Below, piece by piece: positions 1-64,000 of a stretch of 64,000 nt of DNA. Made by a program: the position numbers and the translations under genes. The stretch covers positions 1 to 64,000 of the forward strand of contig NZ_JAHLPU010000070.1 of NCBI RefSeq assembly GCF_018918045.1, read 5' to 3'. How positions within the stretch are numbered: the stretch's first letter is position 1; every line of letters begins with the position of its first letter. The notes beneath the pieces are model-generated. The model had not been told where the DNA came from. It saw only the letters and a list, made by a program, of their open reading frames with translations, and made no database searches. The DNA is from Pseudoflavonifractor sp. MSJ-30 (GTDB taxonomy: Bacteria; Bacillota; Clostridia; Oscillospirales; Oscillospiraceae).

Positions 1-50
1 GCCTTTCGGAACAGAACGCTAGAATTAAGTGCGTAATTCCGTGAGATAGC

Positions 51-69
51 GGGCGGCAGGTTGCCGCCC
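51..69 (-). terminator. GC-rich hairpin downstream of the ABC operon
   Basis: A 7-bp GGGCGGC/GCCGCCC stem with a 5-nt loop lies about 40 bases past the stop codon of the ATPase gene. No clear T-run follows on the minus strand, so it could equally be the edge of a dispersed repeat (compare the GGCCCCTAC-ended element near 20.8 kb). Confidence 0.3.
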
Positions 70-109
70 CTACAGAAACCCCTATTTTGCAGCCGCCCTG
101 CTTTTGCGC

Positions 110-670
110 TCACAGCGCGATCATCTCCGCCCCAAGGGCTTCGGCGTCTTGCCGGCTGTGGGTCACCAGCAGCAGGGTGCCGGAGAAACGGCGGTCGATT
201 TCCCGGATGGCCCGGGATTTGTTTTCTTCGTCCAGTCCCGTAAAGGGTTCATCCAAAACCAGAAGCTCGGCGTCTGCCAGCAATGCCCGGGCCAGAGCGG
301 CCCGGCGCTGCTGGCCGCCGGAGAGCCGGGCTGCGGGGGTTTCCAGACAGTCCGTCAGGGAAAGAGCCACCAGCATTTCCCGGATCGTTTCCGCCGGAAA
401 TCGCCGGCCTAGGATAAAGCGCAGATTGCCGGGGATGGTCAGCTCGGGAATTAGGCGGTTTTCCTGAAATACGGCGCTCATTTTCGCCGGAATGCCGATC
501 ATGTCGCCGCTGTCCGGCTTTTCCAGTCCCAGAATCAGCCGCACAAGGGTGGTTTTCCCAATGCCGGAGGGGCCCATGAGGGCATAGCGTTTTCCCGGTT
601 GAAAATCGGCGCAAAAGGAAGACAGCACCTTTTTTTCGCCGTAGGTCTTGCACAGGTTCCGAATTTCCAT
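110..670 (-). CDS. ABC transporter ATPase, NitT/TauT (SsuB/TauB) type
   Basis: This 186-residue protein is the cytoplasmic ATPase that powers a small-molecule importer. Visible motifs are Walker A GPSGIGKT (33-40), the ABC signature LSGGQ (116-120), Walker B LLVLDEP (136-142) and the switch histidine H171. It is shorter than typical SsuB proteins (about 250 residues), lacking the usual C-terminal tail. The start chosen is the ATG two bases after the permease stop, because AAAGGAGG lies 7 bases upstream; a longer in-frame start would lie inside the permease gene. It is the last gene of a three-gene operon (binding protein, permease, ATPase). The substrate cannot be told from the sequence; relatives carry nitrate, taurine, sulfonates or pyrimidine precursors. 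Confidence 0.9.
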   Translation of the reverse strand: MEIRNLCKTYGEKKVLSSFCADFQPGKRYALMGPSGIGKTTLVRLILGLEKPDSGDMIGIPAKMSAVFQENRLIPELTIPGNLRFILGRRFPAETIREMLVALSLTDCLETPAARLSGGQQRRAALARALLADAELLVLDEPFTGLDEENKSRAIREIDRRFSGTLLLVTHSRQDAEALGAEMIAL

Positions 671-671
671 G

Positions 672-1448
672 TCAGCCCTCCTTTGTGACGGCAAGGGTCA
701 GCAGCGTGTCCAGCAGTTTCAGAAAGAGCTTTTCAAACAGCAGACTTACGGCCACCAGCAGGGCTGTCCAGGCGAAAAGGTCGCTGATTTCCAGATAGAC
801 CTTGGCGTCATACAGCATGCCACCTACGGAGCGGCCGGTAACGCCGATGACCTCCGCGGCCACGCCTGCTTTCCAGCACAGGCCCAGAGCCACATGGCTG
901 GCGGAGCGCAGATAGGGGTGCAGCGCCGGAAAGTAGATGCACCGCAGCTGCCGGGCAGGGGGAACCCGGAAGACCTTTGCCATTTCCAGCAGCTGCCGAT
1001 CCGCCGACCGGATGCCCTGCAGGGCGTTGGCGTAGAGCACGGGCAGCACCATGAGGAAGGAAATGAAGACGCTCAGCCGCCGGCTGGACAGCCACAGCAG
1101 GGCGATGACAATAAAGGAGGCCACGGGCACCGTCTGAATGGCCAGAATATAGGGCCGCAGCAGAGTCTCCGCCAGAGGAAACCGGGCGGAGAGGGCCGCG
1201 AGGACCAGTGCCGTCAGAAATGCCAGCAAAAAGCCAAGGCTGATGCGGCTGAAGGTAAAGCCCAGAGCCTGCCAGGCGGTCTTCTCCCCCAGCAGTTCCA
1301 GCAGCCGTTTTGCCGCCTGAATGGGGCCCACCAGCAGCAACCGGTTGCCGATCAGCACCGCGGCCAGCTGCCAGACACAAAGGGCCAAAAGGGCAGCAAA
1401 AAGCTTTGCTGCCCTCCCGGTTGGATTAAATTTTGGTTTACGCGCCAT
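672..1448 (-). CDS. ABC transporter permease, NitT/TauT (SsuC/TauC) type
   Basis: The 258-residue product is an integral membrane permease with about six hydrophobic segments, beginning with a transmembrane helix near residues 14-35. The cytoplasmic EAA loop, which docks to the ATPase, is recognisable around residues 160-185 (LEMAKVFRVPPARQL). Length and topology match the BPD_transp_1 family of SsuC/TauC permeases. Its start overlaps the end of the binding-protein gene by 11 bases and its stop sits one base before the ATPase start, so the three genes are probably translationally coupled. Partner of the preceding binding protein and the following ATPase. Confidence 0.88.
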   Translation of the reverse strand: MARKPKFNPTGRAAKLFAALLALCVWQLAAVLIGNRLLLVGPIQAAKRLLELLGEKTAWQALGFTFSRISLGFLLAFLTALVLAALSARFPLAETLLRPYILAIQTVPVASFIVIALLWLSSRRLSVFISFLMVLPVLYANALQGIRSADRQLLEMAKVFRVPPARQLRCIYFPALHPYLRSASHVALGLCWKAGVAAEVIGVTGRSVGGMLYDAKVYLEISDLFAWTALLVAVSLLFEKLFLKLLDTLLTLAVTKEG

Positions 1449-2490
1449 AATAGAAGTCGTCGCCGGGCAGCGCGCCGCCCACGGCGGCGGGATTCTGCTG
1501 GAAGAGCACGTTCAGACAGCCGCCCAGAGCGTCCTTCATGTCAGCGCCCGTGATGCAGACGATGTTGCACTTGGGGATGGCCTTTTTGGCAATAGGCTCC
1601 TTGACGATCTCATACTGGCCGCAGGCGGCAGCGGCATCGTCCACATTTTCGTTGACCCATGCGGCGCTTTCGGCGAAGTCCGACAGGAATTTCTCAACGG
1701 CCTCAGGATTCTCTTCCGCGAATTCGCTGCGGACCAGAATGCAGGCGGTGGTGCACAGGCTGCCGGTGCCCAGCTTCTCCCATTCCTCAGAGATGGACAG
1801 GGCGACCCGGAAGCCCTCGCCCAGCTGCTGGGCTGCGGCGGTCACATAGGGCTGGGGCAGCATGGCCAGACCCTTGCCCTCGGCGTTCAGGGTGGCGACG
1901 ACTTCGGCAGGCTCGCTCTTCCACTCGATGGTCAGATCCTTGTCGGGGTCAAGACCGTTCTGGGTCAGCACATAGCGCAGGAAGTACTCAGGGGCAGAGC
2001 CTTTGCCCGTGGCGTACAGGGTCTGGCCCTTCAGGTCCTCCACGGACCGGACGGTTTCGCCGTTCAGCTCGCCGATATACAGTACGCCCAGTACGTTGAC
2101 GGCCAGAGCCTTTACGCCGCCCTGGGTTTTGTTGTACAGGACGGAGGCCAGATTGGCGGGGACGGAGACGATGTCCAGCTCGCCCTGGAGCAGCAGGGGG
2201 GTTAACTCATCGGCGGCACCCTTGACGGTGTAGGTGTAGCCGGAATTTTCGGTTTCATCGGCAGCCCGGAACAGCTTGACCATGCCGATGCCCGTAGGGC
2301 CGGTCATGGCGCCCAGACGGACGGTCACGGGCGCTTTCGTGGGGGCGGCGGTTGTCTCAGCGGTGGTTTCTACGGCGGCTTCGGCAGTCGTCTCCGGTGC
2401 CGCGGTGGTTTCCGGCGCGGCATTGCCGCAGCCCGCCAGCAGACCAAGGGTCAGCGCCAGCAGGCAGAGAATGGCAGTAAACTTTTTCAT
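1438..2490 (-). CDS. ABC transporter substrate-binding lipoprotein, NitT/TauT type
   Basis: This 350-residue protein starts with a lipoprotein signal peptide ending in the lipobox LLAGC (cysteine at 21), followed by a low-complexity Ala/Thr/Glu linker (about 22-52) that tethers the binding domain to the membrane. The rest resembles periplasmic-binding-protein type II proteins of the SsuA/NMT1 family (for example VRLGAMTGPTGIGMVKL near the start of the domain). It would capture the ligand outside the membrane and deliver it to the permease encoded by the next, overlapping gene. GAAGGAG sits 6 bases before the ATG. As first gene of the operon it is divergent from the Crp/Fnr-type regulator, which is a candidate controller of the operon. 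Confidence 0.88.
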   Translation of the reverse strand: MKKFTAILCLLALTLGLLAGCGNAAPETTAAPETTAEAAVETTAETTAAPTKAPVTVRLGAMTGPTGIGMVKLFRAADETENSGYTYTVKGAADELTPLLLQGELDIVSVPANLASVLYNKTQGGVKALAVNVLGVLYIGELNGETVRSVEDLKGQTLYATGKGSAPEYFLRYVLTQNGLDPDKDLTIEWKSEPAEVVATLNAEGKGLAMLPQPYVTAAAQQLGEGFRVALSISEEWEKLGTGSLCTTACILVRSEFAEENPEAVEKFLSDFAESAAWVNENVDDAAAACGQYEIVKEPIAKKAIPKCNIVCITGADMKDALGGCLNVLFQQNPAAVGGALPGDDFYYGA

Positions 2491-2539
2491 AGGTTCTCCT
2501 TCTTTCGTGGGAGGGGGGAATAAATTGGAGTTTGTCGTA

Positions 2540-2688
2540 CCCCTTGGCTCTCCCTATGGGAGAGCTGTCACGGCGGAAACGCCGTGACTGAGAGGGTTGC
2601 GATGCCGAGGTATTCATACGGATTCCGTCACTGGTACCCTCTCAGTCGTGCTGCGCACGCCAGCTCCCCCAGAGGGGGAGCCAAGGGG
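2540..2688. repeat. Dispersed inverted-repeat element, family A, copy 1
   Basis: About 149 bp with ends CCCCTTGGCTC and GAGCCAAGGGG that are inverted repeats. Inside are two further self-complementary blocks (TCACGGCG...CGCCGTGA and a pyrimidine-rich CTCAGTCGTG...CAGCTCCCCC arm). Near-identical copies lie at 46118-46267 (opposite orientation) and 48121-48269. It encodes no protein and has the look of a MITE or REP-like element. It fills most of the divergent intergenic space here; the remaining bases hold the promoter of the Crp/Fnr gene. Confidence 0.85.
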
Positions 2689-2727
2689 ACATTCTGGCAA
2701 ATCCTGATTTGCCGCTTCCCGCGCTCC

Positions 2728-2756
2728 TTGACATTACCCCCCGATTGTACTATACT
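2728..2756 (+). promoter_or_regulatory. Sigma-A promoter of the Crp/Fnr regulator gene
   Basis: TTGACA, a 17-bp spacer and TATACT form a near-consensus promoter 46 bases before the start codon. A small hairpin (CCGTTGC/GCAACGG) occupies the leader at 2771-2788, just before the ribosome-binding site, and could affect translation. Confidence 0.8.
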
Positions 2757-2802
2757 TACCCCATGAAATTCCGTTGCATTCGCAACGGAGAAGGAGCGGC
2801 AC

Positions 2803-3495
2803 ATGAATCAGCAGCAGAGAAATGTCCTGCATAACTGCGGGCTTTTTTCCGGCATCGAGCCTGCGCAGGTGGATGCCATGCTGGGCTGCCTCAGCGCCCG
2901 GCAGGAGCATTACAGCAAGAATACCGTGGTCTGGAACATCGGAGATACCCTCCATGCCTGCGCTCTGGTGCTCTCCGGGACGCTGCGGGCGGAGAGCGTT
3001 AATGCCTCGGGGGAGCATCTGCTCATGGCCAATCACCGGGCCGGGGCGCTGGTCGGGGATGTGCTCATGGCCACGCCGGGCAGCAAAAGCCCTGTGTATG
3101 TGGTGGCGTCGGAGGATTCCGAGCTGCTGTTTCTGCCTTTCCACCGGATCATGAACGGCTGCGCGGAGTGCTGCGGCTGGCATACAAAGCTGCGGGAAAA
3201 TCTGGTGTCCGAAATTGCCATGAAGTTCTGGGCTCAGCGGCAGCGGACGCTGTACCTTTCTGCGAAATCCCTTCGTCAGCGCATCGCCATGCGGCTTTTT
3301 GACGAATACAAGCGCACCGGCAGTCTGACCTTCTCTCTGGGCGGCACGAGAGAGGATCTGGCGGATTTCCTGGGCGCCAACCGCAGCGCCCTGTCCCGGG
3401 AGATCGCGCGCATGAAGGAGGAGGGAATTCTGGACTATTATAAGGATACCTTCCGGATATTGTCGCTGGAGAAGCTGACAAAGGACGTAGGCTGA
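2803..3495 (+). CDS. Crp/Fnr family transcriptional regulator
   Basis: This 230-residue regulator has an N-terminal cyclic-nucleotide-binding-like beta-barrel (about 15-140) and a C-terminal winged helix (about 150-225) with the recognition-helix region LADFLGANRSALSREIARM. There is no N-terminal cysteine cluster of the Fnr iron-sulfur type: cysteines are scattered (C12, C28, C49, C118, C122), so oxygen sensing by a 4Fe-4S cluster is not evident. The ATG follows GGAGAAGGAG by 8 bases. It is transcribed divergently from the ABC importer, and such neighbours are often regulated by the Crp-type protein; this is inferred only. Confidence 0.88.
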   Translation: MNQQQRNVLHNCGLFSGIEPAQVDAMLGCLSARQEHYSKNTVVWNIGDTLHACALVLSGTLRAESVNASGEHLLMANHRAGALVGDVLMATPGSKSPVYVVASEDSELLFLPFHRIMNGCAECCGWHTKLRENLVSEIAMKFWAQRQRTLYLSAKSLRQRIAMRLFDEYKRTGSLTFSLGGTREDLADFLGANRSALSREIARMKEEGILDYYKDTFRILSLEKLTKDVG

Positions 3496-3585
3496 GGCTC
3501 CTGCTGTTTCTTTTCGGTTTAGAATAAAAGCTTAAGATATGTTTAAGAATAAGGGAAAACCACCTTTGCGGAAGGAACACGGCCT

Positions 3586-4299
3586 ATGAAAAAGACAAGT
3601 CGGTTTGGAAAATTCCTCTACATCTCCGTAACGCTCAGCTTTTTGGTGCCTATTGTCTATCTGATTCTGCGCATGATCTTCGGCGGCAGCGGCAGCACCA
3701 GCGAGGCGGGGTTCCACTCGGAATCGGATTATCTGCTGATGCTTATGCAGTGCGTTCTGGGCCTCGTTACCATCCATCTGCCCAGTATTCTGGAGCGAAA
3801 GTTCCGCTTCGAGCTGCCGAGCCTGCTCTACGGCTTCTATATTGTTTTCCTGTACTGCGCCATTTTCCTGGGGGAGGTCAGGAGCTTTTACTACCTGGTG
3901 CCCCAGTGGGACAGCGTCTGTCACTTCTGCAGCAGCATGATGATGGGCTTTTTTGGGCTGATGGTGGTGACCATCCTGAACCGGGACCGGCATCTGGCTG
4001 TGAGCCTGTCTCCCTTCTTTGTGTGCCTGTTTGCTTTCTGCTTCTCCGTGGCCCTTGGCGCTATCTGGGAGATCTATGAATTTGCCGCCGACGGTCTCTT
4101 CGGCATGAACATGCAGAAATTCATGCTGGCGGACGGCACAGTGCTGGCAGGCCACGCGGCCCTGGCTGATACCATGAAGGATATTATTGTGGATGTGCTT
4201 GGCTCCCTGCTGGCGTCCACCATCGGCTATTTCTCCATCCGCAAGGGTGACGGCTGGTATATCCCCACCCTGACGGACGAAAAGGAGAACAAGGAATGA
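3586..4299 (+). CDS. Polytopic membrane protein, YjdF/DUF2238-like
   Basis: The 237-residue product has about six hydrophobic segments. Conserved polar residues inside the membrane part, WDSVCHF (about 107-113) and GAIWEIYEFAAD (about 160-171), followed by DTMKDIIVDVLGSLLAS, match the pattern of WD..H, WE..E..D and D...D....G seen in the DUF2238 (YjdF) family. The function of that family is unknown. It ends inside an ATGA overlap with cdsA, so the two are probably co-translated and it may act at the membrane with phospholipid synthesis; that link is inference. Confidence 0.6.
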   Translation: MKKTSRFGKFLYISVTLSFLVPIVYLILRMIFGGSGSTSEAGFHSESDYLLMLMQCVLGLVTIHLPSILERKFRFELPSLLYGFYIVFLYCAIFLGEVRSFYYLVPQWDSVCHFCSSMMMGFFGLMVVTILNRDRHLAVSLSPFFVCLFAFCFSVALGAIWEIYEFAADGLFGMNMQKFMLADGTVLAGHAALADTMKDIIVDVLGSLLASTIGYFSIRKGDGWYIPTLTDEKENKE

Positions 4300-5081
4300 A
4301 ACAGAGAACGCTTACGGGGATTGCGCTGGCCCTGCTGTCCATGGTGCTGCTGGGCTGCTTCCATCTGCCCTGGGTGCCTCAGATCATTGCGATTCTGCTG
4401 GGCTGCGGCGCGGTCTGGGAAATTCTGGAGGCCAACGGCGTCCGTGGCAGAGGCGCGCACGCCGCCGGTTTTTTCCTGGCCGTGATGATCCCCCTGTTTT
4501 CCCTGACCGAAAACAGATGGTGGATGCTGGTCATGCTGCTTCTGGGGCTGGGCTTTTTTACATACCTGATGACCCGTATCCGCAAAACGGCCCCCGCATG
4601 GGTGGCCGCGCCGGAGGTCGTTCTGGCGCTGAGCCTGTATCGGGGTCTGGCCAGCTACGGGCAGATTCCCCACGGCGCCTTTTATCTGTGCCTGACGGGG
4701 CTGATCTGTGCCCTGACGGATATTTTTGCCTTCCTGGTGGGCAGCCGCTTCGGGCGGCACAAGCTGGCGCCAAAGGTCAGCCCCGGCAAAAGCATCGAGG
4801 GCGCGCTGGGGGGATTGTGTGTTACCGTGGTGCTGATTCTGCTGGTATTCGGAAGATTTTTCTCCAATCCCGGTGCGCTGATGCTGTATACGGTTGTTGT
4901 TTCTCTTCTGGGGCAGTTCGGCGACCTGTCCATGTCCGCTGTGAAGCGGGTGGCGGGGGTTAAGGACTTCGGCAAGATTTTCCCGGGCCACGGCGGAATT
5001 CTGGACCGCTGCGACAGCCTGATGTACCCCCTGGCGGTTACCTGGCTGCTGTATTGCTTTGATCTGTTGATTTTTGCGTAA
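4296..5081 (+). CDS. cdsA: Phosphatidate cytidylyltransferase
   Basis: This 261-residue integral membrane enzyme makes CDP-diacylglycerol from phosphatidic acid and CTP, the branch point of phospholipid synthesis. The family signature is complete near residues 213-236: SAVKRVAGVKDFGKIFPGHG followed by GILDRCD, with the KD, HGG and DR..D catalytic residues. About seven membrane segments precede and surround it. Length fits CdsA (about 260-280). Overlaps the preceding membrane-protein gene by four bases (ATGA). Confidence 0.92.
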   Translation: MKQRTLTGIALALLSMVLLGCFHLPWVPQIIAILLGCGAVWEILEANGVRGRGAHAAGFFLAVMIPLFSLTENRWWMLVMLLLGLGFFTYLMTRIRKTAPAWVAAPEVVLALSLYRGLASYGQIPHGAFYLCLTGLICALTDIFAFLVGSRFGRHKLAPKVSPGKSIEGALGGLCVTVVLILLVFGRFFSNPGALMLYTVVVSLLGQFGDLSMSAVKRVAGVKDFGKIFPGHGGILDRCDSLMYPLAVTWLLYCFDLLIFA

Positions 5082-5087
5082 GAACCC

Positions 5088-5116
5088 TTGCTTTTTCCAT
5101 GGCGATACCCTATAAT
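5088..5116 (+). promoter_or_regulatory. Sigma-A promoter of the DUF1292 gene
   Basis: TTGCTT, 17-bp spacer, perfect TATAAT, 31 bases before the start codon. Confidence 0.75.
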
Positions 5117-5146
5117 TGAGACATCAATTCTAAAGGAGCCCATATT

Positions 5147-5443
5147 ATGGACAATGAAGTTCTGAACAATGAAGAGGAAGAAACCGAAATCCTGACCCTT
5201 ACCGATGAAAACGGTGTGGACACGGACTTTGAGTATCTGGACTGCATCCCCTATGAGGGAAAGGAATACTTGGTCCTGCTTCCCGCTGACGAGGCGGCCA
5301 CGGAGGTCGTCATCCTGGAAGTGGAGCCTGTGGACGAGGAAACCGAGAATTACCTGTCCGTACAGGACGAGGACCTGCTGAACGCCGTGTACGATATCTT
5401 CAAGGAGCGCTACAAGGACGTTCTGACCTTCGAAGAGGAATAA
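5147..5443 (+). CDS. DUF1292 family acidic protein (YrzB-like)
   Basis: A 98-residue, very acidic soluble protein with the DUF1292 pattern: TLTDENG near the start, then FEYLDCIPYEGKEYLVLLPAD and VVILEVE, then a C-terminal YDIFKERYKD helix. In Firmicutes such proteins are often encoded beside yrrK/Holliday-junction resolvase genes, but here the gene stands alone with its own promoter. Molecular role unknown. AAAGGAG precedes the ATG by 9 bases. Confidence 0.85.
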   Translation: MDNEVLNNEEEETEILTLTDENGVDTDFEYLDCIPYEGKEYLVLLPADEAATEVVILEVEPVDEETENYLSVQDEDLLNAVYDIFKERYKDVLTFEEE

Positions 5444-5451
5444 ATGAAACG

Positions 5452-5473
5452 GGCGCGCCGAAATCGGCGCGCC
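5452..5473 (+). terminator. GGCGCGCCG hairpin after the DUF1292 gene
   Basis: A perfect 9-bp stem with loop AAAT begins 8 bases after the stop codon. There is no T-run. An almost identical hairpin lies at 5652-5674, on the other side of repeat family C. Confidence 0.45.
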
Positions 5474-5490
5474 TCAGACTGCCAAAAGCA

Positions 5491-5623
5491 TGTCATTGCG
5501 AGGCAGTGCGCACACTGCCGTGGCAATCCCCCGGATTTTCAAACATTTTGGGCCCTAAACCGTCAGTTTTTGCGCCTAACCGGGGGATTCCCACACCAGT
5601 CTGAGGACTGGTTCGGAATGACA
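5491..5623. repeat. Dispersed inverted-repeat element, family C
   Basis: A 133-bp non-coding element beginning TGTCATTGCGAGG and ending GGAATGACA, with an internal pair GGCAATCCCCC / GGGGGATTCCC. This layout is typical of short palindromic elements spread in Clostridia genomes. It lies between two copies of the same GC-rich hairpin, between convergent genes. Confidence 0.65.
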
Positions 5624-5651
5624 TCCTTTCTTTTGGACTTTCTGACACGCT

Positions 5652-5674
5652 GGGGCGCCGAAATCGGCGCGCCC
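5652..5674 (-). terminator. GC-rich hairpin after dapH
   Basis: GGGGCGCCG, loop AAAT, CGGCGCGCCC, ending 6 bases past the dapH stop. It repeats the hairpin at 5452-5473. Likely transcription stop for the minus strand, without a clear T-run. Confidence 0.45.
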
Positions 5675-5680
5675 TTCCTG

Positions 5681-6376
5681 TTACAGCTTCCGCAGCGCGT
5701 CTACCAGCGCTGTTTTGGAGGCTGTTTTTTCGTCCTTGACCTTGATGACCCGGGCGGGACAGCCTGCCACCACCGTATGGGGGGCCACGTCCTCCACCAC
5801 CACGGCTCCGGCGGCCACCACGGCATCGTGACCAATGCGGCAGCCCTCGATGACCACGGCGTTGGCGCCGATCAGCACGTTGTCTTCCACAATGACCGGG
5901 GTGGCGGAAGCGGGCTCGACCACGCCGGCCAGCACCGCGCCCGCGCCTACATGGCAGTGCTTGCCCACGGTGGCCCGGCCGCCCAGCACCGCTCCCATGT
6001 CGATCATGGAGCCTTCGCCCACCACGGCGCCGATGTTTAGAATGGCGCCCATCATGATTACGGCGTTCTTCTCAATGGTCACCTGCTCCCGGATGAATGC
6101 GCCCGGTTCAATGCGGGCGGGGATGTTTTTCAGATCCAGCATGGGGATGGCGGAGTTGCGGCAGTTGTTTTCGATTTCGTAATGCTCGAATTCGTGGCTT
6201 TCCAGCACGGGAGCCACGTCCTTCCAGTCACCGAACACAATCTTGCACTTGTCCCCCGCCGGGAATTCCCGGCAATTGGGGAAGGGGACAGGCTCCTTTT
6301 CCCAGACATAGACCTTTACGGGGGTCTTCTTCTCCGCGTCGCGGATATAGGCAATGATCTCTTCTGCGTTCATCAT
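5681..6376 (-). CDS. dapH: Tetrahydrodipicolinate N-acetyltransferase
   Basis: This 231-residue cytoplasmic enzyme transfers an acetyl group from acetyl-CoA to 2,3,4,5-tetrahydrodipicolinate, opening the acetylated branch of DAP/lysine synthesis. An N-terminal alpha/beta DapH domain (about 1-85) is followed by a left-handed beta-helix of hexapeptide repeats (about 90-210; [40 protein letters not shown]). Length matches DapH (about 235). AAAGGAGA precedes the first of two adjacent ATGs. It is divergent from genes for the next two-to-three steps of the same pathway, and both promoters share a 120-base intergenic region. Confidence 0.93.
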
Positions 6377-6438
6377 AGGATCTTCTCCTTTGTTTTTTCT
6401 TCATCCTACCACTTTTTCGGAAAAAGCACAAGGGGAAA

Positions 6439-6467
6439 TTGACACCGCCCGGGAAAGGACATATAAT
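6439..6467 (+). promoter_or_regulatory. Sigma-A promoter of the DAP deacetylase/aminotransferase operon
   Basis: TTGACA, 17-bp spacer, TATAAT (fully consensus), 31 bases before the chosen start codon at 6498. Confidence 0.85.
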
Positions 6468-6497
6468 GAAGGAAAATTCACCTCGGAGGCGATTTCT

Positions 6498-7586
6498 ATG
6501 CAATTGATTGACGACCGCCGTGCCCTGCACCGGATCCCGGAGCTGGACAGGCAGCTTCCCCAGACCATGGAGTATCTGCGCGCGTCCCTGGAAAAACTGA
6601 ACTGCAAAGTCTTTTCCCCTATGGAAAGCTCCCTGTGCGCTTTCTTCGACTTCGGCAAAAAGGAGGCCATCGCCTTCCGGGCGGACGCGGACGCTTTGCC
6701 CATCCGGGAGCGCAGCAAGGTGGACTACCGCTCGGAGCATGAGGGCTGTATGCACGCCTGCGGCCATGACGGCCACATGGCGATTCTTCTGGAGCTGGCC
6801 CGGCGCCTGAGCGAAAAGAAGGACCTGCCCCGGAATGTGCTGCTGGTCTTCCAGCCCGCGGAGGAGACCACCGGCGGCGCCAAGGACATCTGCGCCACCG
6901 GCGTGTTCCGTGCCTACAAGGTTCAGGCCATATTCGGCCTGCATCTGTGGCCCCAGCTGACCGAGGGCATGATCGCCAGCCGGAAAAACGAGATGATGGC
7001 CCGCTCCTGCGAGGTCCGGGTGGATGTCTACGGAAAGACCGCCCATATCGCCAAGGCCGCCGAGGGCGTGGACGCGCTGGCCGCCGGTGTGGACTTCTAC
7101 CAGCGGGTCATGAAGCTGGAAGGGGCGCTGCCCAAAAAGATCTTCCGGCTGCTGAAATTCGGCAAATTCGAAAGCGGCACCGTCTGCAATGCCCTGTCGG
7201 ATCATACCCACATGGAGGGGTCTCTCCGGGCTTTTCAGGATGAGGTGTTCTACTCCATCCGGGCGGGCATTGTGTCCATTGCCAAGGACATCGAGCGGAC
7301 CTACGGCTGCACCGTCAATGTCTACATGACCGAGGGCTACCCCGCCGTCATGAACCCGCCGGACCTCTACAACCGGGTCCGCCGGACCGTAGGCTTCTTC
7401 GAACTGGACGAGCCAACCATGACCGCCGAGGACTTTTCCTGGTACCAGCGTTCCCTGCCCGGCATGTTCTTCTTTCTGGGTGTGGGGGATACCTCTGCCC
7501 TCCACTCCGACACCTTCAATTTTAACGAGGAAATTCTGGTGAAAGGTGCCGATTTCTTTGAGGAATTGGCGGAGAAATTCCAATGA
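6498..7586 (+). CDS. N-acetyldiaminopimelate deacetylase (M20 amidohydrolase)
   Basis: The 362-residue product is an M20-type metallo-amidohydrolase. Metal-binding motifs are HACGHDGHMA (about 80-89) and PAEETTGG (about 119-126), with later H and E residues in the second half. Given divergent dapH and the overlapping aminotransferase, it most likely removes the acetyl group from N-acetyl-LL-diaminopimelate. The start was set at the ATG preceded by CGGAGGCG; the promoter -10 lies upstream, excluding the longer reading frame. The stop overlaps the aminotransferase start by four bases (ATGA). Confidence 0.85.
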   Translation: MQLIDDRRALHRIPELDRQLPQTMEYLRASLEKLNCKVFSPMESSLCAFFDFGKKEAIAFRADADALPIRERSKVDYRSEHEGCMHACGHDGHMAILLELARRLSEKKDLPRNVLLVFQPAEETTGGAKDICATGVFRAYKVQAIFGLHLWPQLTEGMIASRKNEMMARSCEVRVDVYGKTAHIAKAAEGVDALAAGVDFYQRVMKLEGALPKKIFRLLKFGKFESGTVCNALSDHTHMEGSLRAFQDEVFYSIRAGIVSIAKDIERTYGCTVNVYMTEGYPAVMNPPDLYNRVRRTVGFFELDEPTMTAEDFSWYQRSLPGMFFFLGVGDTSALHSDTFNFNEEILVKGADFFEELAEKFQ

Positions 7587-8713
7587 TTCCCATCAACCGC
7601 AATTTAGACCCATTGGAGCGCAGCGGCATCCGGGTCTTTACCAATCTGGCAAAGGCAACGCCGGACTGCCGGATGCTCACCATCGGGGAGCCGGACCGGC
7701 CCACCCCGGAGCCTGTCAAGCAGGCGGCGTTCCGGTCCCTTTCCCGGGACGAGACCCACTATGCCCCCAACCAGGGCACGGCCTCTCTCCGGGCCGCCAT
7801 TGCCGCGTTTGAGACGGCGCGGGGCAGGGAAACGGCCCCGGAAGAGGTGCTGGTCACCGTGGGGGCAACCCAGGCCCTTTACACGGCCCTGACCGGCATC
7901 CTGAACCCGGGGGATCAGGTTATCATTCCGACGCCCGCGTTTTCTCTCTATGCCACCATCGTCACGGCCGCCGGGGCGGAGCCGGTGTTTCTGGATGTGA
8001 GTGGGACGGACTTTCAAATTACGGAGGAGGCCCTTTCCGCCTGCCTGACGGAGAGCACCAGGGCCATTGTCCTCAATTCCCCCTGCAACCCCACCGGGGT
8101 GATTCTCCATAAAAAAAGCCTGGACGCAGTGGCCCGGGCAGTTCTCGGAAAGAATATTTATCTGATTTGCGACAACGTTTACAATCAGCTGGTCTACGCG
8201 CCCTGCGGCGACCTGACCCGCCGGGAGGAGCTGCGGCCCCAGACCATTCTGTGCCAGAGCTTTTCCAAGCCCTATGCCATGACCGGCTGGCGGGTGGGCT
8301 ATCTGGTGTGCCCGGAGGAACTGCTGTCCCGGCTGCTGCTGCTCAGCGCCGCGGAGATCGCCGCCGTGCCCACCTTTATTCAGGCCGCCGCCGAGACGGC
8401 CCTGACCGTGGATACGGAGCCCATGCGTCAGATTTACGAAAAGCGGAGAAATTACGTCTGCCGCCGTCTGGACGCCATGGGGCTTGCCTACCCAAAGCCC
8501 GAGGGCGCGTTCTATGTCTTTGCGGATATCTCCCGCTTCGGCATTCCCTCCTGGACGTTCTGCGAGCGCATGATCCGGGAGGCGGGGCTGGCCGCCGTCC
8601 CCGGCACCTGCTTCGGCACGGAGGGCTATATCCGCCTGTCCTACTGCTACAGCGACCGGGAGCTGGAAGAGAGCCTGGACAGGCTGGAAGGGTTTTTGAA
8701 AAGGCTTGGCTAG
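7583..8713 (+). CDS. patA: Class I/II aminotransferase, probable N-acetyl-LL-diaminopimelate aminotransferase
   Basis: This 376-residue PLP enzyme has the fold type I signature: the PLP lysine in SFSKPYAMTGWRVGY (about 229-243), NSPCNPTG (about 166-173) for the PLP-ring region, and a C-terminal RLSYCYS arginine that binds the substrate carboxylate. Context (dapH divergent, deacetylase overlapping) suggests it makes N-acetyl-LL-2,6-diaminopimelate with glutamate as donor. Aspartate or aromatic aminotransferase activity is the main alternative, since the subfamily cannot be settled by motifs alone. Confidence 0.8.
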   Translation: MIPINRNLDPLERSGIRVFTNLAKATPDCRMLTIGEPDRPTPEPVKQAAFRSLSRDETHYAPNQGTASLRAAIAAFETARGRETAPEEVLVTVGATQALYTALTGILNPGDQVIIPTPAFSLYATIVTAAGAEPVFLDVSGTDFQITEEALSACLTESTRAIVLNSPCNPTGVILHKKSLDAVARAVLGKNIYLICDNVYNQLVYAPCGDLTRREELRPQTILCQSFSKPYAMTGWRVGYLVCPEELLSRLLLLSAAEIAAVPTFIQAAAETALTVDTEPMRQIYEKRRNYVCRRLDAMGLAYPKPEGAFYVFADISRFGIPSWTFCERMIREAGLAAVPGTCFGTEGYIRLSYCYSDRELEESLDRLEGFLKRLG

Positions 8714-8911
8714 ACACAGATTGGATTTTTGGCAATATGCGAATTTATTTGACATTCGTGTAGTAATCAGTATAATAAGCGGTGTGAAAACCCACCGTTC
8801 TTGTCAATCAGACGGTGCACGGTAAAAGACGGTTGTCTGCCATCCCGCGAGAGCGGAATGGAGGCGTGTAGGCGGCTCTCGCGGGAAATTCTTCCGAGGG
8901 AGGCGATACAT

Positions 8912-9004
8912 ATAACTTCGACATTTTTGACTGTCCTTGGAGCTTTGGGCTCCATCGCCAGTATCGTGTCACTCGTGCTGTATCTGCACGATAAAAAGAA
9001 GTGA
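8912..9004 (+). CDS. Putative small membrane toxin (type I toxin-like), start codon degenerate
   Basis: The encoded peptide of about 30 residues is one hydrophobic helix followed by a charged tail (YLHDKKK), like the putative holin-like/type I toxins of Firmicutes. A good ribosome-binding site, GAGGGAGG, lies 8 bases before ATA, where related loci would have ATG. The frame stays open upstream to an ATG at 8801, but that stretch is GC-hairpin leader with no SD. So either ATA or an upstream codon is used, or the toxin is silent. Structured sequence on both sides (8806-8885 and 9005-9150) supports a toxin/antisense-RNA locus. It is flanked by dap genes and tRNAs. Confidence 0.45.
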   Translation: MTSTFLTVLGALGSIASIVSLVLYLHDKKK

Positions 9005-9160
9005 GCCGTCTGCTGGAACAGACGACTCACGGCTTTGAACGCTAAGCGTTCATCCCTGTAAGTTCTATGTTTGTGGCAACCGTCGGGTTTCCACCACGGG
9101 GAGGTGCCTGTTTGCGGCGGGCATCTCCTTGTGTTTTTATTATAGCCCGGCCTTCTGAAA
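9005..9160. ncRNA. Structured 3' region of the toxin-like locus, candidate antitoxin RNA
   Basis: Three hairpins follow the small ORF: GAGCCGTCTG/CAGACGACTC, GAACGC/GCGTTC, and GGAGGTGCC/GGCATCTCC followed by a T-rich stretch (TTGTGTTTTTATTATAG). Such a chain fits a long 3' UTR and a convergent antisense RNA. Strand and ends cannot be fixed from sequence. Confidence 0.35.
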
Positions 9161-9179
9161 TTGTCAAGGCCGGGGATAG

Positions 9180-9214
9180 CAAAAGAGCGGCTTGCAGAAG
9201 CAAACCGCTCTTTT
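9180..9214 (-). terminator. Rho-independent terminator of the tRNA-Met/tRNA-Glu unit
   Basis: AAAAGAGCGG and CCGCTCTTTT form a 10-bp stem; on the minus strand it ends in TTTT directly after tRNA-Glu. Confidence 0.75.
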
Positions 9215-9215
9215 G

Positions 9216-9290
9216 TGGTGACCCGTACGGGAATCGAACCCATGTTACCGCCGTGAAAGGGCGGTGTCTTAACCGCTTGACCAACGGGCC
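9216..9290 (-). tRNA. tRNA-Glu (TTC)
   Basis: Cloverleaf of 75 nt including encoded CCA. Acceptor GGCCCGT/ACGGGTC, anticodon loop CTTTCAC giving TTC, T-loop GGTTCGATTCC. It is the second gene of a two-tRNA unit directly abutting tRNA-Met. Confidence 0.93.
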
Positions 9291-9366
9291 TGGTAGCGGC
9301 AATCTGATTCGAACAGATGACATACCGGGTATGAACCGGCTACTCTACCAACTGAGTTATGCCGCC
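9291..9366 (-). tRNA. tRNA-Met (CAT)
   Basis: Cloverleaf of 76 nt with encoded CCA. Acceptor GGCGGCA/TGCCGCT, anticodon loop TTCATAC giving CAT, T-loop TGTTCGAATCA. The G1-T72 wobble and the lack of three GC pairs in the anticodon stem favour elongator over initiator Met; a lysidine-type Ile tRNA cannot be excluded. Confidence 0.9.
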
Positions 9367-9494
9367 ATGTGGTCAATGCAATTCCGGCACCGCCGAAACA
9401 GCTTCTGTATTATATCCGAGGGAGGCGGATTTGTCAATACCTATTTTGAATTTTTTTGAAAAATTCTGGCAAGGATTCCCATGAGGTGAGTGTT

Positions 9495-9839
9495 ATGCTG
9501 TTTTTTCTGGGCGGCGCCGGGTATGTGCTTCTGGAGCTGCTCTACCGGGGCCGCAGCCACTACAGCATGTTTCTGGCGGGCGGCATCTGCTTTCTGCTGC
9601 TGGGGAAATTGGAAACGGTCCGCCCGCGGCTGCCGGGCTGGGCCAGACCGCTGGCCGGGGCGGGAATCATCACCATGGTGGAGCTGGGGACGGGACTGCT
9701 GTTCAACCGGGACTATTCCGTCTGGGACTACCGGGCGGTGCCCGGCAACTTCTGCGGTCAGATCTGTCCCCGGTTCACGCTGCTGTGGATCCCTCTGGCG
9801 GCCGGGGCGGGCTGGCTCTACCGGAAGCTGAAAAAATGA
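9495..9839 (+). CDS. Small membrane protein, putative ABC-transporter-permease-like (CmpB-type) family
   Basis: A 114-residue protein with about four hydrophobic segments and the pattern GYVLLELLYRGRSHYSMFLAGG, then ELGTGLLFN near the middle and VWDYRAVPGNFCGQICPRF near residue 85. This WDYS..P.N..GQI-like motif is characteristic of a family annotated as putative ABC transporter permease (CmpB-like); actual function is unknown. The chosen ATG follows GAGGTGAG by 4-6 bases. No partner gene adjoins it. Confidence 0.6.
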   Translation: MLFFLGGAGYVLLELLYRGRSHYSMFLAGGICFLLLGKLETVRPRLPGWARPLAGAGIITMVELGTGLLFNRDYSVWDYRAVPGNFCGQICPRFTLLWIPLAAGAGWLYRKLKK

Positions 9840-9852
9840 TGTGTTTCGGACG

Positions 9853-9875
9853 GCGCGGAGGGAAAAACTCCGCGC
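9853..9875 (+). terminator. Hairpin after the small membrane protein gene
   Basis: GCGCGGAG, loop GGAAAAA, CTCCGCGC, 14 bases after the stop. T-rich stretches occur only later. The rest of 9840-10204 is AT-rich and, apart from the promoter near 10.1 kb, shows nothing recognisable. Confidence 0.45.
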
Positions 9876-10103
9876 TTCCGGCATTTTTCCGGGATTTTTT
9901 GGAACATATGGGGGAAGCATCGGGGGCCGAAGAAGATGCGTTTTCGGGCGGAGGACGCACAGTGGTGCAGCATGTCATATTTTATAATTTGGAAAATAAG
10001 AATTTGGCGCATTTTTATAATTTACAAATCCAAATTCTGTGATATAACAGAACAAGACTGTCCGAAGCTCTGGATTCTTTTTGACGTGCGTGCCGATTTC
10101 CTA

Positions 10104-10132
10104 TTGATTTCATTCATGGATTGTGCTATCAT
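10104..10132 (+). promoter_or_regulatory. Promoter of the SipW/TasA fibre locus
   Basis: TTGATT, 17-bp spacer, TATCAT, 73 bases before the sipW start. Both boxes deviate by two bases or fewer from the sigma-A consensus. It could drive the whole run of genes to the sortase. Confidence 0.65.
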
Positions 10133-10204
10133 ACTACTAGAACAGGTTCGGAAGCAAAGCAAGCTGACGGCTGAGGACGAGAAAAGGAGAACCCCAAGGA
10201 AACA

Positions 10205-11047
10205 ATGAGTACAGTCAAAAAAGTCTGGAATGTCGTCAGCACCGTGCTGGTGGCTCTGGTTGTGTTGCTGGCCCTGCTGCTGGTGGGCGCGCGGGTCTTC
10301 GGCCTGCGGGTGTATACGGTTCTTTCCGGCTCCATGGAGCCGACTTACCATACCGGTTCTCTGATCTACGTCAGGAAGGTGGACCCCTATACCATAGAAG
10401 AGGGCCAGCCCATTACCTTCATGCTGGACGAAAATACCGTCGCCACCCACCGGGTTGTGGGCATTGTCCCGGACGAAGAGGACCCTACCGTGATCCGCTT
10501 CCGCACCAAGGGCGACGCCAACGAGGCCGAGGACGGTTCCCTGGTCCATTATAAGAACGTCATAGGAACCCCCATTTTCTCGATTCCTTACCTTGGCTAT
10601 GTAGCCAATTACATACAGCATCCCCCCGGGATGTACGTGGCCATCTCCGCCGGAGCGGTCCTGCTCCTGCTGGTGTTCCTGCCGGATCTCTTCGCGGACG
10701 ACAGCTCCAAAGAGAAGGAAAAGGAACCGAAGCGGAAGAAGGCCGACCGCCCTGCCGCCCCAAGCCATGGGTCCCGTGCCTCCGGCGGCGCGTTTTCTGC
10801 CCCCAGGCAGCATCCCTGTGAGGATATGCCGGACCCCCGGCCGGAACCGGAAGCCCCGGTGGAGGCCCCCGCCGGTCAGGACGATCTCCTGGACGAAAAG
10901 CTGCGCCGCATGACCGGCGGCCTGCTGACGGACCGGGAAATGGCCTGCGTGAAGAAGCAGATCCGGGAGGGCCGCTTCGACAAAGCCGCCGCCGACTCCC
11001 TCCGGGCGTTTCTCCGCCGGCGTCAGGCGGAGCAGCAGGGGCGGTAA
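10205..11047 (+). CDS. sipW: SipW-type signal peptidase I
   Basis: This 280-residue membrane protease would cleave signal peptides of the TasA-like subunits encoded downstream. It is of the ER/archaeal type: the catalytic Ser43 in SGSMEPTY is paired with His82 in ATHRVVGIV instead of a lysine. Transmembrane segments lie at about 8-30 and 142-163. After the second helix comes a charged, Pro-rich cytoplasmic tail (about 170-280) that makes it longer than Bacillus SipW (about 190 residues); its role is unknown. First gene of the fibre locus and 60 bases upstream of the first subunit gene, as in the Bacillus tapA-sipW-tasA arrangement. Confidence 0.9.
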   Translation: MSTVKKVWNVVSTVLVALVVLLALLLVGARVFGLRVYTVLSGSMEPTYHTGSLIYVRKVDPYTIEEGQPITFMLDENTVATHRVVGIVPDEEDPTVIRFRTKGDANEAEDGSLVHYKNVIGTPIFSIPYLGYVANYIQHPPGMYVAISAGAVLLLLVFLPDLFADDSSKEKEKEPKRKKADRPAAPSHGSRASGGAFSAPRQHPCEDMPDPRPEPEAPVEAPAGQDDLLDEKLRRMTGGLLTDREMACVKKQIREGRFDKAAADSLRAFLRRRQAEQQGR

Positions 11048-11106
11048 ATTGACCCAAGGGCAATGCCGCAAGGCTCCCTATATATTATTTTTAGGAGGTT
11101 TTCTTG

Positions 11107-11874
11107 ATGAAGAAAACAAGCAAGGCGCTGCTCCTGACGATTTGTGCGGTATTGCTCGTTGCCGCCTCTGTCATGGGCACCATGGCCTATCTGACCTCTA
11201 CCGATAAGGTGCAGAATACCTTCACTGTCGGCAAGGTTGCAATCAAGCTGGACGAGGCTAAGGTTGACGCAAATGGCAAGGCCGTTGAGCCTGCCGAGCG
11301 TGTCAAAGCCAACGAGTACAAGCTTCTCCCCGGCCACACCTACACCAAGGATCCCACCGTTACGGTCCTGAAGGACAGTGTGGAATCCTACGTGCGGCTT
11401 AAGGTCACTCTGAACAAAGCGAGCGCTGTTATGGATATGTCCGTGCCCGAAGAGTTGAAGGACGACCTGGATGAGGGAATGGAGCGTATCTTCCCCCTGC
11501 TGAACTTCATTAAAATTGACCAGGATGCACAGTCCGGTTTCTACTGGGATTGCCCCCTTCACCCGAAGAATGGTTCTTTGGAAATGGAAGGAGCCGTTAT
11601 GAATCCGAAGTACTGCGTTTACGATAAGGAAGCGGATACAATTACTTATATCTTCTACTATAATGCTGAGGCAGTTACTGGTAAGGATACCATTTCCGCC
11701 CCCGACGAGGACGTCGTGATTCCTGCTCTGTTTGAGTCCATTACCGTCCCCAGCACCGCGACCAACGAACAAATTGCGGCTCTGGAGGGATTCCGGATCG
11801 ATGTTGTGGCCGAGGCTATCCAGGCTGATGGCTTTGCGAACGCCGACGCCGCCTGGGCTGCTTTCGACGCGTAA
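11107..11874 (+). CDS. TasA/camelysin-like secreted fibre subunit 1
   Basis: A 255-residue exported protein with a SipW-type signal region: KKTSKALLLTICAVLLVAAS, then GTMAYLTSTDKVQNTFTVGK, in which the TD..QNTFTVG stretch is the hallmark of the TasA/CalY family. The mature part has the motif KLLPGHTYTKDPTVTV, also typical of the family. C-terminal residues EAIQADGFANADAAWAAF are nearly repeated in subunit 3. AGGAGG precedes the ATG by 8 bases. Role by family: secreted subunit of extracellular fibres in biofilm or surface appendages. Confidence 0.85.
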   Translation: MKKTSKALLLTICAVLLVAASVMGTMAYLTSTDKVQNTFTVGKVAIKLDEAKVDANGKAVEPAERVKANEYKLLPGHTYTKDPTVTVLKDSVESYVRLKVTLNKASAVMDMSVPEELKDDLDEGMERIFPLLNFIKIDQDAQSGFYWDCPLHPKNGSLEMEGAVMNPKYCVYDKEADTITYIFYYNAEAVTGKDTISAPDEDVVIPALFESITVPSTATNEQIAALEGFRIDVVAEAIQADGFANADAAWAAFDA

Positions 11875-12022
11875 GACAGCGAGCCGGATTCGTTAAGCGC
11901 GGCAGGGAACGAGGTCTGCATCGTTCCATCGCCGTGCGGAATGTACATAATTGCTTTCGATGGGCAGTCTTGCCGATTGAAATACACGCACACGAAAATT
12001 CAAAGGAAAAGGGGAAAACAAT

Positions 12023-12634
12023 ATGAGGAAGAAAACTTTAGCATTGGTGCTGGCCCTGACGCTGATCGTTGTCGGCGTTGTCTCCGGTACGCTGGCATGG
12101 CTGACCGCGAAGTCTGATACGGTGGTCAACACATTTACTACCAGCGACATTGAGGTAAAACTTGAGGAGACGAAAGGTACTTCCGTCACGGGCGGCAAGG
12201 AATTCAAAATGATTCCGGGCTACGAACTTGAGAAAGACCCCAAAGCGTGGGTTGTGGCAGGCTCTGAGGATTGCTTCCTGTTTGTGAAGCTGGATTGGGC
12301 AAACAACACTTATACCTCCGACGAAACTACTAAGAGCTACCTCGATTGGACGATTGCCGATGGCTGGGAACTGGTTCCCGGTGAAACCAATGTGTATTAC
12401 CGTACTGTTACCTCGGAACAGATGAGCGCGGACAATGGAGCAAACAATGCCTTCCCGGTCCTGAAAGACAATAAAGTCACTGTCAGTGGAGATATCACCA
12501 AAGAGCAGATGAACGCTTTTACGACTGCGACTCTCCCGAAACTGACCATCACGGCCTACGCCTCTCAGCTCTACAAGTCCGCAGGTGTGGGATTCACCGC
12601 AGCCGAGGCTTGGAACAACATCGCAAACAAGTAA
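12023..12634 (+). CDS. TasA/camelysin-like secreted fibre subunit 2
   Basis: The 203-residue protein begins RKKTLALVLALTLIVVGVVS, then GTLAWLTAKSDTVVNTFTTS, the SipW-type cleavage region, and has the family motif KMIPGYELEKDPKAWVVAGS. Its C-terminal half (FTTATLPKLTITAYASQLYK, then AAEAWNNIANK) resembles the end of the other subunits only in the AAEAW part. It follows subunit 1 after a 148-base gap without obvious terminator and is likely co-transcribed. Expected location: cell surface or matrix. Confidence 0.85.
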   Translation: MRKKTLALVLALTLIVVGVVSGTLAWLTAKSDTVVNTFTTSDIEVKLEETKGTSVTGGKEFKMIPGYELEKDPKAWVVAGSEDCFLFVKLDWANNTYTSDETTKSYLDWTIADGWELVPGETNVYYRTVTSEQMSADNGANNAFPVLKDNKVTVSGDITKEQMNAFTTATLPKLTITAYASQLYKSAGVGFTAAEAWNNIANK

Positions 12635-12692
12635 CCCTCTGCGCGCGGGCGCAGGAACAATAACAAATACTTAACAAGGAGCAAAGTACATC

Positions 12693-13514
12693 ATGAAGAA
12701 GAAAATTACCGCGATTTTCCTGTGCGTGGCGCTGGTCGCCATCGCCGTCGTGGGCGCATCTCTGGCGTACTTCACCGATACTGATTCCGCTGAGAATACG
12801 TTCACCGTCGGAAATGTCAAAATTCAGTTGCTGGAATCCCAGTATCACCGCGTCAATGCTGGCATGGGCAACGCCGTTGGTCAAAAGGAACCTTTAATGG
12901 GTGGCTACCTGTGGGCAGCTGACGTGGATATGCAGGGTACTCCCGAGAACACCCCCAACTACGTTACCTCCGGTGAAGTTTGGAATGGGCAGTATTTCTC
13001 CGATGCTCAAATCGAAGCCGATGCAGCAGCCTACAAAGACGGATATTTTGCAGAACACAGCCAGAACATGGTTCCCGGTGCTAACGTTCGCAAGAATCCC
13101 TATGTGAAGAATACTGGTAAAAATGATGCCTATATCCGCATCCGCACCCTGATTCCCGTGTCCCTGTTTGATGTTATCGACAATGGCCCTTCCTATTGGA
13201 CAGGTACCGCTATAAACGAAGGTCAGGTCACCTCAAATGCTGTCAAGACTTATAGTACCTCTGGTCCAGCAGCTGTTAAGCAAGTTGAGCGCGATGGCAT
13301 TAAGTACTATGAGTATGACTTTACCTTTGTAAAGCCTGTAAAGCCTGGCGAATTGACCTTCTGGAACGTCTGGGGCAACATTGCTATCGATAAGAATGCA
13401 ACGGCTGAGGAACTGGCAAATGTTGAATTCTTCGACGTTATCTTCGAGGCTGACGCCATCCAGGCCGAGGGCTTTGCCGATGCTACCGCAGCTTTTGCCG
13501 CATTTGATGCGTAA
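12693..13514 (+). CDS. TasA/camelysin-like secreted fibre subunit 3
   Basis: A 273-residue secreted protein with the signal KKKITAIFLCVALVAIAVVG and the cleavage region ASLAYFTDTDSAENTFTVGN. The family motif NMVPGANVRKNPYVKNTGKN is close to the camelysin consensus. The C-terminus EADAIQAEGFADATAAFAAF almost repeats that of subunit 1, so the two arose by duplication or share a docking surface. AAGGAG precedes the ATG. Central region (about 150-215) is Ser/Thr/Tyr-rich and has no recognisable domain. Confidence 0.85.
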   Translation: MKKKITAIFLCVALVAIAVVGASLAYFTDTDSAENTFTVGNVKIQLLESQYHRVNAGMGNAVGQKEPLMGGYLWAADVDMQGTPENTPNYVTSGEVWNGQYFSDAQIEADAAAYKDGYFAEHSQNMVPGANVRKNPYVKNTGKNDAYIRIRTLIPVSLFDVIDNGPSYWTGTAINEGQVTSNAVKTYSTSGPAAVKQVERDGIKYYEYDFTFVKPVKPGELTFWNVWGNIAIDKNATAEELANVEFFDVIFEADAIQAEGFADATAAFAAFDA

Positions 13515-13566
13515 TTCCCTTTAACACGGCTTTGCAATTGGCTGTGCTATTCCCTGCCACCTATGT

Positions 13567-13634
13567 GGTCTGTACCCTTCGGGGTACAGACCATATGAGA
13601 GCACCCGTCAAGACCGGATGTTCTCATATGGTCT
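13567..13634 (+). promoter_or_regulatory. Two mutually exclusive hairpins between subunits 3 and 4
   Basis: The first hairpin pairs GGTCTGTACCC with GGGTACAGACC (13567-13592). The second pairs AGACCATATGAGA with TCTCATATGGTCT (13588-13634). They share AGACC, so only one can form at a time. No T-run follows. It could act as a processing site or attenuator that changes expression of subunits 1-3 relative to downstream genes. Confidence 0.55.
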
Positions 13635-13709
13635 GAGATGATTATAAACGGAATGGAATCCCCCGCCGTTGGGCTAACGGAAAAACATAATTTGAGAGGA
13701 GCTCGAACC

Positions 13710-14270
13710 ATGAAGAAGAAACTTTTGATGCTCTCGGCTGTGGCCATCTGCATTGCCATTCTGGCGGCGGGTACTCTGGCGTTTTTTACCGCCGAGGATA
13801 CGGCCCACAATGTCATCACCACGGGCGGCGTGGACATCAAGCTCTATGAATGGGGCAATGACGAAAAGACCGAGCCTTTTGAGGATATCGAGGGGTTGCT
13901 GCCCGGCATGGAGGTCACCAAGATCGCCGAGGTGAAGAACACCGGCGGGGCGGAGGCCTGGATCCGTGTGCGCGTCACCAAGGATATTGCCCTGCAGGGA
14001 GACGGCGAGGCGGATCCGGATATGGTCTCTCTGGATCTGAACAAGGAGTTCTGGGCCCAGGGTGACGATGGGTACATCTATTATACCCGCGCTCTGAAGC
14101 CCGGCGAGACCACCGAGCCTGTTTTTACCACGGTACGGTTCGATGCCGCTATGGGCAACGAGTACCAGGACGCGAAAGCCACTGTGGATGTGCTGGCCCA
14201 GGCTGTGCAGACTGCCAACAACGGCACGTCTGCCAGAGACGCCCAGGGCTGGCCCGCGGCAAATCCTTAA
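13710..14270 (+). CDS. TasA/camelysin-like secreted fibre subunit 4
   Basis: A 186-residue exported protein: signal KKKLLMLSAVAICIAILAAG, then GTLAFFTAEDTAHNVITTGG as SipW-type cleavage region, then GLLPGMEVTKIAEVKNTGGA and EAWIRVRV, the best match in this locus to the camelysin core. It lacks the Ala-rich C-terminal motif of subunits 1 and 3. Start chosen because GAGAGGAG lies 9 bases upstream; an earlier in-frame ATG (13638) falls next to the hairpins and has no ribosome-binding site. The next gene begins 12 bases after its stop. Confidence 0.85.
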   Translation: MKKKLLMLSAVAICIAILAAGTLAFFTAEDTAHNVITTGGVDIKLYEWGNDEKTEPFEDIEGLLPGMEVTKIAEVKNTGGAEAWIRVRVTKDIALQGDGEADPDMVSLDLNKEFWAQGDDGYIYYTRALKPGETTEPVFTTVRFDAAMGNEYQDAKATVDVLAQAVQTANNGTSARDAQGWPAANP

Positions 14271-14282
14271 GGAGGTTGCGAT

Positions 14283-17200
14283 ATGCGTAAGAAGAAGCTA
14301 TTGACAGCCGTCATCTGCCTCGCACTGGTGATCTCCATGGTGCTCCCCGGTACGCTGGCCGTATCCAACGGTCAGGATTCCAGCGATACGCCTGCGGGGA
14401 CCACCACGTCCGCTGCTGCCCCCGCGCCGGATGCGGACAAGACCGAGGGCACGGCGGCAGATAACGGCGAAACCAAGGCGGAAGCCGGTTCCACCGGAAA
14501 TCAGACCCCTGCGCAAAATGAAAATAAGACCGGAACCACCGGCGGCGAAACCGGCGGGGCGCAGTCCTCTGAGAATCCGGAGAACCCGGAGAATCCGGCG
14601 CAGACCTCTGAGAACCCGGAAAACCCGGAGAATCCGGCGAAGTCCTCTGAGAATCCGGAGAACCCGGAGAATCCGGCGCAGACCTCTGAAAACCCGGAGA
14701 ACCCGAAGAACCCGGAAAACCCGGAAAATCCCGAAAATCCCGAAAATCCCGAGAACCCCGAGCAGCAGCCCAAGGAAGAGAAGGAATGCACCTGCGGTGC
14801 GGCGGAGGGCGAAGCCCATAAGGTAGACTGCCCCCTGTACGTAGCGCCTGAGTGCACCTGCGGCGCGGCGGAGGGCGAGGCCCATAAGGTGGGCTGCCCC
14901 CTGTACGAAGCGCCTGAGTGCACCTGCGGTGCGGCGGAAGGGCAGCCCCACAAAGAGGATTGCCCCCTGTATGAAGCTCCCGAGGCTGAGGACTATACCG
15001 ACCTCTTCAACCGCTTTCTGGCGGCCCAGACCTACGAGGAATTCGACGCCATCTATCAGGAACTCACCGAAGAAGTCCGTACCGCCTTCGCCGCGTGGTT
15101 GACGGAGAACGGCAAGATGGAGGCCCTCCAGGCCCATTTGTCCCAGCTTTACATTGTCGATGAGCCGCAGGAGGAGGAACCCATTGTCCCGTTTACCAAC
15201 GTCGGCCCGCTGCTGGCCGCGCCCGCTGCCCGGCGCCGCATGCTCAGAGCCGCCAGCAACGCCGGGGACAACAGCGGCATCGTCCTGAACAAGACCGCTG
15301 CCGTTAATTCTGACGGCTCCTACACCATTACCCTGGAAGCCTACGCTACCGGCGAAACCACCACGACCGTTACCCAACAGCCGGTGGATATCGTCCTGGT
15401 CCTGGACGTTTCGGGGTCCATGGATGACCCAATGTCGTCTTCTTCCTATCTGTATCAGGAGGTCTATGACCTAAATAGGGATGAAGCTTATTACATCCTC
15501 AGCAATGGGAAGTATACGAAAGTTACGTGGGTAGAACGTCTTTTTGAGGAAGGTGCTTGGAGAACTGAATATTTTGGCAGTCCCATATACCCCAAAACAT
15601 CTGCCAATGACACAGATACCTCCCATGTCCAGTTTTATTCGCGTTCGCTCGTTCCCAGCGTAAAAAGGATAGACGCGCTGAAATCCGCCGTCAACGGCTT
15701 TATTAATAGTGTTGCAGCCCAATCCCCTGATAGCCAAATTGCCATCGTCAAATTTGCAGGTAAAAAAAGTGATAGAGTTGGCAATGACACCTATCGGGAT
15801 GACCAGTATACATATAACTACTCCCAGATTGTCAAGAATTTAACGGCTGCCGGAACTGGCGCGGATAATTTGAAAGCTGCGGTAAGTGCATTGCACCCGG
15901 CGGGCGCGACCGCCGCTGACTATGGCATGCAGCACGCGCAAAGCATCATCACCGGGGCGGCCAATGATGGGAACAAGAAAGTTGTAATCATGTTCACGGA
16001 CGGCGAACCGAACCATCAGAGTGGGTTTGATACCGGTGTCGCAAACGCTGCCATCAGCGCCAGTAAGGGTATCAAGGACAACGGCGCTACGGTTTATACG
16101 ATCGGCGTGTTCAGCGGCGCAAACGGCGTTCCGGTTGCGTCCTTGAGTGGAGTGAGCAACACCAACAAGTACATGCACCTGGTTTCCTCAAACTACAAAA
16201 ACGCCACGAGCATGAGCAACACCGGCAATTCGACCTATCCCGGTGGCGGCAAGAGCTATTTCCTGAGCCCGTCCAACGCGGGTGAACTGAGCGCCATTTT
16301 CCAGAGCATCAGCCAGGAAGTCGGCGGAGCGACCACAACACTGGACGGGACCGCGACGATCAAAGACATTGTCTCCCCGTATTTCACCATGCCGGCGGAT
16401 GCGAGGAATGTCACCGTGAAAACGGCGGAGTCCAATGGCAGCACGGGGAGTTGGAAAGACGCAGTTGCTTTCAATGGAACGGTAAGTATTGACGCTGCGA
16501 GCAGCGCGGTTTCCGTTTCCGGTTTCAGCTTCAAGGACAACTGGTGCGGTAATCAGACAGATGCCAGCGGCAGTACCACATTCCATAACGGCAAAAAGCT
16601 GATTATCCAGTTTACGGTCAGCCGGAAAGAGGGCTTCCTTGGCGGCAACGACGTGCCGACCAACGGCGAGAATTCCGGTGTCTATGATAAGGACGGTACC
16701 GAAGTCAAGAAGTTTGTCGTCCCCACCGTCAGCGTCCCCATCGAAAAAGTCACCGTGACGGCCGCGGAAAAGAATGTCTATCTGCTGGGGACGGTAACAG
16801 CCGAAGAGATCAAGTCCGGCGCGACGGCCAAGGTTGGCAATGTAACGCTGAACCTGGGCGCAGAGAATTACGGCCTTGAGTCCTGGCAAACCGAGCACGT
16901 TACCATTTCGGTTGTTTATAAGGATGCGGCCGGTAATACTGTTTCGGATATTAAAGACCTGAAAGCGGACACGACCTATACCGTCACCGTTACAGTGACA
17001 CCCAAGACAGAGAATCCGACAAGCACAGTGGGCGCAAAGGCGACCGAGCAAACCAACAGCGGCACAGGTAAGATCAACGTATTCATGCCCAAGCTGACCT
17101 ACAAGGACAGCACCGCTTACTACGGCCAGACAGTACCTACAGACGATGGTTTCAGGGACAACATGGTTTCCGAAGTCTGGAAGCATGACACTACTGAGGA

Positions 17201-17765
17201 TAGCAGCGTTACTATGACCGGCCAGAAGCCCACGCTGGATATCACCTATGCGCCGGACAATACCAAAGTTCACGACGGCAAGTACACCAAGCAGGATGTT
17301 CCCGTTGCGGCCACGGTCAAAATCGGCACAGAAAATGTGAATGACCATACCACGTTTGTGCATGACACCTGCTCCGAGACTGACTGCAACTGGACAGAAC
17401 CCACGGCAAAGGGTGCTCCCGCGTTCCTGATTCACGTCAAGACCTGCACGCTGAACATTACCAAGCAGGGTGGTGCAGATAACGAGTCCTATGTGTTTGA
17501 TGTTCTCAAGGACGGTAAGAAGTATTCCGAAGTGACCGTCTGGGGCAACGGCACCGAAACCCTCGTTGAGCTGCCCGTGGGTACTTACACCATCAGTGAA
17601 AATGCCGGCTGGAGCTGGCGCTATACCGCCAACAACGGCGGCAGCGCTGAGCTGACGGCACAGAATCCCAACGGCAGCATTACCTGCGTCAACACGAAGA
17701 ACAACAATCAGTGGCTGAATGGTTTCAGTGAGGTTGTTCGGAACATCTTCGGCACGAATCACTAA
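14283..17765 (+). CDS. Large secreted von Willebrand factor A adhesin
   Basis: This 1160-residue protein has a signal peptide (1-27), a low-complexity stretch rich in NPE repeats (about 96-165), three tandem Cys/His modules of the form ECTCGAAEGEAHKVDCPLY (about 167-235), a helical segment, and a VWA domain (about 365-690) with the MIDAS motif DVSGS (D375, S377, S379) and FTDGEPNH downstream. Beta-rich segments follow, ending in a Cna-B-like domain (about 1055-1140; LNITKQGG ... VELPVGTYTISENAGW). There is no LPXTG-type anchor or C-terminal helix, so attachment must be by other means, for example as fibre tip. SD AAGGAGG precedes the ATG. Placed between fibre subunits, it is likely the adhesive component. 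Confidence 0.85.
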   Translation: MRKKKLLTAVICLALVISMVLPGTLAVSNGQDSSDTPAGTTTSAAAPAPDADKTEGTAADNGETKAEAGSTGNQTPAQNENKTGTTGGETGGAQSSENPENPENPAQTSENPENPENPAKSSENPENPENPAQTSENPENPKNPENPENPENPENPENPEQQPKEEKECTCGAAEGEAHKVDCPLYVAPECTCGAAEGEAHKVGCPLYEAPECTCGAAEGQPHKEDCPLYEAPEAEDYTDLFNRFLAAQTYEEFDAIYQELTEEVRTAFAAWLTENGKMEALQAHLSQLYIVDEPQEEEPIVPFTNVGPLLAAPAARRRMLRAASNAGDNSGIVLNKTAAVNSDGSYTITLEAYATGETTTTVTQQPVDIVLVLDVSGSMDDPMSSSSYLYQEVYDLNRDEAYYILSNGKYTKVTWVERLFEEGAWRTEYFGSPIYPKTSANDTDTSHVQFYSRSLVPSVKRIDALKSAVNGFINSVAAQSPDSQIAIVKFAGKKSDRVGNDTYRDDQYTYNYSQIVKNLTAAGTGADNLKAAVSALHPAGATAADYGMQHAQSIITGAANDGNKKVVIMFTDGEPNHQSGFDTGVANAAISASKGIKDNGATVYTIGVFSGANGVPVASLSGVSNTNKYMHLVSSNYKNATSMSNTGNSTYPGGGKSYFLSPSNAGELSAIFQSISQEVGGATTTLDGTATIKDIVSPYFTMPADARNVTVKTAESNGSTGSWKDAVAFNGTVSIDAASSAVSVSGFSFKDNWCGNQTDASGSTTFHNGKKLIIQFTVSRKEGFLGGNDVPTNGENSGVYDKDGTEVKKFVVPTVSVPIEKVTVTAAEKNVYLLGTVTAEEIKSGATAKVGNVTLNLGAENYGLESWQTEHVTISVVYKDAAGNTVSDIKDLKADTTYTVTVTVTPKTENPTSTVGAKATEQTNSGTGKINVFMPKLTYKDSTAYYGQTVPTDDGFRDNMVSEVWKHDTTEDSSVTMTGQKPTLDITYAPDNTKVHDGKYTKQDVPVAATVKIGTENVNDHTTFVHDTCSETDCNWTEPTAKGAPAFLIHVKTCTLNITKQGGADNESYVFDVLKDGKKYSEVTVWGNGTETLVELPVGTYTISENAGWSWRYTANNGGSAELTAQNPNGSITCVNTKNNNQWLNGFSEVVRNIFGTNH

Positions 17766-17782
17766 GAAAGGAGGGAATGAAG

Positions 17783-18394
17783 ATGTATAGAGGCAGATAT
17801 GAAGGCAAGCACCGCACGGCAGCAGCTCCGGCACGTAAAAAAGCGGTTCGGACCGGCCGCCTGACGACCATGGTAATTGCGACCGTACTCCTTCTCGCTC
17901 TGACCATCGGCGGCACGCTTGCATGGCTCAGCACAAAGGACGCGCCTATAACAAACACATTCAATCCTTCCAAGGTGGCCTGTGAGGTGACAGAGAGCTT
18001 CGATGGGAAAGTTAAGAGCAACGTGAATGTGAAGAACACCAGCGATATTCCCGCCTTTATCCGCGTCAAGCTGGTGACCTACCGCACCAATGATCAGGGC
18101 CAGCACATCGGCGGCGTTTCCGAATTGCCCACATTCACCCCCGGCGCAGGCTGGGTGAAAAACGGCGACTATTACTATTACATCCATCCTGTGGAGCCCG
18201 GGGCTACCCCTACGGCCAACCTGGCGGAAAGTATCACGCTGACGGAATCCTATACGGACCCCGACGGCGGCCACCAGTCCATGGATGTGATGGCCGAGGC
18301 CATCCAGAGCGTTCCGGTAGATGCTATTAAGGCTGCTTGGGGCGATGGCTTCTCGATTGGCACAGACGGCAGTCTGATGGTACCGGGTAACTAA
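17783..18394 (+). CDS. TasA/camelysin-like secreted fibre subunit 5
   Basis: The 203-residue protein has an unusually long basic N-region (about 30 residues, RGRYEGKHRT ... KKAVRTGRL) before the hydrophobic segment and the SipW-type cleavage region GGTLAWLSTKDAPITNTFNP. The core retains NVNVKNTSDIPAFIRVKLV, typical of the family. Near the C-terminus, MAEAIQSVPVDAIKAAWGD weakly echoes the Ala-rich motif of subunits 1 and 3. AAAGGAGGG lies 7 bases before the chosen ATG; an ATG two codons earlier would be too close to it. It follows the VWA gene and precedes the sortase substrate by 13 bases. Confidence 0.8.
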   Translation: MYRGRYEGKHRTAAAPARKKAVRTGRLTTMVIATVLLLALTIGGTLAWLSTKDAPITNTFNPSKVACEVTESFDGKVKSNVNVKNTSDIPAFIRVKLVTYRTNDQGQHIGGVSELPTFTPGAGWVKNGDYYYYIHPVEPGATPTANLAESITLTESYTDPDGGHQSMDVMAEAIQSVPVDAIKAAWGDGFSIGTDGSLMVPGN

Positions 18395-18407
18395 GGGGGT
18401 GGAGATC

Positions 18408-19316
18408 ATGAAAAAGCTATTCAAAACAATCACATCCCTTGTGCTGATGCTGCCCATAGTGATGAGCATGGCCACCACAGCTTTCGCCGATGGTTCCATT
18501 ACCTTCAAGGGCTTTGACAAAAATCAGGGCTTTGACTTTTCTTCCGAAGGCCAGATGTTCACGCAGACGGATCTGTTCGGCTCTTTCAAAGGCGTTATGC
18601 CCGGCGACGTGCTTTCCGAGGATATCACCTTTACCAATAAGGATTCCAAGAATTCCTTCGTCAAACTCTATATGCGGGCCGAGCCCCATGTAAAGGAAGA
18701 CGAGACTGTGCTGGACTTCCTGAAGCAGCTGTCCATGAAGGTCTGGAACGGCACCGAGCTGATCTATGACTCCACTCTGGACAAGAGCGCCCAACTCACG
18801 GAGAAAACCTATCTGGGGGCGTTCCACTCCGGCGATACCGCCAAGCTCCATGTGGAGCTGGCCGTTCCTCTGGAAATGGATAACACCTATGCCAACAAGG
18901 TAGGGGAAGTGGACTGGATCTTCACCGTGGAGGCCTACGGCACCTCCAATGTCACGGTGCGGAAGGTCTGGGCCGACGGCGAGGCCAAACACCAGGAGGA
19001 CGCCGTTACCGTCACGCTGGTGTTGGACGGCAAGGTCCTGGACTCCCAGATGCTCAACGTGCTGAACGGCTGGACCTATACCTGGAAAGACGTGAATCTC
19101 TCCGGCAACTGGCAGATCAAGGAGACAAAAATGCCCCGGGGCTATGTGCCCACCTACAGAATGTATGACGGCGTGGTGATCATCACCAACAGCCGCGGGC
19201 TGATTCAGACCGGCCAGCTGAACTGGCCCATCTGGCTGCTTACCGGCGCCGGCGTTGTCCTGATTATTCTCGGCGGGACCATGATGCTGAAAAAGAAGAA
19301 AGAGAATCATGCCTAA
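18408..19316 (+). CDS. Sortase-anchored surface protein with Cna-B domain
   Basis: This 302-residue protein has a signal peptide ending TTAFA, a TasA-like beta domain (about 27-180; GVMPGDVLSEDITFTNKD), a Cna-B-type domain (about 185-265; VTVRKVWADGE ... WQIKETKMPRGYVPTY), then the sorting signal LIQTGQ, a hydrophobic helix and a KKKK tail. It is the only protein of the locus with a sortase signal, so it probably links the fibre to the wall. The start is the ATG after GGGGGTGGAG. Its 3' end overlaps the sortase gene by eight bases, strong evidence that they work as a pair. Confidence 0.87.
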   Translation: MKKLFKTITSLVLMLPIVMSMATTAFADGSITFKGFDKNQGFDFSSEGQMFTQTDLFGSFKGVMPGDVLSEDITFTNKDSKNSFVKLYMRAEPHVKEDETVLDFLKQLSMKVWNGTELIYDSTLDKSAQLTEKTYLGAFHSGDTAKLHVELAVPLEMDNTYANKVGEVDWIFTVEAYGTSNVTVRKVWADGEAKHQEDAVTVTLVLDGKVLDSQMLNVLNGWTYTWKDVNLSGNWQIKETKMPRGYVPTYRMYDGVVIITNSRGLIQTGQLNWPIWLLTGAGVVLIILGGTMMLKKKKENHA

Positions 19317-19947
19317 AAAAGGCATTGCCATTGTCGCTTTGGGAGCAGTGCTGATTCTGTCAGCGCTGCTCCTTTTTCTCCATAACCGCCAGGAGGACGC
19401 CCAGGCCGGAGAGGAAGCCGAGATCCTGCTCCAGCGTGTGGAAGCCGCCATTCGGGAAAAGCCAACCGTCGAGACCTTTGGCCCTGACGAACCGACTGAG
19501 GATGTTATGGAAACCATGCCGGCGGATATGCCCATTACCTATTTCGACGGTTACGGCTATATCGGCTATCTGGAGATCCCCAGCCTCTGGCTGAAGCTGC
19601 CGGTCATGGCGGAGTGGGATTACTCCCGCCTCCAGATAGCGCCCTGCCGCCAGTCCGGCGCTACCTTTACGGATGATCTTGTCATTGCGGCGCACAACTA
19701 TAACAATCACTTCGGCCGCCTGAAGAACCTGAACCCGGGAGATACGGTCACTTTCACGGATATGGACGGCATCGTCAGCACCTACGCCGTTACGGAGGTT
19801 ACGACCATTGCCCCCGACAATGTGGAAGCCGTTATTGAAAGCGGTCACGATCTGGTTCTCTATACCTGCACCCCAGGCGGCCAGACCAGAGTCACCGTCT
19901 TCTGCGACAGGGCAGAGCCGGCAGCGGAAGATACAACCGCACCGTAA
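19309..19947 (+). CDS. Sortase (class D-like) of the fibre locus
   Basis: A 212-residue membrane-anchored transpeptidase with an N-terminal helix (5-25) and a sortase beta-barrel. The catalytic triad is visible: His129 in VIAAHNYNNHFGRL, Cys187 in LVLYTCTPGG, and Arg194 in QTRVTVFC. It most likely joins the LIQTG signal of the preceding protein to the wall or to another fibre protein. Class is inferred from the YTCTP motif and size; class B is an alternative. Last gene of the locus; no strong terminator was seen before the tRNA genes. Confidence 0.88.
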   Translation: MPKKGIAIVALGAVLILSALLLFLHNRQEDAQAGEEAEILLQRVEAAIREKPTVETFGPDEPTEDVMETMPADMPITYFDGYGYIGYLEIPSLWLKLPVMAEWDYSRLQIAPCRQSGATFTDDLVIAAHNYNNHFGRLKNLNPGDTVTFTDMDGIVSTYAVTEVTTIAPDNVEAVIESGHDLVLYTCTPGGQTRVTVFCDRAEPAAEDTTAP

Positions 19948-19994
19948 CGCAAAACCATTTTTTCGCGGGCCACCTGGCTGCCTGGAAAGCCACT

Positions 19995-20116
19995 GTAATT
20001 GTCTCCGTATGGGCCGATGCTCCGCATCGGCCCGGACCCCAAAGGTTTTGCATTGGGAAAACCAAACCCACCGGTCCATTGACACGCACAGGCGGGGCGA
20101 TGTGCGCATCGCCCCC
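19995..20116. repeat. Palindromic intergenic sequence, related to family D
   Basis: Holds GGGCCGATG/CATCGGCCC and the perfect palindrome GGGGCGATGTGCGCATCGCCCC in two halves (20095-20116), resembling the ends of the element at 20718-20851. Non-coding. Confidence 0.4.
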
Positions 20117-20243
20117 TGCGCTTGCTGTACCCCCATCCGCCCTGCGAACCACCTTCTCCGGCGGGAGAAGGTACAATCGCAAAAAAAGGATTGCATTTCC
20201 GAAAGTCTTATGATATAATACCAAGTGTGCCCGGTCAAAATAT

Positions 20244-20318
20244 TGGGATGTCGCCAAGCGGTAAGGCACCAGACTTTGACTCTGGCATTCGTCGGTTCAA
20301 ATCCGGCCATCCCAGCCA
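20244..20318 (+). tRNA. tRNA-Gln (TTG)
   Basis: Cloverleaf of 75 nt with encoded CCA: acceptor TGGGATG/CATCCCA, anticodon loop CTTTGAC giving TTG, T-arm CGGTTCAAATCCG. Confidence 0.94.
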
Positions 20319-20324
20319 AGCAAT

Positions 20325-20400
20325 GATCCGCTAGCTCAGTTGGCAGAGCAACTGCCTTTTAAGCAGTGGGTCCGGGGTTCGAATCCCCGGCGGGTCACCA
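20325..20400 (+). tRNA. tRNA-Lys (TTT)
   Basis: Cloverleaf of 76 nt with encoded CCA: acceptor GATCCGC/GCGGGTC, anticodon loop CTTTTAA giving TTT, T-arm GGGGTTCGAATCCCC. Six bases after tRNA-Gln, so one transcript. Confidence 0.95.
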
Positions 20401-20403
20401 TGA

Positions 20404-20440
20404 AAAGTTCCGAAAGTGCTTGCTTTCGGAACTTTTTCTT
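20404..20440 (+). terminator. Rho-independent terminator of the Gln-Lys tRNA unit
   Basis: AAAGTTCCGAAAG/CTTTCGGAACTTT stem with a 6-nt loop and a T-run, directly after tRNA-Lys. Confidence 0.85.
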
Positions 20441-20717
20441 TGCTTTTTGATGAAAAAGTTTGCGAAAATATTCGGGGAGATTTTCACTGTTACAAACCCG
20501 TTATAAACCGGGATAGATGTTGTATTGAGACAGGACGTCGTAAATTTACAAAGAAAATGAGAAAAATAGAACCGATGAATGGATACAGGCACTCAGGCTA
20601 CGATTGCCGTCAGCGGTAACCAAACTCGGTTCTGCAAGCAGAGTAACAGTTTTGAACGGTAATGTCAAGAATAATGTGAAAATCACAACGATTACACATG
20701 CTGGCAATTTGGTTTGC
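20441..20717. other. Intergenic region without a recognisable gene
   Basis: AT-richer sequence between the tRNA terminator and repeat family D. Short open frames exist but lack ribosome-binding sites and familiar motifs. After the repeat, 20852-20956 is likewise blank. Confidence 0.5.
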
Positions 20718-20851
20718 GTAGGGGTCGATGCCCTCATCGGCCCGCAGGGTTGGTCGATAAAACGGTTGGAGACAATATATTATGGGCCGCATCATACACC
20801 TTGCCGTTCTATCAGGAAAGGCCTCGGGCCGATGTGGGCATCGGCCCCTAC
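20718..20851. repeat. Dispersed inverted-repeat element, family D
   Basis: A 134-bp element with 26-bp terminal inverted repeats differing at two positions (left begins GTAGGGGTCGATGCCC, right ends GGGCATCGGCCCCTAC). The centre contains no ORF. MITE-like. Confidence 0.65.
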
Positions 20852-20956
20852 GAGAAACAGCCGGAATGTGGAACCTCGTTCAGAGACTGTGTCCGTGCGG
20901 ATTATCTGTCGAAAAAATGCAGATCTTCCGCTTTCTGGAACAGGCGGGCAAATAGA

Positions 20957-20999
20957 GCAGCGCCAAATGAACTTTGTGTCATTTGGCGCTGCGTTTTTA
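20957..20999. terminator. Terminator between the repeat region and the esterase genes
   Basis: GCAGCGCCAAATGA/TCATTTGGCGCTGC, a perfect 14-bp stem with an 8-nt loop. A T-run follows on the plus strand; on the minus strand it sits directly after the esterase stop codon, so it may work both ways. Confidence 0.7.
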
Positions 21000-21803
21000 T
21001 ATTTCGTCCGTTCCCACCAGAAACCGGACCAGATCGTTTTCGAAGAAGTTCACCCGTTCGTGGCCGTACTTGGGATAGATTTTCCACTGCTTTTCGCACT
21101 GAAGGTTGTTATAAATGGCAGCCTGACCTTTCGGGGGTGCATAGGTGTCCATGAGGCAGGTGCCGAGGAGAAGGGGGGACTTGCACAGAGGGGCAAGGTT
21201 TTTAAGATCCATCTCCTCCATGCCCTCCAGCCCCGGGCCGGACAGGTCGGCAGGCATGGGATGCAGGGCGGCGCAGCGGGGGGCGCAGGGGAGCAGGGCC
21301 GCGTTCAGAATAGCCAGCCCGCCGCCCAGACCCTCGCCGAAGGTCACGACCCGGGTACTGTCTACCCAGGGAAGGGCGATGGCAGCCTTGCCGACCGTCA
21401 GGGCATCCCGGTATCTCTGACGGAAATTGGGTGCCTCCGGGCTTTTCTGCCAGTCCTCCCGGAAAGGCTCGGCCTCCGGAGCCACCACGCCATAGCCCAG
21501 AGCCAGAAAACGGGTCATATGATGCCAGCCCCGGACGGTGCGGTTCAGGTCGTGGTACAGGAGCACCAGAGGTTGCTTCCCGTCCGAATCCGGCCGGATG
21601 CACCGGGCTTTCAGGGCCCGGCCCCGGTCGGTGATGGTCAGTATTTCATAAATGCCCTGCGCATTGCCGAAGGGAAGGGACTCTGCCGTCACCTGGGGGC
21701 GGCAGTCCTCCAGAACGGCTTTCCAATGCCCGCCGCAGGCGGCGTCCAAGGGGGAGGCTCCCTGATAAGCACGCAGAAATGCCTTCTGTTCCGTGATGGT
21801 CAT
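20997..21803 (-). CDS. Acetyl-esterase-like alpha/beta hydrolase lacking the nucleophile serine
   Basis: This 268-residue protein is a diverged paralogue of the next gene upstream (AXE1/cephalosporin-C deacetylase family). Aligned over the nucleophile elbow, GGSQGG of the paralogue corresponds to GEGLGG here, so Ser is replaced by Gly158. The acid and base positions remain (D219 in CLMDTYAPPK, H248 in KYGHERV), as does the AIYNNLQC motif. It is about 55 residues shorter in the N-terminal half. It may be a binding protein, a regulator of its paralogue or a decaying duplicate. It overlaps the paralogue's stop by four bases, so it is co-translated. Confidence 0.8.
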   Translation of the reverse strand: MTITEQKAFLRAYQGASPLDAACGGHWKAVLEDCRPQVTAESLPFGNAQGIYEILTITDRGRALKARCIRPDSDGKQPLVLLYHDLNRTVRGWHHMTRFLALGYGVVAPEAEPFREDWQKSPEAPNFRQRYRDALTVGKAAIALPWVDSTRVVTFGEGLGGGLAILNAALLPCAPRCAALHPMPADLSGPGLEGMEEMDLKNLAPLCKSPLLLGTCLMDTYAPPKGQAAIYNNLQCEKQWKIYPKYGHERVNFFENDLVRFLVGTDEI

Positions 21804-22771
21804 TGAACAGCCTCCTTTCCGGTGAAGAAGTCCAGCAGCATATCGTCAAATTCCTGAATTTCCTCATGACCGAGGCCCGGGAACAGATACCGCTTTTTGG
21901 GGCACCGCAAGTTGTTGTATACCGCGCACTGGGTCTTGGGAGGGCACACCACATCCGCCAGACCGGTGCCGAAGAGCACAGGGCAGCGGATCATGGAGGC
22001 AAAATTCTTGCTGTCGATGTAGCCCAGCTGCCGGAACCAGCGGTCTTGCTGGCGTTCGTCAAAGTCAAACCAGCGGGAATAGTAGCGCAGTCCCTCATAG
22101 GCGATCTCGTCAGCACCCAGATCCCACACCAGCTTGAAGTCGCTGAGGAAGGGATAGAGAATAGCCGCCCGGTTCACAAGCTCCGGATTCAGGGCGCAGC
22201 AGGCAAGGCCCAGCGCCCCACCCTGAGAGCCGCCGTTGACGAAGACCCGCGCCAGGTCGATGCCCTCCAGCTGCCGGACGATCCGGCAGAGAATGCGGAT
22301 GTTCTGGTGGAGCCGAACGTAATACATCCCTTCCGGGGGGCCGTCCAGCCCGGCAATGATATGCCCGGAAACGGTGGTCCCCCGGAAACCTCCGGCGTCA
22401 AAGCCATAGCCGCCCTGACTCGGACAGTCCATGGCCAGAAGGGCCATACCCATGCCCGCAAAGCTGGCCTGCTCCGCCCAGCTGCGGGAGGCCCCGGGAT
22501 AGCCGTGGAATTGCAGCACCAGAGGCACGGGGGATTCGGTCCGGGGCCGCAGATACTTTGCGTACACCTGCGTCCCGTTCATGCCCGTAAACCACAGATC
22601 CAGAAATTCGCATTGGGACGAGCTGGGAACCTCCCTGGCCTGGGCGAAGGTGAATTCCAGAGGAATCGTGTCTGCCTCGGCCATCCGTGCCTGCCAGAAC
22701 CGCTCAAAATCCTCAGGCTTGGGTGTTGCCCCCAAATAATCACCCAGGGACTCGATTTCTTCCGCTGTCAT
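21800..22771 (-). CDS. Acetyl xylan esterase / cephalosporin-C deacetylase family hydrolase
   Basis: The 323-residue product is a cytoplasmic serine esterase of family CE7/AXE1, which removes acetyl groups from imported acetylated oligosaccharides. The catalytic triad is Ser182 (GGSQGG), Asp273 (GLADVVCPPKTQ) and His302 (GLGHEE); the family motif RGQ/GxxxxxG region is seen at QFHGYPGASRSW (about 88-99). Length matches CE7 enzymes (about 320). First gene of a two-gene minus-strand operon with its inactive-looking paralogue, divergent from a sugar-import operon, which supports a role in acetylated glycan use. Confidence 0.88.
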   Translation of the reverse strand: MTAEEIESLGDYLGATPKPEDFERFWQARMAEADTIPLEFTFAQAREVPSSSQCEFLDLWFTGMNGTQVYAKYLRPRTESPVPLVLQFHGYPGASRSWAEQASFAGMGMALLAMDCPSQGGYGFDAGGFRGTTVSGHIIAGLDGPPEGMYYVRLHQNIRILCRIVRQLEGIDLARVFVNGGSQGGALGLACCALNPELVNRAAILYPFLSDFKLVWDLGADEIAYEGLRYYSRWFDFDERQQDRWFRQLGYIDSKNFASMIRCPVLFGTGLADVVCPPKTQCAVYNNLRCPKKRYLFPGLGHEEIQEFDDMLLDFFTGKEAVQ

Positions 22772-22820
22772 AAAGACCGCACCTCTCTTTTACTGCCGCT
22801 GGGGCTGCCAAATCCATTCC

Positions 22821-22849
22821 ATTATAGCGCTTCCGTAATCGGTTTTCAA
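22821..22849 (-). promoter_or_regulatory. Sigma-A promoter of the esterase operon
   Basis: Reading the minus strand: TTGAAA, 17-bp spacer, TATAAT, ending about 50 bases before the esterase start. Confidence 0.75.
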
Positions 22850-22956
22850 CTGGGACAACATACGAAAGAAACAGCCCTTCTTTGCGGAATCCGGAAAATC
22901 GGCTCTGCGACGGCCGGCAGGCCTATGGAGTTTGGCATCTTTCACAAAGCTGAGTT

Positions 22957-22985
22957 GCATATTTTGTGCAGAACGCAAAATATGC
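22957..22985. promoter_or_regulatory. Palindromic operator candidate between esterase and sugar-import operons
   Basis: GCATATTTTG, 9-bp spacer, CAAAATATGC: a perfect 10-bp inverted repeat about 110 bases from each promoter in the divergent region. Suits a dimeric sugar-responsive regulator; none is encoded nearby. The rest of the 360-base intergenic region is AT-rich without other signals. Confidence 0.5.
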
Positions 22986-23092
22986 GGTGAAATGTTCTGA
23001 AAACCAGTAAAAATCCAATATAAAATGACAAATAGTATGGTTAATGTGCGGATTATCGCGGATTCGATGAGAAAATACTTTTCATTTCAAGT

Positions 23093-23121
23093 TTGACAGA
23101 AAGCTATTTTCACTGTATAAT
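23093..23121 (+). promoter_or_regulatory. Consensus sigma-A promoter of the sugar-import operon
   Basis: TTGACA, 17-bp spacer, TATAAT, a perfect match. The longest open frame of the next gene starts with the ATG directly after the -10 box and so cannot be translated from there. Confidence 0.9.
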
Positions 23122-23133
23122 ATGGACATATTT

Positions 23134-23808
23134 ATGAGGCGACTTTGGGGGAATTTGAGCAAAGTGTCCAATTCAAAAAAGAAAATAAATGTACTTTCCC
23201 TGCTGGATGGGGAGCGCCCATTTTGGAAGGCGCTGTCCTCCGGGATGGATCTGGTTTATCTGAGCATCCTGTGGCTGTTTTGCTGCGTCCCGGTGGTGAC
23301 CATCGGCGCATCCACCGCGGCGCTGTATGACGCGGTGGTGCACTGCTGCCGCCGGGGAGAAGAGGGAGTGCTGGATCGGTTCTTTTCCACCTTCCGTAGG
23401 GAACTGAAGCGCTGCATCCTCCTTTGGCTGCCTGGGATTGCCCTGATCGCCGTCTGGTGTGGCTCGGCGCTTTTTGTACTGTCCACTGGGGATGGCGCAA
23501 TGCCTACGCTGCTGCTGGCGAATCTGATTGTAACCGGCATTCTTCTGTGGGGGTCGCTTCTGTGGCTGTTTCCCTCGGAATCCCGGTTTACCCTTTCCTT
23601 TGGCGATTGCTGGCGTCTGGCTCTGAAGCTGGCGCTTTCCCATTTCCCCGCTACGCTGCTGCTTCTGGCGGTAAACGCCGCTGCCGCGCTGGCCTGTCTG
23701 ACCTGGCTGTTTCCTCTGCTCCTGCTGCCGGGGCTTTGCTGCTTTCTGAACAGTCTGTTTATTGAAAAAGCGTTTCAGCCACTGATCCCTTCGGTGGATC
23801 CGACATGA
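23134..23808 (+). CDS. YesL family (DUF624) membrane protein
   Basis: About 224 residues with five to six hydrophobic segments. The N-terminal signature, LSLLDGERPFWKALSSGMDL followed by LWLFCCVPVVTIGASTAALY, identifies the DUF624/YesL family, which accompanies carbohydrate ABC importers in Firmicutes; its function is not established. The start is uncertain: the promoter lies at 23093-23121, so the ATG at 23134 would leave a leader of only a few bases. TTG at 23155 or GTG at 23164, just after GGGGGA, are realistic alternatives. First gene of a six-gene plus-strand operon. Confidence 0.8.
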   Translation: MRRLWGNLSKVSNSKKKINVLSLLDGERPFWKALSSGMDLVYLSILWLFCCVPVVTIGASTAALYDAVVHCCRRGEEGVLDRFFSTFRRELKRCILLWLPGIALIAVWCGSALFVLSTGDGAMPTLLLANLIVTGILLWGSLLWLFPSESRFTLSFGDCWRLALKLALSHFPATLLLLAVNAAAALACLTWLFPLLLLPGLCCFLNSLFIEKAFQPLIPSVDPT

Positions 23809-23867
23809 TTTTTTCAGAGCGATCTGAGAAGATAGAAGTATATAAAGAAGAGGAAGGATTGGATGTT

Positions 23868-24746
23868 ATGACTCAGCATAAACAGCGACGTCTGCGTCAG
23901 AACCTCACGGGCTACGCATTCGTCGGACCGCAGCTGCTCTTTTTCGCGGTATTCACCATTTACCCGATTTTCGAAGGCCTGCGTCTGAGCTTGTACAAGT
24001 CCACGGCGGTAGAGAATACCTTCGTAGGCATGCAAAACTACATTAACCTGTTCCAGGACCCGGTATTTATCAGGGCAATGCTCAATACGCTGTTCCTTGT
24101 GGTCGTGATAACCCTGGGGAATCTGCTGTTGGGTCTGCTGATCTCCCTTGCAATTTTCGACAAGAAGCCCGGGTATGTGTCCTTCGTCCGCAGTACCTTT
24201 TATCTGCCGGTCATTGTGTCCACGGTGGTTATGGCCATGGTCTGGAAGTTCCTGCTGAACCCCGCCAACGGTCTGGTGAACTACTATCTGGGCAAGGCGA
24301 CAGGCAAGACGGTGAATCTTCTGGGCAACGCCAATACGGTACTCTGGGTCATAGCCTTTGTTACCATCGTTGCCAGCGTAGGCACCAGCATTATCATGTA
24401 CATAGCCAGTATCAACGGTATCTCCACGGAAATGCTGGAGGCCGCCAAGGTGGACGGCGCCAGCAAGCTGAGGGTCTGCACGAAGATCATCATTCCTCTG
24501 GTACGGCCCACGACGCTGTACCTGTCCGTGACGACCATCATCTCCATCCTGAAGCTGTTTGTCATTATCCAGCTGCTGAGTGACGGCGGACCCAACAATG
24601 CATCTATGACCATGATGTACTACCTGTACCGCAACGCGTTCTTCTACAACAAGATGTATGTGGCGTCTGCCGTGGGTATGGTTATGTTTGCTCTGGCCGT
24701 GATTATCGCCATTCCTCAGTTTATCTCCATGCGGAAGGAGGGCTAA
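23868..24746 (+). CDS. Sugar ABC transporter permease (MalF/UgpA type)
   Basis: This 292-residue permease has six membrane segments; the EAA loop is seen as EMLEAAKVDGASKLRVCTKI (about 206-225). The N-terminus (RLRQNLTGYAFVGPQLLFFA) is typical of CUT1-family first permeases for oligosaccharides or glycerol-phosphate-like substrates. Start at the ATG following GAGGAAGG; an earlier in-frame ATG overlaps the yesL-like gene. It pairs with the next permease, four bases away, and with the binding protein downstream. No ATPase gene is present; CUT1 importers commonly use a shared MsmX-type ATPase encoded elsewhere. Confidence 0.9.
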   Translation: MTQHKQRRLRQNLTGYAFVGPQLLFFAVFTIYPIFEGLRLSLYKSTAVENTFVGMQNYINLFQDPVFIRAMLNTLFLVVVITLGNLLLGLLISLAIFDKKPGYVSFVRSTFYLPVIVSTVVMAMVWKFLLNPANGLVNYYLGKATGKTVNLLGNANTVLWVIAFVTIVASVGTSIIMYIASINGISTEMLEAAKVDGASKLRVCTKIIIPLVRPTTLYLSVTTIISILKLFVIIQLLSDGGPNNASMTMMYYLYRNAFFYNKMYVASAVGMVMFALAVIIAIPQFISMRKEG

Positions 24747-24750
24747 GGCT

Positions 24751-25602
24751 ATGAAAAAGAGTAATCTCGGAAATCGCCTGAAGCGGGCGGATAAGCTGGA
24801 CCTGGTTGTAAATATCCTGGTCTTTCTGATGGCCGTTGTGAATCTGTTCCCCTTCTACTATCTGCTGACGAACTCCGTCAAAAACTCCGCGGCCATCTTC
24901 AAAATGCCTCCGGACTGGTGGCCGAAGACCTTCCAGTACAAGAACTATGTGGATCTGTTCAAGGGACAACCCGCGTTCCGCTGGGCACTGAACAGCTTCG
25001 TTGTGGCATTGATCACCACGCTGCTGGTTGTCCTGTGCGCATCTCTGGCGGCTTACGGCTGCTCCAAGCTCCATTTCACGGGTCGGGGCGTTGTATATGC
25101 CATTTTCATCGGCGCACTGATGATCCCCAAGGAAATCTTCATTGTGCCCCTGTTCCGGATCATCACCAAGTTCAATTTGGTCGATACCTACGCAGGCATG
25201 ATCCTGCCCAACGTGGCGTCCACCTTTGGCGTATTCCTGCTGAAAGGCTTCTTTGATACGGTCCCGGATTCCATCCGGGAGTCCGGCAAGCTGGATGGCG
25301 CCGGTGAATTCACCGTTTTCCGCAAGCTGGTCATGCCCATTGTGAAGCCCGGCATCGGCGCCCTATTTATCCTGAACTTCGTGAATATCTGGAATGACTA
25401 CCTGTGGCAGATGCTGGTTGCCCGCTCCAAGAACATGATGACGCTGATGGTCGGTACCGCCAGCATCATGCAGGAGATCAGCCCCAACTACGGCTACAAA
25501 ATGGCCGGCGCGGCTGTAGCCAGCGTGCCCATGCTGATCATCTTCATTTGCTTCCAGCGTTACTTCACCTCCGGCATTACCATGGGCGCGGTGAAGGAAT
25601 AA
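24751..25602 (+). CDS. Sugar ABC transporter permease (MalG/UgpE type)
   Basis: A 283-residue second permease with six membrane segments and the EAA loop ESGKLDGAGEFTVFRKLVMP (about 174-193). LFPFYYLLTNSVKN near the N-terminus is characteristic of the MalG/LacG branch of the CUT1 family. Its start is four bases after the first permease stop, with a GGAGG that overlaps that gene's end. Forms the membrane channel with the first permease and receives substrate from the lipoprotein encoded next. Confidence 0.9.
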   Translation: MKKSNLGNRLKRADKLDLVVNILVFLMAVVNLFPFYYLLTNSVKNSAAIFKMPPDWWPKTFQYKNYVDLFKGQPAFRWALNSFVVALITTLLVVLCASLAAYGCSKLHFTGRGVVYAIFIGALMIPKEIFIVPLFRIITKFNLVDTYAGMILPNVASTFGVFLLKGFFDTVPDSIRESGKLDGAGEFTVFRKLVMPIVKPGIGALFILNFVNIWNDYLWQMLVARSKNMMTLMVGTASIMQEISPNYGYKMAGAAVASVPMLIIFICFQRYFTSGITMGAVKE

Positions 25603-25644
25603 GTAAATTCCCGGCATAGCCGGTATAAAAATGGAGGAGAAACT

Positions 25645-27039
25645 ATGAAAAAACTATTCGCAATGCTTCTGGCGCTGTGCATGGTCGTCGGCCTGTGTGC
25701 CTGCGGCAGCAGCTCCGGCAACACTGCCACCACTGCGGCTCCTGCCGCCAACAACGGTGAGTCCGCGGGATCCAATGAGGCACCCGTGACTCTGACCATG
25801 TGGCTGACTCCCCAGTGGAAGGGCGTTTTCAGCGGCAGCGAAGAGGGCGCTGATTACGACAGCTTCTTCAAGGAAGCCGCCAGCCGCTACACTGCCCAGC
25901 ATCCCAACGTCACCATCAAAGTGGAAGTCATTTCCGGCGACACCCGTGACGAGAAGCTGAGAGCCGCCGAGGCCTCCGATTCTCTGCCCGATATCGTCTA
26001 CGAGGGCGCGTTCACCATGTCTTCCTACTATCACTCCGGTTCCATCGTCACCCTGGATGATATCATCAGCGACGAGGACAAGGCCGACATCGGCGAGGGT
26101 ATCTGGGAGAACTGTCAGGTCGAGGGCAAGACCTTTGTCTTCCCCTTTGCCCATATGCCCGGCACCCTGATCTACAATGCCGATATGTTCCGCGAAGCCG
26201 GTCTGGACAAGTACATCGGTGAGCAGTACGAGATCATCACCTGGACGCCCGATGAGCTGAAGAATGAGATTCTGCCCGCCTTGCGGGACAACCTGAGCGG
26301 CGTGTACCCCATGTCCCTGTTCGCCATGAACAATCAGGCCGATACCTGGAACCTGAGCTACCTGAGAATGTTCGGCTCCAAGTTCTTTGACGATGACGGC
26401 TATCTGTGCGTCAATGACGAGGCTGGTGTCAAGGCTCTGCAGTACATTGTTGACCTGTACAACGACGGCCTGACCGTTCCCGGCGCCGAGTCCCTGACCT
26501 CCAACGACTGCAACGCCATGTTCCAGAACAAGCAGATCGCCGTGAGCTTCACCAACAGCACCCTGCTGACCAACCTGCTGAACGACATGGCCGCCGGCAA
26601 CATCGAGTCCTTCGACGCCCGCCTGGCCAACATTCCCGGTGATCCCGAGCCCAAGAGCTTCACCTATGTTTCCGGTTTCATGGCTATGAACACCAAGGAC
26701 GATGCCCGCATTGCCGCTTCCAAGGACTTCATCAAGTTTGTCTGCACCGACCCTGAGCTGGTGCTGGCTTCCAAGAATACCCTGCCCGTCCGCGCTTCCG
26801 TTACCGAGCAGGTGAAGGACGAGCTGCCCTACCTGGCCGCTTACACTGCCAACCAGAAGTACATCTTCAACTTCTCCAATAACATGCCCGGCTACAGCGA
26901 ACTGCGGAACGTCCTGTTCCCCGAGCTGCAGGCTGCTCTGACCGGCGAGAAGACTCCTCAGGAGGCTCTCGACAGCTATGTGGAAAAGGGCAACGCTGTT
27001 ATTAAGGAAGGCCGCGAAGGCTCCGTAATTTATAACTGA
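25645..27039 (+). CDS. Sugar-binding lipoprotein of the ABC importer
   Basis: This 464-residue extracytoplasmic protein starts with a lipoprotein signal, lipobox GLCAC (cysteine at 20), and an Ala/Ser/Asn linker. The remainder is a family 1 solute-binding fold (VTLTMWLTPQWKG at the start of the domain; GTLIYNADMFREAGL and FTYVSGFMAMNTKD later), the type that binds oligosaccharides. Codon use is strongly biased toward preferred codons, as in highly expressed binding proteins. The ligand is not evident; the neighbouring esterases and YhcH-type protein point to an acetylated or sialylated sugar. Confidence 0.9.
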   Translation: MKKLFAMLLALCMVVGLCACGSSSGNTATTAAPAANNGESAGSNEAPVTLTMWLTPQWKGVFSGSEEGADYDSFFKEAASRYTAQHPNVTIKVEVISGDTRDEKLRAAEASDSLPDIVYEGAFTMSSYYHSGSIVTLDDIISDEDKADIGEGIWENCQVEGKTFVFPFAHMPGTLIYNADMFREAGLDKYIGEQYEIITWTPDELKNEILPALRDNLSGVYPMSLFAMNNQADTWNLSYLRMFGSKFFDDDGYLCVNDEAGVKALQYIVDLYNDGLTVPGAESLTSNDCNAMFQNKQIAVSFTNSTLLTNLLNDMAAGNIESFDARLANIPGDPEPKSFTYVSGFMAMNTKDDARIAASKDFIKFVCTDPELVLASKNTLPVRASVTEQVKDELPYLAAYTANQKYIFNFSNNMPGYSELRNVLFPELQAALTGEKTPQEALDSYVEKGNAVIKEGREGSVIYN

Positions 27040-27060
27040 TACCCAGTCCTCTCTCAAAAT

Positions 27061-27091
27061 GGGAGCAGCCGCATATCCCGTGGCTGCTCCC
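27061..27091 (+). terminator. Hairpin after the sugar-binding protein gene
   Basis: GGGAGCAGCC/GGCTGCTCCC, a perfect 10-bp stem without a strong T-run. Probably a partial terminator or mRNA-stabilising structure that raises binding-protein levels relative to the distal genes. Confidence 0.55.
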
Positions 27092-27114
27092 GCATATGTT
27101 TTCAGGAGATATTT

Positions 27115-27906
27115 ATGTACCCAGCGATTGATATTCACGCACATTTCGGTGATCCTGCCTGCTTTCCGCAGCAGGGGCTGGCAAAGGAATTCCTGCGTCT
27201 GCCGCTGCCGGAATTCCGGTCTGCCTGTGCCCGGAGTCACATTGCCGCTGCCTGTGCTTCCCCTATGGAGGCTATCTTTCCGAAGAACGCCGCGGAGCTG
27301 CTGGAGGCCAACCGGCGTATGGCGGAGCTATCCGCGCGGGAACCGCTCCTCTACCAGTGGGTCGTTCTGAATCCCCTATTTCCGGAGAGCTATGCTCAGG
27401 CGGAGCAGATGCTGGAAAGCCCCAAATGTGTGGGGATCAAGCTGCACCCGGATGGCCATGGCTATGCCCTGGAGCAGTACGGCCGACAGCTGTTTGATTT
27501 CTGCGCCGGACGGAAAGCCCTGGTGGAGATCCACACCGGCGATTCATGCAGCGACCCTGAGCTGCTTGTGCCCTATGCCAATCAGAATCCCGGGTTGCGG
27601 ATCATTGCCGCCCATGTGGGCTACGGCGGGGACGGCGCGGCGCAGATCCGAGCAATTCAAAGAAGCACGCAGGGAAATCTGTACGCGGATATTTCCAGCG
27701 CCCGAAGCCTGCAAAACCGTTTGCTGGAATGGGCGGTGGAAGAGGTCGGTGCGGAAAGACTGATCTTCGGCACGGATACGCCCATCCACCATATGGGCAT
27801 GATGCGGGCCAGAGTCGATTTCAGTAACTTGGAAGAAGCGCAAAAGAAAATGATTCTTTTCGAAAACGCGAGCCGCCTGACAGGAATACCGGTACAAGAA
27901 CAGTAA
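27115..27906 (+). CDS. Amidohydrolase family (PF04909-like) metal-dependent hydrolase
   Basis: A 263-residue TIM-barrel hydrolase. The first metal site is DIHAHFGD (residues 5-12); a later GIKLHPDGHGY contributes a lysine/histidine; HVGYGG and GTDTPIHHMG near 220 give the final His and Asp. This pattern fits the amidohydrolase-2 group (uronate isomerase/ACMSD relatives), which hydrolyses or decarboxylates small substrates. Being in the sugar-import operon it may act on the imported compound or its aglycone; the substrate is unknown. CAGGAG precedes the ATG by 8 bases. Confidence 0.78.
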   Translation: MYPAIDIHAHFGDPACFPQQGLAKEFLRLPLPEFRSACARSHIAAACASPMEAIFPKNAAELLEANRRMAELSAREPLLYQWVVLNPLFPESYAQAEQMLESPKCVGIKLHPDGHGYALEQYGRQLFDFCAGRKALVEIHTGDSCSDPELLVPYANQNPGLRIIAAHVGYGGDGAAQIRAIQRSTQGNLYADISSARSLQNRLLEWAVEEVGAERLIFGTDTPIHHMGMMRARVDFSNLEEAQKKMILFENASRLTGIPVQEQ

Positions 27907-27970
27907 GTTGATTTTTTCAGAATAAAGAGCATACTGCGGCTGAGACAGTCAGAGCAGGGAGGTGCGAGAA

Positions 27971-28420
27971 ATGATCTATACAAAGAAAAAGGACCTGTCC
28001 CGCTATCTGGGACAGAGCGCGTCTCTGAATGCCGCCATTCGGGCGGTGCTGGCATTGGAGCCGGAAAAGCTCTCCATGGGACGCAATGAGATCGATGGGG
28101 ACGCGGCATTTGTCAATCGATTCGATTATGACACCGTGCCCCAGGAGAAGGCCATGTGGGAGGGCCACAGGGACTATGGCGATATCCATGTGGTGCTGGA
28201 GGGCCATGAAAGGATCGGCGTTTCCAATGTGGAGTGCCTGACCAAAACATGTGAAAAGCCGGAGGAGGATTTCGTGGGCTTCACGGGCGACGTGCAGAAC
28301 TGGTTCCGCATGACCCCGGAAGATGTGCTGATCGTCTACCCGGAGGATATCCATATGGTCAAGGTCAGTGACCCGGAGCAGTGCCATGTGAAAAAGTGCT
28401 GCTTTAAGTTCAGGGTGTGA
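27971..28420 (+). CDS. YhcH/YjgK/YiaL family sugar-binding protein
   Basis: This 149-residue cupin-fold protein carries the family pattern: FVNRFDYDTVPQEKAMWEGH (about 45-64), DIHVVLEGHERIG (about 69-81) and DVLIVYPEDIHMVK (about 119-132), with the metal/sugar-binding His and Glu residues conserved. Family members include the N-acetylneuraminate anomerase NanQ and the EbgC subunit, so it probably speeds anomer exchange of an imported sugar. GGGAGGTG lies 6 bases before the ATG. Last gene of the sugar-import operon. Confidence 0.85.
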   Translation: MIYTKKKDLSRYLGQSASLNAAIRAVLALEPEKLSMGRNEIDGDAAFVNRFDYDTVPQEKAMWEGHRDYGDIHVVLEGHERIGVSNVECLTKTCEKPEEDFVGFTGDVQNWFRMTPEDVLIVYPEDIHMVKVSDPEQCHVKKCCFKFRV

Positions 28421-28674
28421 GTTTCGTGTGGGCTGGCGCAAGATTGTTCGTAGCGGGCAGCCCCTGCGATTTAAATCATTCGTCAGCTTCGTTAAAAGGA
28501 AGTTGGCAAGCAATATAGGCTGCACAGGTACAAGGCCAGGTCGGTTTTGAGATTGGAAAGGATTCTCAAGGGAGAGCGGCTTACCGGCAGGGCAATGCCC
28601 TGCCGTCTGCTTGTGGGAGAAGGCTTTCTGCCTATATACCTGTATGCTATATGCAAAAAAGATTCCGGAAAAAC
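28421..28674. other. Intergenic region, no gene seen
   Basis: Contains one short palindrome, CGGCAGGGC/GCCCTGCCG, near 28580, and nothing else recognisable. Confidence 0.5.
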
Positions 28675-28796
28675 TTGACAGATAGAGAGTCATATGATAA
28701 GATATCAGTGCTGGTTAGCGATGGCTAACATCAACAAATCGTCTGTACTGCTCGAAAAGAGCTTTTCCCTTAGACTATTGGTTAGCGAAAACTAAC
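28675..28796 (+). promoter_or_regulatory. Orphan metal-regulated-type promoter with two GTTAGC operator boxes
   Basis: TTGACA, 17-bp spacer, TAAGAT is followed by two palindromes: GTTAGCGATGGCTAAC (28714-28729) and GTTAGCGAAAACTAAC (28781-28796). Paired GTTAG...CTAAC boxes just downstream of a promoter resemble DtxR/MntR- or Fur-type operators upstream of feoA/feoB in Clostridia. No ferrous transport gene follows; the next recognisable coding sequence is a broken peptidase on the other strand. Confidence 0.5.
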
Positions 28797-28914
28797 TTAT
28801 AGTCCGGTCTGTCGTCCTCCTATCCGGCGGGCCAGGGTGTGCAGCAGCCAATGGAAAGTCTCCCAAATAATCGGCGTTATTTGGAGTCTGCCGAATACCT
28901 CCCCATCTCCCAAA

Positions 28915-28949
28915 GCGCGGCCACTGCCTTAAAAAGGTAGCGGCCGCGC
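28915..28949. terminator. Strong GC hairpin in the orphan promoter region
   Basis: GCGCGGCC...GGCCGCGC with inner CTGCC/GGTAG partly paired and an A-rich loop. No T-run on either side, so its role is uncertain. Nothing else is seen between 28797 and 29044. Confidence 0.4.
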
Positions 28950-29044
28950 AAAATCTTTGTGCTTTCAATAGGAAAACAGACATCCGCAAAAGTGTGTTTG
29001 GCAGCGGGGCGCTGGAACGGAATGTGTTTCCTGTTTTGAAAATC

Positions 29045-29404
29045 TCAGTCCTTCTGCTCGATAAACGCGCGGATATCGCTGCTGAGAGCCTTTACGTTGT
29101 CCTCGCCGATGTAAATCATGTGGCCGGAGGGATAGCCCTTCAGGGTGACCCGGTCCATGGGCAGCCCGGCGTGATCCAGCATGTAGTGGATGATGCCAAT
29201 GTGGGTGGCGGTGTCAAAGTATCCGTTGGCGAAGAAGACCCGCAGGCCGTGGGTGCGGTACATGGCGCTGCGCAGCTGCTCGCCGGTGGTGCCCATGGGG
29301 GCTTCCCGGTTCCAGCGGTCCTTCTTGGTAAACAGATCGTACATACAGGCGGAAGGAACATTCGCTCCCACCAGAGCCGGGAGGCGGTGCGCCATGACCA
29401 TTTT
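29045..29404 (-). pseudogene. C-terminal fragment of an S10 family serine carboxypeptidase-like gene
   Basis: About 115 residues are readable: ANGYFDTATHIGIIHYMLDH and YPSGHMIYIGEDN are the Asp and His regions of the S10 catalytic triad, so only the last quarter of a roughly 480-residue enzyme remains. The part with the nucleophile serine is missing. Homology stops near 29404, where unrelated, structured-looking sequence begins. The break is next to the degraded area upstream of spoVT, suggesting deletion or insertion associated with mobile DNA. Confidence 0.65.
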
Positions 29405-29621
29405 ATGCGAGCGACAACCACGGGTCTCAAATGCCGGATAGCACCCGGCAAGGCGACGACGGTGGGGGCAGGACAATGATACTTCTCGAAAGAGCTGGGC
29501 GGAAGCGCAGAGGTGAAACTCCCACGAAACCGATTTGCTGTCGGGCATCAGATGAATCCAGAGCGCACGGAAGTGGGGTCAAATAGGTGCGCAAGAATCT
29601 AAATTTTGAAAGGAAAATCAT
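29405..29621. other. Unassigned sequence between the broken peptidase and a spoVT-like fragment
   Basis: GC-rich sequence with several imperfect stems (for example AGCACCCGGC and nearby purine-rich arms). It has no convincing ORF. It vaguely recalls the start of a group II intron, but no domain V or reverse transcriptase is present. Confidence 0.35.
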
Positions 29622-29708
29622 ATGAAAGGGACAGGCATTGTATGCCATGTAGACGACCTGGGTAGGGTCATAATTCCCAAGGAAATCAGACGAACCCTGA
29701 GGCTCTGA
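29622..29708 (+). pseudogene. Truncated second copy of the SpoVT/AbrB DNA-binding head
   Basis: A 28-codon frame, KGTGIVCHVDDLGRVIIPKE then IRRTLRL and a stop, is almost identical to the first 28 residues of the interrupted spoVT at 30259. It has its own AAAGGA-type ribosome-binding site. Identity ends just before the spoVT attachment core. It could be a relic of an earlier insertion or duplication at the same target, or a mini AbrB-type protein. Confidence 0.65.
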
Positions 29709-29748
29709 AAGAGGTTATTCCCGGAATCTGTCAGGTGTTCCGCAAAAA

Positions 29749-29785
29749 CCACGCCCATCCCGGCCATGAAACGGGATGGGCGTGG
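29749..29785 (+). terminator. CCACGCCCATC hairpin, copy 1
   Basis: CCACGCCCATCCCG/CGGGATGGGCGTGG, 14-bp stem. A diverged copy lies at 32400-32436, inside the integrative element. Confidence 0.5.
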
Positions 29786-30258
29786 TGCTGTGTGTAGTGG
29801 GTGGAAAAGCAAGCGATTTTTGCTGCTTTTAATCGTTATAATCTCGATAATCCTCCTGTATTTGTTTTTTGGTTTCCTTTGCACATCTGTATTATAAATC
29901 TTTCTTTCACAAGGGAAAAGGACCATCGGAGCATAATAGGATACGTTATTTTGCTCCCATCTCATCCTTGCCTACATCCGGCGGAGGCTTACCCCCGGCA
30001 TTGCTGCGGCACTTCCAATCAGCGCACAGGCAAAGGCGGCTGCTACATAACTATACCCCACCGGTTTCCTCTTACAATGGTTTTCTTGTTCGTTTACCAT
30101 GATTATGTGAAAACGGCAACGATTATTTGAATCCAGGGCGGCTATTTCTCCTAATGTCCCCTTTCTCTTTTCCATCTTCCCATACATAATTCCCCTTTTC
30201 CTGCAAATACTGCTACCGGTAAAAACGCGCTTTAACGCGCTTCAAAGGAGAAGAGACT
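29786..30258. other. Region upstream of spoVT, no intact gene
   Basis: Low-GC sequence with the 37-bp repeat shared with 32855-32891 and a tandem AACGCGCTT motif directly before the spoVT ribosome-binding site. A forespore-type promoter is expected for spoVT but none could be assigned with confidence. Confidence 0.4.
30093..30129. repeat. 37-bp repeat, copy outside the element
   Basis: TTTACCATGATTATG...GATTATTTG; the copy at 32855-32891, inside the element, differs at two positions. Confidence 0.6.
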
Positions 30259-30432
30259 ATGAAAGCAACAGGCATTGTACGCCGTGTGGATGACCTGGGG
30301 AGGATCGTGATCCCAAAGGAGATCAGACGAACCCTGAGAATCCGGGAGGGTGACCCGTTGCAGACATCATTGACACAGTGGGAGAAATACTGTTTTTCTA
30401 TGTTGGATTTAGCCAAAAGACGGGGGTGGTAG
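30259..30432 (+). pseudogene. spoVT: spoVT 5' part, interrupted by the integrative element
   Basis: The first 30 residues (KATGIVRRVDDLGRIVIPKE, IRRTLRIRE) are the AbrB-like DNA-binding head of stage V sporulation protein T. From codon 31 the frame enters the element: GDPL is shared by both junctions, then 23 residues foreign to SpoVT (ending LAKRRGW) run to a stop. The remaining 150 codons are found at 41994-42446 in the same frame and strand; joined, they give a 180-residue protein, the normal SpoVT length (about 178). AAAGGAG lies 9 bases before the ATG. In the integrated state only a 57-residue head can be made, so the regulator should be non-functional until excision. Confidence 0.92.
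30349..30356. other. Left attachment core (attL)
   Basis: GGTGACCC, codons 31-33 of spoVT. The same 8 bp in the same frame occur at 41994-42001. Upstream bases are spoVT, downstream bases belong to the element. Confidence 0.85.
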
Positions 30433-30584
30433 TTGTACATAGTGACGGATGTGAGAGGCGGAACCGTGGGTATTTGGGAGGGGCATCTCTGGTATTTGCC
30501 AACCATTGGAGCCAATCATGCCAGTCGCTGGAATTTCAAAATACGGTCAGAGCGCGGAATAGAAAAGTGTTCATGTTGTATGTG

Positions 30585-30635
30585 TTGCACGCGTGCAAGT
30601 TAATGCTTGACAAGCTTGCACGCGTGTTATAATAT
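30585..30635 (+). promoter_or_regulatory. Promoter and GCACGCGTG operators of the AlbA-type gene
   Basis: A perfect palindrome TTGCACGCGTGCAA (30585-30598) precedes TTGACA (30607-30612). A second half-to-full site CTTGCACGCGTG fills the spacer before the -10 (TATAAT or TAATAT at 30628-30635). Repressor binding at the second site would block RNA polymerase directly. Confidence 0.75.
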
Positions 30636-30663
30636 GTAGCAAATAACAGTTGGAGGCATTCCT

Positions 30664-32304
30664 ATGAAGATGACTTTGCCGGAACGTGAAACAATGGAGA
30701 TAGAATTTAAAAGCGATGTTAAAAAACTTAGTGATTCCGATCTTGTTGATGCGGTTGTGGCGTTTGCCAATACCAATGGAGGCAGCTTGTATCTTGGCAT
30801 TGAGGATAATGGTTCTGTGACAGGTTTGAACGAACAGCATAAAGATATTACACAGCTTGCCGCATATATTGCAAACCGTACAGTACCACCAGTTTCTGTA
30901 AAGGCTGAGATACTTGGCTCGGAACCGCCTGTCCTGTTGATTCAGGTGCCCAAAAGCAGAAGTATCGTTGCAGCTTCCAATGGCAAGATTCAGCGCAGAC
31001 GTTTGAAGGCGGATGGAACACCGGAAAATGTTCCTATGTATCCTTACGAAATATCTACACGACTGAGCGAGCTTTCCTTGCTTGATTTTTCTGCACAGCC
31101 AGTACCCGGTGCAAAGTATACAGATATCGACTCGCTGGAAAGGGAAAGGCTGCGCAAAATCATACTTGCTTACAATGGTGAAAAGAATCTACTTGAGCTT
31201 TCCGATGAGGAACTGGATAAAGCGCTGCAATTCGTTGTGACGACTGCGGACCAGTTGGTTCCCACATATACTGGACTTCTCTTACTGGGGAAAGCGGAAA
31301 AAATCAGAGAGTATATGCCCACTGCGGAATCTGCATTTATTATGATGCGTGGGACGGATGTAACTACAAACGAGTCGTTCTTTCTACCATTGTTGGCTGC
31401 TATCGAAAAAATAACGGATTTTATATCTGCACGCAATACAAGTGAAGAAATGGAAATGGGAATGTTCCGAATTTCAATTCCGGAATTTGACCCGAGAGCG
31501 GTTCGAGAAGCGGTTGTAAACGCATTCGTTCACCGAGATTATACACAGCTTGGACGTGTGCTGGTCAAACTTGATGCAGATGGACTGTCGGTGAGTAACC
31601 CCGGCGGTTTTATCGAGGGTGTAACATATCAGAATATCCTGACAGTCGAACCACATGGCAGAAATCCGGTTCTTGCAGATGCTCTGAAACGAATAGGTCT
31701 GGCGGAGCGCTCTGGGCGTGGTGTGGACAGAATTTTTGAAGGTTCCCTTTTGTATGGGCGGGATGTTCCGGATTACTCGGAAAGTACCTCTAGGACTGTC
31801 AAACTCTTTATCCCTCGTGGAGTGCCGGATAAGCGCCTTGTGGCATTGATTTCTGAGGAGCAAAAGCGCACTGGCTCCCCCCTTCCGCTTAATTCTTTAC
31901 TTGTTCTGAATGTTTTGAAAAATAACCACAGAATGTCTTTGGCTGACATGAGCCATGAATGTGCAATTCCTGAGTCCAAGTTGAAAACTACGTTGGAACG
32001 CCTTACGGAATCCGGCCTTATTGATGCAATGGGAAGTGGACGTGGCAGAGCTTATGTGCTAAGTGCCAAGGCATATAAGGACCCGATTCAGCATGTTCGG
32101 CAAACGGATATTGATGCAGTTCGTTACAAGGAACTTGTAATAACACTTGCTCGTAGGAAAGAATATATCACCCGTAGAGATGTGATTGAGCTACTTCATG
32201 TATCGCCTTCTCAAGCCTATCGACTGCTGAAAAAGCTGGTAGAAGAAGGCTTGCTTACTTTAGACGGTACGACGAGCGCAGCAAAATACACCTTAAAAAA
32301 GTAA
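30664..32304 (+). CDS. AlbA_2/Schlafen-type ATP-binding transcriptional regulator
   Basis: This 546-residue protein has an N-terminal AlbA_2 domain (about 1-130: ETMEIEFKSDV, AFANTNGGSLYLGIEDNG), a GHKL-type ATPase-like C-terminal segment (about 270-390: AVREAVVNAFVHRDY with the N-box, and GLAERSGRGVDRIF) and two winged-helix parts (about 405-470 and 490-540). Such proteins are common on mobile elements, where they act as regulators or defence factors. GGAGGC precedes the ATG. The same rare palindrome flanks the gene on both sides, so it probably represses its own transcription. First gene inside the left end of the element. Confidence 0.85.
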   Translation: MKMTLPERETMEIEFKSDVKKLSDSDLVDAVVAFANTNGGSLYLGIEDNGSVTGLNEQHKDITQLAAYIANRTVPPVSVKAEILGSEPPVLLIQVPKSRSIVAASNGKIQRRRLKADGTPENVPMYPYEISTRLSELSLLDFSAQPVPGAKYTDIDSLERERLRKIILAYNGEKNLLELSDEELDKALQFVVTTADQLVPTYTGLLLLGKAEKIREYMPTAESAFIMMRGTDVTTNESFFLPLLAAIEKITDFISARNTSEEMEMGMFRISIPEFDPRAVREAVVNAFVHRDYTQLGRVLVKLDADGLSVSNPGGFIEGVTYQNILTVEPHGRNPVLADALKRIGLAERSGRGVDRIFEGSLLYGRDVPDYSESTSRTVKLFIPRGVPDKRLVALISEEQKRTGSPLPLNSLLVLNVLKNNHRMSLADMSHECAIPESKLKTTLERLTESGLIDAMGSGRGRAYVLSAKAYKDPIQHVRQTDIDAVRYKELVITLARRKEYITRRDVIELLHVSPSQAYRLLKKLVEEGLLTLDGTTSAAKYTLKK

Positions 32305-32309
32305 TCATG

Positions 32310-32347
32310 TTGCACGCAAACTTGCACGCGTGTAAGTTTGCGTGCAA
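32310..32347. promoter_or_regulatory. 38-bp palindrome after the AlbA-type gene
   Basis: Begins TTGCACGCAAACTTGCACGC and is self-complementary over 38 bp except for one mismatched pair. Its centre matches the operators at 30585-30626. No T-run follows, so it is more likely a binding site than a simple terminator. Confidence 0.7.
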
Positions 32348-32399
32348 GTTTACGCAGGTGCGTAGATCAGATACGGGTGAAAAGTGTTTTGAATTGCAA

Positions 32400-32436
32400 C
32401 CACGCCCATCTTGGCACGAAACCAGGATGGGCGTGG
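32400..32436. terminator. CCACGCCCATC hairpin, copy 2
   Basis: CCACGCCCATC/GATGGGCGTGG with inner TTGG/CCAG pairing, a diverged copy of the hairpin at 29749-29785 outside the element. Probably terminates the AlbA-type transcript. Nothing else is seen up to 32525. Confidence 0.5.
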
Positions 32437-32525
32437 TACTTTGTAAAAAATCATACTTATTTGACTTTGCGCATAACATTACTCTCTAACGGTTGTCTTT
32501 GGCTGCCACCTGCAAGAGATTCCGC

Positions 32526-32820
32526 TTAAGAGGCTTCATACAGCAGCACCTCGTCATCAGAAATAGAATTCAAAAACTTGCTGTCCAGGCTCCCGGTGGG
32601 AATCAAATCCACAGGGATTCCCAACGCATCTTCCAGATCAGCGGCCAGACCGCCAAGCTGCAAGCCCACGGATGGCTCCTTTATCAATGCGCAGATCAAT
32701 GTCACTGTCCTGATCTGCATCCCCTCTGGCGTAGGAGCCGAACAGATAAATCCGGTCTGCCCCATATTGGGACGCCAGGGCCGCAACGATTTCCTTGATT
32801 TCATCCACAGTATATCGCAT
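32526..32820 (-). pseudogene. Minimal nucleotidyltransferase (MNT) gene, frameshifted
   Basis: Two overlapping frames together read a complete MNT of about 97 residues. The first holds RYTVDEIKEIVAALASQYGA and the catalytic motif GSYARGDADQDSDIDL; it ends 13 codons after a slip near 32670. The second continues as LGGLAADLEDALGIPVDLIP to DDEVLLYEAS. One extra base accounts for the break. MNT proteins pair with HEPN toxins; here no HEPN gene adjoins. A truncated paralogue lies at 34185-34340. Confidence 0.75.
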
Positions 32821-32854
32821 ATCCGTTCCTCCTTACCATGTATTCTACTACTAT

Positions 32855-32891
32855 TTTACCATGATTATGCGAAAACGGCAATGATTATTTG
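32855..32891. repeat. 37-bp repeat, copy inside the element
   Basis: Matches 30093-30129 at 35 of 37 positions; located upstream of the MNT pseudogene. Confidence 0.6.
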
Positions 32892-32982
32892 GAGCGTATG
32901 TATTGTTTTCTTCCATGCCGCCCCTCAGCTTATCGCAGCTTGCCCAGAAGGAGCTGTACAGTTCATTTTTTATAGCCATTCC

Positions 32983-33020
32983 AGCGGATGAAGTGCTATC
33001 AGCGTACAAATCGTTCCTCC
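32983..33020. repeat. 38-bp direct repeat, copy 1
   Basis: GCGGATGAAGTGCTATCAGC continuing to TTCCTCCT; a second copy with few changes lies at 35250-35287 on the other side of the defence genes. Weaker similarity continues for about 60 bases. The rest of 32821-33067 is non-coding. Confidence 0.6.
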
Positions 33021-33067
33021 TGTCATACATTCCTATGCAGCACGCGGATCAGGAAATAACGACAGCA

Positions 33068-33097
33068 CAGCCCACCGGTCAACTGATCGGTGGGCTG
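33068..33097 (-). terminator. Terminator of the Mrr-like gene
   Basis: CAGCCCACCG/CGGTGGGCTG, a perfect 10-bp stem 28 bases past the stop codon. Confidence 0.6.
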
Positions 33098-33124
33098 CAA
33101 TATTTCGCTTCTGCCGTCTTAACG

Positions 33125-34117
33125 CTACAGTTTTTCCTCAGGGACAGGAATATACACCATTCTCAGCGGAATCATCCTCCGATATTTTTCACTTAGCTGA
33201 CCGTAATATTTCAAAATCAAATCCACAAGTTCCGTACCGTTGATCCCCCGAATGATCGGCGTGCTTTCCAGGTATTTTACGGCATTCTTTGTGTAGTTGG
33301 ACAGCGTAACGAATAAACCGTAATCCCCCTCACGCATGGCCCCTTTCAAGGACTGAATGGTGGATTCCTTAATGTCGCTGTCCTGGCTTTTCACCTGGAC
33401 AAGAATACGGGGAGGCAGTTCGTCTTTGTATGCGGTGATGTCTATGCCGCTGTCGCCGCCCTGGGGGGATACGGTACAGCGGTATCCCATTGCACGCAGA
33501 AGCTCCGCAACAAATTCTTCCAGCGCATATCCTTTCAGCTGCTTGCTCAGCTCTTTCAGGACGAAATCTCTGGTGGCTTCGACAATATCTTCTGCGGTAG
33601 CCGCCACGGTTTCGTCCGGTTCTGCCAAGACTAACGAAGGCTTGAATCCTTTATCCAAAGCCTGCATGTATTCGTCTGCGTAGTTCTTGAGCAAAAAGAA
33701 AGACAGTGCCGAACCGACCTCATACAGTGCGCCTTGGGAGAACGCAGTCCGGGGCAAGTGTTTCAGCCACTTTACTTTTCTCTGCTGCACATACGGGGCG
33801 GCTTCGGGGTTATAAATAAAATCGCTCTCAACGACACCAATGTTGATTTTTCGGTCAGCCTTAGACGGAAACACCACATAGTCACCGATTTTCACTTCTA
33901 CAGCAAACCGATACAGCATACCGGCACTGGTAGCAATGGCCCCCTTTTTGCTGTCGGGATATGTGTCTATATAGTGCGCTTTATAGGCTTCCCGATTTGG
34001 CTCCAACTTGCCGCAATCTCCAAAGTCCTGCCAGCCAATAGCAATGACATCATTGTGCAGGAACAGGGAATCATCCGTTGTGTGGATGCCCCATATTTTC
34101 TTTTCTTCATTGGCCAT
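33125..34117 (-). CDS. Mrr-like restriction endonuclease
   Basis: The 330-residue protein has an N-terminal EVE/PUA-like reader region (about 1-110: IWGIHTTDDSLFLHNDVIAI, GDYVVFPSK) and a C-terminal PD-(D/E)xK nuclease of the Mrr family (about 205-310), with GYRCTVSPQGGDSGIDITAY and the VQVKSQ catalytic lysine. Proteins with this layout recognise modified DNA and cut it, and often serve in phage defence. The start is the ATG following AGGAG by 9 bases; nine codons upstream in the same frame are not needed. Flanked by broken MNT genes inside the integrative element. Confidence 0.82.
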   Translation of the reverse strand: MANEEKKIWGIHTTDDSLFLHNDVIAIGWQDFGDCGKLEPNREAYKAHYIDTYPDSKKGAIATSAGMLYRFAVEVKIGDYVVFPSKADRKINIGVVESDFIYNPEAAPYVQQRKVKWLKHLPRTAFSQGALYEVGSALSFFLLKNYADEYMQALDKGFKPSLVLAEPDETVAATAEDIVEATRDFVLKELSKQLKGYALEEFVAELLRAMGYRCTVSPQGGDSGIDITAYKDELPPRILVQVKSQDSDIKESTIQSLKGAMREGDYGLFVTLSNYTKNAVKYLESTPIIRGINGTELVDLILKYYGQLSEKYRRMIPLRMVYIPVPEEKL

Positions 34118-34184
34118 TATGTACACTCCTATCAAATCGAACACTATTTTTCATGCCAAAGCCTTGCTGGATTCCTATACTATT

Positions 34185-34340
34185 TCATTGCAGCTTCATA
34201 CACATTTTAGATAGCGCAATGTCGCTGCTTTTGTCTGCATCCCCTCTGGCGTAGGAGCCGAACAGATAAATACGGTCAGCCCCATATTTGGCCGCCAAGG
34301 CCGCAACGGTTTCCTTAATTTCAACTACAGTATATCGCAT
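34185..34340 (-). pseudogene. Truncated minimal nucleotidyltransferase, second copy
   Basis: 51 codons: RYTVVEIKETVAALAAKYGA and GSYARGDADKSSDIAL are nearly identical to the MNT pseudogene at 32526-32820, then the sequence departs and stops. Only the catalytic half remains. Together the two copies show a duplication that brackets the Mrr-like gene. Confidence 0.7.
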
Positions 34341-34346
34341 ATCTAC

Positions 34347-34463
34347 CTACTTCAGCCACTCATCAATGACCTGCACTGCATGCCTTATACGTGCTATATA
34401 TGATTCATATGGTACGTCCAGCAAATCCAATAGAATTCTTCGGTACAGCAGGCTAAACTTCAT
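34347..34463 (-). CDS. 38-residue ORF overlapping the AbiEi gene
   Basis: A short frame starting at an ATGA overlap with the AbiEi stop codon: KFSLLYRRILLDLLDVPYES then IRHAVQVIDEWLK. The position is where the toxin partner (AbiEii, or a HEPN/MNT pair) would be expected. It resembles no AbiEii part that I recognise and may be a remnant or a small partner. Confidence 0.35.
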   Translation of the reverse strand: MKFSLLYRRILLDLLDVPYESYIARIRHAVQVIDEWLK

Positions 34464-35080
34464 GGAATATCGAACGCAATCCTTCCCCGAAAAATGACGT
34501 GGCTGATTTTTCTTGATATGTTTGACACCCGCATCTTTTTTGCGTATGTGTTCAGCTTGTTCAAATCTTTCCTGGGACTGGCCGCATACAGTTTCAGGGC
34601 CGCAAGGAATGTCTCCGTCCCCATTTTGTTGCGGCTTCGGACACAATCGCAGATCGTTCGTTCCAGATCGTATACAGGGACACTATTTCCGGCAGGAGTT
34701 TTCAGAACCGTTTTTCCAAGGGTAAACAGCTCCGGTTTGATGTAGTACACCTTGCATTCTGATTTGATCGCGGCGGAGGGAATGCAACCGGATGGGGCCG
34801 TTACCGTATGTTCAAAGGGTGTCCGGTTGGAAATGCCATGCAGATACAAAGCCGTTTCGTGGGAGAAGATAATATTCTCAGAGCGTTTACTGATAGACAG
34901 CAGCTCATCCGGCAGATCATCAGGAAGAATGTACTGCCCTTTTACAATACGCTGGATCTGGTTTTCTTTGCAAAGCTTATAGAGCATCGCTTTTGAGATC
35001 CCATACTGCGCTGCAACCTTCGTTTGAATGATCCCTCCATGCTCCTTTGCAATGGCTGCCAGTTCCATCATGTAGTCCAT
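34460..35080 (-). CDS. AbiEi family antitoxin-like transcriptional regulator
   Basis: This 206-residue protein matches the type IV antitoxin AbiEi: an N-terminal winged helix (about 8-50: GGIIQTKVAAQYGISKAMLY, KLCKENQIQRIVKGQYILPD) followed by the AbiEi C-terminal domain with IIFSHETALYLHGISNRTP (about 69-87) and VYDLERTICDCVRSR (about 136-150). It normally represses the abiE operon and offsets the AbiEii nucleotidyltransferase toxin; here no intact AbiEii follows, only a 38-codon ORF and an MNT fragment. The promoter upstream on the minus strand is intact. Confidence 0.85.
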   Translation of the reverse strand: MDYMMELAAIAKEHGGIIQTKVAAQYGISKAMLYKLCKENQIQRIVKGQYILPDDLPDELLSISKRSENIIFSHETALYLHGISNRTPFEHTVTAPSGCIPSAAIKSECKVYYIKPELFTLGKTVLKTPAGNSVPVYDLERTICDCVRSRNKMGTETFLAALKLYAASPRKDLNKLNTYAKKMRVSNISRKISHVIFRGRIAFDIP

Positions 35081-35111
35081 TTCCTTACCTCACTTACAGC
35101 AATCTGATAAT

Positions 35112-35140
35112 ACTATAGCCAGAATTATGATAAAAGTCAA
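35112..35140 (-). promoter_or_regulatory. Promoter of the AbiEi gene
   Basis: On the minus strand: TTGACT, 17-bp spacer, TATAGT, 32 bases before the start codon. Confidence 0.7.
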
Positions 35141-35249
35141 CCACGCGCTGATCCTGTCTTATAATTCTTCATATATTATTATGACCATAGTCGATACATA
35201 GTGTCTGATGTGATTTCCTATAGAACTTTTTGCCATTTCATTTATTCGA

Positions 35250-35287
35250 GCGGGTGAAGTACTATCAGCATACAAATCGTTCCTCCT
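35250..35287. repeat. 38-bp direct repeat, copy 2
   Basis: Matches 32983-33020 with a few changes; the pair brackets the Mrr-like and AbiEi genes. Confidence 0.6.
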
Positions 35288-35421
35288 ATTATTCACTCCG
35301 ATGCAATACTCAGATAATCTCTGGTATGCAAATAACGATTGATTCCTCGGTAGCAATTCCCAATTGCGCAGCCGATGCCCGAAAGGCAGCGTTACTCAGA
35401 ACATTATGTTCACCGGGGATT

Positions 35422-35701
35422 GGGGCAGGGCCTCAACAAGCAGAAACCAGGCATTTCCGATAGAGTGGAAATACCTGGTTTTGTGCCTTTGTATATACGA
35501 AGGCATTGCTTGCGACTTTTGTCGCAGCGAGATTTATGGTCACTATTGCAGCTTAGATAAGAGCCTCTTTACAAACCCATTTTCAAGCTGTAAGGGGCCA
35601 AATGAATAATAGCAAGCAATGCATCTGTAATACAGATGCGCAAAATCCCCCCGTCCCCTTCTACGGAACGAGTGGGTTTCTGCTTGCTGAGGCTCCGCCC
35701 C
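35422..35701. repeat. 27-bp imperfect inverted repeat pair
   Basis: Left arm 35422-35448 (GGGGCAGGGCCTCAACAAGC...) and right arm 35675-35701 (...GCTTGCTGAGGCTCCGCCCC) are inverted copies with three mismatches, 226 bp apart. Confidence 0.6.
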
Positions 35702-35806
35702 AAGCCCTGATAATCGCAGTCTGTCCGTCTGCGGCTGCGCGATTTTCAATCGCTTTTGATTTTGCACGAGCAAGATTTATTTTCGAAAATATTTTTGAAT
35801 TAGATG

Positions 35807-35835
35807 TTGACATTGCGTTTTCTATGTGTTATACT
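35807..35835 (+). promoter_or_regulatory. Sigma-A promoter of the replication module or leader RNA
   Basis: TTGACA, 17-bp spacer, TATACT, about 310 bases before the primase gene. Confidence 0.8.
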
Positions 35836-35841
35836 CCTGAT

Positions 35842-36046
35842 ATACGAACAAACTTTCTCAATCAACTTGCGATAACAACTTCATATTTTTGTTGACACGT
35901 TTTGCATAAAGTTCAACCGCCGGACACGCTGGATTGATTCCAGTATAGAAGCCGGATAAGAGCCTGCATCCACCAGCTTTGGTGAGAACGAGGACCATCG
36001 AGAGGACATGGCAAACAGCTTTCACGCTGTTGCCATGTCCTTTTTT
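35842..36046 (+). ncRNA. Candidate leader or small RNA ending in a strong terminator
   Basis: From the strong promoter to a perfect 15-bp hairpin (GGACATGGCAAACAGC with one bulge / GCTGTTGCCATGTCC, 36004-36040) followed by six T. No ORF with an SD lies inside. It would be a transcript of about 205 nt that stops before the primase gene, hence an attenuator or regulatory RNA of the element. Confidence 0.45.
36004..36046 (+). terminator. Rho-independent terminator upstream of the primase gene
   Basis: Long stem with 6-nt loop and TTTTTT tail; the primase start lies 102 bases further on. Confidence 0.85.
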
Positions 36047-36147
36047 GCGTCCTTTGGAAGTTTGTTCCCCTGCACCTTGAAAAGTGAATACACGGGGATA
36101 CCTGGTAAATGGGTATCCTGTGACAAATTCAACTGAAGGAGGGAAAC

Positions 36148-36765
36148 ATGAGTTACTATCCAGCATTGAAACAAAGATTGACCTGCCGGGAGGTGGCTCC
36201 CCGCTATGGCTTAAAAGTGAATGCCTCCGGGATGGCGTTATGTCCCTTCCACGATGAACACTCGCCCAGCCTGAAGCTCAGCCGGGGCTTTCACTGTTTC
36301 GGCTGCGGCGCGCAGGGAGACGTTATTACATTTGTGTCCCGGCTCTTTGGAATTCCACCGGGGGAAGCGGCACAAAAGCTGTCCGCAGATTTTGGGATTC
36401 CTGCGGGCAACCACTCCCGAGACCCACCATCTGCCCGGACAGAAATGGAAACATGGGTTTCCTACGCGAAGGAAATTCTTCACGGCTACTACGATTTACT
36501 GATTGACTGGAAGCAAAGGTATTGCCCAAAGGCAGCGGACACGATTTGGCATCCGCTGTTTATCGAAGCGCTTCAAAGGCAGGCCGACATCCGCCGGTTG
36601 ATTTTTGAATTGGAGTTCGGAACTACGGAAGAAGTGAAAACCGTTTACGAGCATTACAGAAAGATGGTGATAGAGATCGATGAACGAATCCACAGCAATG
36701 ACACAGCAGGAGATATTTCTGAATCTCAAAAAGAACGGCAAGGACAATGTTCTGCAAACCATTGA
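36148..36765 (+). CDS. CHC2 zinc-finger primase-like protein
   Basis: A 205-residue protein whose first 80 residues are a DnaG-type CHC2 zinc finger: CPFHDEHSPS (C32, H35) and FHCFGCGAQGD (C51, C54). The TOPRIM polymerase domain of DnaG is absent; the rest is helical. On mobile elements such short primase-like proteins are found with VapE-type helicases and begin element replication. GAAGGAGGG precedes the ATG by 6 bases. Its 3' end overlaps the helicase gene by 86 bases in another frame. Confidence 0.82.
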   Translation: MSYYPALKQRLTCREVAPRYGLKVNASGMALCPFHDEHSPSLKLSRGFHCFGCGAQGDVITFVSRLFGIPPGEAAQKLSADFGIPAGNHSRDPPSARTEMETWVSYAKEILHGYYDLLIDWKQRYCPKAADTIWHPLFIEALQRQADIRRLIFELEFGTTEEVKTVYEHYRKMVIEIDERIHSNDTAGDISESQKERQGQCSANH

Positions 36766-37966
36766 CAACTGCATTTTCGTTCTGGAGCATGACGAGAACT
36801 TGAGGGGAACCATTCGATTCAACGTGCTGACCGAGCGGGACTGCATCGTGGGCGATGTTGGCTGGGAGCGGACAGGCAGTGCCATCACGGAACGGGACAT
36901 GAGCTACCTTAAACTGTATTTTGAGCGGCACTACCATCTGAACCATGAGAAGGCATTGCGGGATGCCATCCGCATTGTTGCCAATGAAAACCGCTTCCAT
37001 TCCATTCAGGAATATCTTCAAGCGCTCCGCTGGGACGGGCAGCTCCGCATTCCACACGCCTTGCACAGATTCCTGGGGGCAGAAGAATGCCAGTTCAACA
37101 CCGAGTGCCTGAAAATTTTCATGCTGGGTGCCATCAGTCGGGTGTTCCACCCCGGCATCAAATTTGAACTGATGCTGTGTCTGGTGGGCAGTCAGGGGGC
37201 GGGCAAGTCCAGCTTCTTCCGCCTGCTGGCTGTGCGGGATGAATGGTTCTCCGATGATCTGAAAAAGATCGATGATGACAATGTATATAGGGAAATGCAG
37301 GGACACTGGATCATCGAAATGTCGGAGATGCTGGCCACTGCCAGTGCGAAAAGTATTGAGGAGATCCGCAGCTTCATCAGCCGCCAGAAGGAAACCTATA
37401 AGGTGCCCTACGACATCCACCCGGAGGATCGGCCGAGGCAGTGCGTATTTGCCGGCACTTCCAATTCGCTGGATTTCCTGCCGTTGGACAGAGCGGGCAA
37501 CCGTCGTTTCCTGCCGGTCATGGCAGAGCCGGATAAGGCGGAGGTACACATTCTGGAAAACGAAACAGTGTCCCGCGCCTACATCGACCAGATGTGGGCA
37601 GAGGCCATGACTATTTACCGCAGCGGGGATTTCCGGCTGTCTCTGCCGAAAGAGTTGGAGGAGGAAGCCCGGAACCGTCAGAAGGCATTCATGCCCGAGG
37701 ATACCACGAGCGGGCGTATCCAGTGTTTTCTGGATTCCTTCGGAAGTGATGATGTATGCTCCCGGCAAATTTTTGAATTGGGCCTGGGGCGCATGGGTGA
37801 GCCAAAGCAATGGGAGATCCGGGAGATCAACGACATTATGAACCACACCATCGAGGGCTGGGAGCCGGGTACAACAAAACGGATTCCCGGATACGGTATC
37901 CAGCGCACTTGGCACAGAAAGACTGGGGTAGGAGTGGAGCAGCTGGAACTGCCGGAAGGTTGGTAA
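36680..37966 (+). CDS. VapE family replicative helicase/ATPase
   Basis: The 428-residue product matches virulence-associated protein E: a DNA-binding N-terminal region, the P-loop VGSQGAGKSSFFRLL (about 170-184), a Walker B-like HWIIEMSEMLA (about 212-222) and ETYKVPYDIHPEDRPRQCVF (about 236-255), with GTSNSLDFLPLDRAGNRRFL as the sensor region. VapE is the superfamily 3-like helicase used in place of a RepA protein in satellites and staphylococcal pathogenicity islands. Starts inside the primase gene; no SD is obvious, so coupling is likely. Confidence 0.87.
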   Translation: MNESTAMTQQEIFLNLKKNGKDNVLQTIDNCIFVLEHDENLRGTIRFNVLTERDCIVGDVGWERTGSAITERDMSYLKLYFERHYHLNHEKALRDAIRIVANENRFHSIQEYLQALRWDGQLRIPHALHRFLGAEECQFNTECLKIFMLGAISRVFHPGIKFELMLCLVGSQGAGKSSFFRLLAVRDEWFSDDLKKIDDDNVYREMQGHWIIEMSEMLATASAKSIEEIRSFISRQKETYKVPYDIHPEDRPRQCVFAGTSNSLDFLPLDRAGNRRFLPVMAEPDKAEVHILENETVSRAYIDQMWAEAMTIYRSGDFRLSLPKELEEEARNRQKAFMPEDTTSGRIQCFLDSFGSDDVCSRQIFELGLGRMGEPKQWEIREINDIMNHTIEGWEPGTTKRIPGYGIQRTWHRKTGVGVEQLELPEGW

Positions 37967-38497
37967 GCAGGTATCCTCTATCCCAGTAAACAGCCGGTAA
38001 ACAAGCCGGTCAACATATTTTCAAAACCGTCAAATGCCGAAAGAAGGGATACGCCTTAAATTTACTTTGGATTCCTTACTCTTTTCCTTTTAGAGAAGAT
38101 GTAAACAGAGAATTGCAAAACAAGAAACGAGGGTGGAAAAAGTCAATGCCAACCGTACAAAGGTTTTCTTGCGTCCGTTTACACCAGCCAGTCAACGGAC
38201 AGAACTGCAATATCAGCCAAAGGGAAAACAAGGGGTTTGGAAAACAGCGAAAATGTTTTCTCTTTCCTGTGAGAAATGCGCCAACAAGCGATGAAGCAAA
38301 GAGTGAATCCAATTCGCAGTATGGGAAAGGACTGCACCGGCTGACGAATTGGTTCGTAAATTGCTGTATTCGCCGGGTCAACCTGTGACCCGGACATGGC
38401 GAATAAGAAAATGGAGGGGTTTTCAGAATCAAAGGAAATTTACTGGACAGCAGAGTCACCGCATAGAAAACAGAATTTGATTCAGGAGGAAACGAAC
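37967..38497. other. Intergenic region downstream of vapE, possible origin
   Basis: Begins with a tandem AAACAGCCGGT / AAACAAGCCGGT motif (37985-38010) and AT-rich sequence after it. A 91-codon frame at 38113-38388 has no SD and a Cys/Arg-rich, low-quality product, so I do not call it. The position after primase and helicase is where satellite origins often lie. Confidence 0.35.
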
Positions 38498-38734
38498 GTG
38501 AAAAAGGAAAGAAAAATCAATAGGGTCCGCTGCGACATTCAGTCCCACATCATTGCCGCGGGTTATACTCAGAAGGAAGCGGTGGAAGCCTGTTCCGCCG
38601 AGTATGGATGGAGTGACAGCGATTCCAATTTTTCTGCCAAGCTGAGCGACCAAACCCTGCGCTACCGGGAAGCGTTGGAGCTTGCCAATGTGCTGGGCTA
38701 TGAGATCGTCTGGCAGAAGCGACGGGAAGCTTGA
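38498..38734 (+). CDS. Small helix-turn-helix protein of the element
   Basis: A 78-residue protein with an XRE-like helical core: QSHIIAAGYTQKEAVEACSA (about 15-34), then FSAKLSDQTLRYREALELAN and VLGYEIVWQKR. Similar small proteins of unknown role occur on Firmicutes integrative elements; DNA binding is likely. It starts with GTG, chosen because AGGAGG stands 7 bases before; a longer frame lacks such a site. Confidence 0.6.
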   Translation: MKKERKINRVRCDIQSHIIAAGYTQKEAVEACSAEYGWSDSDSNFSAKLSDQTLRYREALELANVLGYEIVWQKRREA

Positions 38735-38850
38735 CAGGGAACAGGTTTACAGACCAATGCGTGCAGGATTCCCTGCTGTAGAAAGGAGCACGCCTATTCG
38801 CATAAAAAAAGGAAACTCTGGAAATCATTTGGAGAAAAGGGGGCAGTAAC

Positions 38851-39114
38851 ATGGAAATTATTCAGGATGATGCAAAGAAGCTGGTACAGGTGTGGCTGAG
38901 CCGGAAGGAGAGTGGGGACGAGGCTCTGCAAAGCCGGCTGAAGCCCATGTATGCCCAGTGGAAGCAGCAGAAATATATGGTGGCGGTATTTCACTCCGGG
39001 CAGGAGGATTTGAAGGAGAATACCATGGCACTGCTGGCGTATAACAAACGGCGCAGCGCGGAACTGGCGGTGCAGCGGGAGAAGAAGCGGCGGACGACAA
39101 GCTTGGAACGCTGA
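38851..39114 (+). CDS. Hypothetical protein of the integrative element
   Basis: An 87-residue, highly charged, helical protein (KLVQVWLSRKESGDEALQSR; ends REKKRRTTSLER). It has no recognised domain. The phrasing of the middle part (MYAQWKQQKYMVAVFHSGQE) resembles small proteins often found beside recombinase genes on Clostridia elements, possibly accessory to replication or transfer. GGAG lies about 20 bases upstream; the SD is weak. Confidence 0.5.
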   Translation: MEIIQDDAKKLVQVWLSRKESGDEALQSRLKPMYAQWKQQKYMVAVFHSGQEDLKENTMALLAYNKRRSAELAVQREKKRRTTSLER

Positions 39115-39163
39115 ATTCTGGGGCGGAGGGAAGAAATTTCCTCTGCCCATTTTCAATTTGTCC

Positions 39164-39192
39164 TTGCAAAGTACAGGAATATGATGTACAAT
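39164..39192 (+). promoter_or_regulatory. Promoter of the RhuM-recombinase genes
   Basis: TTGCAA, 17-bp spacer, TACAAT, 82 bases before the RhuM start; it overlaps the start of the longest open frame, supporting the later start. Confidence 0.65.
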
Positions 39193-39273
39193 ATTATCTG
39201 TAATTACATCATTCAGCAAAAGACCACAATGTACTGCAAATACACTGATACAACGGATACTGGAGGAAAAGAA

Positions 39274-40290
39274 ATGGGAAACGAAATTGCAAATCAGGGA
39301 GAAATTCTGCTGTACAATGACGAGGGCGAGAAGCAATATGTTAGTGTGATATTTGCGGAGGAAACCTTCTGGCTAAGTCAGAATGGTATGGCAGAGCTGT
39401 TTGACTGTACCCCAGAAAATATCATTCAGCATTTGAAGAACATATACGCCGAAGAAGAATTGTCCATCAACGCAACTGCTAAGAAATTCTTAGTGGTTCG
39501 CAGAGAGGGCAACCGCAATGTGCAGCGCAGCATTGACCACTACAACCTCGATGCCATCATCGCCGTAGGCTACCGTGTCAACTCCAAAAAGGCCACCCGG
39601 TTCCGCCAGTGGGCGACGAAAACGCTGAAAGAGTACATCCAGAAGGGCTTTGTTCTCAACGATGAGATGATGAAAAACGGCCGCCCCTTTGGCAAGGATT
39701 ACTTTGATGAGCTGCTGGAACGCATCCGGGAGATTCGTGCCAGTGAGCGGCGGGCCTATCAGAAAATCGCGGATGTCTTTGAACAGTGCAGCTATAACTA
39801 CGACAAAAACAGCGAGACAACGAAGGCCTTCTATGCCTTTGTTCAGAACAAGCTGCACTATGCCGTCACCGGCAAGACGGCGGCGGAGCTGCTTTCCCAG
39901 CGGGCTACTCTGGACAGCCCCACCATGGGTCTGACCACCTGGAAGGGGGCGCCGGACGGGAAAATTCTGAAAAGCGACACGCTGGTGGCGAAGAATTACC
40001 TGAATCAGAAGGAGCTTTCTCGGCTGAACCGTCTGGTGACCATGTTCATCGACTATGCCGAGCTGATGGCCGAGGACGAGCAGCTCATGTCCATGCAGGA
40101 CTGGCTGAAGGAGACGGACCGTTTTCTAACCAACAACCGCCGCCAGGTACTGGATGGCAAAGGCCACATTTCCCGGGAGGCGGCGGTGAAAAAGGTCAGC
40201 GGGATTTATGAGGAATTCCGCAAACGGCAGGACGCAGACTATATTTCCGAATTTGACCGCCAGACCGAAAAATACCTCAAGGGAGAATAA
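39274..40290 (+). CDS. RhuM family protein
   Basis: This 338-residue protein matches the Virulence_RhuM family: EETFWLSQNGMAELFDCTPE (about 30-49), HLKNIYAEEEL, HYNLDAIIAVGYRVNSKKAT (about 89-108) and RQWATKTLKEYIQKGFVLND (about 111-130). Family members occur on pathogenicity and defence islands; their biochemical role is not settled, though a DNA-binding N-terminus similar to Bro/KilA types is likely. TGGAGGAAAAG precedes the ATG. It ends two bases before the recombinase start, so the two are one operon. Confidence 0.85.
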   Translation: MGNEIANQGEILLYNDEGEKQYVSVIFAEETFWLSQNGMAELFDCTPENIIQHLKNIYAEEELSINATAKKFLVVRREGNRNVQRSIDHYNLDAIIAVGYRVNSKKATRFRQWATKTLKEYIQKGFVLNDEMMKNGRPFGKDYFDELLERIREIRASERRAYQKIADVFEQCSYNYDKNSETTKAFYAFVQNKLHYAVTGKTAAELLSQRATLDSPTMGLTTWKGAPDGKILKSDTLVAKNYLNQKELSRLNRLVTMFIDYAELMAEDEQLMSMQDWLKETDRFLTNNRRQVLDGKGHISREAAVKKVSGIYEEFRKRQDADYISEFDRQTEKYLKGE

Positions 40291-40292
40291 CC

Positions 40293-42446
40293 ATGACCGA
40301 AACCTTTGACATTGCGGGCTACTGCCGCATCTCCGTAGATGAGGAGCTGGACCGGGACAACGTTTCCATTGAAAACCAAAAGGCCATCATCCGGGATTTT
40401 GTAAACCGCCGTTTTCCGGGAAGCAGCCTGACCTTTTATGAGGATCGGGATCGTTCCGGCTATACCTTTGAGCAGCGGGAGGGCTACCAGGCCATGCGAA
40501 AGGGGCTGATCCGGCATCAGTATGACATTCTGGTGGTGAAGGATTTTTCCCGATTCTCCCGGCGAAATTCCCGGGGGCTGGTGGAATTGGAGGATCTGCG
40601 AGATGCAGGCGTTCGCATCATTTCCGTTGGGGACAACATCGATTTTCCCAACGATGACGACTGGCTGAAAATCCAGTTTCAATTCCTCATCAACGAAATG
40701 CCTGTTACCGACACCAGCAAGAAGGTGAAAAACGTCATCCGGCGGCGGCAGGCAGACGGGAAATGGCTGTGCGCCGCCCCCTACGGCTATATCATTAACA
40801 GGCAGAAGGAATTTGAGATCGTCCCCACGGAAGCGGAGATCGTCCGGCAGATTTTTGACCTGTACAACAACCAGGGCTGGGGTTACAAGAAAATCGCAAA
40901 TTACCTGACAGAGCAGGGCATCCCCACTCCCCGGATGTCGGAGCAGATGCGCAAAGAGGCGGCGGGGGAACCCACCAGCCGGAAAACCAAGGCCGCCTGG
41001 GCCATCGTCACGGTGCAGGGGATTTTAGACAATGATTTTTATATCGGCACTTTCCGCCAGGCCAAGTACACCCGGGCCAAGATCAACGGCAAGGATGTGA
41101 AACGGGACGAGGAGGAGCATATCGTCATTGAGAACCACCACCAGCCCATTATCGACTACCGCACCTTTGCCACCACCCGGGCTCTCCGGGAGAAGCGTTC
41201 CACCGCCAATTATCGGGGCGTGAAGAAGTACGACAATGTGTACTCCGGCTTCCTGTTCTGCGGGGACTGCGGCAGCCCCATGTTTGCCATGAGCCGCAGG
41301 GATTTGAGCGCCGCCTACACCTGCGGCACCTACCACCGCCGGGGCCGTTCCGGGTGCAGCTCCCACCACATCCGGGTGGACAAGCTGGACGAGCTGCTGA
41401 AAATCTATGTGCGGCGGGTCATGGAGCATTCCCATACCATGCTGGAAGAACTGAACGCCGAACTGGCACGGCAGGATTCCGATGTGGTGGAAACAGAGCA
41501 ATCCGCCGACCATCTGGCTCAGGTCATGGAGGAGCTGCGGGAGGAGCTGAAGGCCACCAAGCGGCAGCGCATCCGGGATATGGTGAAGCACCCGGATCAG
41601 GAGGAGCTTCTGGCGGAAACCTATGACGAGCTGGAAGCGGACCTGCAAAAGAAAATCGAGGGGCTGGATCACCAGATCGGCATGCTCTCAGACAAGCGGA
41701 ACACCATCATTCAGGCAGGGCGTGCCGCCAAAACCGCCATGGAGGTATTCGGGGACATTCTTTCCAAGGAAACGCTGGAACGAAACGATTTAGAGCTGCT
41801 GATAGAGCGCATCGACGTATTTGAGGATCGGCTGGAGATCCGGCTCCACAGCGATGTGGACACCCTGCTCCACGTCAACCAGGGAGACATTGCCGTAAAT
41901 TTTAATTCAGGCACGGAAAATAGCGAAAATACACTGATCCAGTCCTCTAAAAACCACGAGGACAAGGTTTTCCGTGTCAATGTTATCAGTGACGGTGACC
42001 CTCTGGAGATTTATACGGAGAAGGACGGCGGGGTGATATTTCGGAAGTACTCCCCCATGGGGGACTTGCAGGAGTTCGCCGCCCAGATGTGCGAATCCAT
42101 TTCCACGGCCACGGGGCATATTGCGGCCATTGCGGACCGGGATGGGATCATCGCGCTGCATGGAGCGCCCCGGAAGGAGCTTCTGGACAAGCCCAATTCG
42201 CCGGAGCTGGAAAAACTTATGGAGCAGCGGAAGAACTATCTGTACAAAAGTGGAGAGAGTCCCATTCAGGCCGCCCAGGGGGAGGAGAGGTACCACCTGG
42301 GCGCGGCAAGCCCCATTCTATCTCAGGGGGATCTGATGGGCAGCGTGTTGCTGCTCCTTGGGGAGAATGACCAGCCTCTGCTGCCCAGCGACCAGAACCT
42401 GACCCGGGCTGTGGCGGGCTTTCTGGGAAAGCAGATGGAAAGTTGA
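40293..42446 (+). CDS. Large serine recombinase fused by integration to the SpoVT C-terminal domain
   Basis: 717 residues in the integrated state. The catalytic domain (about 5-155) has Ser14 in YCRISVDEE and the DFSRFSRR motif; a recombinase domain follows (about 165-290: APYGYIINRQKEFEIVPTEA), then a zinc ribbon (about 321-357: CGDCGSPMF, GCSSHH) and a coiled coil (about 375-475). From residue 568 the sequence is not recombinase but SpoVT (GDPLEIYTEKDGGVIFRKYS). In the excised circle the frame would instead run through the left end and finish ...GDPLQTSLTQWEKY to LAKRRGW, a 594-residue enzyme. It should catalyse integration at, and excision from, spoVT. Confidence 0.9.
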   Translation: MTETFDIAGYCRISVDEELDRDNVSIENQKAIIRDFVNRRFPGSSLTFYEDRDRSGYTFEQREGYQAMRKGLIRHQYDILVVKDFSRFSRRNSRGLVELEDLRDAGVRIISVGDNIDFPNDDDWLKIQFQFLINEMPVTDTSKKVKNVIRRRQADGKWLCAAPYGYIINRQKEFEIVPTEAEIVRQIFDLYNNQGWGYKKIANYLTEQGIPTPRMSEQMRKEAAGEPTSRKTKAAWAIVTVQGILDNDFYIGTFRQAKYTRAKINGKDVKRDEEEHIVIENHHQPIIDYRTFATTRALREKRSTANYRGVKKYDNVYSGFLFCGDCGSPMFAMSRRDLSAAYTCGTYHRRGRSGCSSHHIRVDKLDELLKIYVRRVMEHSHTMLEELNAELARQDSDVVETEQSADHLAQVMEELREELKATKRQRIRDMVKHPDQEELLAETYDELEADLQKKIEGLDHQIGMLSDKRNTIIQAGRAAKTAMEVFGDILSKETLERNDLELLIERIDVFEDRLEIRLHSDVDTLLHVNQGDIAVNFNSGTENSENTLIQSSKNHEDKVFRVNVISDGDPLEIYTEKDGGVIFRKYSPMGDLQEFAAQMCESISTATGHIAAIADRDGIIALHGAPRKELLDKPNSPELEKLMEQRKNYLYKSGESPIQAAQGEERYHLGAASPILSQGDLMGSVLLLLGENDQPLLPSDQNLTRAVAGFLGKQMES
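41994..42001. other. Right attachment core (attR)
   Basis: GGTGACCC, identical to the left core and in the same codon phase; bases before it belong to the recombinase, bases after it to spoVT. Confidence 0.85.
41994..42446 (+). pseudogene. spoVT: spoVT 3' part (GAF-like sensor domain)
   Basis: 150 codons encode the part of SpoVT after its DNA-binding head: the swapped-hairpin end (GDPLEIYTEKDGGVIFRKYS), linker (PMGDLQEFAAQMCESISTAT) and the GAF domain (GHIAAIADRDGIIALHGAPR ... LTRAVAGFLGKQMES). It has no start of its own and is translated as the recombinase tail. The frame is intact, with no stops or shifts, so the gene is split but not decayed. Confidence 0.9.
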
Positions 42447-42449
42447 ATT

Positions 42450-42482
42450 TCAGGCATTGCGTTTTGCGCAATGCCTGATTTT
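42450..42482 (+). terminator. spoVT terminator
   Basis: CAGGCATTGCG/CGCAATGCCTG, perfect 11-bp stem with T-rich tail, three bases after the stop. Confidence 0.85.
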
Positions 42483-42560
42483 CTTGCAAAATTTACAGTT
42501 TGCTTGTTTTTCTTTCTGGAAAACTGTGGTAGACTATGGAAAAAGGAAGGAGTGGCCTTT

Positions 42561-43196
42561 GTGAAGGAATGTGTGATCTTCTGCGCGGCGGGGTTTGACG
42601 GCCTGGCGGTACCGCTGACGGAGGAAGACTATATCATTGCCGCCGACGGCGGCTTGACGCATACGGAGAAGCTGGGCATTCGGCCTGATGCGATTATCGG
42701 GGATTTTGATTCCCTGCATTACATCCCCACGGGGGCGGAGGTGTTCCCTGTGGAAAAGGACGATACGGACTCCATGCTGGCCATTAAGCTGGGATTGTCC
42801 AGGGGGTATGACCGGTATCTGATCTACGGCGGGCTGGACGGCGTGCGGCTGGATCATACGGTGGCAAACTATCAGGCATTGCAATATCTGGCGGACCGGG
42901 GCGCCCGGGGAATCCTGATCGGGAAGGACTTCTGCGCCGCGGTAATCAAAAATGGAAGTGTCCATTTCCCGGCGGACAGGCATGGGGATATTTCCGTATT
43001 CTGCATGGGCCCTGATGCGCAGGGCGTAGATATTGAAGGACTGTATTACACACTGGACCATGGTACACTGACCAGCGGTTTTCCGCTGGGGGTCAGCAAC
43101 CATTTTACGGAGAAGAAAGCCCGGATCGCTGTGGAGCGGGGCAGCCTTTTGATCCTCTGGCGGCGGGCAGCGGGCCTGCCGGAATTTGAGGGATAA
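42561..43196 (+). CDS. thiN: Thiamine pyrophosphokinase
   Basis: The 211-residue enzyme makes thiamine diphosphate from thiamine and ATP. Motifs are IIAADGGLTH (about 25-34), RPDAIIGDFDSL (about 43-54), DDTDSMLAIKLG (about 71-82) and YGGLDGVRLDHTVANYQAL (about 91-109), and the thiamine-binding C-terminal GVSNHF. A GTG start is chosen because GGAAGGAG lies 9 bases upstream; the longer frame begins inside the spoVT terminator. It is 12 bases from the P-type ATPase gene and probably shares its transcript. Confidence 0.9.
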   Translation: MKECVIFCAAGFDGLAVPLTEEDYIIAADGGLTHTEKLGIRPDAIIGDFDSLHYIPTGAEVFPVEKDDTDSMLAIKLGLSRGYDRYLIYGGLDGVRLDHTVANYQALQYLADRGARGILIGKDFCAAVIKNGSVHFPADRHGDISVFCMGPDAQGVDIEGLYYTLDHGTLTSGFPLGVSNHFTEKKARIAVERGSLLILWRRAAGLPEFEG

Positions 43197-43208
43197 GGAG
43201 TCTTTGGT

Positions 43209-45623
43209 ATGGATGAAGAAATAGAATTGCTGCATACGGACCCTGTGCAGGGGCTCACCTCAGCGCAGGCGGAGCAGCACATTGCGGAGGGCCTGGGGGC
43301 AGGGCAGACGGGCAACACGGGCAAAAGCGAGAAGGAAATCATCCTGCGTCATACCCTGACCTTCTTCAATCTGGTATTTATCGTGCTGGCTGTGCTGCTG
43401 ATCGTGGGCAAGTCCACGGTCATGAATATGGGCTTTCTGGGCGTGGTGGTGGTCAATACGGTCATCGGCATCTTCCAGGAAATCCGGGCCAAGCGGGCAG
43501 TGGATAAGCTGTCGCTGGTTGCCCGGCGGCCGGTGAAGATCGTCCGGGACGGACGAGTGCAGGATATCGCCCCGGAGGACATCGTCCGGGACGACATCGC
43601 GGAATTCGGACAGGGGGACCAGATCTGCGCCGACGGCATTTTGCGGTCGGGGTCCCTCTATGTGGATGAATCTCTGCTTACCGGCGAAGAGGACAGCGTG
43701 GAGAAGCAGCCCGGAGATCAGATCCATTCCGGCAGCGTCGTGCTGGCGGGCCGGGGACGGGTGGAACTGACGGCAGTGGGCGAAAACTGCGGCGCGGCGG
43801 CTCTGGCCCGGGAAGCAAAACACAATCCCCAGGCCAAGAAATCCGAAATGACCCGGTCCCTGGACCGGCTGATCCTGTTCCTGGGGCTGGCTCTGGTGCC
43901 CGTGGGCATTATCCTGTTCCGGCAGGAATACATGGTTTTGAAGCTGCCTCTGCGGGAGAGCACCGAGGGGACTGTGGCGGCATTGGTCGGCATGATTCCC
44001 GAGGGGTTGTATCTGCTGACCAGCGTGGCTCTGGCGGTATCTGCCCAGAAACTCAGCAAAAGCCGGGTGCTGGTGCAGGATATGAACAGCATCGAGGCCC
44101 TGGCACGGGTAGATGTGCTCTGCGTTGACAAGACCGGCACCATTACGGAGCCGGACATGGAGGTGGAAAACCTGCTGCCTCTGGGCGACGCGCTTTTGCC
44201 GGAGCAGCTGGAGGACATTCTGACGGCCATGTATGATTCCGGCGAGCCGGACAACGCAACCGCCAAGGCCATGCAGGAGCTGTTTGCCGGGGAAAGCGAC
44301 CTGAAATGTACCAACCGGGTGCCTTTTTCCTCGGAATACAAGTGGAGTGGCTGCGAATTTGAAGAAAGCGGCAGCTATGTGGTGGGCGCGCCGGAATTCC
44401 TGCTGGGCGACCGGGAGGACATCTGGAACATCGGCGACTGGGCGGAGAAGGGCTACCGTGTTCTGCTGGTAGCCCGATATGACGGGCCCCTGGCCCCGGG
44501 AAAGCTGGATGCCGAAAAGGTGGAGCCTATGGCCCTGGCCCTGCTCACCGGAAAACTGCGGCCCAATGCCAAGGAGACCTTTGCCTACTTCGCCCAACAG
44601 GGCGTTACGGTAAAGGTGATCTCCGGCGACAATCCGGCCACGGTCAGTATGATTGCCCAGCAGGCTGGCATCCCGGACAGCGACCGGTACGTAGATGCGG
44701 CGACTCTGGAGACTCCGGAGCAGCTGCGGGAAGCGGCACTCAAATACACAGTATTCGGGCGGGTGACGCCCCAACAGAAAAAGGGCCTGATTGAAGCCCT
44801 GCAAAAGAAAAAGCACACCGTGGCCATGACCGGTGACGGCGTGAACGACCTGCTTGCCATGAAGCAGGCGGACTGCGCCGTGGCCATGGCCAGCGGTGCG
44901 GAGGCGGCAAGTCAGCTGGCAAGTCTGGTGCTGCTGGATTCCGATTTTTCCGCCATGCCCGGCGTGGTAAACGAGGGGCGGCGGGTCATCAACAATATTC
45001 AGCGGGCGGCGGCGCTGTTTCTGGTCAAGAACATTTTCTCCCTGTTCCTGTCCGTCATCAGCCTGTTCACGGTGATGCCTTACCCCCTGGAGCCTATCCA
45101 TTTGTCCGTGATCTCCGCCATGACCATCGGCATTCCCTCTTTTATCCTGACCTTTGAGCCGAAATACGACCGGGTCAAGGGGAGGTTCCTGCCGGGGGTT
45201 CTGCGCAGAGCCTTCCCCGGCGGATTGACCAATGTCTTTGTGGTGCTGCTGTGCCAGGTGTTTGCGCTGGTGTTCAGCCTGCCTCAGGATGAAGTCTCTA
45301 CCATCTGTGCCGCGATTCTGTCTTTTGTGGGCCTGCTGGTGCTGTATCAGATCTGCAAGCCCTTCAACTGGTTCCGGCGGCTGCTGTGGTGGCTCATGGC
45401 GGCGGGCATTGTGCTGTGCTTCACGCTGCTGGGAGATATTCTGGATCTGCGGACATGGACGGACGAGGTGCGGCTGGTCATGTTCACGCTGCTTGTCATG
45501 ACGCCGACGGTGTTCCTCGCCATCCAGCGGGTCTTCGACCGGTGCGAGCAAAGCAGGCTGCGCCTGGCAGCCTGGTGCAGAGGCCTTTGGGCAAAACGGC
45601 CCTTCCGGAAAAAGAAAGCATAA
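43209..45623 (+). CDS. P-type cation ATPase, CtpE-like (probable Ca2+ transporter)
   Basis: An 804-residue membrane pump. The phosphorylated aspartate is D307 in CVDKTGTITEP; TGES-like LTGEED is near 158; the hinge motif TGDGVNDLLAMKQADCAVAM is near 541-560; the ion-site motif GMIPEGLYLLTSVALAVSA lies in TM4. No N-terminal heavy-metal domain (CXXC) is present. The TM4 PEGL and the surrounding residues best resemble the CtpE group, for which calcium uptake has been reported; the ion is therefore a family-based inference. AAGGAG precedes the ATG by 9 bases. Confidence 0.85.
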   Translation: MDEEIELLHTDPVQGLTSAQAEQHIAEGLGAGQTGNTGKSEKEIILRHTLTFFNLVFIVLAVLLIVGKSTVMNMGFLGVVVVNTVIGIFQEIRAKRAVDKLSLVARRPVKIVRDGRVQDIAPEDIVRDDIAEFGQGDQICADGILRSGSLYVDESLLTGEEDSVEKQPGDQIHSGSVVLAGRGRVELTAVGENCGAAALAREAKHNPQAKKSEMTRSLDRLILFLGLALVPVGIILFRQEYMVLKLPLRESTEGTVAALVGMIPEGLYLLTSVALAVSAQKLSKSRVLVQDMNSIEALARVDVLCVDKTGTITEPDMEVENLLPLGDALLPEQLEDILTAMYDSGEPDNATAKAMQELFAGESDLKCTNRVPFSSEYKWSGCEFEESGSYVVGAPEFLLGDREDIWNIGDWAEKGYRVLLVARYDGPLAPGKLDAEKVEPMALALLTGKLRPNAKETFAYFAQQGVTVKVISGDNPATVSMIAQQAGIPDSDRYVDAATLETPEQLREAALKYTVFGRVTPQQKKGLIEALQKKKHTVAMTGDGVNDLLAMKQADCAVAMASGAEAASQLASLVLLDSDFSAMPGVVNEGRRVINNIQRAAALFLVKNIFSLFLSVISLFTVMPYPLEPIHLSVISAMTIGIPSFILTFEPKYDRVKGRFLPGVLRRAFPGGLTNVFVVLLCQVFALVFSLPQDEVSTICAAILSFVGLLVLYQICKPFNWFRRLLWWLMAAGIVLCFTLLGDILDLRTWTDEVRLVMFTLLVMTPTVFLAIQRVFDRCEQSRLRLAAWCRGLWAKRPFRKKKA

Positions 45624-45630
45624 AAGTCAG

Positions 45631-45675
45631 GCGGGTATTCCTCTGAAAAGGGGAAAATACCCGCCTCTATTTTTC
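45631..45675 (+). terminator. Terminator after the P-type ATPase gene
   Basis: GGCGGGTATT/AATACCCGCC stem followed by TCTATTTTT. Confidence 0.8.
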
Positions 45676-45824
45676 CAAGGAATCCCTTTTCGGAAAACCC
45701 CGCCGGTGCTATACTGTAGCCATTCCAATGAAGGGAGCGGTGGCCGTGCCTGAGCCGCGGATCGTTGGGGCAAACAACAAACGAACGTTTCCGGCGCAGT
45801 CACGCCGGAGGAAAGGAATGTAAC

Positions 45825-46046
45825 ATGCTGTTTTCTTTGATTTTGGTGGGCCTGATCCTCTGGCTGTTCTTCAAGTGCGTGGAGTTCGCCTTCCGCCTGA
45901 CCTGGGGGGTTGCGAAGATCGTCGGCGTGGTGCTGATGGGTGTGGCTCTGCCTGTGGCGGGTGTGTGCGTCCTGATGGGTCTGGGCGCCGCTCTTCTGGT
46001 GCCTGTGGGCTTGCTGCTGCTGGCCCTGGGACTGATGCGGGCGTGA
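45825..46046 (+). CDS. Small two-helix membrane protein
   Basis: A 73-residue protein made almost wholly of two or three hydrophobic segments (FSLILVGLILWLFFKCVEFA; VVLMGVALPVAGVCVLMGLG), with an aromatic-rich linker FRLTWGVAKIV. No domain recognised. The start is the ATG after GGAGGAAAGGA. It has its own promoter-like TATACT upstream and a terminator downstream, so it is a stand-alone gene. Confidence 0.6.
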   Translation: MLFSLILVGLILWLFFKCVEFAFRLTWGVAKIVGVVLMGVALPVAGVCVLMGLGAALLVPVGLLLLALGLMRA

Positions 46047-46055
46047 GAATATAAA

Positions 46056-46094
46056 AACGCAGAGACGGATGAAACGGTCTCTGCGTTTTTTTGG
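46056..46094 (+). terminator. Terminator of the small membrane protein gene
   Basis: AACGCAGAGAC/GTCTCTGCGTT stem followed by a run of T. Confidence 0.9.
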
Positions 46095-46117
46095 TAAATT
46101 GGTATTTGCTGGAATGT

Positions 46118-46267
46118 CCCCTTGGCTCCCCCTCTGGGGGAGCTGGCGTGCGCAGCACGACTGAGAGGGTACCAGTGGCGGAATCCGAATGAAAGTCTCA
46201 GCCATCGCAGCCCTCTCAGTCACGGCGTTCCCGCCGTGACAGCTCTCCCATAGGGAGAGCCAAGGGG
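46118..46267. repeat. Dispersed inverted-repeat element, family A, copy 2
   Basis: Same element as 2540-2688 but in reverse orientation; about 150 bp, with CCCCTTGGCTC/GAGCCAAGGGG ends. It ends seven bases before the stop codon of the HAD gene. Confidence 0.85.
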
Positions 46268-46274
46268 GTAATCT

Positions 46275-47072
46275 TTATTTACCGTGGCCTTCCAGCAGTC
46301 CAAAATGCTCCAGCGCCTTCTGAATGCCGTCCTCCAGCACCGGGGCGGTGACGAATTCGGAGACAGCTTTCAGTTCTTCCATGCCGCCGCCAAGACAGGC
46401 GGTGTGGGCGGCGATGCGGAACATGGGCAGATCGTTGGTGCTGTCGCCCAGGGCCAGAGTTTCGCTTTGGGGCACACCCAGGGCATCCAGCAGGGCGAGC
46501 ATCCCGCCTGCTTTGGAGCATCCCTTCAGAACGTACTCTGTGAAATGACCGCTGCCCCGGTCGATGATCTCAAAAAAGGGCTCCATGGCCTGGCAGAAGC
46601 CCTTCTGTGCCTGTCTGGACGTGGAAAAGGTGATGAACTTCATAAAATCCGGATGGGCTTCCCGGTTGCACACCGTGAAGCCCTTTTTCAGCATCCGGGC
46701 AAGCTCCTCCTGAATGTAGGGAAAATCGCAGTGTCTGGGGTCGTAGATGGCGGCGCCGTCGTCTCCCTCGTAGAGCGGCTGCATTTGAAAGCGCTCCGCC
46801 TGAGCCATGACGTAGGCGCAGAGCTTTTCATCCGGCTTTTTCCGGTAGAGCCACGTGTCACCCAGACGAACCTCCATGCCGCAGCCGCAGACGTAACCGC
46901 CGAAGGCCATAGCCTTGATCCGGGGGTCAATATGGGAATAGGGCCGGCCCGTATTGACGACCGGAACGTGGCCCAGTTCTGCCAGACGCGCCACAGACCT
47001 TACGGTGGACGCTGGGATGATCTGGGTCTGCTCGTCAATAATGGTCCCGTCAATGTCAAAGAATACGACCAT
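46275..47072 (-). CDS. HAD-superfamily phosphatase, Cof type
   Basis: A 265-residue cytoplasmic phosphatase with HAD motif I FFDIDGTIID (4-13, nucleophile D6), motif II VVNTGRP (38-44), the motif III lysine at GCSKAGG (about 186) and motif IV LGDSTNDLPMF (about 208-218). The long C2B cap between motifs II and III makes it a Cof-type (IIB) enzyme, which act on sugar phosphates or related metabolites. Substrate unknown. It is transcribed with the M14 peptidase gene 28 bases upstream. Confidence 0.87.
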   Translation of the reverse strand: MVVFFDIDGTIIDEQTQIIPASTVRSVARLAELGHVPVVNTGRPYSHIDPRIKAMAFGGYVCGCGMEVRLGDTWLYRKKPDEKLCAYVMAQAERFQMQPLYEGDDGAAIYDPRHCDFPYIQEELARMLKKGFTVCNREAHPDFMKFITFSTSRQAQKGFCQAMEPFFEIIDRGSGHFTEYVLKGCSKAGGMLALLDALGVPQSETLALGDSTNDLPMFRIAAHTACLGGGMEELKAVSEFVTAPVLEDGIQKALEHFGLLEGHGK

Positions 47073-47100
47073 AGCGGTTCCTCTCTTCTGTACAGCGTTT

Positions 47101-48027
47101 TTATTCCGGCAGGCCCAGGGCCGCCGTGGTCAGAATACCGAGATTTTTGGCATAGATGCTGTCAAACTGGTTCAGGGGCAGGGGATTCTCCCCCAGGCCT
47201 GCCTCAATGGTGAAGCCGGGCCGCCGCCAGGTTTTGATGAACCAGTCCTTGTAGCCCGCGAAACCGGAGACATAGGGCGTTTCCGCCAGAGCGTAGCCGG
47301 AGAGCCGGGCAAATTCCTGCCCCAGGGCCAGAGCGCCGGGAACATCGATGTCGTCATACTTCCAGTAGATCTGCTCGCCCTGGGTGTGGTAGGCCAGAAT
47401 CAGGGCAGGATCCAGGTACCGGGTGAAGTCCGCCAGGGCACGGCTCTCCCGCTGGGTCAGGGGGGCTTTGCCCACATAGTCCCGGGGACCGGGCCTTGTA
47501 TAGCCCTGGGAGAATTTGATTTCCCGTGCCTGAAGCCAGCCTGCGGGATATTGTAGGTTCAGATCTATCCCCAGAAGGTTGGCTTTCCAGCCGTTGGGGA
47601 AGGAAATGGCTGGATAATTGCCGGCAAGATTCCTTGCCTTTTCCCACTGGACGCTGCCCTGGGGAGTGCCGCCTGTCACCAGGTCCACCCCGTCCGGGTC
47701 CACCATAGGCACCAGAAAGATCTGGCAGTTCTCCTCGAAAAGGTTGGCCGGGATGCCGTAGACCGAGCCCTTTTCCAGAATTGCCCGGGAAAGTTCCTCA
47801 GCGAATTTCAGCAGCACCGTGGCGGTGATCCACTCGTTGGCATGGTGGGCGGCGGTAAACAGCACCGTCCGTCCTCCGCTGCCGATGGACATGGCCTCGA
47901 TTTCCCGCCCATAGGCCGTGGTTCCGATACTGCGGCTGCCGCAGACGGGATAGGCCTCCGCAATTTTCGCAATGGTCTCATGACAGAGCCCATAGGTCAT
48001 GGGCACGTCCGTTTGCACAATGGACAT
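47101..48027 (-). CDS. M14 family carboxypeptidase, gamma-D-Glu-diamino acid endopeptidase-like
   Basis: This 308-residue zinc peptidase has the M14 ligands HHANEWI (His and Glu, about 60-66) and AYHTQG (about 210-215), with the catalytic Glu in FTIEAGLGENP (about 270-280). PMVDPDGVDLVTG and GIDLNLQYPAGW are typical of the MpaA/gamma-D-glutamyl-L-diamino acid peptidase subgroup, which trims peptidoglycan peptides. It lacks a signal peptide, so it probably recycles muropeptides in the cytoplasm. The start follows GCGGAGGTG; a longer frame has no site. Confidence 0.85.
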   Translation of the reverse strand: MSIVQTDVPMTYGLCHETIAKIAEAYPVCGSRSIGTTAYGREIEAMSIGSGGRTVLFTAAHHANEWITATVLLKFAEELSRAILEKGSVYGIPANLFEENCQIFLVPMVDPDGVDLVTGGTPQGSVQWEKARNLAGNYPAISFPNGWKANLLGIDLNLQYPAGWLQAREIKFSQGYTRPGPRDYVGKAPLTQRESRALADFTRYLDPALILAYHTQGEQIYWKYDDIDVPGALALGQEFARLSGYALAETPYVSGFAGYKDWFIKTWRRPGFTIEAGLGENPLPLNQFDSIYAKNLGILTTAALGLPE

Positions 48028-48120
48028 AGCACACCTCCGCATTCTGGTTCACGGTATAGTGTATGCGGGGAGAACGGAAATGTGCGAGGTCGATGAATTG
48101 ACAAATAAGGACTTGTTGTA

Positions 48121-48269
48121 CCCCTTGGCTCTCCCTATGGGAGAGCTGTCGCGGCGGAAACGCCGTGACTGAGAGGGCTGCGATACCGAAGCATTCATGC
48201 GGATCCCACCGCTGGTACCCTCTCAGTCGTGCTGCGCACGCCAGCTCCCCCAGAGGGGGAGCCAAGGGG
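48121..48269. repeat. Dispersed inverted-repeat element, family A, copy 3
   Basis: Nearly identical to the copy at 2540-2688 and in the same orientation, between the M14 gene and the histidine kinase gene. Confidence 0.85.
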
Positions 48270-48301
48270 AAATTCCGATAACCTCCAATTTGCCGACCAT
48301 C

Positions 48302-49510
48302 TTACTCATCTGTCGGCAGCTCTGCGGCGAAGGTCACGCGGCCGTCTGCGTAGTCGGCGCGGATCTTGCCGTTGTGCGCGGCGACGATGTTTTCAGCGAT
48401 GGACAGGCCCAGCCCGAAGCTGCCGTCCCGGCTGCGGGCGGCATCCATGCGGTAGAAGCGCTTGAAGATATTTTGCAGATCCTGTCGGCTCATTTCCGCT
48501 GCCTCGTTGGAGACGCTGAGGCAGCAGCGGCGGTGGCGTGTTTTTTCCAGAGTGACCCGGACGGTGCCGCCGACGGCATATTTTCTGGCGTTATCCAGCA
48601 GAATGTCCAGCAGCTGGCCCAGGTACTGGCGGCTGCCGGTAAGGGTAATGCCGGGGGTGATTTGGGATTCCAGAGTCAGCCCGGCCTCGAAGAACACTGC
48701 CTCAAAGGGAAGCAGGGCGTCTTCTGTCAGGGCGGACAGATCCACTTTTTCAAAGACCATTTTCGACTGCCCATTGTCGGAACGGGCCAGCTCCAGCAGG
48801 TGTTCTACCAAATCGCGCATTTGGTGGGACATGGTCAGGATGCTGCTGACGCTGCGGCTCTTATCCGCGGCATCACCCTCAGGCATCTGCAAAATCTCCG
48901 CGTTGGTCATGATGACCGTCAGGGGCGTCTTCAGCTCATGGGAAGCATCGGCTACGAACTGCCGCTGCTGATCCCAGGCTTTTTCCACCGGGCGCACCAT
49001 CCAACGGGCCAGCAGTACGGAAATGCCCAGAAAGAGCGCCAGACACAGCCCGCCCAACTCGGCGCAGGTTTTTGCGAGACTGGAAAGGGCAGCCTTTTCA
49101 CTGGTGATATCGGCAAACACCAGAGTTTCAGACAGGGGAGACTTGACCTTCAGAAATCGGAGATTGTATTCGGCGATAATGCCGGTACGGGCGTTCTTCT
49201 GCACCACGGCCTCCGTCAGGGCTCGAAGGAAGACCTCGTCAGACAGGTCGTAATAGCCGCCGACGATGGCGGTGACTTTTCCATCGGTGCCGATTTTGAC
49301 CATGAAATACGGGAGCTTGACTTCGCTGCCTCCCGCGTTGGGGCGGCTCAACTGAAAGGGATTGGCGGCAACGGACTCCATCATGGAGATGCTTTCCTGC
49401 TGGAGCCCCTTCTGGGTGGCGTGGTACAAAAGGCCAAAGATGGAGCAGAGCATGACGGTGACAATGGCCATGATGACGCAGACGAAACGGACCCGCAGCT
49501 TTTTCAGCAT
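48302..49510 (-). CDS. Sensor histidine kinase
   Basis: A 402-residue membrane kinase: TM helices at about 8-29 and 150-170 enclose an extracellular sensor region, then a HisKA domain with His191 in ADASHELKTPLT and a HATPase domain with N-box DILLDNARKYA (about 285-295) and G-box GSFGLGLSIAENI (about 362-374). HAMP is weak or absent. It overlaps the response regulator gene by seven bases and phosphorylates that protein. The signal is unknown. Confidence 0.92.
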   Translation of the reverse strand: MLKKLRVRFVCVIMAIVTVMLCSIFGLLYHATQKGLQQESISMMESVAANPFQLSRPNAGGSEVKLPYFMVKIGTDGKVTAIVGGYYDLSDEVFLRALTEAVVQKNARTGIIAEYNLRFLKVKSPLSETLVFADITSEKAALSSLAKTCAELGGLCLALFLGISVLLARWMVRPVEKAWDQQRQFVADASHELKTPLTVIMTNAEILQMPEGDAADKSRSVSSILTMSHQMRDLVEHLLELARSDNGQSKMVFEKVDLSALTEDALLPFEAVFFEAGLTLESQITPGITLTGSRQYLGQLLDILLDNARKYAVGGTVRVTLEKTRHRRCCLSVSNEAAEMSRQDLQNIFKRFYRMDAARSRDGSFGLGLSIAENIVAAHNGKIRADYADGRVTFAAELPTDE

Positions 49511-50181
49511 CCCTGCATCACCTCCAGCTGGTAGCCCAGACGGCGGATGGACTGAATGGTCACATTGGAGCCGATGGCTTTCAGCTTTTTTCGCAGGAAG
49601 CCGATATAGACCTCCACATTGTTTTCTACCGCGTCGGAATCAAAGCCCCAGACCCGGGAGAGGATGCTTTCCTTGGAGACGATGGTGCCTCTGGCCTGGA
49701 AGAGATAGCGCATGACGTCAAATTCCTTGGCGGACAGCCGCACAGACCGGCCGCCGCACATCAGTGTGCAGGTGCTCAGATCCAGTACCGTGTTGCCCAG
49801 AGTCAGCTCGTCCACCTGATTGCCCTGACGGCGCAGCAGCGCGCCTACGCAGGCCAGCAGCTCCCGGCTGTCGAAGGGTTTGGTCAGGTAGTAGTCTGCT
49901 CCGGCGTTGAGGCCCTCAATGCGGTCTTCCAGCCCGGAACGGGCGGTGAGCATCAGAATAGGGGTTCCGCAGCGCTTGGCCCGGACGGAACGGGCCACCT
50001 GGTAGCCGTTCATTTTGGGCATCATCACATCCAGAATCAGCAGATCATAAACGCCGGTCTCCGCGTACTCCGCCCCGGCCTCGCCGTCATAGACGCACTC
50101 CACGTCAAACCCTTTCCGCTCCAGAAGTGTCTTCAGAGAGTCCGCCAGGAGCTTTTCATCCTCGATAACCAGAATTTTCAC
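49504..50181 (-). CDS. OmpR/PhoB family response regulator
   Basis: The 225-residue regulator has a receiver domain with acidic pocket IEDEK (6-10), phosphoacceptor D51 in LILDVMMPK and the lysine in YLTKPFDSREL (about 99-109), then a winged-helix output domain (about 125-222: LSAKEFDVMRYL, VWGFDSDAVENNVEVYIGFL). A GTG start is preferred because GGGGG lies 7 bases upstream. A TATACT box in the upstream minus-strand sequence suggests the promoter. Co-transcribed with the kinase. Confidence 0.92.
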   Translation of the reverse strand: MKILVIEDEKLLADSLKTLLERKGFDVECVYDGEAGAEYAETGVYDLLILDVMMPKMNGYQVARSVRAKRCGTPILMLTARSGLEDRIEGLNAGADYYLTKPFDSRELLACVGALLRRQGNQVDELTLGNTVLDLSTCTLMCGGRSVRLSAKEFDVMRYLFQARGTIVSKESILSRVWGFDSDAVENNVEVYIGFLRKKLKAIGSNVTIQSIRRLGYQLEVMQGC

Positions 50182-50248
50182 AGAATTCCCCCAATACAAT
50201 ACACCTTACTATCAGTATACTACACCTTTAAGCTGAAATAAAGCTGAA

Positions 50249-50280
50249 AATTTCCCCGGGACGGCTGTCCCGGGGAAATT
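50249..50280 (-). terminator. Terminator of the MFS transporter gene
   Basis: AATTTCCCCGGGAC/GTCCCGGGGAAATT, a perfect 14-bp stem with TTTTC following on the minus strand. Confidence 0.8.
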
Positions 50281-50296
50281 TATCAGAGGAAGGGAT

Positions 50297-51655
50297 TTAC
50301 TTCTGCTGCAGCTTGGCGGCGTTTTCCTGAGCGCATCTGGCGGCTTCCGCGTCGGTAATCTTGTAGAAGAAGGCCATGATGGCGGCTGCTATAAAATAGA
50401 TGATGGCGGGGACAATCCAGCAGATGAACATGAAGCTCTTGACCCAGGCTTCGTCAGGGGTGAAGCCCGCAACGTAGCCGGTGGCGCCCAGCAGGTAAAG
50501 GCCAATGGTGCCGCCCAGGGCCATGCCGATCTTCATCGGGGGAGAGGCCAGACCGATGGCAATGGTCCGCATATCCTTGCCGGTCTTGTTCAGATACCAC
50601 TCGCCGCAGTCCAGATACATGGTGACGGAGAAGGAGGAATAGATGTAGGTTCCGCAGGTGCCGAAGCTCATGAAGATGATGTACCATACCCAGTGCTGGG
50701 CGCCCATCAGATTCACGCCCACCAGGCCCAGGCCGAAGAGTATGAAGCCCGCGACGCAGGACCACTTCTTGCCGATCTTGGTGCCGATTTTCGGCATGAA
50801 CATGGCAGCCACAACGCCCACCAGAGAGGCGGCCAGGGTGGCCAGGGTCAGCTTGGTGAAGTCACCGACAACGTAGAGCCAGTAATAGGTGTAGTTGGCC
50901 TGATACATGAACATACCGATCTGCAGGACGGTAAAGGAAATGAACAGGGCCAGCAGCTGGGGGTTCTTAAACAGGGATTCCAGCATGTCCTTGATGGTTA
51001 CCCGGGGCGCACCGGCGGGACCCTGACCAACGGGAAGATCCTTGCCCTCCGCCAGCCGGGAAATGTTGCCCAAAGCCCAGGGCATGGGAAGCATGAAGAC
51101 CAGGGCGACGATAAAGTAGTTCCAGCTGCCAAAGGGAAGCTTTGTGACCAGCGTGGGGATGAAGGAGCAAATCAGCATGACCACGGTGTTCTGGCGAATC
51201 ATGTTAATGGTCATGGCGTTCCGGTTGGCGGGGTTGGGGCCGGCAACCACGGCGACAATGCCGTAGTAGGAGGTCTGAATGATGTTCATCAGACAGTTCA
51301 GCACGGTGTAGGAAACGCCCAGAACCGCGACACGGACAACCATGGGTGCGGTGCTGGTGTTCGCGACCTCCAGCATAATCATGACGGCCAGTATCCAGCG
51401 GCCATAGTACAGCCAGGCCTGGTGTTTGCCCTTTTTACCCAGCTTGACTTTCTCGACGATGACGCCGCAGAAAAGGCTGACGATAAAATCGCAGATCTTG
51501 GCGATCAGCAGTGCCGTGGCAAGGGTGGCGGCGGGGATTTTCAGAACTTCCGTGGCGAAGGTGTTCAGGTACATGAAGCCGACCATAATGGAAAGGCTCA
51601 GCAGCGAATAAGTACCCATGGTCCAAATCTCTTTTTTGCTGCTTGTGGGCTGCAT
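50297..51655 (-). CDS. MFS symporter, GPH (MelB/MFS_2) type
   Basis: A 452-residue transporter with about 12 membrane segments. LLIAKICDFIVSLFCGVIVE followed by KVKLGKKGKHQAWLYYGRW is the characteristic TM2-loop motif of the glycoside-pentoside-hexuronide:cation family (MelB, UidB, YihO), where D in AKICD binds the coupling cation. Family members carry sugars and glycosides, but some are linked to methylated amines. It follows the UroD-type methyltransferase gene and is likely controlled by the divergent PucR regulator, so its cargo may be that enzyme's substrate. Confidence 0.85.
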   Translation of the reverse strand: MQPTSSKKEIWTMGTYSLLSLSIMVGFMYLNTFATEVLKIPAATLATALLIAKICDFIVSLFCGVIVEKVKLGKKGKHQAWLYYGRWILAVMIMLEVANTSTAPMVVRVAVLGVSYTVLNCLMNIIQTSYYGIVAVVAGPNPANRNAMTINMIRQNTVVMLICSFIPTLVTKLPFGSWNYFIVALVFMLPMPWALGNISRLAEGKDLPVGQGPAGAPRVTIKDMLESLFKNPQLLALFISFTVLQIGMFMYQANYTYYWLYVVGDFTKLTLATLAASLVGVVAAMFMPKIGTKIGKKWSCVAGFILFGLGLVGVNLMGAQHWVWYIIFMSFGTCGTYIYSSFSVTMYLDCGEWYLNKTGKDMRTIAIGLASPPMKIGMALGGTIGLYLLGATGYVAGFTPDEAWVKSFMFICWIVPAIIYFIAAAIMAFFYKITDAEAARCAQENAAKLQQK

Positions 51656-51688
51656 AAGGGTTCCTCCTTTATTTCTCTCTCCTGATTG

Positions 51689-52771
51689 TTATTCCTGGCC
51701 GCAGCAGCCGATCCGGGACGCCCGGTACAGTTCTTCCCGGAAGGCGGGGGTCAGATAGCCAGGCTTGGAATACATACTGCTCAGAACGCAGGGACGGTCA
51801 GGCCGGGCGTATTTTGCTGCGAAAGCCCGGGCGGCAGCCCGAAGTTCTTCCTCCGTGGCGGATTCGGGATGTTCCAGCTCGTTGATGACCACAGAGATGA
51901 CGATCTTGTCTCCGTAGGTCTCCCAGAGCTTGCCGGTGTCGTTCATGGCCATGGGGGTCCAGGAGTCGAAGCCGGCGTCTACAAAGACGCCGCAGCGGGA
52001 CTCCGCCTTGCCGCAGGAGTGCAGCTCGATATATTTGCCATGGGAATGAACATGATCGCAGAAGCGCTTCATCTCCGGCAGGAAGACCTCTCTGGCCACG
52101 GCTTCGGAGAAGAAGGGGGCCATCTGGGAGCCCCAGTCATCATGGATGCAGAAGCCGGGAATATCATAGTATTGGCAGCACTTGTCTATAATGCGCATAT
52201 ACAGGGAGGTCGTCTCATGGATCAGCTCCTTGACGGCGTCAAGCTGGTCATCGTCCAGCAGTGCCATAGCGGCGCCCTCAAAGGTCATGAAGGAAATCAG
52301 CCGCTCGAACCAGCAGCCGTTCAGCAGCCAGAGAGTCTTGGGGCCGGAGGCCAGATATTCCCTGTTCATCTCGGCGCTGCCTTCCCAGTCCCAGCTGTCG
52401 ATATCGGGGAAGTGGACGTAGTCCCGCCAGTCGTTGGCGTCGTCAAAGAGTTTGCCTTCGCTCATGGAGCCGCCGGCTACATCGATGTACTTCCAGTTCA
52501 GACCGAACATATCCTTGCCGCCAAACTTCTCCCGGGGGGTGGGAACGGCTTCAAAGACAAATCCCCGGGCCACGTGATCGGGAATCACGGAGGGGCAGAA
52601 AAAGCCGGTTTCGGAGCCGTTCAGAATCCAAAGTGCCTCTTTGTCGATAAAAGTACGCTTTACCAACTCAGTGGTGCTGATGGGGTAGTTGAACACGGGA
52701 ATCGTGCCGCCGCCAAAAGCGGGGACCTGGGCTACAACTTCCATTTCCTTTTCACTGAAGGGGATTTTCAT
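51689..52771 (-). CDS. Uroporphyrinogen decarboxylase (URO-D) family protein, probable corrinoid methyltransferase
   Basis: This 360-residue TIM-barrel protein is closer to the MtaA/CmuA-type methyltransferases than to HemE: it has the zinc-ligand HSHGKYIELHSCGKAE (about 238-253; His-x-Cys) and a later AKYARPDRPCVLSSMYSKPG with Cys. Such enzymes transfer methyl groups between corrinoid proteins, cobalamin or cofactors. No corrinoid protein gene is seen in the window. The start follows AAAGGAG by 9 bases; a much longer open frame upstream runs through the divergent regulator's promoter and is rejected. Confidence 0.78.
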   Translation of the reverse strand: MKIPFSEKEMEVVAQVPAFGGGTIPVFNYPISTTELVKRTFIDKEALWILNGSETGFFCPSVIPDHVARGFVFEAVPTPREKFGGKDMFGLNWKYIDVAGGSMSEGKLFDDANDWRDYVHFPDIDSWDWEGSAEMNREYLASGPKTLWLLNGCWFERLISFMTFEGAAMALLDDDQLDAVKELIHETTSLYMRIIDKCCQYYDIPGFCIHDDWGSQMAPFFSEAVAREVFLPEMKRFCDHVHSHGKYIELHSCGKAESRCGVFVDAGFDSWTPMAMNDTGKLWETYGDKIVISVVINELEHPESATEEELRAAARAFAAKYARPDRPCVLSSMYSKPGYLTPAFREELYRASRIGCCGQE

Positions 52772-53042
52772 TGTGGTCACTCCTTTTACAGATTCATATA
52801 TTGGGGTTCCTTGCCTTGCTGCCTGTATTGTAGCACCCGGGCGGCGGAAAAGATACGGTCCAAGGGTACACTGGTTGATGAGAAAAAATGACAAATTTTG
52901 TTCCAATGGTACAAAGATATAGAGAACACCGAATTGGAAATTGTGAGAAATTACGGGAAGAGGCTTTCTTTTTTTGCCAAACGATGGTAAAATAAAAAAA
53001 GAGAGAGTGAAGAGCCCAGAAATTGGACGGAAAGGACAAAAC

Positions 53043-54509
53043 ATGAAGCTTAGTATGTGGATTATAGCCAATTTGCTGGAATCCTTTGAGCCGGAAGTAC
53101 AAATCCGCAGGGAGTCCCCCAGAGTTCTGCGCAGCGCCCGGCTGGCCTACGCCACGGACTGCGTGCTGGTCCAGCAGGACGGGCCGGACTGTTTGTACCT
53201 TTGGCACGAAGACAGGATCCGCCTGACGGATATGTCCGCCCGGGAGGGCTTCGAACTGCTGCAAAGCCTGTTCGACTCCATGTTCGACTGGCGGAGCCGG
53301 ATTGCGGGATGTATCGAGCGAGAGGATTTTCAGGCGCTGGTGGAGGAAATGGGGGTTGTATTCAGAACGCCGATCGCGCTGACAGACGCAAACCATGCCT
53401 GTCTCGCCTGCTCCAAAAGCTATGGGCCCGAGGAAGTGGATCGGGAATGGCTGCATCTGAAGACCTATGGTTATTCGTCCTTCATCTCCGCTAAGGAGAT
53501 TTCCGAGGCGAGGCTTTCCTACCATATGGATGGCAAGGTTATACGTTTCCGTTTTCCGGAAGGCAGCAATATGTCCGACAGCCTTTCCATAACGGTTTTT
53601 CAGGGGGAGATGCCGGTAGGATATTTGACCGTCGTGGAAAAAACGCATCCTCTGAATGACGGCCATATGCAGCTGATGGTCATGCTGGCCAAGGCGCTGG
53701 CGCCTGTCCTGGGGCGGGAGCGGCGGGGCAGCGGATTGAACAGCTCCATGCTTCAGCGCCTTCTGGAGGGCGCGCCGGTGGCGGACGCGGGCGCGCGGCA
53801 TTTTCTGGATCAGCGAGGCTGGACGGAGGCAGACAGTTACCGGGTATATGTTCTGAATTTTGAAGAAGCGTCGGAGCAAATGCAGTGGGACTACAGAAAG
53901 TATTTTTCCGCCATTGCGGCGGTATTTCCGCTGGACCTCTGCGGTGTATTCGGCGGCAGGTTTGTGCTGCTGGCCAACGATAACAAAATGCCGGATGACC
54001 GCCGCCGCGGAAAGCTGGAGGAGATCTTGGGCGCGGCCCCTGTTTCCGGCGGCGTCAGCCTGAGTCATCAGGGCTTTGCGCTGCTGCCGCGGCTGCTGGA
54101 GCAGGCGGAGTTTGCCCTGTGTACGCCCCCAAAAGAGGATGGTCACTTTACGGACTTCTATTCTCTGGCAATGGACTATCTGATCCGCAGCGATTACGCC
54201 CCGGACAGGTGTCTGGCAGCCTGCCATCCGGATGTGTACCGGCTTTTCTGCCAGGACGAGGTACTGTATAAGACGCTGTGGGCGTATTTGCTTCAGGATC
54301 GGTCCGTGACCAGAACGGTGCAGATGCTGTATGTCCATAAAAATACGCTGCTGTATCGTCTGCGCCGGATTGAGGAGCTCCTGCAATACAGCTTTTCGGA
54401 TTCCTATACCAGATCTTATATGCGCATGTCCTTCCTCTTGCTGGAACGTCACGCGGGCCTGCCCCAACCACCGGCGGCCGCTTTCGGCTTGCCGGAGGAG
54501 GAAAAGTAA
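53043..54509 (+). CDS. PucR/CdaR family transcriptional regulator
   Basis: The 488-residue regulator has an N-terminal ligand-binding region of the PucR type (about 1-240), a GGDEF-like middle part (about 270-400) and a C-terminal HTH_30 domain (about 425-480) with LLQDRSVTRTVQMLYVHKNT and LLYRLRRIEELL. The family senses purines, amino acids, sugar acids and similar metabolites. It is transcribed divergently from the URO-D/MFS operon, its most likely target. The start is placed at the ATG after GAAAGGAC; the longer frame includes the promoter region. Confidence 0.85.
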   Translation: MKLSMWIIANLLESFEPEVQIRRESPRVLRSARLAYATDCVLVQQDGPDCLYLWHEDRIRLTDMSAREGFELLQSLFDSMFDWRSRIAGCIEREDFQALVEEMGVVFRTPIALTDANHACLACSKSYGPEEVDREWLHLKTYGYSSFISAKEISEARLSYHMDGKVIRFRFPEGSNMSDSLSITVFQGEMPVGYLTVVEKTHPLNDGHMQLMVMLAKALAPVLGRERRGSGLNSSMLQRLLEGAPVADAGARHFLDQRGWTEADSYRVYVLNFEEASEQMQWDYRKYFSAIAAVFPLDLCGVFGGRFVLLANDNKMPDDRRRGKLEEILGAAPVSGGVSLSHQGFALLPRLLEQAEFALCTPPKEDGHFTDFYSLAMDYLIRSDYAPDRCLAACHPDVYRLFCQDEVLYKTLWAYLLQDRSVTRTVQMLYVHKNTLLYRLRRIEELLQYSFSDSYTRSYMRMSFLLLERHAGLPQPPAAAFGLPEEEK

Positions 54510-54514
54510 AAAAG

Positions 54515-54559
54515 CCCGGCACTCCCGCGTTTTCCAACCGGAAACGCGGGAGTGCCGGG
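54515..54559 (+). terminator. Terminator after the PucR-type gene
   Basis: CCCGGCACTCCCGCGTTT/AAACGCGGGAGTGCCGGG, a perfect 18-bp stem, just past the stop. T-run is short. Confidence 0.8.
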
Positions 54560-54596
54560 TTATGGACGGGGATAAACCGGGGGTTGTCGAACATAG

Positions 54597-54790
54597 GCTT
54601 CCCCTGGGGGAAGCTGGCAGGGCAAAGCCCTGACTGATGAGGGGCGGCATGCAGAACCTACGCGGAATCAACTTAAGCAACTACTTTCTTATTTGCCGGG
54701 ACTGGATTGCAGAGTTTTCTCCTTGTTGGTTCTGCATACCGCCCCTCATCCGACCCGCCTACGGCGGGCCACCTTCCCCCAGGGGAAGGC
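54597..54790. repeat. Dispersed inverted-repeat element, family B, copy 1
   Basis: About 194 bp. Outer arms GGCTTCCCCTGGGGGAAGC and CCTTCCCCCAGGGGAAGG are each palindromic and complementary to one another; inner arms GAGGGGCGGCATGCAGAACC and GGTTCTGCATACCGCCCCTC pair over 20 bp. The centre is variable relative to copy 2 at 63573-63768. Confidence 0.8.
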
Positions 54791-54813
54791 ATTTTGTCCG
54801 ACAACCCCCGACT

Positions 54814-56085
54814 TTACCGCTCCCGTTCCTTCAGTGAGAAGCACACGAACCCGCTCAGGGCGAATGCCGCGGCGGCGAGATTACGGTGGGTCATCCAGTA
54901 GTGGACCATGGAGTGGTTGCGGACCAGAAAATACCAGATGAAGGGTACGGCGAAGACAATGAGCAGGCTCAGCAGGCTGGCTTTTTCCGGCGCGAACCGG
55001 CAGCGTTTGGTCAGCAGCAGCCAGACCAGCACCCCCAGCAGCGCCAGAAGGATCAGTACGGCGGCGGGGGTGATAAAAACACCCAGATTCCGGCTGACGA
55101 CGGCCCCAAAGGTGGCCTCCGCGCCGCCCTCAGAGGCGGTGACGGTACCGCCGCTGCGGTATTGAATCTGCTCCATGGCGTCGGACAGCGCGTTGGTCCC
55201 GGTAATCAGGCTGGCGGCCAGCCATTTTCCGCTCCACATGCCGCCGTAGCCGAAGGCCCAGGCAGTCCCGGAACCGATGGTTTTCAGCAGCCGGTCCCGT
55301 CCGCTGGATTGGCTCATCAGGGCCTGCGGACCCAGGCAGATGCCCACGGCGCAGGCGGGATAGGTCAGAAAGTCAAAGAACGCGGTACCCACGCCCAGAA
55401 ATAAAAACACCAGATAGCCCCATTTCCTGTCCCAGCTTTCGGTAAGAAGCATGACAAGAGTGCCCAGCAGTGTCAGATAATAGATGCTGGAATACTGCAT
55501 GCTGAGGGCTGTGGAGACGGGATTGATGGCCAGTAAGGCCAGCCCCAGGGGCAGCGCCAGCCGAAGTCCCCGCTTCCGGTAGGCGGTCAGCAGCACCGCG
55601 CAAGCCAGGATCAGCTGCAGCGCACCGTTCAGCATCCGGATATCGCTGAGGGAGAAAAACAGCAGCAGGGGCTTGAGAAACAGCAGATAGCCGTGCCAGT
55701 ACCGGGCATAATCCAGGACCTGGCCGGAGCGATTCCCGTACACATACTGCTTCAGGGAATCCGCCGGGGCCAGTTTGCCCTCGGAGAACTCCATCCGGGA
55801 GCAGCGCATGGCGGCCTTCAGCGGGTTTTCGTCCCGGACATAGACCGCGGTCTGCATCATGATGGCGTCGGTATATCCGTCCAGACGTGCGCTTGGTTCC
55901 CCTGGGGCCCAGAAAAAGCCGGTGCCCTCCGTTTCAAAGATCGGCAGGCTCCTGTCCGCCTGGGTCAGCATCCGGCCGGTGGGCAGAATATATACACAGG
56001 TCATGGCAAGGACGCCCAGCAAAATGGACAAAATCAGGCAGATACAGCAGATAAGCGCCGCTTTGCTCAAGGATTTTACGTTCAT
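54814..56085 (-). CDS. Polytopic membrane protein, possible GT-C type glycosyltransferase
   Basis: A 423-residue protein with about ten hydrophobic segments, a signal-anchor-like first helix (8-32) and a large extracytoplasmic loop after it (about 35-135: ARLDGYTDAIMMQTAVYVRD, QVLDYARYWHGYLLFLKPLL). The DG.TD pattern early in the first loop and the topology are like GT-C membrane glycosyltransferases that use polyprenyl-linked sugars, but no decisive motif is present. No operon partner. The C-terminus is basic (SLKERER). Confidence 0.55.
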   Translation of the reverse strand: MNVKSLSKAALICCICLILSILLGVLAMTCVYILPTGRMLTQADRSLPIFETEGTGFFWAPGEPSARLDGYTDAIMMQTAVYVRDENPLKAAMRCSRMEFSEGKLAPADSLKQYVYGNRSGQVLDYARYWHGYLLFLKPLLLFFSLSDIRMLNGALQLILACAVLLTAYRKRGLRLALPLGLALLAINPVSTALSMQYSSIYYLTLLGTLVMLLTESWDRKWGYLVFLFLGVGTAFFDFLTYPACAVGICLGPQALMSQSSGRDRLLKTIGSGTAWAFGYGGMWSGKWLAASLITGTNALSDAMEQIQYRSGGTVTASEGGAEATFGAVVSRNLGVFITPAAVLILLALLGVLVWLLLTKRCRFAPEKASLLSLLIVFAVPFIWYFLVRNHSMVHYWMTHRNLAAAAFALSGFVCFSLKERER

Positions 56086-56229
56086 AGACTCAAAAGTCCT
56101 TTCCTTTTTTGCCTATTATAGCATAGCGGTCAGGAAAAAACCAGCCTCTTTTCCAAAGAGACAGGAGGCGCATTGAACAATAGTGTCAAAGATATCCCAT
56201 TCTCCGCCGGATTTTTTGCTGATTTTTAC

Positions 56230-56258
56230 TTGACAATTGTCCTTCGCACCGATACAAT
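56230..56258 (+). promoter_or_regulatory. Sigma-A promoter of the RNase Y gene
   Basis: TTGACA, 17-bp spacer, TACAAT. The transcript has a leader of about 180 nt with several GC-rich stems (for example CCGGCGTATGCGCCGG) before the start codon; no known riboswitch was recognised in it. Confidence 0.8.
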
Positions 56259-56441
56259 AAGATGTGATGTGAGCTTGCCTTATTGGCGGCTCCTTTACCG
56301 GCGTATGCGCCGGGGAATGCGTTTTGCGCCTTGTGGCGTTTTGCGATAGAGTGGCATATTTGCCAAAATCATCTCAATTTCACATGGGCCGCTGCGCACC
56401 CTGCCGCGCCAATTTTATGGAAGGAGGTGCGTTGTGGAATT

Positions 56442-57992
56442 ATGGAATGGTATACGATTCTTGCAATCGTTCTGGGCGTCCTGATCGGTATCGCCGCCGG
56501 TTTCGCCGGAGGTTTTCTGTATCGGAAAAAGGTCGCGGAACGGGAAATCGGCTCCGCGGAGGCGGAGGCTACCCGTTTGATCAATGAGGCCATCCGAAAC
56601 GGTGAAAACCGGAAGAAGGAAATGCTGCTGGAAGCCAAGGACGAAATCCATAAATCCCGCACAGAAAACGACAGAGAAGTCAAAGAACGCCGAGCTGAAC
56701 TGACGAAGCAGGAACGCCGGCTTGAGCAAAAAGAAACAACCCTGGACAAGAAGACCGAAGCATTTGAACGTAAGGAAGAGGAACTGAACAAGCGCCTGAC
56801 CAACGCGGCGCAGACCCAGGCGGAAGCTGAGAAGATCCGCCAGCAGCAGTTGGAGACTTTGGAGCAGCTCTCCGGTCTGACTCAGGAGCAGGCCAAGCAG
56901 TATCTGCTTGACAGCATTGAAAGCGATGTCCGTCATGACGCCGCCATGAAGATCAAGGAGATCGAGCAGCAGCTGAAGGACGAGGCAGAGGAGAAGGGCC
57001 GGGAGATCATCGCCACGGCCATCCAGCGCTGCGCCGCTGACCATGCCGCCGAGACCACCGTCTCCGTGGTGCCCCTGCCCAACGATGAGATGAAGGGCCG
57101 CATCATTGGCCGCGAGGGCCGGAATATCCGGACTCTGGAGACCATCACCGGTGTAGACCTGATTATCGATGACACCCCCGAGGCCATCACCGTCTCCAGC
57201 TTCGACCCCGTTCGCCGGGAAGTGGCAAGACTTGCCCTGGAGAAGCTGATCGTGGACGGCCGTATCCACCCCACCCGCATTGAGGACATGGTGGAAAAGG
57301 CCCGGAAGGAAGTGGACCGCACCATCCGGGAGGAGGGCGAGCGCGCCTGCTACGAGACCGGTGTGCATAACCTGAACCCCGAGCTTATCAAGATTCTGGG
57401 CCGCCAGAAGTACCGTACTTCTTACGGTCAGAATGTTCTGAACCACTCCATTGAGGTCGCGCATATCGCCGGTCTGATGGCCGCGGAACTGGGCGTGGAT
57501 GTTGCCATGGCCAAGCGCGCGGGTTTGCTGCATGACCTGGGCAAGGCAATCGACCATGAGGTAGAGGGCAGCCACGTCCAGCTGGGCGCGGATCTGGCCC
57601 GGAAGTACAAGGAAAACCCCGTCATCGTCAACGCCATCGAGGCGCATCACGGCGATGTGGAGCCCAAGACGGTGATTGCCGTGCTGATTCAGGCTGCGGA
57701 CGCCATCTCTGCCGCCCGCCCCGGCGCCCGCAGGGAGAATGTGGAGAACTATATCCGCCGGCTGCAGAAGCTGGAGGAACTCACCAATTCCTATCCCGGC
57801 GTAGAGAAGTCCTACGCCATCCAGGCCGGCCGGGAGGTTCGGATCATGGTCAAGCCCGAGGTGGTTTCCGAGGACAATATGATCCTGCTGGCCCGGGACA
57901 TTGCCAAGAAGATCGAGGCCGAGCTGGAATACCCCGGCCAGATCAAGGTCAACGTCATCCGGGAAACCAAGGCTGTGGAATTCGCAAAGTAA
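56442..57992 (+). CDS. rny: Ribonuclease Y
   Basis: This 516-residue membrane-anchored endoribonuclease begins mRNA decay. Parts in order: N-terminal helix (4-26), long coiled coil rich in Glu/Lys/Arg (about 30-200), KH domain (about 205-270: [20 protein letters not shown]) and HD domain (about 330-425) with [12 protein letters not shown] supplying the metal ligands. Length matches Bacillus RNase Y (about 520). The start is the ATG of [10 protein letters not shown]; the GGAGGT lies 14 bases upstream, a little far. A longer frame begins in the leader and is not used. Confidence 0.95.
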
Positions 57993-57999
57993 TTTCTTT

Positions 58000-58032
58000 G
58001 GAGGCTGTTCTCAGGAACAGTCTCCAAAATTT
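58000..58032 (+). terminator. Terminator of the RNase Y gene
   Basis: GGAGGCTGTTC/GAACAGTCTCC stem with a 4-nt loop, then AAAATTTT. Confidence 0.75.
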
Positions 58033-58053
58033 TACGAAAAATGCGAAAAGTGC

Positions 58054-58082
58054 TTGACAAACAGATGAAACCATGCTAGAAT
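58054..58082 (+). promoter_or_regulatory. Promoter of the Gly-Arg-His tRNA cluster
   Basis: TTGACA, 17-bp spacer, TAGAAT, 33 bases before tRNA-Gly. Confidence 0.8.
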
Positions 58083-58114
58083 ATCAAAGCTGAATCGCTC
58101 AGGTAAGGGCTTAC

Positions 58115-58188
58115 GCGGGTGTAGTTCAATGGTAGAACACCAGCCTTCCAAGCTGGATACGCGGGTCCGATTCCCGTCACCCGCTCCA
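58115..58188 (+). tRNA. tRNA-Gly (TCC)
   Basis: Cloverleaf of 74 nt with encoded CCA: acceptor GCGGGTG/CACCCGC, anticodon loop CTTCCAA giving TCC, T-arm GGGTCCGATTCCC. Confidence 0.94.
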
Positions 58189-58196
58189 TTCGAGAT

Positions 58197-58273
58197 GCGC
58201 CAATAGCTCAGCTGGATAGAGCAACTGCCTTCTAAGCAGTAGGTCGGGGGTTCGAGTCCCTCTTGGCGTACCA
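58197..58273 (+). tRNA. tRNA-Arg (TCT)
   Basis: Cloverleaf of 77 nt with encoded CCA: acceptor GCGCCAA/TTGGCGT, anticodon loop CTTCTAA giving TCT, T-arm GGGGGTTCGAGTCCCTC. Confidence 0.94.
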
Positions 58274-58290
58274 GTTCAGAAATTACAGAT

Positions 58291-58368
58291 GGTGGATATG
58301 GCCTAGTTGGCTAAGGCGTCAGATTGTGGCTCTGAAGATCGTGGGTTCGAGTCCCATTATCCACCCCA
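58291..58368 (+). tRNA. tRNA-His (GTG)
   Basis: Cloverleaf with encoded CCA and the extra 5' G typical of tRNA-His: acceptor (G)GTGGATA/TATCCAC(C), anticodon loop TTGTGGC giving GTG, T-arm GGGTTCGAGTCCC. Confidence 0.94.
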
Positions 58369-58370
58369 TA

Positions 58371-58404
58371 AAAAAGAAGCACCCTTTCAGGGTGCTTCTT
58401 TTTT
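58371..58404 (+). terminator. Terminator of the tRNA cluster
   Basis: AAAAAGAAGCACCCT/AGGGTGCTTCTTTTTT hairpin with T-run, two bases after the CCA end of tRNA-His. Confidence 0.9.
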
Positions 58405-58738
58405 ATGGAATCCGGTGGATAATGGGACTCGAAAGGGCGGCGGCAGCTCTGCTGCCGTAAAAACAGTCCGGTGGACTGTTTTTAGCCCGTGGGAGAGTCC
58501 CCTTTTCTCCGAACGCACCCCGTAAGGGGTGTGGGCGGAGAAAAGTCACTCAACGCGGGGCACCCTTTCAGGGTGCTTCTTTTTTATGGAATCCGGTGGA
58601 TAATGGGACTCGAAGAGAGCGGCCCGCCCGTCAGGGCGGGTAAAAAAGTGTCCGGTGGACACTTTTTTAGCTCGGGGGAGAGTCCCGTTTGCCGCGCCAG
58701 CGGCAAACAATAGGCGGAACGGGAAAACAACCTGCTGG
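58379..58738. repeat. Tandem tRNA-tail-derived repeat units
   Basis: A 55-bp sequence (terminator hairpin plus TCCGGTGGATAATGGGACTCGAA end) occurs identically at 58379-58433 and 58560-58614. Its last 20 bases are the exact reverse complement of the 3' part of tRNA-His. Each copy is followed by a GC palindrome, a second hairpin (AAAACAGTCC/GGACTGTTTT or AAAAAGTGTCC/GGACACTTTTT) and GGGAGAGTCCC. No gene is present in this 390-base stretch. Confidence 0.75.
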
Positions 58739-58758
58739 ATAGCCCTGACGAAATGAAC

Positions 58759-59739
58759 CTAAGTGGTGATATCCACATCAAGAATGTAGTAGGAGTAACT
58801 GACGGAGTATCCGTTTCTCGCAATTTGCGGGACATCGATAGAAACTGTATATTCCGAATGCGGTTCTATCTTGAGTGTATCCGTTACAACACTATCCAGT
58901 AATTCGTCGCTGTTATACTTATAAAACTCAAAGATATAGGCCTGCTCGTATTTATAGTCTGTGTTATTTTGCAGATACAGTGTGATAGTGCTGTTCCGGA
59001 AGTCACCATCTTTTGCTTTCTCATGTCCACTTTCGGCCAAGTCACTTAATGCGTTAAGAAACGCCTTTTCTTCGGAGAGAATATTGGTGAAAATTTCGTC
59101 ATATACCATACTGCCTTGCATAAAACCAAAATTTTTATGCAAATTCACAATTACCTGGTCGCAATAGTATTTTCCGGCAAGTAATTCAAATTGAATCGAA
59201 TTTGCAGAGTCGTAGGTATAAGCGTTGACAATGCGTTCGAGTCCTTCTGTATATTGATCGACAGTTGCATCCAAACCGTCGGTATGGAACTCCAGGGCTT
59301 GATATTTTCTGATTTCTTTCAGCGTTTGCGAAGCTTCTTCTGCCGTGATGCCTGTACCATCATAGCCACGAGAGATTTCGTCTCTTACAATTGCATCCAT
59401 ATCCTCCAGAAAAGAGATATCATTCAATACCCATTTGCTGTCACTGTAATCGAGATTTTCCAAACGTTTCCTCGCAGTGGAATAGTTTCCGGAATACATT
59501 GCATTAAGGCCGTCGTGGTACAACCAAATGCGGTATGCATACCAAGCACCAACAGCCAGAAGCACAACCAAAATGATAGATGGAATAATTGAATGCTTCT
59601 TCTTTGCTTTTGGCTGTACTGCTTCATTGTCAGAAGTTTCCATGCTGCCAATGTGAGGTGCCGGACAGGCACAGTTTGGGCAGGCTTTTGCACGGTCGGA
59701 GTATTCTTTTCCACATTCAGGGCAAATAATCAGCGCCAT
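58759..59739 (-). CDS. Zinc-ribbon membrane protein of unknown function
   Basis: This 326-residue protein opens with a double-CXXC zinc ribbon (ICPECGKEYSDRAKACPNCA, residues 4-23), then an acidic linker, one transmembrane helix (about 50-68), a helical extracytoplasmic region (about 75-230) and a beta-rich C-terminal part (about 240-325: STITLYLQNNTDYKYEQAYI; DTLKIEPHSEYTVSIDVPQI) like the FxLYD/DUF-type domains on such proteins. GC content is clearly lower than that of neighbouring genes, a hint of acquisition. No operon partner. Confidence 0.65.
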   Translation of the reverse strand: MALIICPECGKEYSDRAKACPNCACPAPHIGSMETSDNEAVQPKAKKKHSIIPSIILVVLLAVGAWYAYRIWLYHDGLNAMYSGNYSTARKRLENLDYSDSKWVLNDISFLEDMDAIVRDEISRGYDGTGITAEEASQTLKEIRKYQALEFHTDGLDATVDQYTEGLERIVNAYTYDSANSIQFELLAGKYYCDQVIVNLHKNFGFMQGSMVYDEIFTNILSEEKAFLNALSDLAESGHEKAKDGDFRNSTITLYLQNNTDYKYEQAYIFEFYKYNSDELLDSVVTDTLKIEPHSEYTVSIDVPQIARNGYSVSYSYYILDVDITT

Positions 59740-59903
59740 ATAGAAGCCTCCTAATGTCTGTTATAGAATACATTATAGCATGGTATTTGCAGAATGTATA
59801 GCTAATCATGCACGAATTTCGCGAGATTTAGGCGAAAATACGGAACGGGAAACATAATAGAACGGTTCCGAAAGACAGCAACCTGTTGCCCCCTGTAGTT
59901 GCT

Positions 59904-61259
59904 CTATCTTTCCCGTTTTACCTCTCCTGCCCGAAACACCGCCTCGTTCATCAGATATTCCTCCACCAGATCCCGGATGAACCGCTTGTCGAACTTCGCT
60001 TCCTCATCCGGCACGGCCAGACTGGGATAGCCTGAGCCGCGCTGCAGATAGTCATCGGTTACAATGGTATAGTCTTTTCGGGGGTCCAGCGGCTTTCCGT
60101 CAATCTCCACGGCGAAGGGATCCCGGTGCAGCGTTACGTTGCTGCTGAAGCCCAGACAGCCCAGCACGGTTCCCCGGAATCCGGAACCCTGGCCGGACTG
60201 GTGGATATGGGCATCGTCCAGGGACCGGCGAATGGCTTCCAGCAGCTTTTCCCCCGGCAGAGTGTATATCGTTGGGTTCAGTTTGGAGGGGAGCAGTTCA
60301 ATAAGGCTTTTCCGGGACACGGGTCTGCGCAGAGGCCCCAAAGCAATGCCGTTGTGCATGAGGGCCAAATCCCCGCCGAATTCCCTGTGCAGACAGTCGC
60401 AGATAAAGTTCGTCAGGGCGCTTTCCCGGAAGGGGTCAAAGTCCAGTTCCCGCAGAATGGGAAGCTCCTGTGAGAGAATGGCATCCGCCATGGCCTGGGC
60501 TTCTTTCAGCCGGGCATCGAACGAAGGACTTCTTCGCGCCGGAAGTTCAATCTGCGCGGAGTCCAGAATCCGGATATTCCCCTCATCGATATCCAGAGCC
60601 ACCCGGCCCAGGTATTCCCCCTTGCCGGACTGGGAATACCCCGCTTCCGCAACAACGGTGTGGGAGTGTCCGCCCAGCCACAGGTCCATGGGCGGCAAAC
60701 GCTTTGCCAGTTCCCGGTCCACCAGGTGTCCGCTGTGGGAAAGAAGAATGGAAAAGTCGTATTTTCCCTGATTCTCATTCAGAATCTGTGTTACCGCCGG
60801 AACGGGATCAATCGTGCGCAGGTTTCCCATTTCGAAAAACAGGTTGTATTTGTCCGCAATCATGCCCGCACCGTAATAGGGCGCCAGACCGATGACCAGA
60901 AATCGTTTGCCGCAGCGCTCCAGAATCACATGGCTTTTCAGGCCCGGAACAGGCGTGCCGTCATTGCGGCAGATGTTGGCGCAGAGCATGGGCAGCTGAG
61001 CAAGCCGCTCCAGATCCGCGCTTCCCAGATCAATCTCATTGTTCCCAACGGCCATGGCCTCCGGGCGGCAGAGCGCCAGCAATTCCAGAGCGCTCCTGCC
61101 CCGGTCGGCCTGTACCAGAACGTTTTTCAGATCCAGAAAGTCACCGCTGTCAAAATACAGATCCGATTTTTCCCGATGGTCGGACAGATAGGCGCGGACC
61201 CGGCTCAGGAAGGAGAAATCCGCATGGATGTCGTTGGTGTGATAGATATTCAGACGCAC
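59904..61259 (-). CDS. YunD-like metallophosphatase (5'-nucleotidase/UDP-sugar diphosphatase family)
   Basis: A 451-residue bimetal phosphoesterase with NIYHTNDIHADF (4-15), YFDSGDFLDLK (35-45), the AVGNNEIDLG motif (about 70-79), LLSHSGHLVDREL (about 169-181) and GGHSHTVV (about 196-203), then a 5'-nucleotidase C-terminal substrate domain (about 270-430: GSGFRGTVLG, DDYLQRGSGYP). Where UshA has GNHE with a catalytic His, this protein has GNNE; the YunD group shows the same change. It has no signal peptide, so a cytoplasmic role on nucleotides is likely. Single gene. Confidence 0.85.
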   Translation of the reverse strand: MRLNIYHTNDIHADFSFLSRVRAYLSDHREKSDLYFDSGDFLDLKNVLVQADRGRSALELLALCRPEAMAVGNNEIDLGSADLERLAQLPMLCANICRNDGTPVPGLKSHVILERCGKRFLVIGLAPYYGAGMIADKYNLFFEMGNLRTIDPVPAVTQILNENQGKYDFSILLSHSGHLVDRELAKRLPPMDLWLGGHSHTVVAEAGYSQSGKGEYLGRVALDIDEGNIRILDSAQIELPARRSPSFDARLKEAQAMADAILSQELPILRELDFDPFRESALTNFICDCLHREFGGDLALMHNGIALGPLRRPVSRKSLIELLPSKLNPTIYTLPGEKLLEAIRRSLDDAHIHQSGQGSGFRGTVLGCLGFSSNVTLHRDPFAVEIDGKPLDPRKDYTIVTDDYLQRGSGYPSLAVPDEEAKFDKRFIRDLVEEYLMNEAVFRAGEVKRER

Positions 61260-61372
61260 AGCGATGGCCTCGATTCCGTAGTGTATTTTTCTTATTATAC
61301 GAAAAATCCTCCCAGTCGGTCAAGCACGTTTTCAAAGACGGAGATAAGATTATAAAAATATGCGAAACGCTC

Positions 61373-61401
61373 TTGCGCCCGCTTCGATTTCCGCCTATAA
61401 T
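61373..61401 (+). promoter_or_regulatory. Promoter of the ArsR-type regulator gene
   Basis: TTGCGC, 17-bp spacer, TATAAT, 38 bases before the start codon. Confidence 0.75.
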
Positions 61402-61439
61402 AAACGCAGGATTCGAACCCCACAAGGAGGTTTTTGTCA

Positions 61440-61799
61440 ATGCGCGATTGCTGTCTGCCCCACAACCACGGGGGCGTGTTTGAACATGGAGAGGAGAATA
61501 TGCCGGGCACGGAGGATTTCTCCACCGTGGCAGATGTGTTCAAGAAGCTGGATGACCCCAGCCGGCTGAAAATTTTCTGGCTGCTGTGCCACTGTGAGGA
61601 GTGCGTTATCAATCTGTCCTCGCTGATGGAAATGAGCAGCCCTGCTGTGTCCCACCACCTGAAGGTGCTCCGCTCTGCCGGGCTGATTGTCAGCCGCCGG
61701 GAGGGAAAGGAGGTCTATTACAAGGCCGCCGATACCGCCGTCTGCCGGACGCTCCACGAGACCATTGAAAAGATCATGGAAATCTCCTGCCCAAAGTAA
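61440..61799 (+). CDS. ArsR/SmtB family metalloregulator
   Basis: A 119-residue winged-helix repressor. The N-terminus is rich in metal ligands (DCCLPHNHGGVFEHGEEN, two Cys and three His), a second possible site lies at LLCHCEECVINLSSLMEM (the family's ELCVCDL position) and the recognition helix is SSPAVSHHLKVLRSAGLIVS. This suggests sensing of a soft or divalent metal such as zinc, cadmium or lead. No metal transporter is adjacent; the regulator may control a distant gene or itself. AAGGAGG lies 9 bases before the ATG. Confidence 0.87.
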   Translation: MRDCCLPHNHGGVFEHGEENMPGTEDFSTVADVFKKLDDPSRLKIFWLLCHCEECVINLSSLMEMSSPAVSHHLKVLRSAGLIVSRREGKEVYYKAADTAVCRTLHETIEKIMEISCPK

Positions 61800-61811
61800 A
61801 GAGCAGATAGA

Positions 61812-61853
61812 AAATACAGGGGACGATACCCGCATCGTCCCCTGTATTTTTGC
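61812..61853 (+). terminator. Terminator of the ArsR-type gene
   Basis: AAATACAGGGGACGAT/ATCGTCCCCTGTATTT, perfect 16-bp stem, then TTG. It lies between convergent genes and may serve both. Confidence 0.85.
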
Positions 61854-61862
61854 GCAAAAATG

Positions 61863-62570
61863 TTACTGCTGTTCCTGCCCGAAGTGCAGCTGGCGGATAC
61901 CCTCCACCTCGTCGCAGACCTTCTTCAGACTACATACATTGCAGTCCGTCATGGCGGCGGTCATGGCATGGTCAACAGCCCGGGTGATTTCCCGGCTTTT
62001 TTGGATGGTTTCCTCCAGCGCGCCAAAGGGAAAGGCGGAATCTGTAATGTAGATCAGGCGGACGGCCTGAATCTGGGGGTTTTCGTGGTAGCTTTTCACC
62101 ATCAGTCCGCCTGCCTGGGAGAAAGTCAGGCCCTTTTTCAGGGCATCCCGGCTGACCCGGGCGGATTCCCGGCCCTGGATGGCGGAAATGCGGGTCATGA
62201 AGCCCTCCGGGTTCACATGGTAGCGCACGAAGTCGATTTTTTTAATGGCCTGATACAGGGCGCTGCCCTGATCCGGCAGACCGTCCCTGACGCTGGCGAC
62301 GGTGAGCCGGGCGTAGGGGACATCCTTCCGGATCTCCGGCAGATCCGGTCCGCAGAGCAGAATCTCATCCTGCGCAAACCCGCCCGCGGTTACCGCCGTG
62401 GCCCCCAGAGCGGGTAAGTTTTCGCCGCCCAGTTCATAGGCCATGTCGGAGCGCAGAATCATGTTCCGGCTGCCCGTGTCCGGCCAGCCATCCGACAGAG
62501 GCAGGGACCGAACCGGGAGGCCGTCCAGCAGGGACTGCCACTGGGCAATGATTTCTTCGTAGAGCCGCAT
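61863..62570 (-). CDS. Conserved protein, possibly acetyl-CoA synthase beta-subunit-like
   Basis: This 235-residue protein has a C-terminal TDCNVCSLKKVCDEVEG with three cysteines that could hold a metal cluster, and internal GSRNMILRSDMAYELGGENL. The overall impression is of the small family annotated as related to the CO dehydrogenase/acetyl-CoA synthase beta subunit that occurs beside 2-hydroxyacyl-CoA dehydratase-type genes; I am not certain of this. It stands at the end of a minus-strand run with a small membrane protein and a dehydratase activator, and might serve redox or cluster functions for them. Confidence 0.4.
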   Translation of the reverse strand: MRLYEEIIAQWQSLLDGLPVRSLPLSDGWPDTGSRNMILRSDMAYELGGENLPALGATAVTAGGFAQDEILLCGPDLPEIRKDVPYARLTVASVRDGLPDQGSALYQAIKKIDFVRYHVNPEGFMTRISAIQGRESARVSRDALKKGLTFSQAGGLMVKSYHENPQIQAVRLIYITDSAFPFGALEETIQKSREITRAVDHAMTAAMTDCNVCSLKKVCDEVEGIRQLHFGQEQQ

Positions 62571-62571
62571 A

Positions 62572-62736
62572 TTACAGATGCCGATCCCGCTTGATCTTGT
62601 CGTAGTGCTTCAGAAACAGAGGCTCCAGCGCGGCGGTGAGCTTCATGTCCAGATTGAAGAAATACACCACAAAGGTCAGCACGAACAGGGCGGCCACAAC
62701 GATGGCGGCAATGCCCAGAATTTTCAGAATAATCAT
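62572..62736 (-). CDS. Small single-pass membrane protein
   Basis: 54 residues: an N-terminal helix (LKILGIAAIVVAALFVLTFV), then LDMKLTAALEPLFLKHYDKI and a basic end. GAGGAGG stands 5 bases before the ATG. It sits one base from the gene downstream and 10 bases from the activator gene, so it is part of the same operon. No known domain. Confidence 0.6.
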   Translation of the reverse strand: MIILKILGIAAIVVAALFVLTFVVYFFNLDMKLTAALEPLFLKHYDKIKRDRHL

Positions 62737-62746
62737 AATTTCCTCC

Positions 62747-63544
62747 TCAGCCCTGGGCCAGACCCTTCTGCCGGGCAAATTCCGCCGCGCCAATGGCGCC
62801 GATCAGCTGGGGATCTACCGGCAGGTCGATGACCTTCAGTTTCAGCACCTTCTGAATGGCCTGCTTCAAGCCCTCGTTCTTGGCGCAGCCGCCGGTCAGG
62901 GTGATCTTGTCCACGGCACCGGCTTTTTTTGCCATGACGAAGCAGCGCTTGGCAACGGACAGCTGGATGCCCGCCGCGATTTCATCCATGGGCTTGCCCT
63001 CACCCACCAGAGAGATGACCTCGGACTCGGCAAAGACCGTGCACTGGGCCGTAATGGGAATGACGTTTTTGGCCTGCAGGGACAGGTTGGAGAACTCCGT
63101 CAGCTCCATTTCGAAGGCCTTGGCCATGGCCTCAAAGAACCGGCCCGTACCGGCGGCGCACTTGTCGTTCATGGCGAAGTTCAGCACGGTGCCGTCGGTG
63201 TCCACGGCGATGCCCTTCACGTCCTGGCCGCCGATATCGATAATGGCCCGAACGCTGGGGTCCACCACGTGGACGCCCATGGCATGACAGCTGATTTCGG
63301 AAATATTCTCGTCCGCCGCGGGCACCTTGTTCCGGCCGTAGCCGGTGCCCACCAGATAGCTCAGGTCCCGGTAGGAATTCAGCTCCTTAACCTGGGAAAC
63401 CGCCTGATTCAGAGCGTCCTCACAGCTGAGCACGGAATTGATGCGGCTGCGCAGGGTGACGTCAGCCACCATTTTGCCGGTCTCATCCAGAATGACGCAT
63501 TTTGTATAGGTACTGCCGGAATCACATCCGCCGAAATAACGCAT
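62747..63544 (-). CDS. 2-hydroxyacyl-CoA dehydratase activator (BadF/HgdC family)
   Basis: A 265-residue ASKHA-fold ATPase that feeds high-energy electrons to a 2-hydroxyacyl-CoA dehydratase. Phosphate-binding motifs are GGCDSGSTYTKC (5-16) and DIGGQDVKG (about 103-111); the cysteines that share a 4Fe-4S cluster between two subunits are C129 (NDKCAAGTG) and C168 (TAQCTVFAESE). Length matches HgdC (about 260). The dehydratase subunit gene lies upstream across a repeat and is cut by the window end. Confidence 0.92.
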   Translation of the reverse strand: MRYFGGCDSGSTYTKCVILDETGKMVADVTLRSRINSVLSCEDALNQAVSQVKELNSYRDLSYLVGTGYGRNKVPAADENISEISCHAMGVHVVDPSVRAIIDIGGQDVKGIAVDTDGTVLNFAMNDKCAAGTGRFFEAMAKAFEMELTEFSNLSLQAKNVIPITAQCTVFAESEVISLVGEGKPMDEIAAGIQLSVAKRCFVMAKKAGAVDKITLTGGCAKNEGLKQAIQKVLKLKVIDLPVDPQLIGAIGAAEFARQKGLAQG

Positions 63545-63572
63545 AATTTTTATCTCCTTACTATATTCAACT

Positions 63573-63768
63573 GCCTTCCCCTGGGGGAAGGTGGGCCGCC
63601 GATAGGCGGGTCGGATGAGGGGCGGGACGCAGAACCGATGTAGAATCAGCCTATGCAGTCTCTGTTCCGTCCAGCAGAGCTAGATTGCGTAGTTTTCCCT
63701 TTGCCGGTTCTGCGTATCGCCCCTCACAGGTGCGGGCTGCGCCCTGCCAGCTTCCCCCGGGGGAAGCC
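63573..63768. repeat. Dispersed inverted-repeat element, family B, copy 2
   Basis: About 196 bp with the same outer and inner arms as the copy at 54597-54790 but in the opposite orientation; the central bases differ. It separates the activator from the dehydratase subunit gene. Confidence 0.8.
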
Positions 63769-63777
63769 GTTCTTACA

Positions 63778-64000
63778 TTACCACGAGTTCTCGTCGTGGA
63801 TGACCTCCAGGGTGGGGTCAATGGGTTCCTCCCGCATGACGGAACGCATATAGCGGTTCACCTGATCCCGGACACCCTGACGGGTGACGATCCGGGGATC
63901 GAACAGGTCGTGGGTGACCCAAACCAGATGGATGCCCAGCTGCCGGGCCTTTTCCTCGAACTGGCCGTGCATGCCGTCCAGCGCCTTGCAGCTCATGTGC
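63778..64000 (-). CDS. 2-hydroxyacyl-CoA dehydratase subunit, C-terminal part (runs off the window)
   Basis: At least 72 residues of the C-terminal end are visible: SCKALDGMHGQFEEKARQLG then IHLVWVTHDLFDPRIVTRQG and RDQVNRYMRSVM. The pattern of a late Cys region followed by LGI...D..D.R......R.QV..FM is that of HgdB/FldC-type dehydratase subunits. The start and the FeS-binding cysteines lie beyond position 64000. Together with the activator, it would dehydrate a 2-hydroxyacyl-CoA in amino-acid fermentation. Confidence 0.8.
   Translation of the reverse strand, partial: HMSCKALDGMHGQFEEKARQLGIHLVWVTHDLFDPRIVTRQGVRDQVNRYMRSVMREEPIDPTLEVIHDENSW

Follow-up and report, generated by a model that had tools for sequence, protein, structure and literature searches.

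How spoVT can serve its host while lying in two pieces, and whether what separates the pieces is removed during development, is the question raised by this locus. SpoVT is described as a forespore regulator, and in C. difficile spoVT is given as a sigma-F/sigma-G target required for heat-resistant spores (PMC3789822). In the window (the whole stretch of DNA analysed, 64,000 nt), its N-terminal AbrB-like half and its SpoVT_C domain are both present but separated, and the protein is whole only when they are joined.

The split spoVT locus

As the earlier note had claimed, codons 1–30 and 31–180 of spoVT lie apart on the same strand at identical GGTGACCC cores, 11,645 bp core to core (Table 1), and joining the flanks in silico reproduced the intact 180-residue SpoVT with zero stops. 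A second complete spoVT, which the note had named as evidence against its reading, was not found in the organism's own genome (94% complete), where the search returned no further SpoVT_C and no further passing AbrB-type N-terminus. A decayed second N-half copy upstream (84% identity over 80 nt, a stop after 28 codons, core absent) is probably the relic of an older cassette at the same site.

Table 1. Features of the split spoVT locus and of the element within it (window coordinates)
Feature	Position	Strand	Remark
Decayed second spoVT N-half copy	29622..29701	+	
Forespore-type promoter-like site 5' of spoVT	30184..30212	+	ACATAA-N16-AATACTG
spoVT codons 1-30	30259..30348	+	N half of AbrB-like domain
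Left-half ORF as present, 57 aa	30259..30432	+	spoVT N plus element-encoded tail GDPLQTSLTQWEKYCFSMLDLAKRRGW
attL core	30349..30356	+	GGTGACCC
P' arm of attP	30357..30376	+	Inverted repeat of 41974-41995
Schlafen AlbA_2 / RecG-C-like protein	30664..32304	+	Cargo
Mrr-type restriction endonuclease	33125..34144	-	Cargo
AbiEi-type antitoxin domain	34460..35080	-	Cargo
CHC2 zinc-finger primase-like protein	36148..36765	+	Replication module
VapE-like helicase	36680..37966	+	Replication module
Degenerate forespore-type promoter-like site 5' of 87-aa gene	38800..38829	+	Read by eye
87-aa gene, candidate recombination directionality factor (RDF)	38851..39114	+	
RhuM-family gene	39181..40290	+	Between 87-aa gene and LSR
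Large serine recombinase (LSR)	40293..41993	+	567 aa ahead of core
P arm of attP	41974..41993	+	Within recombinase coding region
attR core	41994..42001	+	GGTGACCC
spoVT codons 31-180 and stop	41994..42446	+	SpoVT_C domain, in frame with recombinase

The note had also stated that the element ends in a serine recombinase gene. The recombinase is indeed there, with Resolvase, Recombinase and zinc-ribbon domains all above Pfam cut-offs, but it is not merely terminal: its reading frame crosses the core into spoVT, making 40293–42446 a single 717-aa ORF of LSR plus SpoVT_C, an in-frame fusion that had been missed. The inner arms (30355–30376 and 41974–41995) form an inverted repeat, and in the attP assembled from both arms 18 of 28 positions pair about the core centre, a number reached by 0 of 500 shuffles. 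Palindromic attP sites were found in 8/8 elements, and these features, together with a junction that recurs across many species (see below), argue that the split is more than chance. As read from the sequence, then, the GGTGACCC core at which the LSR element and spoVT meet lies within an imperfectly palindromic attP; on integration spoVT is cut in two and the LSR acquires SpoVT_C as an in-frame extension. Undoing this integration precisely would yield intact SpoVT, and the tail GDPLQTSLTQWEKYCFSMLDLAKRRGW would become the LSR's own C-terminus in the circular form. A short core common to both halves allows in-frame joining, as in other gene-intervening elements, and the element likewise has its own recombinase with serine-recombinase att sites.

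Pfam searches with ten proteins (eight within the element) returned replication, defence-like and recombinase domains, PHROGs searches with six returned integrase, primase and helicase, and neither returned prophage structural or packaging genes. Such cargo is typical of a mobile island, and would suit an ordinary integrative element that uses spoVT as its attB, knocks the gene out and excises for transfer only, in hosts that are vegetative or without true spores. The same account is favoured by our search of viral contigs with the joined-attP-arm pattern, which gave 0 matches and so no excised or circular form; on balance we consider it rather unlikely, for reasons given below. In four genomes (G101, G154, G003 and G137) a contig stops right at the core, and two G137 contigs overlap there by 55 nt. 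Reading this fork as coexisting excised and integrated alleles was dropped, as the base that follows in the C half of G137 itself misfits the fork. A phage-collection record considered as a circle (MT839487.1) was likewise rejected: it breaks off within the P arm and lacks a terminal repeat.

Recurrence and constraint in relatives

All 21 genus genomes that have a close LSR show the fusion at one and the same residue (at full length in 20, truncated by a contig end in one), as do 79 of the best 80 named loci. In 98 of 103 loci scored (86 once duplicates were removed) the frame stays open up to a stop where SpoVT normally ends; of the remaining five, three are cut by contig ends, one (L215) is fused but was missed by the pattern and one (L187) is not fused. 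An N half carrying a tail accompanies 17 of the 21 LSR genus genomes, among the matches listed, and 27 of 30 genomes checked, with N and C halves on the same contig and in the right order in 8 and, from coordinates, in 15 cases. The note had suggested a search for uninterrupted spoVT in relatives, whose absence it would have taken as evidence against its reading, and such genes exist: of the 26 sister genomes where SpoVT_C was found, 21 have an unfused spoVT. Att anatomy, one-residue recurrence in many species and unfused sister genes thus bear out the part of the note's proposal that concerns an excisable element. At the same time, excision would be unable to rebuild SpoVT in two genomes, G181, whose N half sits 18.6 kb downstream of its C half, and G172 (Flavonifractor An306), where the N half is damaged.

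Among the matches listed, which for N starts run down to weak ones, an intact spoVT start was seen in 0/21 LSR genomes versus 18/24 genomes that lack a close LSR but have a tailed N half; in G030, G036, G104, G114, G151 and G157 the tailed N half comes without a close LSR and without an intact start among those matches. We rely on this comparison because the array regions that hold 16 intact genes were picked for having tailed and intact N starts already listed there, and those genes are therefore no independent test. The intact spoVT that comes with most LSR-less tailed N halves suggests that the gene is wanted, which argues against an element that simply knocks it out.

Selection on the two halves bears on the same point. 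In the genus, median dN/dS of SpoVT_C was 0.132 for fused and 0.164 for intact genes, so that by this measure SpoVT_C of fused genes is under constraint no weaker than in intact genus genes. All 86 fused sequences together gave a median of 0.425, versus 0.166 for 32 intact ones (mostly genus), which we tentatively ascribe to saturation between distant pairs, and the genus-only comparison is the one relied on. Halves that are mostly intact, and constrained within the genus, are not what loss of the gene would predict. On the other hand, LSR and SpoVT_C identities are hardly correlated (rho 0.11; the window and G128 share 98% in the LSR and 80% in SpoVT_C), suggesting that insertions are frequent, that many may be recent and that the intact halves may merely reflect youth, as a knock-out would allow. 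Sporulation capacity is also relevant here: SpoIVA matches occur in 127/136 genus genomes, all 21 LSR genomes included (G142 below the curated cut-off), SpoIIR (TIGR02837) in 33/41, YlbJ (TIGR02871) in 31/41, and SASP in 54/61 genomes, but the GPR spore protease was found in 1 of 41 genus genomes, with no match in the organism's own genome. Classical spores are therefore not assured, which again favours a knock-out.

It is also conceivable that the LSR–SpoVT_C fusion is itself the functional product, SpoVT_C regulating the recombinase or supplying SpoVT function in trans. The in-frame course to the usual SpoVT end in nearly all loci scored and a genus SpoVT_C dN/dS not above that of intact genes would fit, as would the short tail that the circle's LSR would bear instead, where codons 10–23 differ between LSR-type tails chiefly at the third position (790 of 1597 pairwise differences). 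However, a fixed frame and site suffice for in-frame joining, with no need of selection; moreover, the fused protein lacks the N-terminal DNA-binding half of SpoVT, and the conserved N halves with their forespore promoters would go unexplained. We regard a functional fusion as improbable.

A candidate directionality factor and its promoter

A gene of about 87 aa travels with the LSR, by position: it lies upstream on the same strand in 69 of 82 loci, at most 350 bp away in 38 of those 69 and 0.45–6.4 kb off in the rest, the latter being counted against the model. An RDF gene often keeps such company with its LSR, and we infer, from position and promoter only, that the 87-aa protein is the RDF. 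Searches of NCBIfam, PHROGs and PDB gave no match for it, no Pfam match passed the cut-off, and its AlphaFold model (mean pLDDT 83, pTM 0.49) gave no PDB fold match at E <= 0.001.

Considering that the promoter pattern (GHATAA-N16..18-NANANTR) was fixed after viewing spoIIR and 87-aa gene upstreams, shuffles, LSR upstreams and random windows served as controls. Upstreams more than 70% alike were removed (75 to 55; for spoIIR at 85%, 30 to 22); a simple rule based on the ribosome site fixed the gene starts, except those of the LSRs, which were taken from the match. Exact forespore (sigma-F/G-type) promoters were found in 36 of 55 non-redundant upstreams of the 87-aa gene, compared with 0.25 per shuffle, 1/61 LSR upstreams and 1/160 random windows. 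The sigma-F control spoIIR scored 17/22, intact spoVT 10/19, and tailed N halves 19/34 (elements and cassettes pooled). With up to one mismatch permitted, LSR upstreams reached 12/61 (shuffles 7.2, at most 12), and an earlier, looser definition gave 30/55 upstreams of the 87-aa gene with up to one mismatch versus 3.4 in shuffles; a sigma-A pattern was found in 0/55 with up to two mismatches. By this pattern, in most tested members the 87-aa gene has a forespore sigma-F/G-type promoter, like spoVT and spoIIR, and LSR upstreams are without one. If the element merely knocked spoVT out, there would be no obvious reason for such a promoter before the integrase's companion gene.

The window's own copy is less clear. 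In the site 5' of its 87-aa gene, the best match, the -35 GCATAA is intact and, with N17, the -10 AATCATT has two mismatches, which we count against the model; the site 5' of spoVT has one mismatch to the pattern. The idea of developmental excision put forward in the note is thus favoured by the family-level promoter, while the viral-contig search for an excised molecule and this imperfect promoter speak against it. The 87-aa gene could instead be forespore-expressed for element maintenance, or as a spore-packaged factor, with no developmental excision. Its product's lack of a sequence or fold match to a known RDF would agree with such a role, but its place upstream of the LSR, on the same strand, in most loci does not, and we think it most improbable.

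A possible forespore cycle and known elements

Our preferred reading, which we hold to be more probable than not, is that the element belongs to a mobile family with spoVT as its integration site and leaves the chromosome in the developing forespore. There, sigma-F would drive synthesis of the 87-aa RDF, in whose presence the LSR would excise the element and rebuild spoVT, to be transcribed from its own sigma-F/G-type promoter. Since SpoVT acts in the forespore, the excised state would pass to the offspring unless the element re-enters, which sets the model apart from the known cases and is counted against it, and re-integration would therefore be needed: after germination, with the RDF gone, the LSR would carry a short tail of its own as C-terminus and return the circle to spoVT. 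More tentatively, and as a possibility we would not bet on, the element may act as a switch in the spore line, quitting the forespore chromosome so that the spore holds a rebuilt spoVT and a free circle, and returning to the same codon after germination, with an LSR C-terminus that depends on state. Such an end (SpoVT_C when integrated, short tail when free) could set the direction of recombination. The free circle would have primase-like and helicase genes of its own, judging by the window's copy.

If true, this widespread family aimed at a forespore regulator would apparently be the first, in the literature found, to act in the cell that becomes the offspring; forespore excision would demand a reversible cycle, out in the spore and back at outgrowth, and would show how a parasite can occupy an important spore gene of gut bacteria. 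The model is directly testable, because cultured relatives carry the element: Butyricicoccus pullicaecorum DSM 23266, Agathobaculum butyriciproducens DSM 100391, Pseudoflavonifractor capillosus An386a and Oscillibacter valericigenes An411. The family also offers a resource: LSRs that share a single conserved target and come with a candidate RDF. In a literature search (titles and abstract openings; few subscription papers or bioRxiv preprints), a spoVT split by an element was nowhere described. The comK prophage of Listeria practises active lysogeny, with reversible excision from a regulatory gene and later re-integration; this resembles the cycle that forespore excision requires, although comK hosts a phage and is a competence gene, not a sporulation gene.

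The note had likened the locus to skin. The split gene and the excisable element support the analogy, but the compartment does not: skin, SP-beta, vfbin, vrin and gin are described as targeting mother-cell genes (PMC5025042, PMC5595907, PMC4191935), a feature of the cases read and not a formal definition, whereas SpoVT is a forespore regulator with, here, a forespore-type promoter. The yin element (yabG, Clostridium botulinum; PMC10747680) is similar as a recent intervening element in a clostridial sporulation gene; its target is different, and its authors, in the account at hand, knew one strain and no further yabG insertions. gin (gerE, Bacillus cereus ATCC10987; GirC/GirX; PMC5595907) is, like the spoVT element, non-phage (28.6 kb), with a serine recombinase, an extra factor and a short core inside a small regulator gene; it differs in having three recombinases and a mother-cell target, and the portion of that report at hand mentions no fusion.

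skinCd (sigK, Clostridioides difficile; LSR CD1231, RDF CD1234; PMC5025042) is likewise an LSR element in a sporulation gene. According to that source, its LSR is constitutive and cell-type-specific synthesis of a separate RDF sets the timing of skin exit; here the candidate for such a switch is the 87-aa gene, its protein having been compared with family and structure libraries. Unlike the spoVT element, whose target and promoter are forespore-type and whose LSR is fused to the split gene, skinCd is described as interrupting a mother-cell gene, with excision confined to the terminal mother cell. SP-beta (spsM, Bacillus subtilis; SprA/SprB; PMC4191935) is a phage, whereas our searches with the spoVT element returned no structural phage genes. 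LSR excision during sporulation and a sporulation promoter directly 5' of the RDF gene are reported for SP-beta; here such excision is proposed, and most tested family members, though not the window's copy, have an exact match to the forespore promoter pattern 5' of the candidate RDF gene. In SP-beta, by that account, promoter and excision are mother-cell-specific, and the prophage was shown to be retained in the spore chromosome, which the spoVT element would leave.

The split gene and its recombinase

The two halves of spoVT in the window are each joined to the element at an identical core, the copies of which lie 11,645 bp apart, and joining the flanks by script gave a 180-residue SpoVT without stops, bearing out what the earlier note saw at the junctions. 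That note also had the element ending in a serine recombinase gene, which holds for the position of the large serine recombinase (LSR; Resolvase, Recombinase and zinc ribbon domains) but not for its end, as the LSR frame is open across the core and continues into the C-terminal half of SpoVT (SpoVT_C), giving one 717-aa ORF. The left-half ORF is open for 57 aa and terminates in an element-encoded tail, which in the circular form, as rebuilt by script, the LSR would carry as its C-terminus (594 aa in total). A second complete spoVT, which the earlier note had named as evidence against its reading, was not found in this genome (94% complete, 75 contigs): a profile search returned no SpoVT_C beyond the split locus, and the sole passing match to an AbrB-type N-terminus was at 30277-30360.

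Features of the split spoVT locus (window coordinates)
Feature	Position	Remark
spoVT codons 1-30 (N half)	30259-30348	
core GGTGACCC	30349-30356	after spoVT codon 30
second copy of core GGTGACCC	41994-42001	
spoVT codons 31-180 + stop	from second core to 42446	
LSR-SpoVT_C ORF	40293-42446	
~87-aa companion gene	38851-39114	1.2 kb before LSR, RhuM gene between
decayed spoVT N half	29622-29701	
47-bp stretch	29747-29793 / 32398-32444	79%
minus-strand ORF	29045-29548	
127-bp direct repeat	32697-32823 / 34217-34343	88%

Other remnants and repeats are seen at the locus. A decayed second N half, which precedes the sound copy by 637 bp, fits a cassette relic, and the 47-bp stretch after it recurs inside the element. 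Just upstream of the locus, a minus-strand ORF without a Pfam match resembles, by eye, the terminal part of a hydrolase gene that breaks off near 29450. The 127-bp repeat inside the element resembles, also by eye, the beginning of a small ORF of nucleotidyltransferase-like type.

Recurrence and movement between species

We found a close LSR (E <= 1e-100) in 21 of the 136 genomes of the genus set, full length in 20 and cut by a contig end in one (three further matches are fragments), and in all 21 its reading frame continues into SpoVT_C, the joint falling at one and the same residue. Named genomes held 423 LSR relatives; among the best 80 of these, 79 are fused at that residue, the sole one with a different ending (L187) lying near a contig end. 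By record titles, Oscillospiraceae and other Clostridia make up most of the hosts among the best 80; many come from animal guts, and the isolates include Butyricicoccus, Agathobaculum, Oscillibacter, Flavonifractor and Pseudoflavonifractor. LSR relatives on viral contigs carry the fusion in two of seven cases. Human faecal scaffolds in a phage collection also hold relatives, L328 (MT839487.1) at 74% and L329 (MT836658.1) at 46%, the latter fused to SpoVT_C, so the human gut also harbours elements of this kind. Partial LSR copies were seen elsewhere in the genomes of G128 and G138 (L055, L056, L057), with TAG stops in two of the three.

A tailed N half, that is, one running into an element-encoded tail, was found in 17 of the 21 LSR-bearing genus genomes (not in G018, G083, G155 or G026) and in 27 of the 30 named genomes tested from the best 80 of 423. 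In collections of one genome per species, most of them drafts or MAGs, it lies on the LSR contig, on the same strand and in the right order, in 8/17 and 15/27 genomes respectively, in the latter at 8-81 kb; the remaining N halves are on other contigs, apart from that of G181. Among cultured commensals with an interrupted gene, Pseudoflavonifractor capillosus An386a and Oscillibacter valericigenes An411 have the two halves together on a single contig. In G181 (isolate POC01; L265/L266) the fusion precedes the N half by 18.6 kb, the reverse of the usual order, with chromosomal-looking genes between them, which could reflect a rearrangement, a second copy or a circular molecule; a terminal overlap was looked for and not found. 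The fused SpoVT_C is the only copy in each of five other fused genus genomes. As to whether relatives keep an intact version of the locus, a point raised by the earlier note, SpoVT_C is unfused in 21 of the 26 sister genomes possessing it.

The inner arms of the window's element form an inverted repeat, and in all eight genus elements whose two halves share a contig (6.8-30.1 kb in size) attP, the circle site, as assembled from the two arms, is imperfectly palindromic around the core's G/A step. Pairing extends to 15-21 of 28 positions, reached by 0/500 shuffles in seven elements and 4/500 in G020. A pattern for the joined attP arms detected no excised molecule among viral contigs. Four contigs (L330, L331, L333, L335) run through the spoVT N half and stop exactly at the core, as might be expected if more than one sequence came next in the sampled population.

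Identities of LSR and SpoVT_C are nearly unrelated (rho 0.11, 3655 pairs): the window and G128 share 98% in LSR and 80% in SpoVT_C, while G020 and G062 share 98% in SpoVT_C and 54% in LSR. This argues that the elements move between species, striking the same codon repeatedly. Within the genus, the 21 fused SpoVT_C sequences give a median dN/dS of 0.132 over 111 usable pairs, and the 24 from intact genes one of 0.164 over 92 pairs; the median of 0.425 over all 86 fused sequences we put down to presumed saturation. The spoVT elements are a real, widespread family, and searches of an open-access library gave no prior description of it, just as the earlier note had known of none.

Cassette arrays at spoVT

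In many genus genomes an uninterrupted spoVT is preceded by one tailed, truncated N half or by a row of them (four in G113), since every unit brings a fresh promoter and N half at its end. The arrangement is on one contig in 16 of 18 genus genomes chosen for having such arrays, with 0.7-12 kb per unit, and each of the three cassettes examined in detail (G150, G098, G092) contains a single small gene. spoVT is a hotspot for rows of units (promoter and N half, tail, cargo) with an attL-like site, resembling a junction of the integrated state, and with the intact gene last (L108 in G113, L113, L114, L119-L125 and others); these rows call to mind accretion arrays of the integron or SCC kind.

Among the matches listed, an intact spoVT start is present in 18 of the 24 genomes with a tailed N half and no close LSR, versus 0/21 LSR-bearing genus genomes, suggesting that spoVT is split where an LSR that could rejoin it is present and mostly whole elsewhere. 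G030, G036, G104, G114, G151 and G157 have a tailed N half with neither a close LSR nor, among the matches listed, an intact start; SpoVT_C was not found in G030 and G036, through either gaps or loss.

The companion gene and a possible forespore switch

Spore formation in the genus is likely, though not certain: SpoIVA is found in 127/136 genomes, SpoIIR in 33/41 and SASP in 54/61, although the spore protease GPR is found in one of 41 and absent from 40. Upstream of the LSR, on the same strand, the companion gene, a candidate for the recombination directionality factor (RDF), is present in 69 of 82 loci, at <=350 bp in 38 of the 69 and at 0.45-6.4 kb in the others. Eight of the 13 loci lacking it have <1.4 kb of upstream DNA; none was found in L176, L193, L199, L212 and L229 despite >8 kb. 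The 87-aa protein gave no family match over cut-off and no solved-fold match.

The promoter pattern GHATAA-N16..18-NANANTR occurs exactly before spoIIR, a sigma-F gene, in 17/22 cases in the genus, before intact spoVT in 10/19 and before tailed N halves of elements and cassettes in 19/34. Non-redundant companion upstreams match exactly in 36/55 and with <=1 mismatch in 49/55, compared with 0.25 and 5.5 after shuffling (maxima 2 and 11); exact matches before the LSR number 1/61, and in random windows 1/160. Cultured commensals whose companion gene has an exact site include Butyricicoccus pullicaecorum DSM 23266 and Agathobaculum butyriciproducens DSM 100391. The window's own companion promoter has a -35 and a poor -10, its best match having two mismatches, so for this element the case for a forespore promoter rests on relatives.

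From this anatomy and these promoters we infer a cycle of excision and return. The candidate RDF would be made in the forespore, from its forespore-type promoter, and the LSR would then excise the element in the compartment destined to be the spore, rejoining spoVT (attB). As excision would take place in the future spore, the element would have to return after germination; vegetative cells, having no 87-aa partner, would permit attP x attB recombination and so its return.

The spoVT elements add a new form to the known sporulation gene-intervening elements, one with a forespore target, a forespore-type promoter on the likely switch and an LSR fused to the target. C. difficile spoVT is expressed under sigma-F and sigma-G and is required for heat-resistant spores (PMC3789822). 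Two further reports describe a constitutive C. difficile skin recombinase with a mother-cell RDF setting the time of excision (PMC5025042), and an SP-beta RDF gene, sprB, under a mother-cell promoter, with the prophage retained in the spore (PMC4191935). The LSR of the spoVT element, being without a sporulation promoter, resembles the constitutive skin recombinase, and a separate small partner would serve as the switch as in both systems; unlike both, the compartment would be the forespore and not the mother cell, so that the skin and SP-beta logic probably fits the spoVT element with the compartments exchanged.
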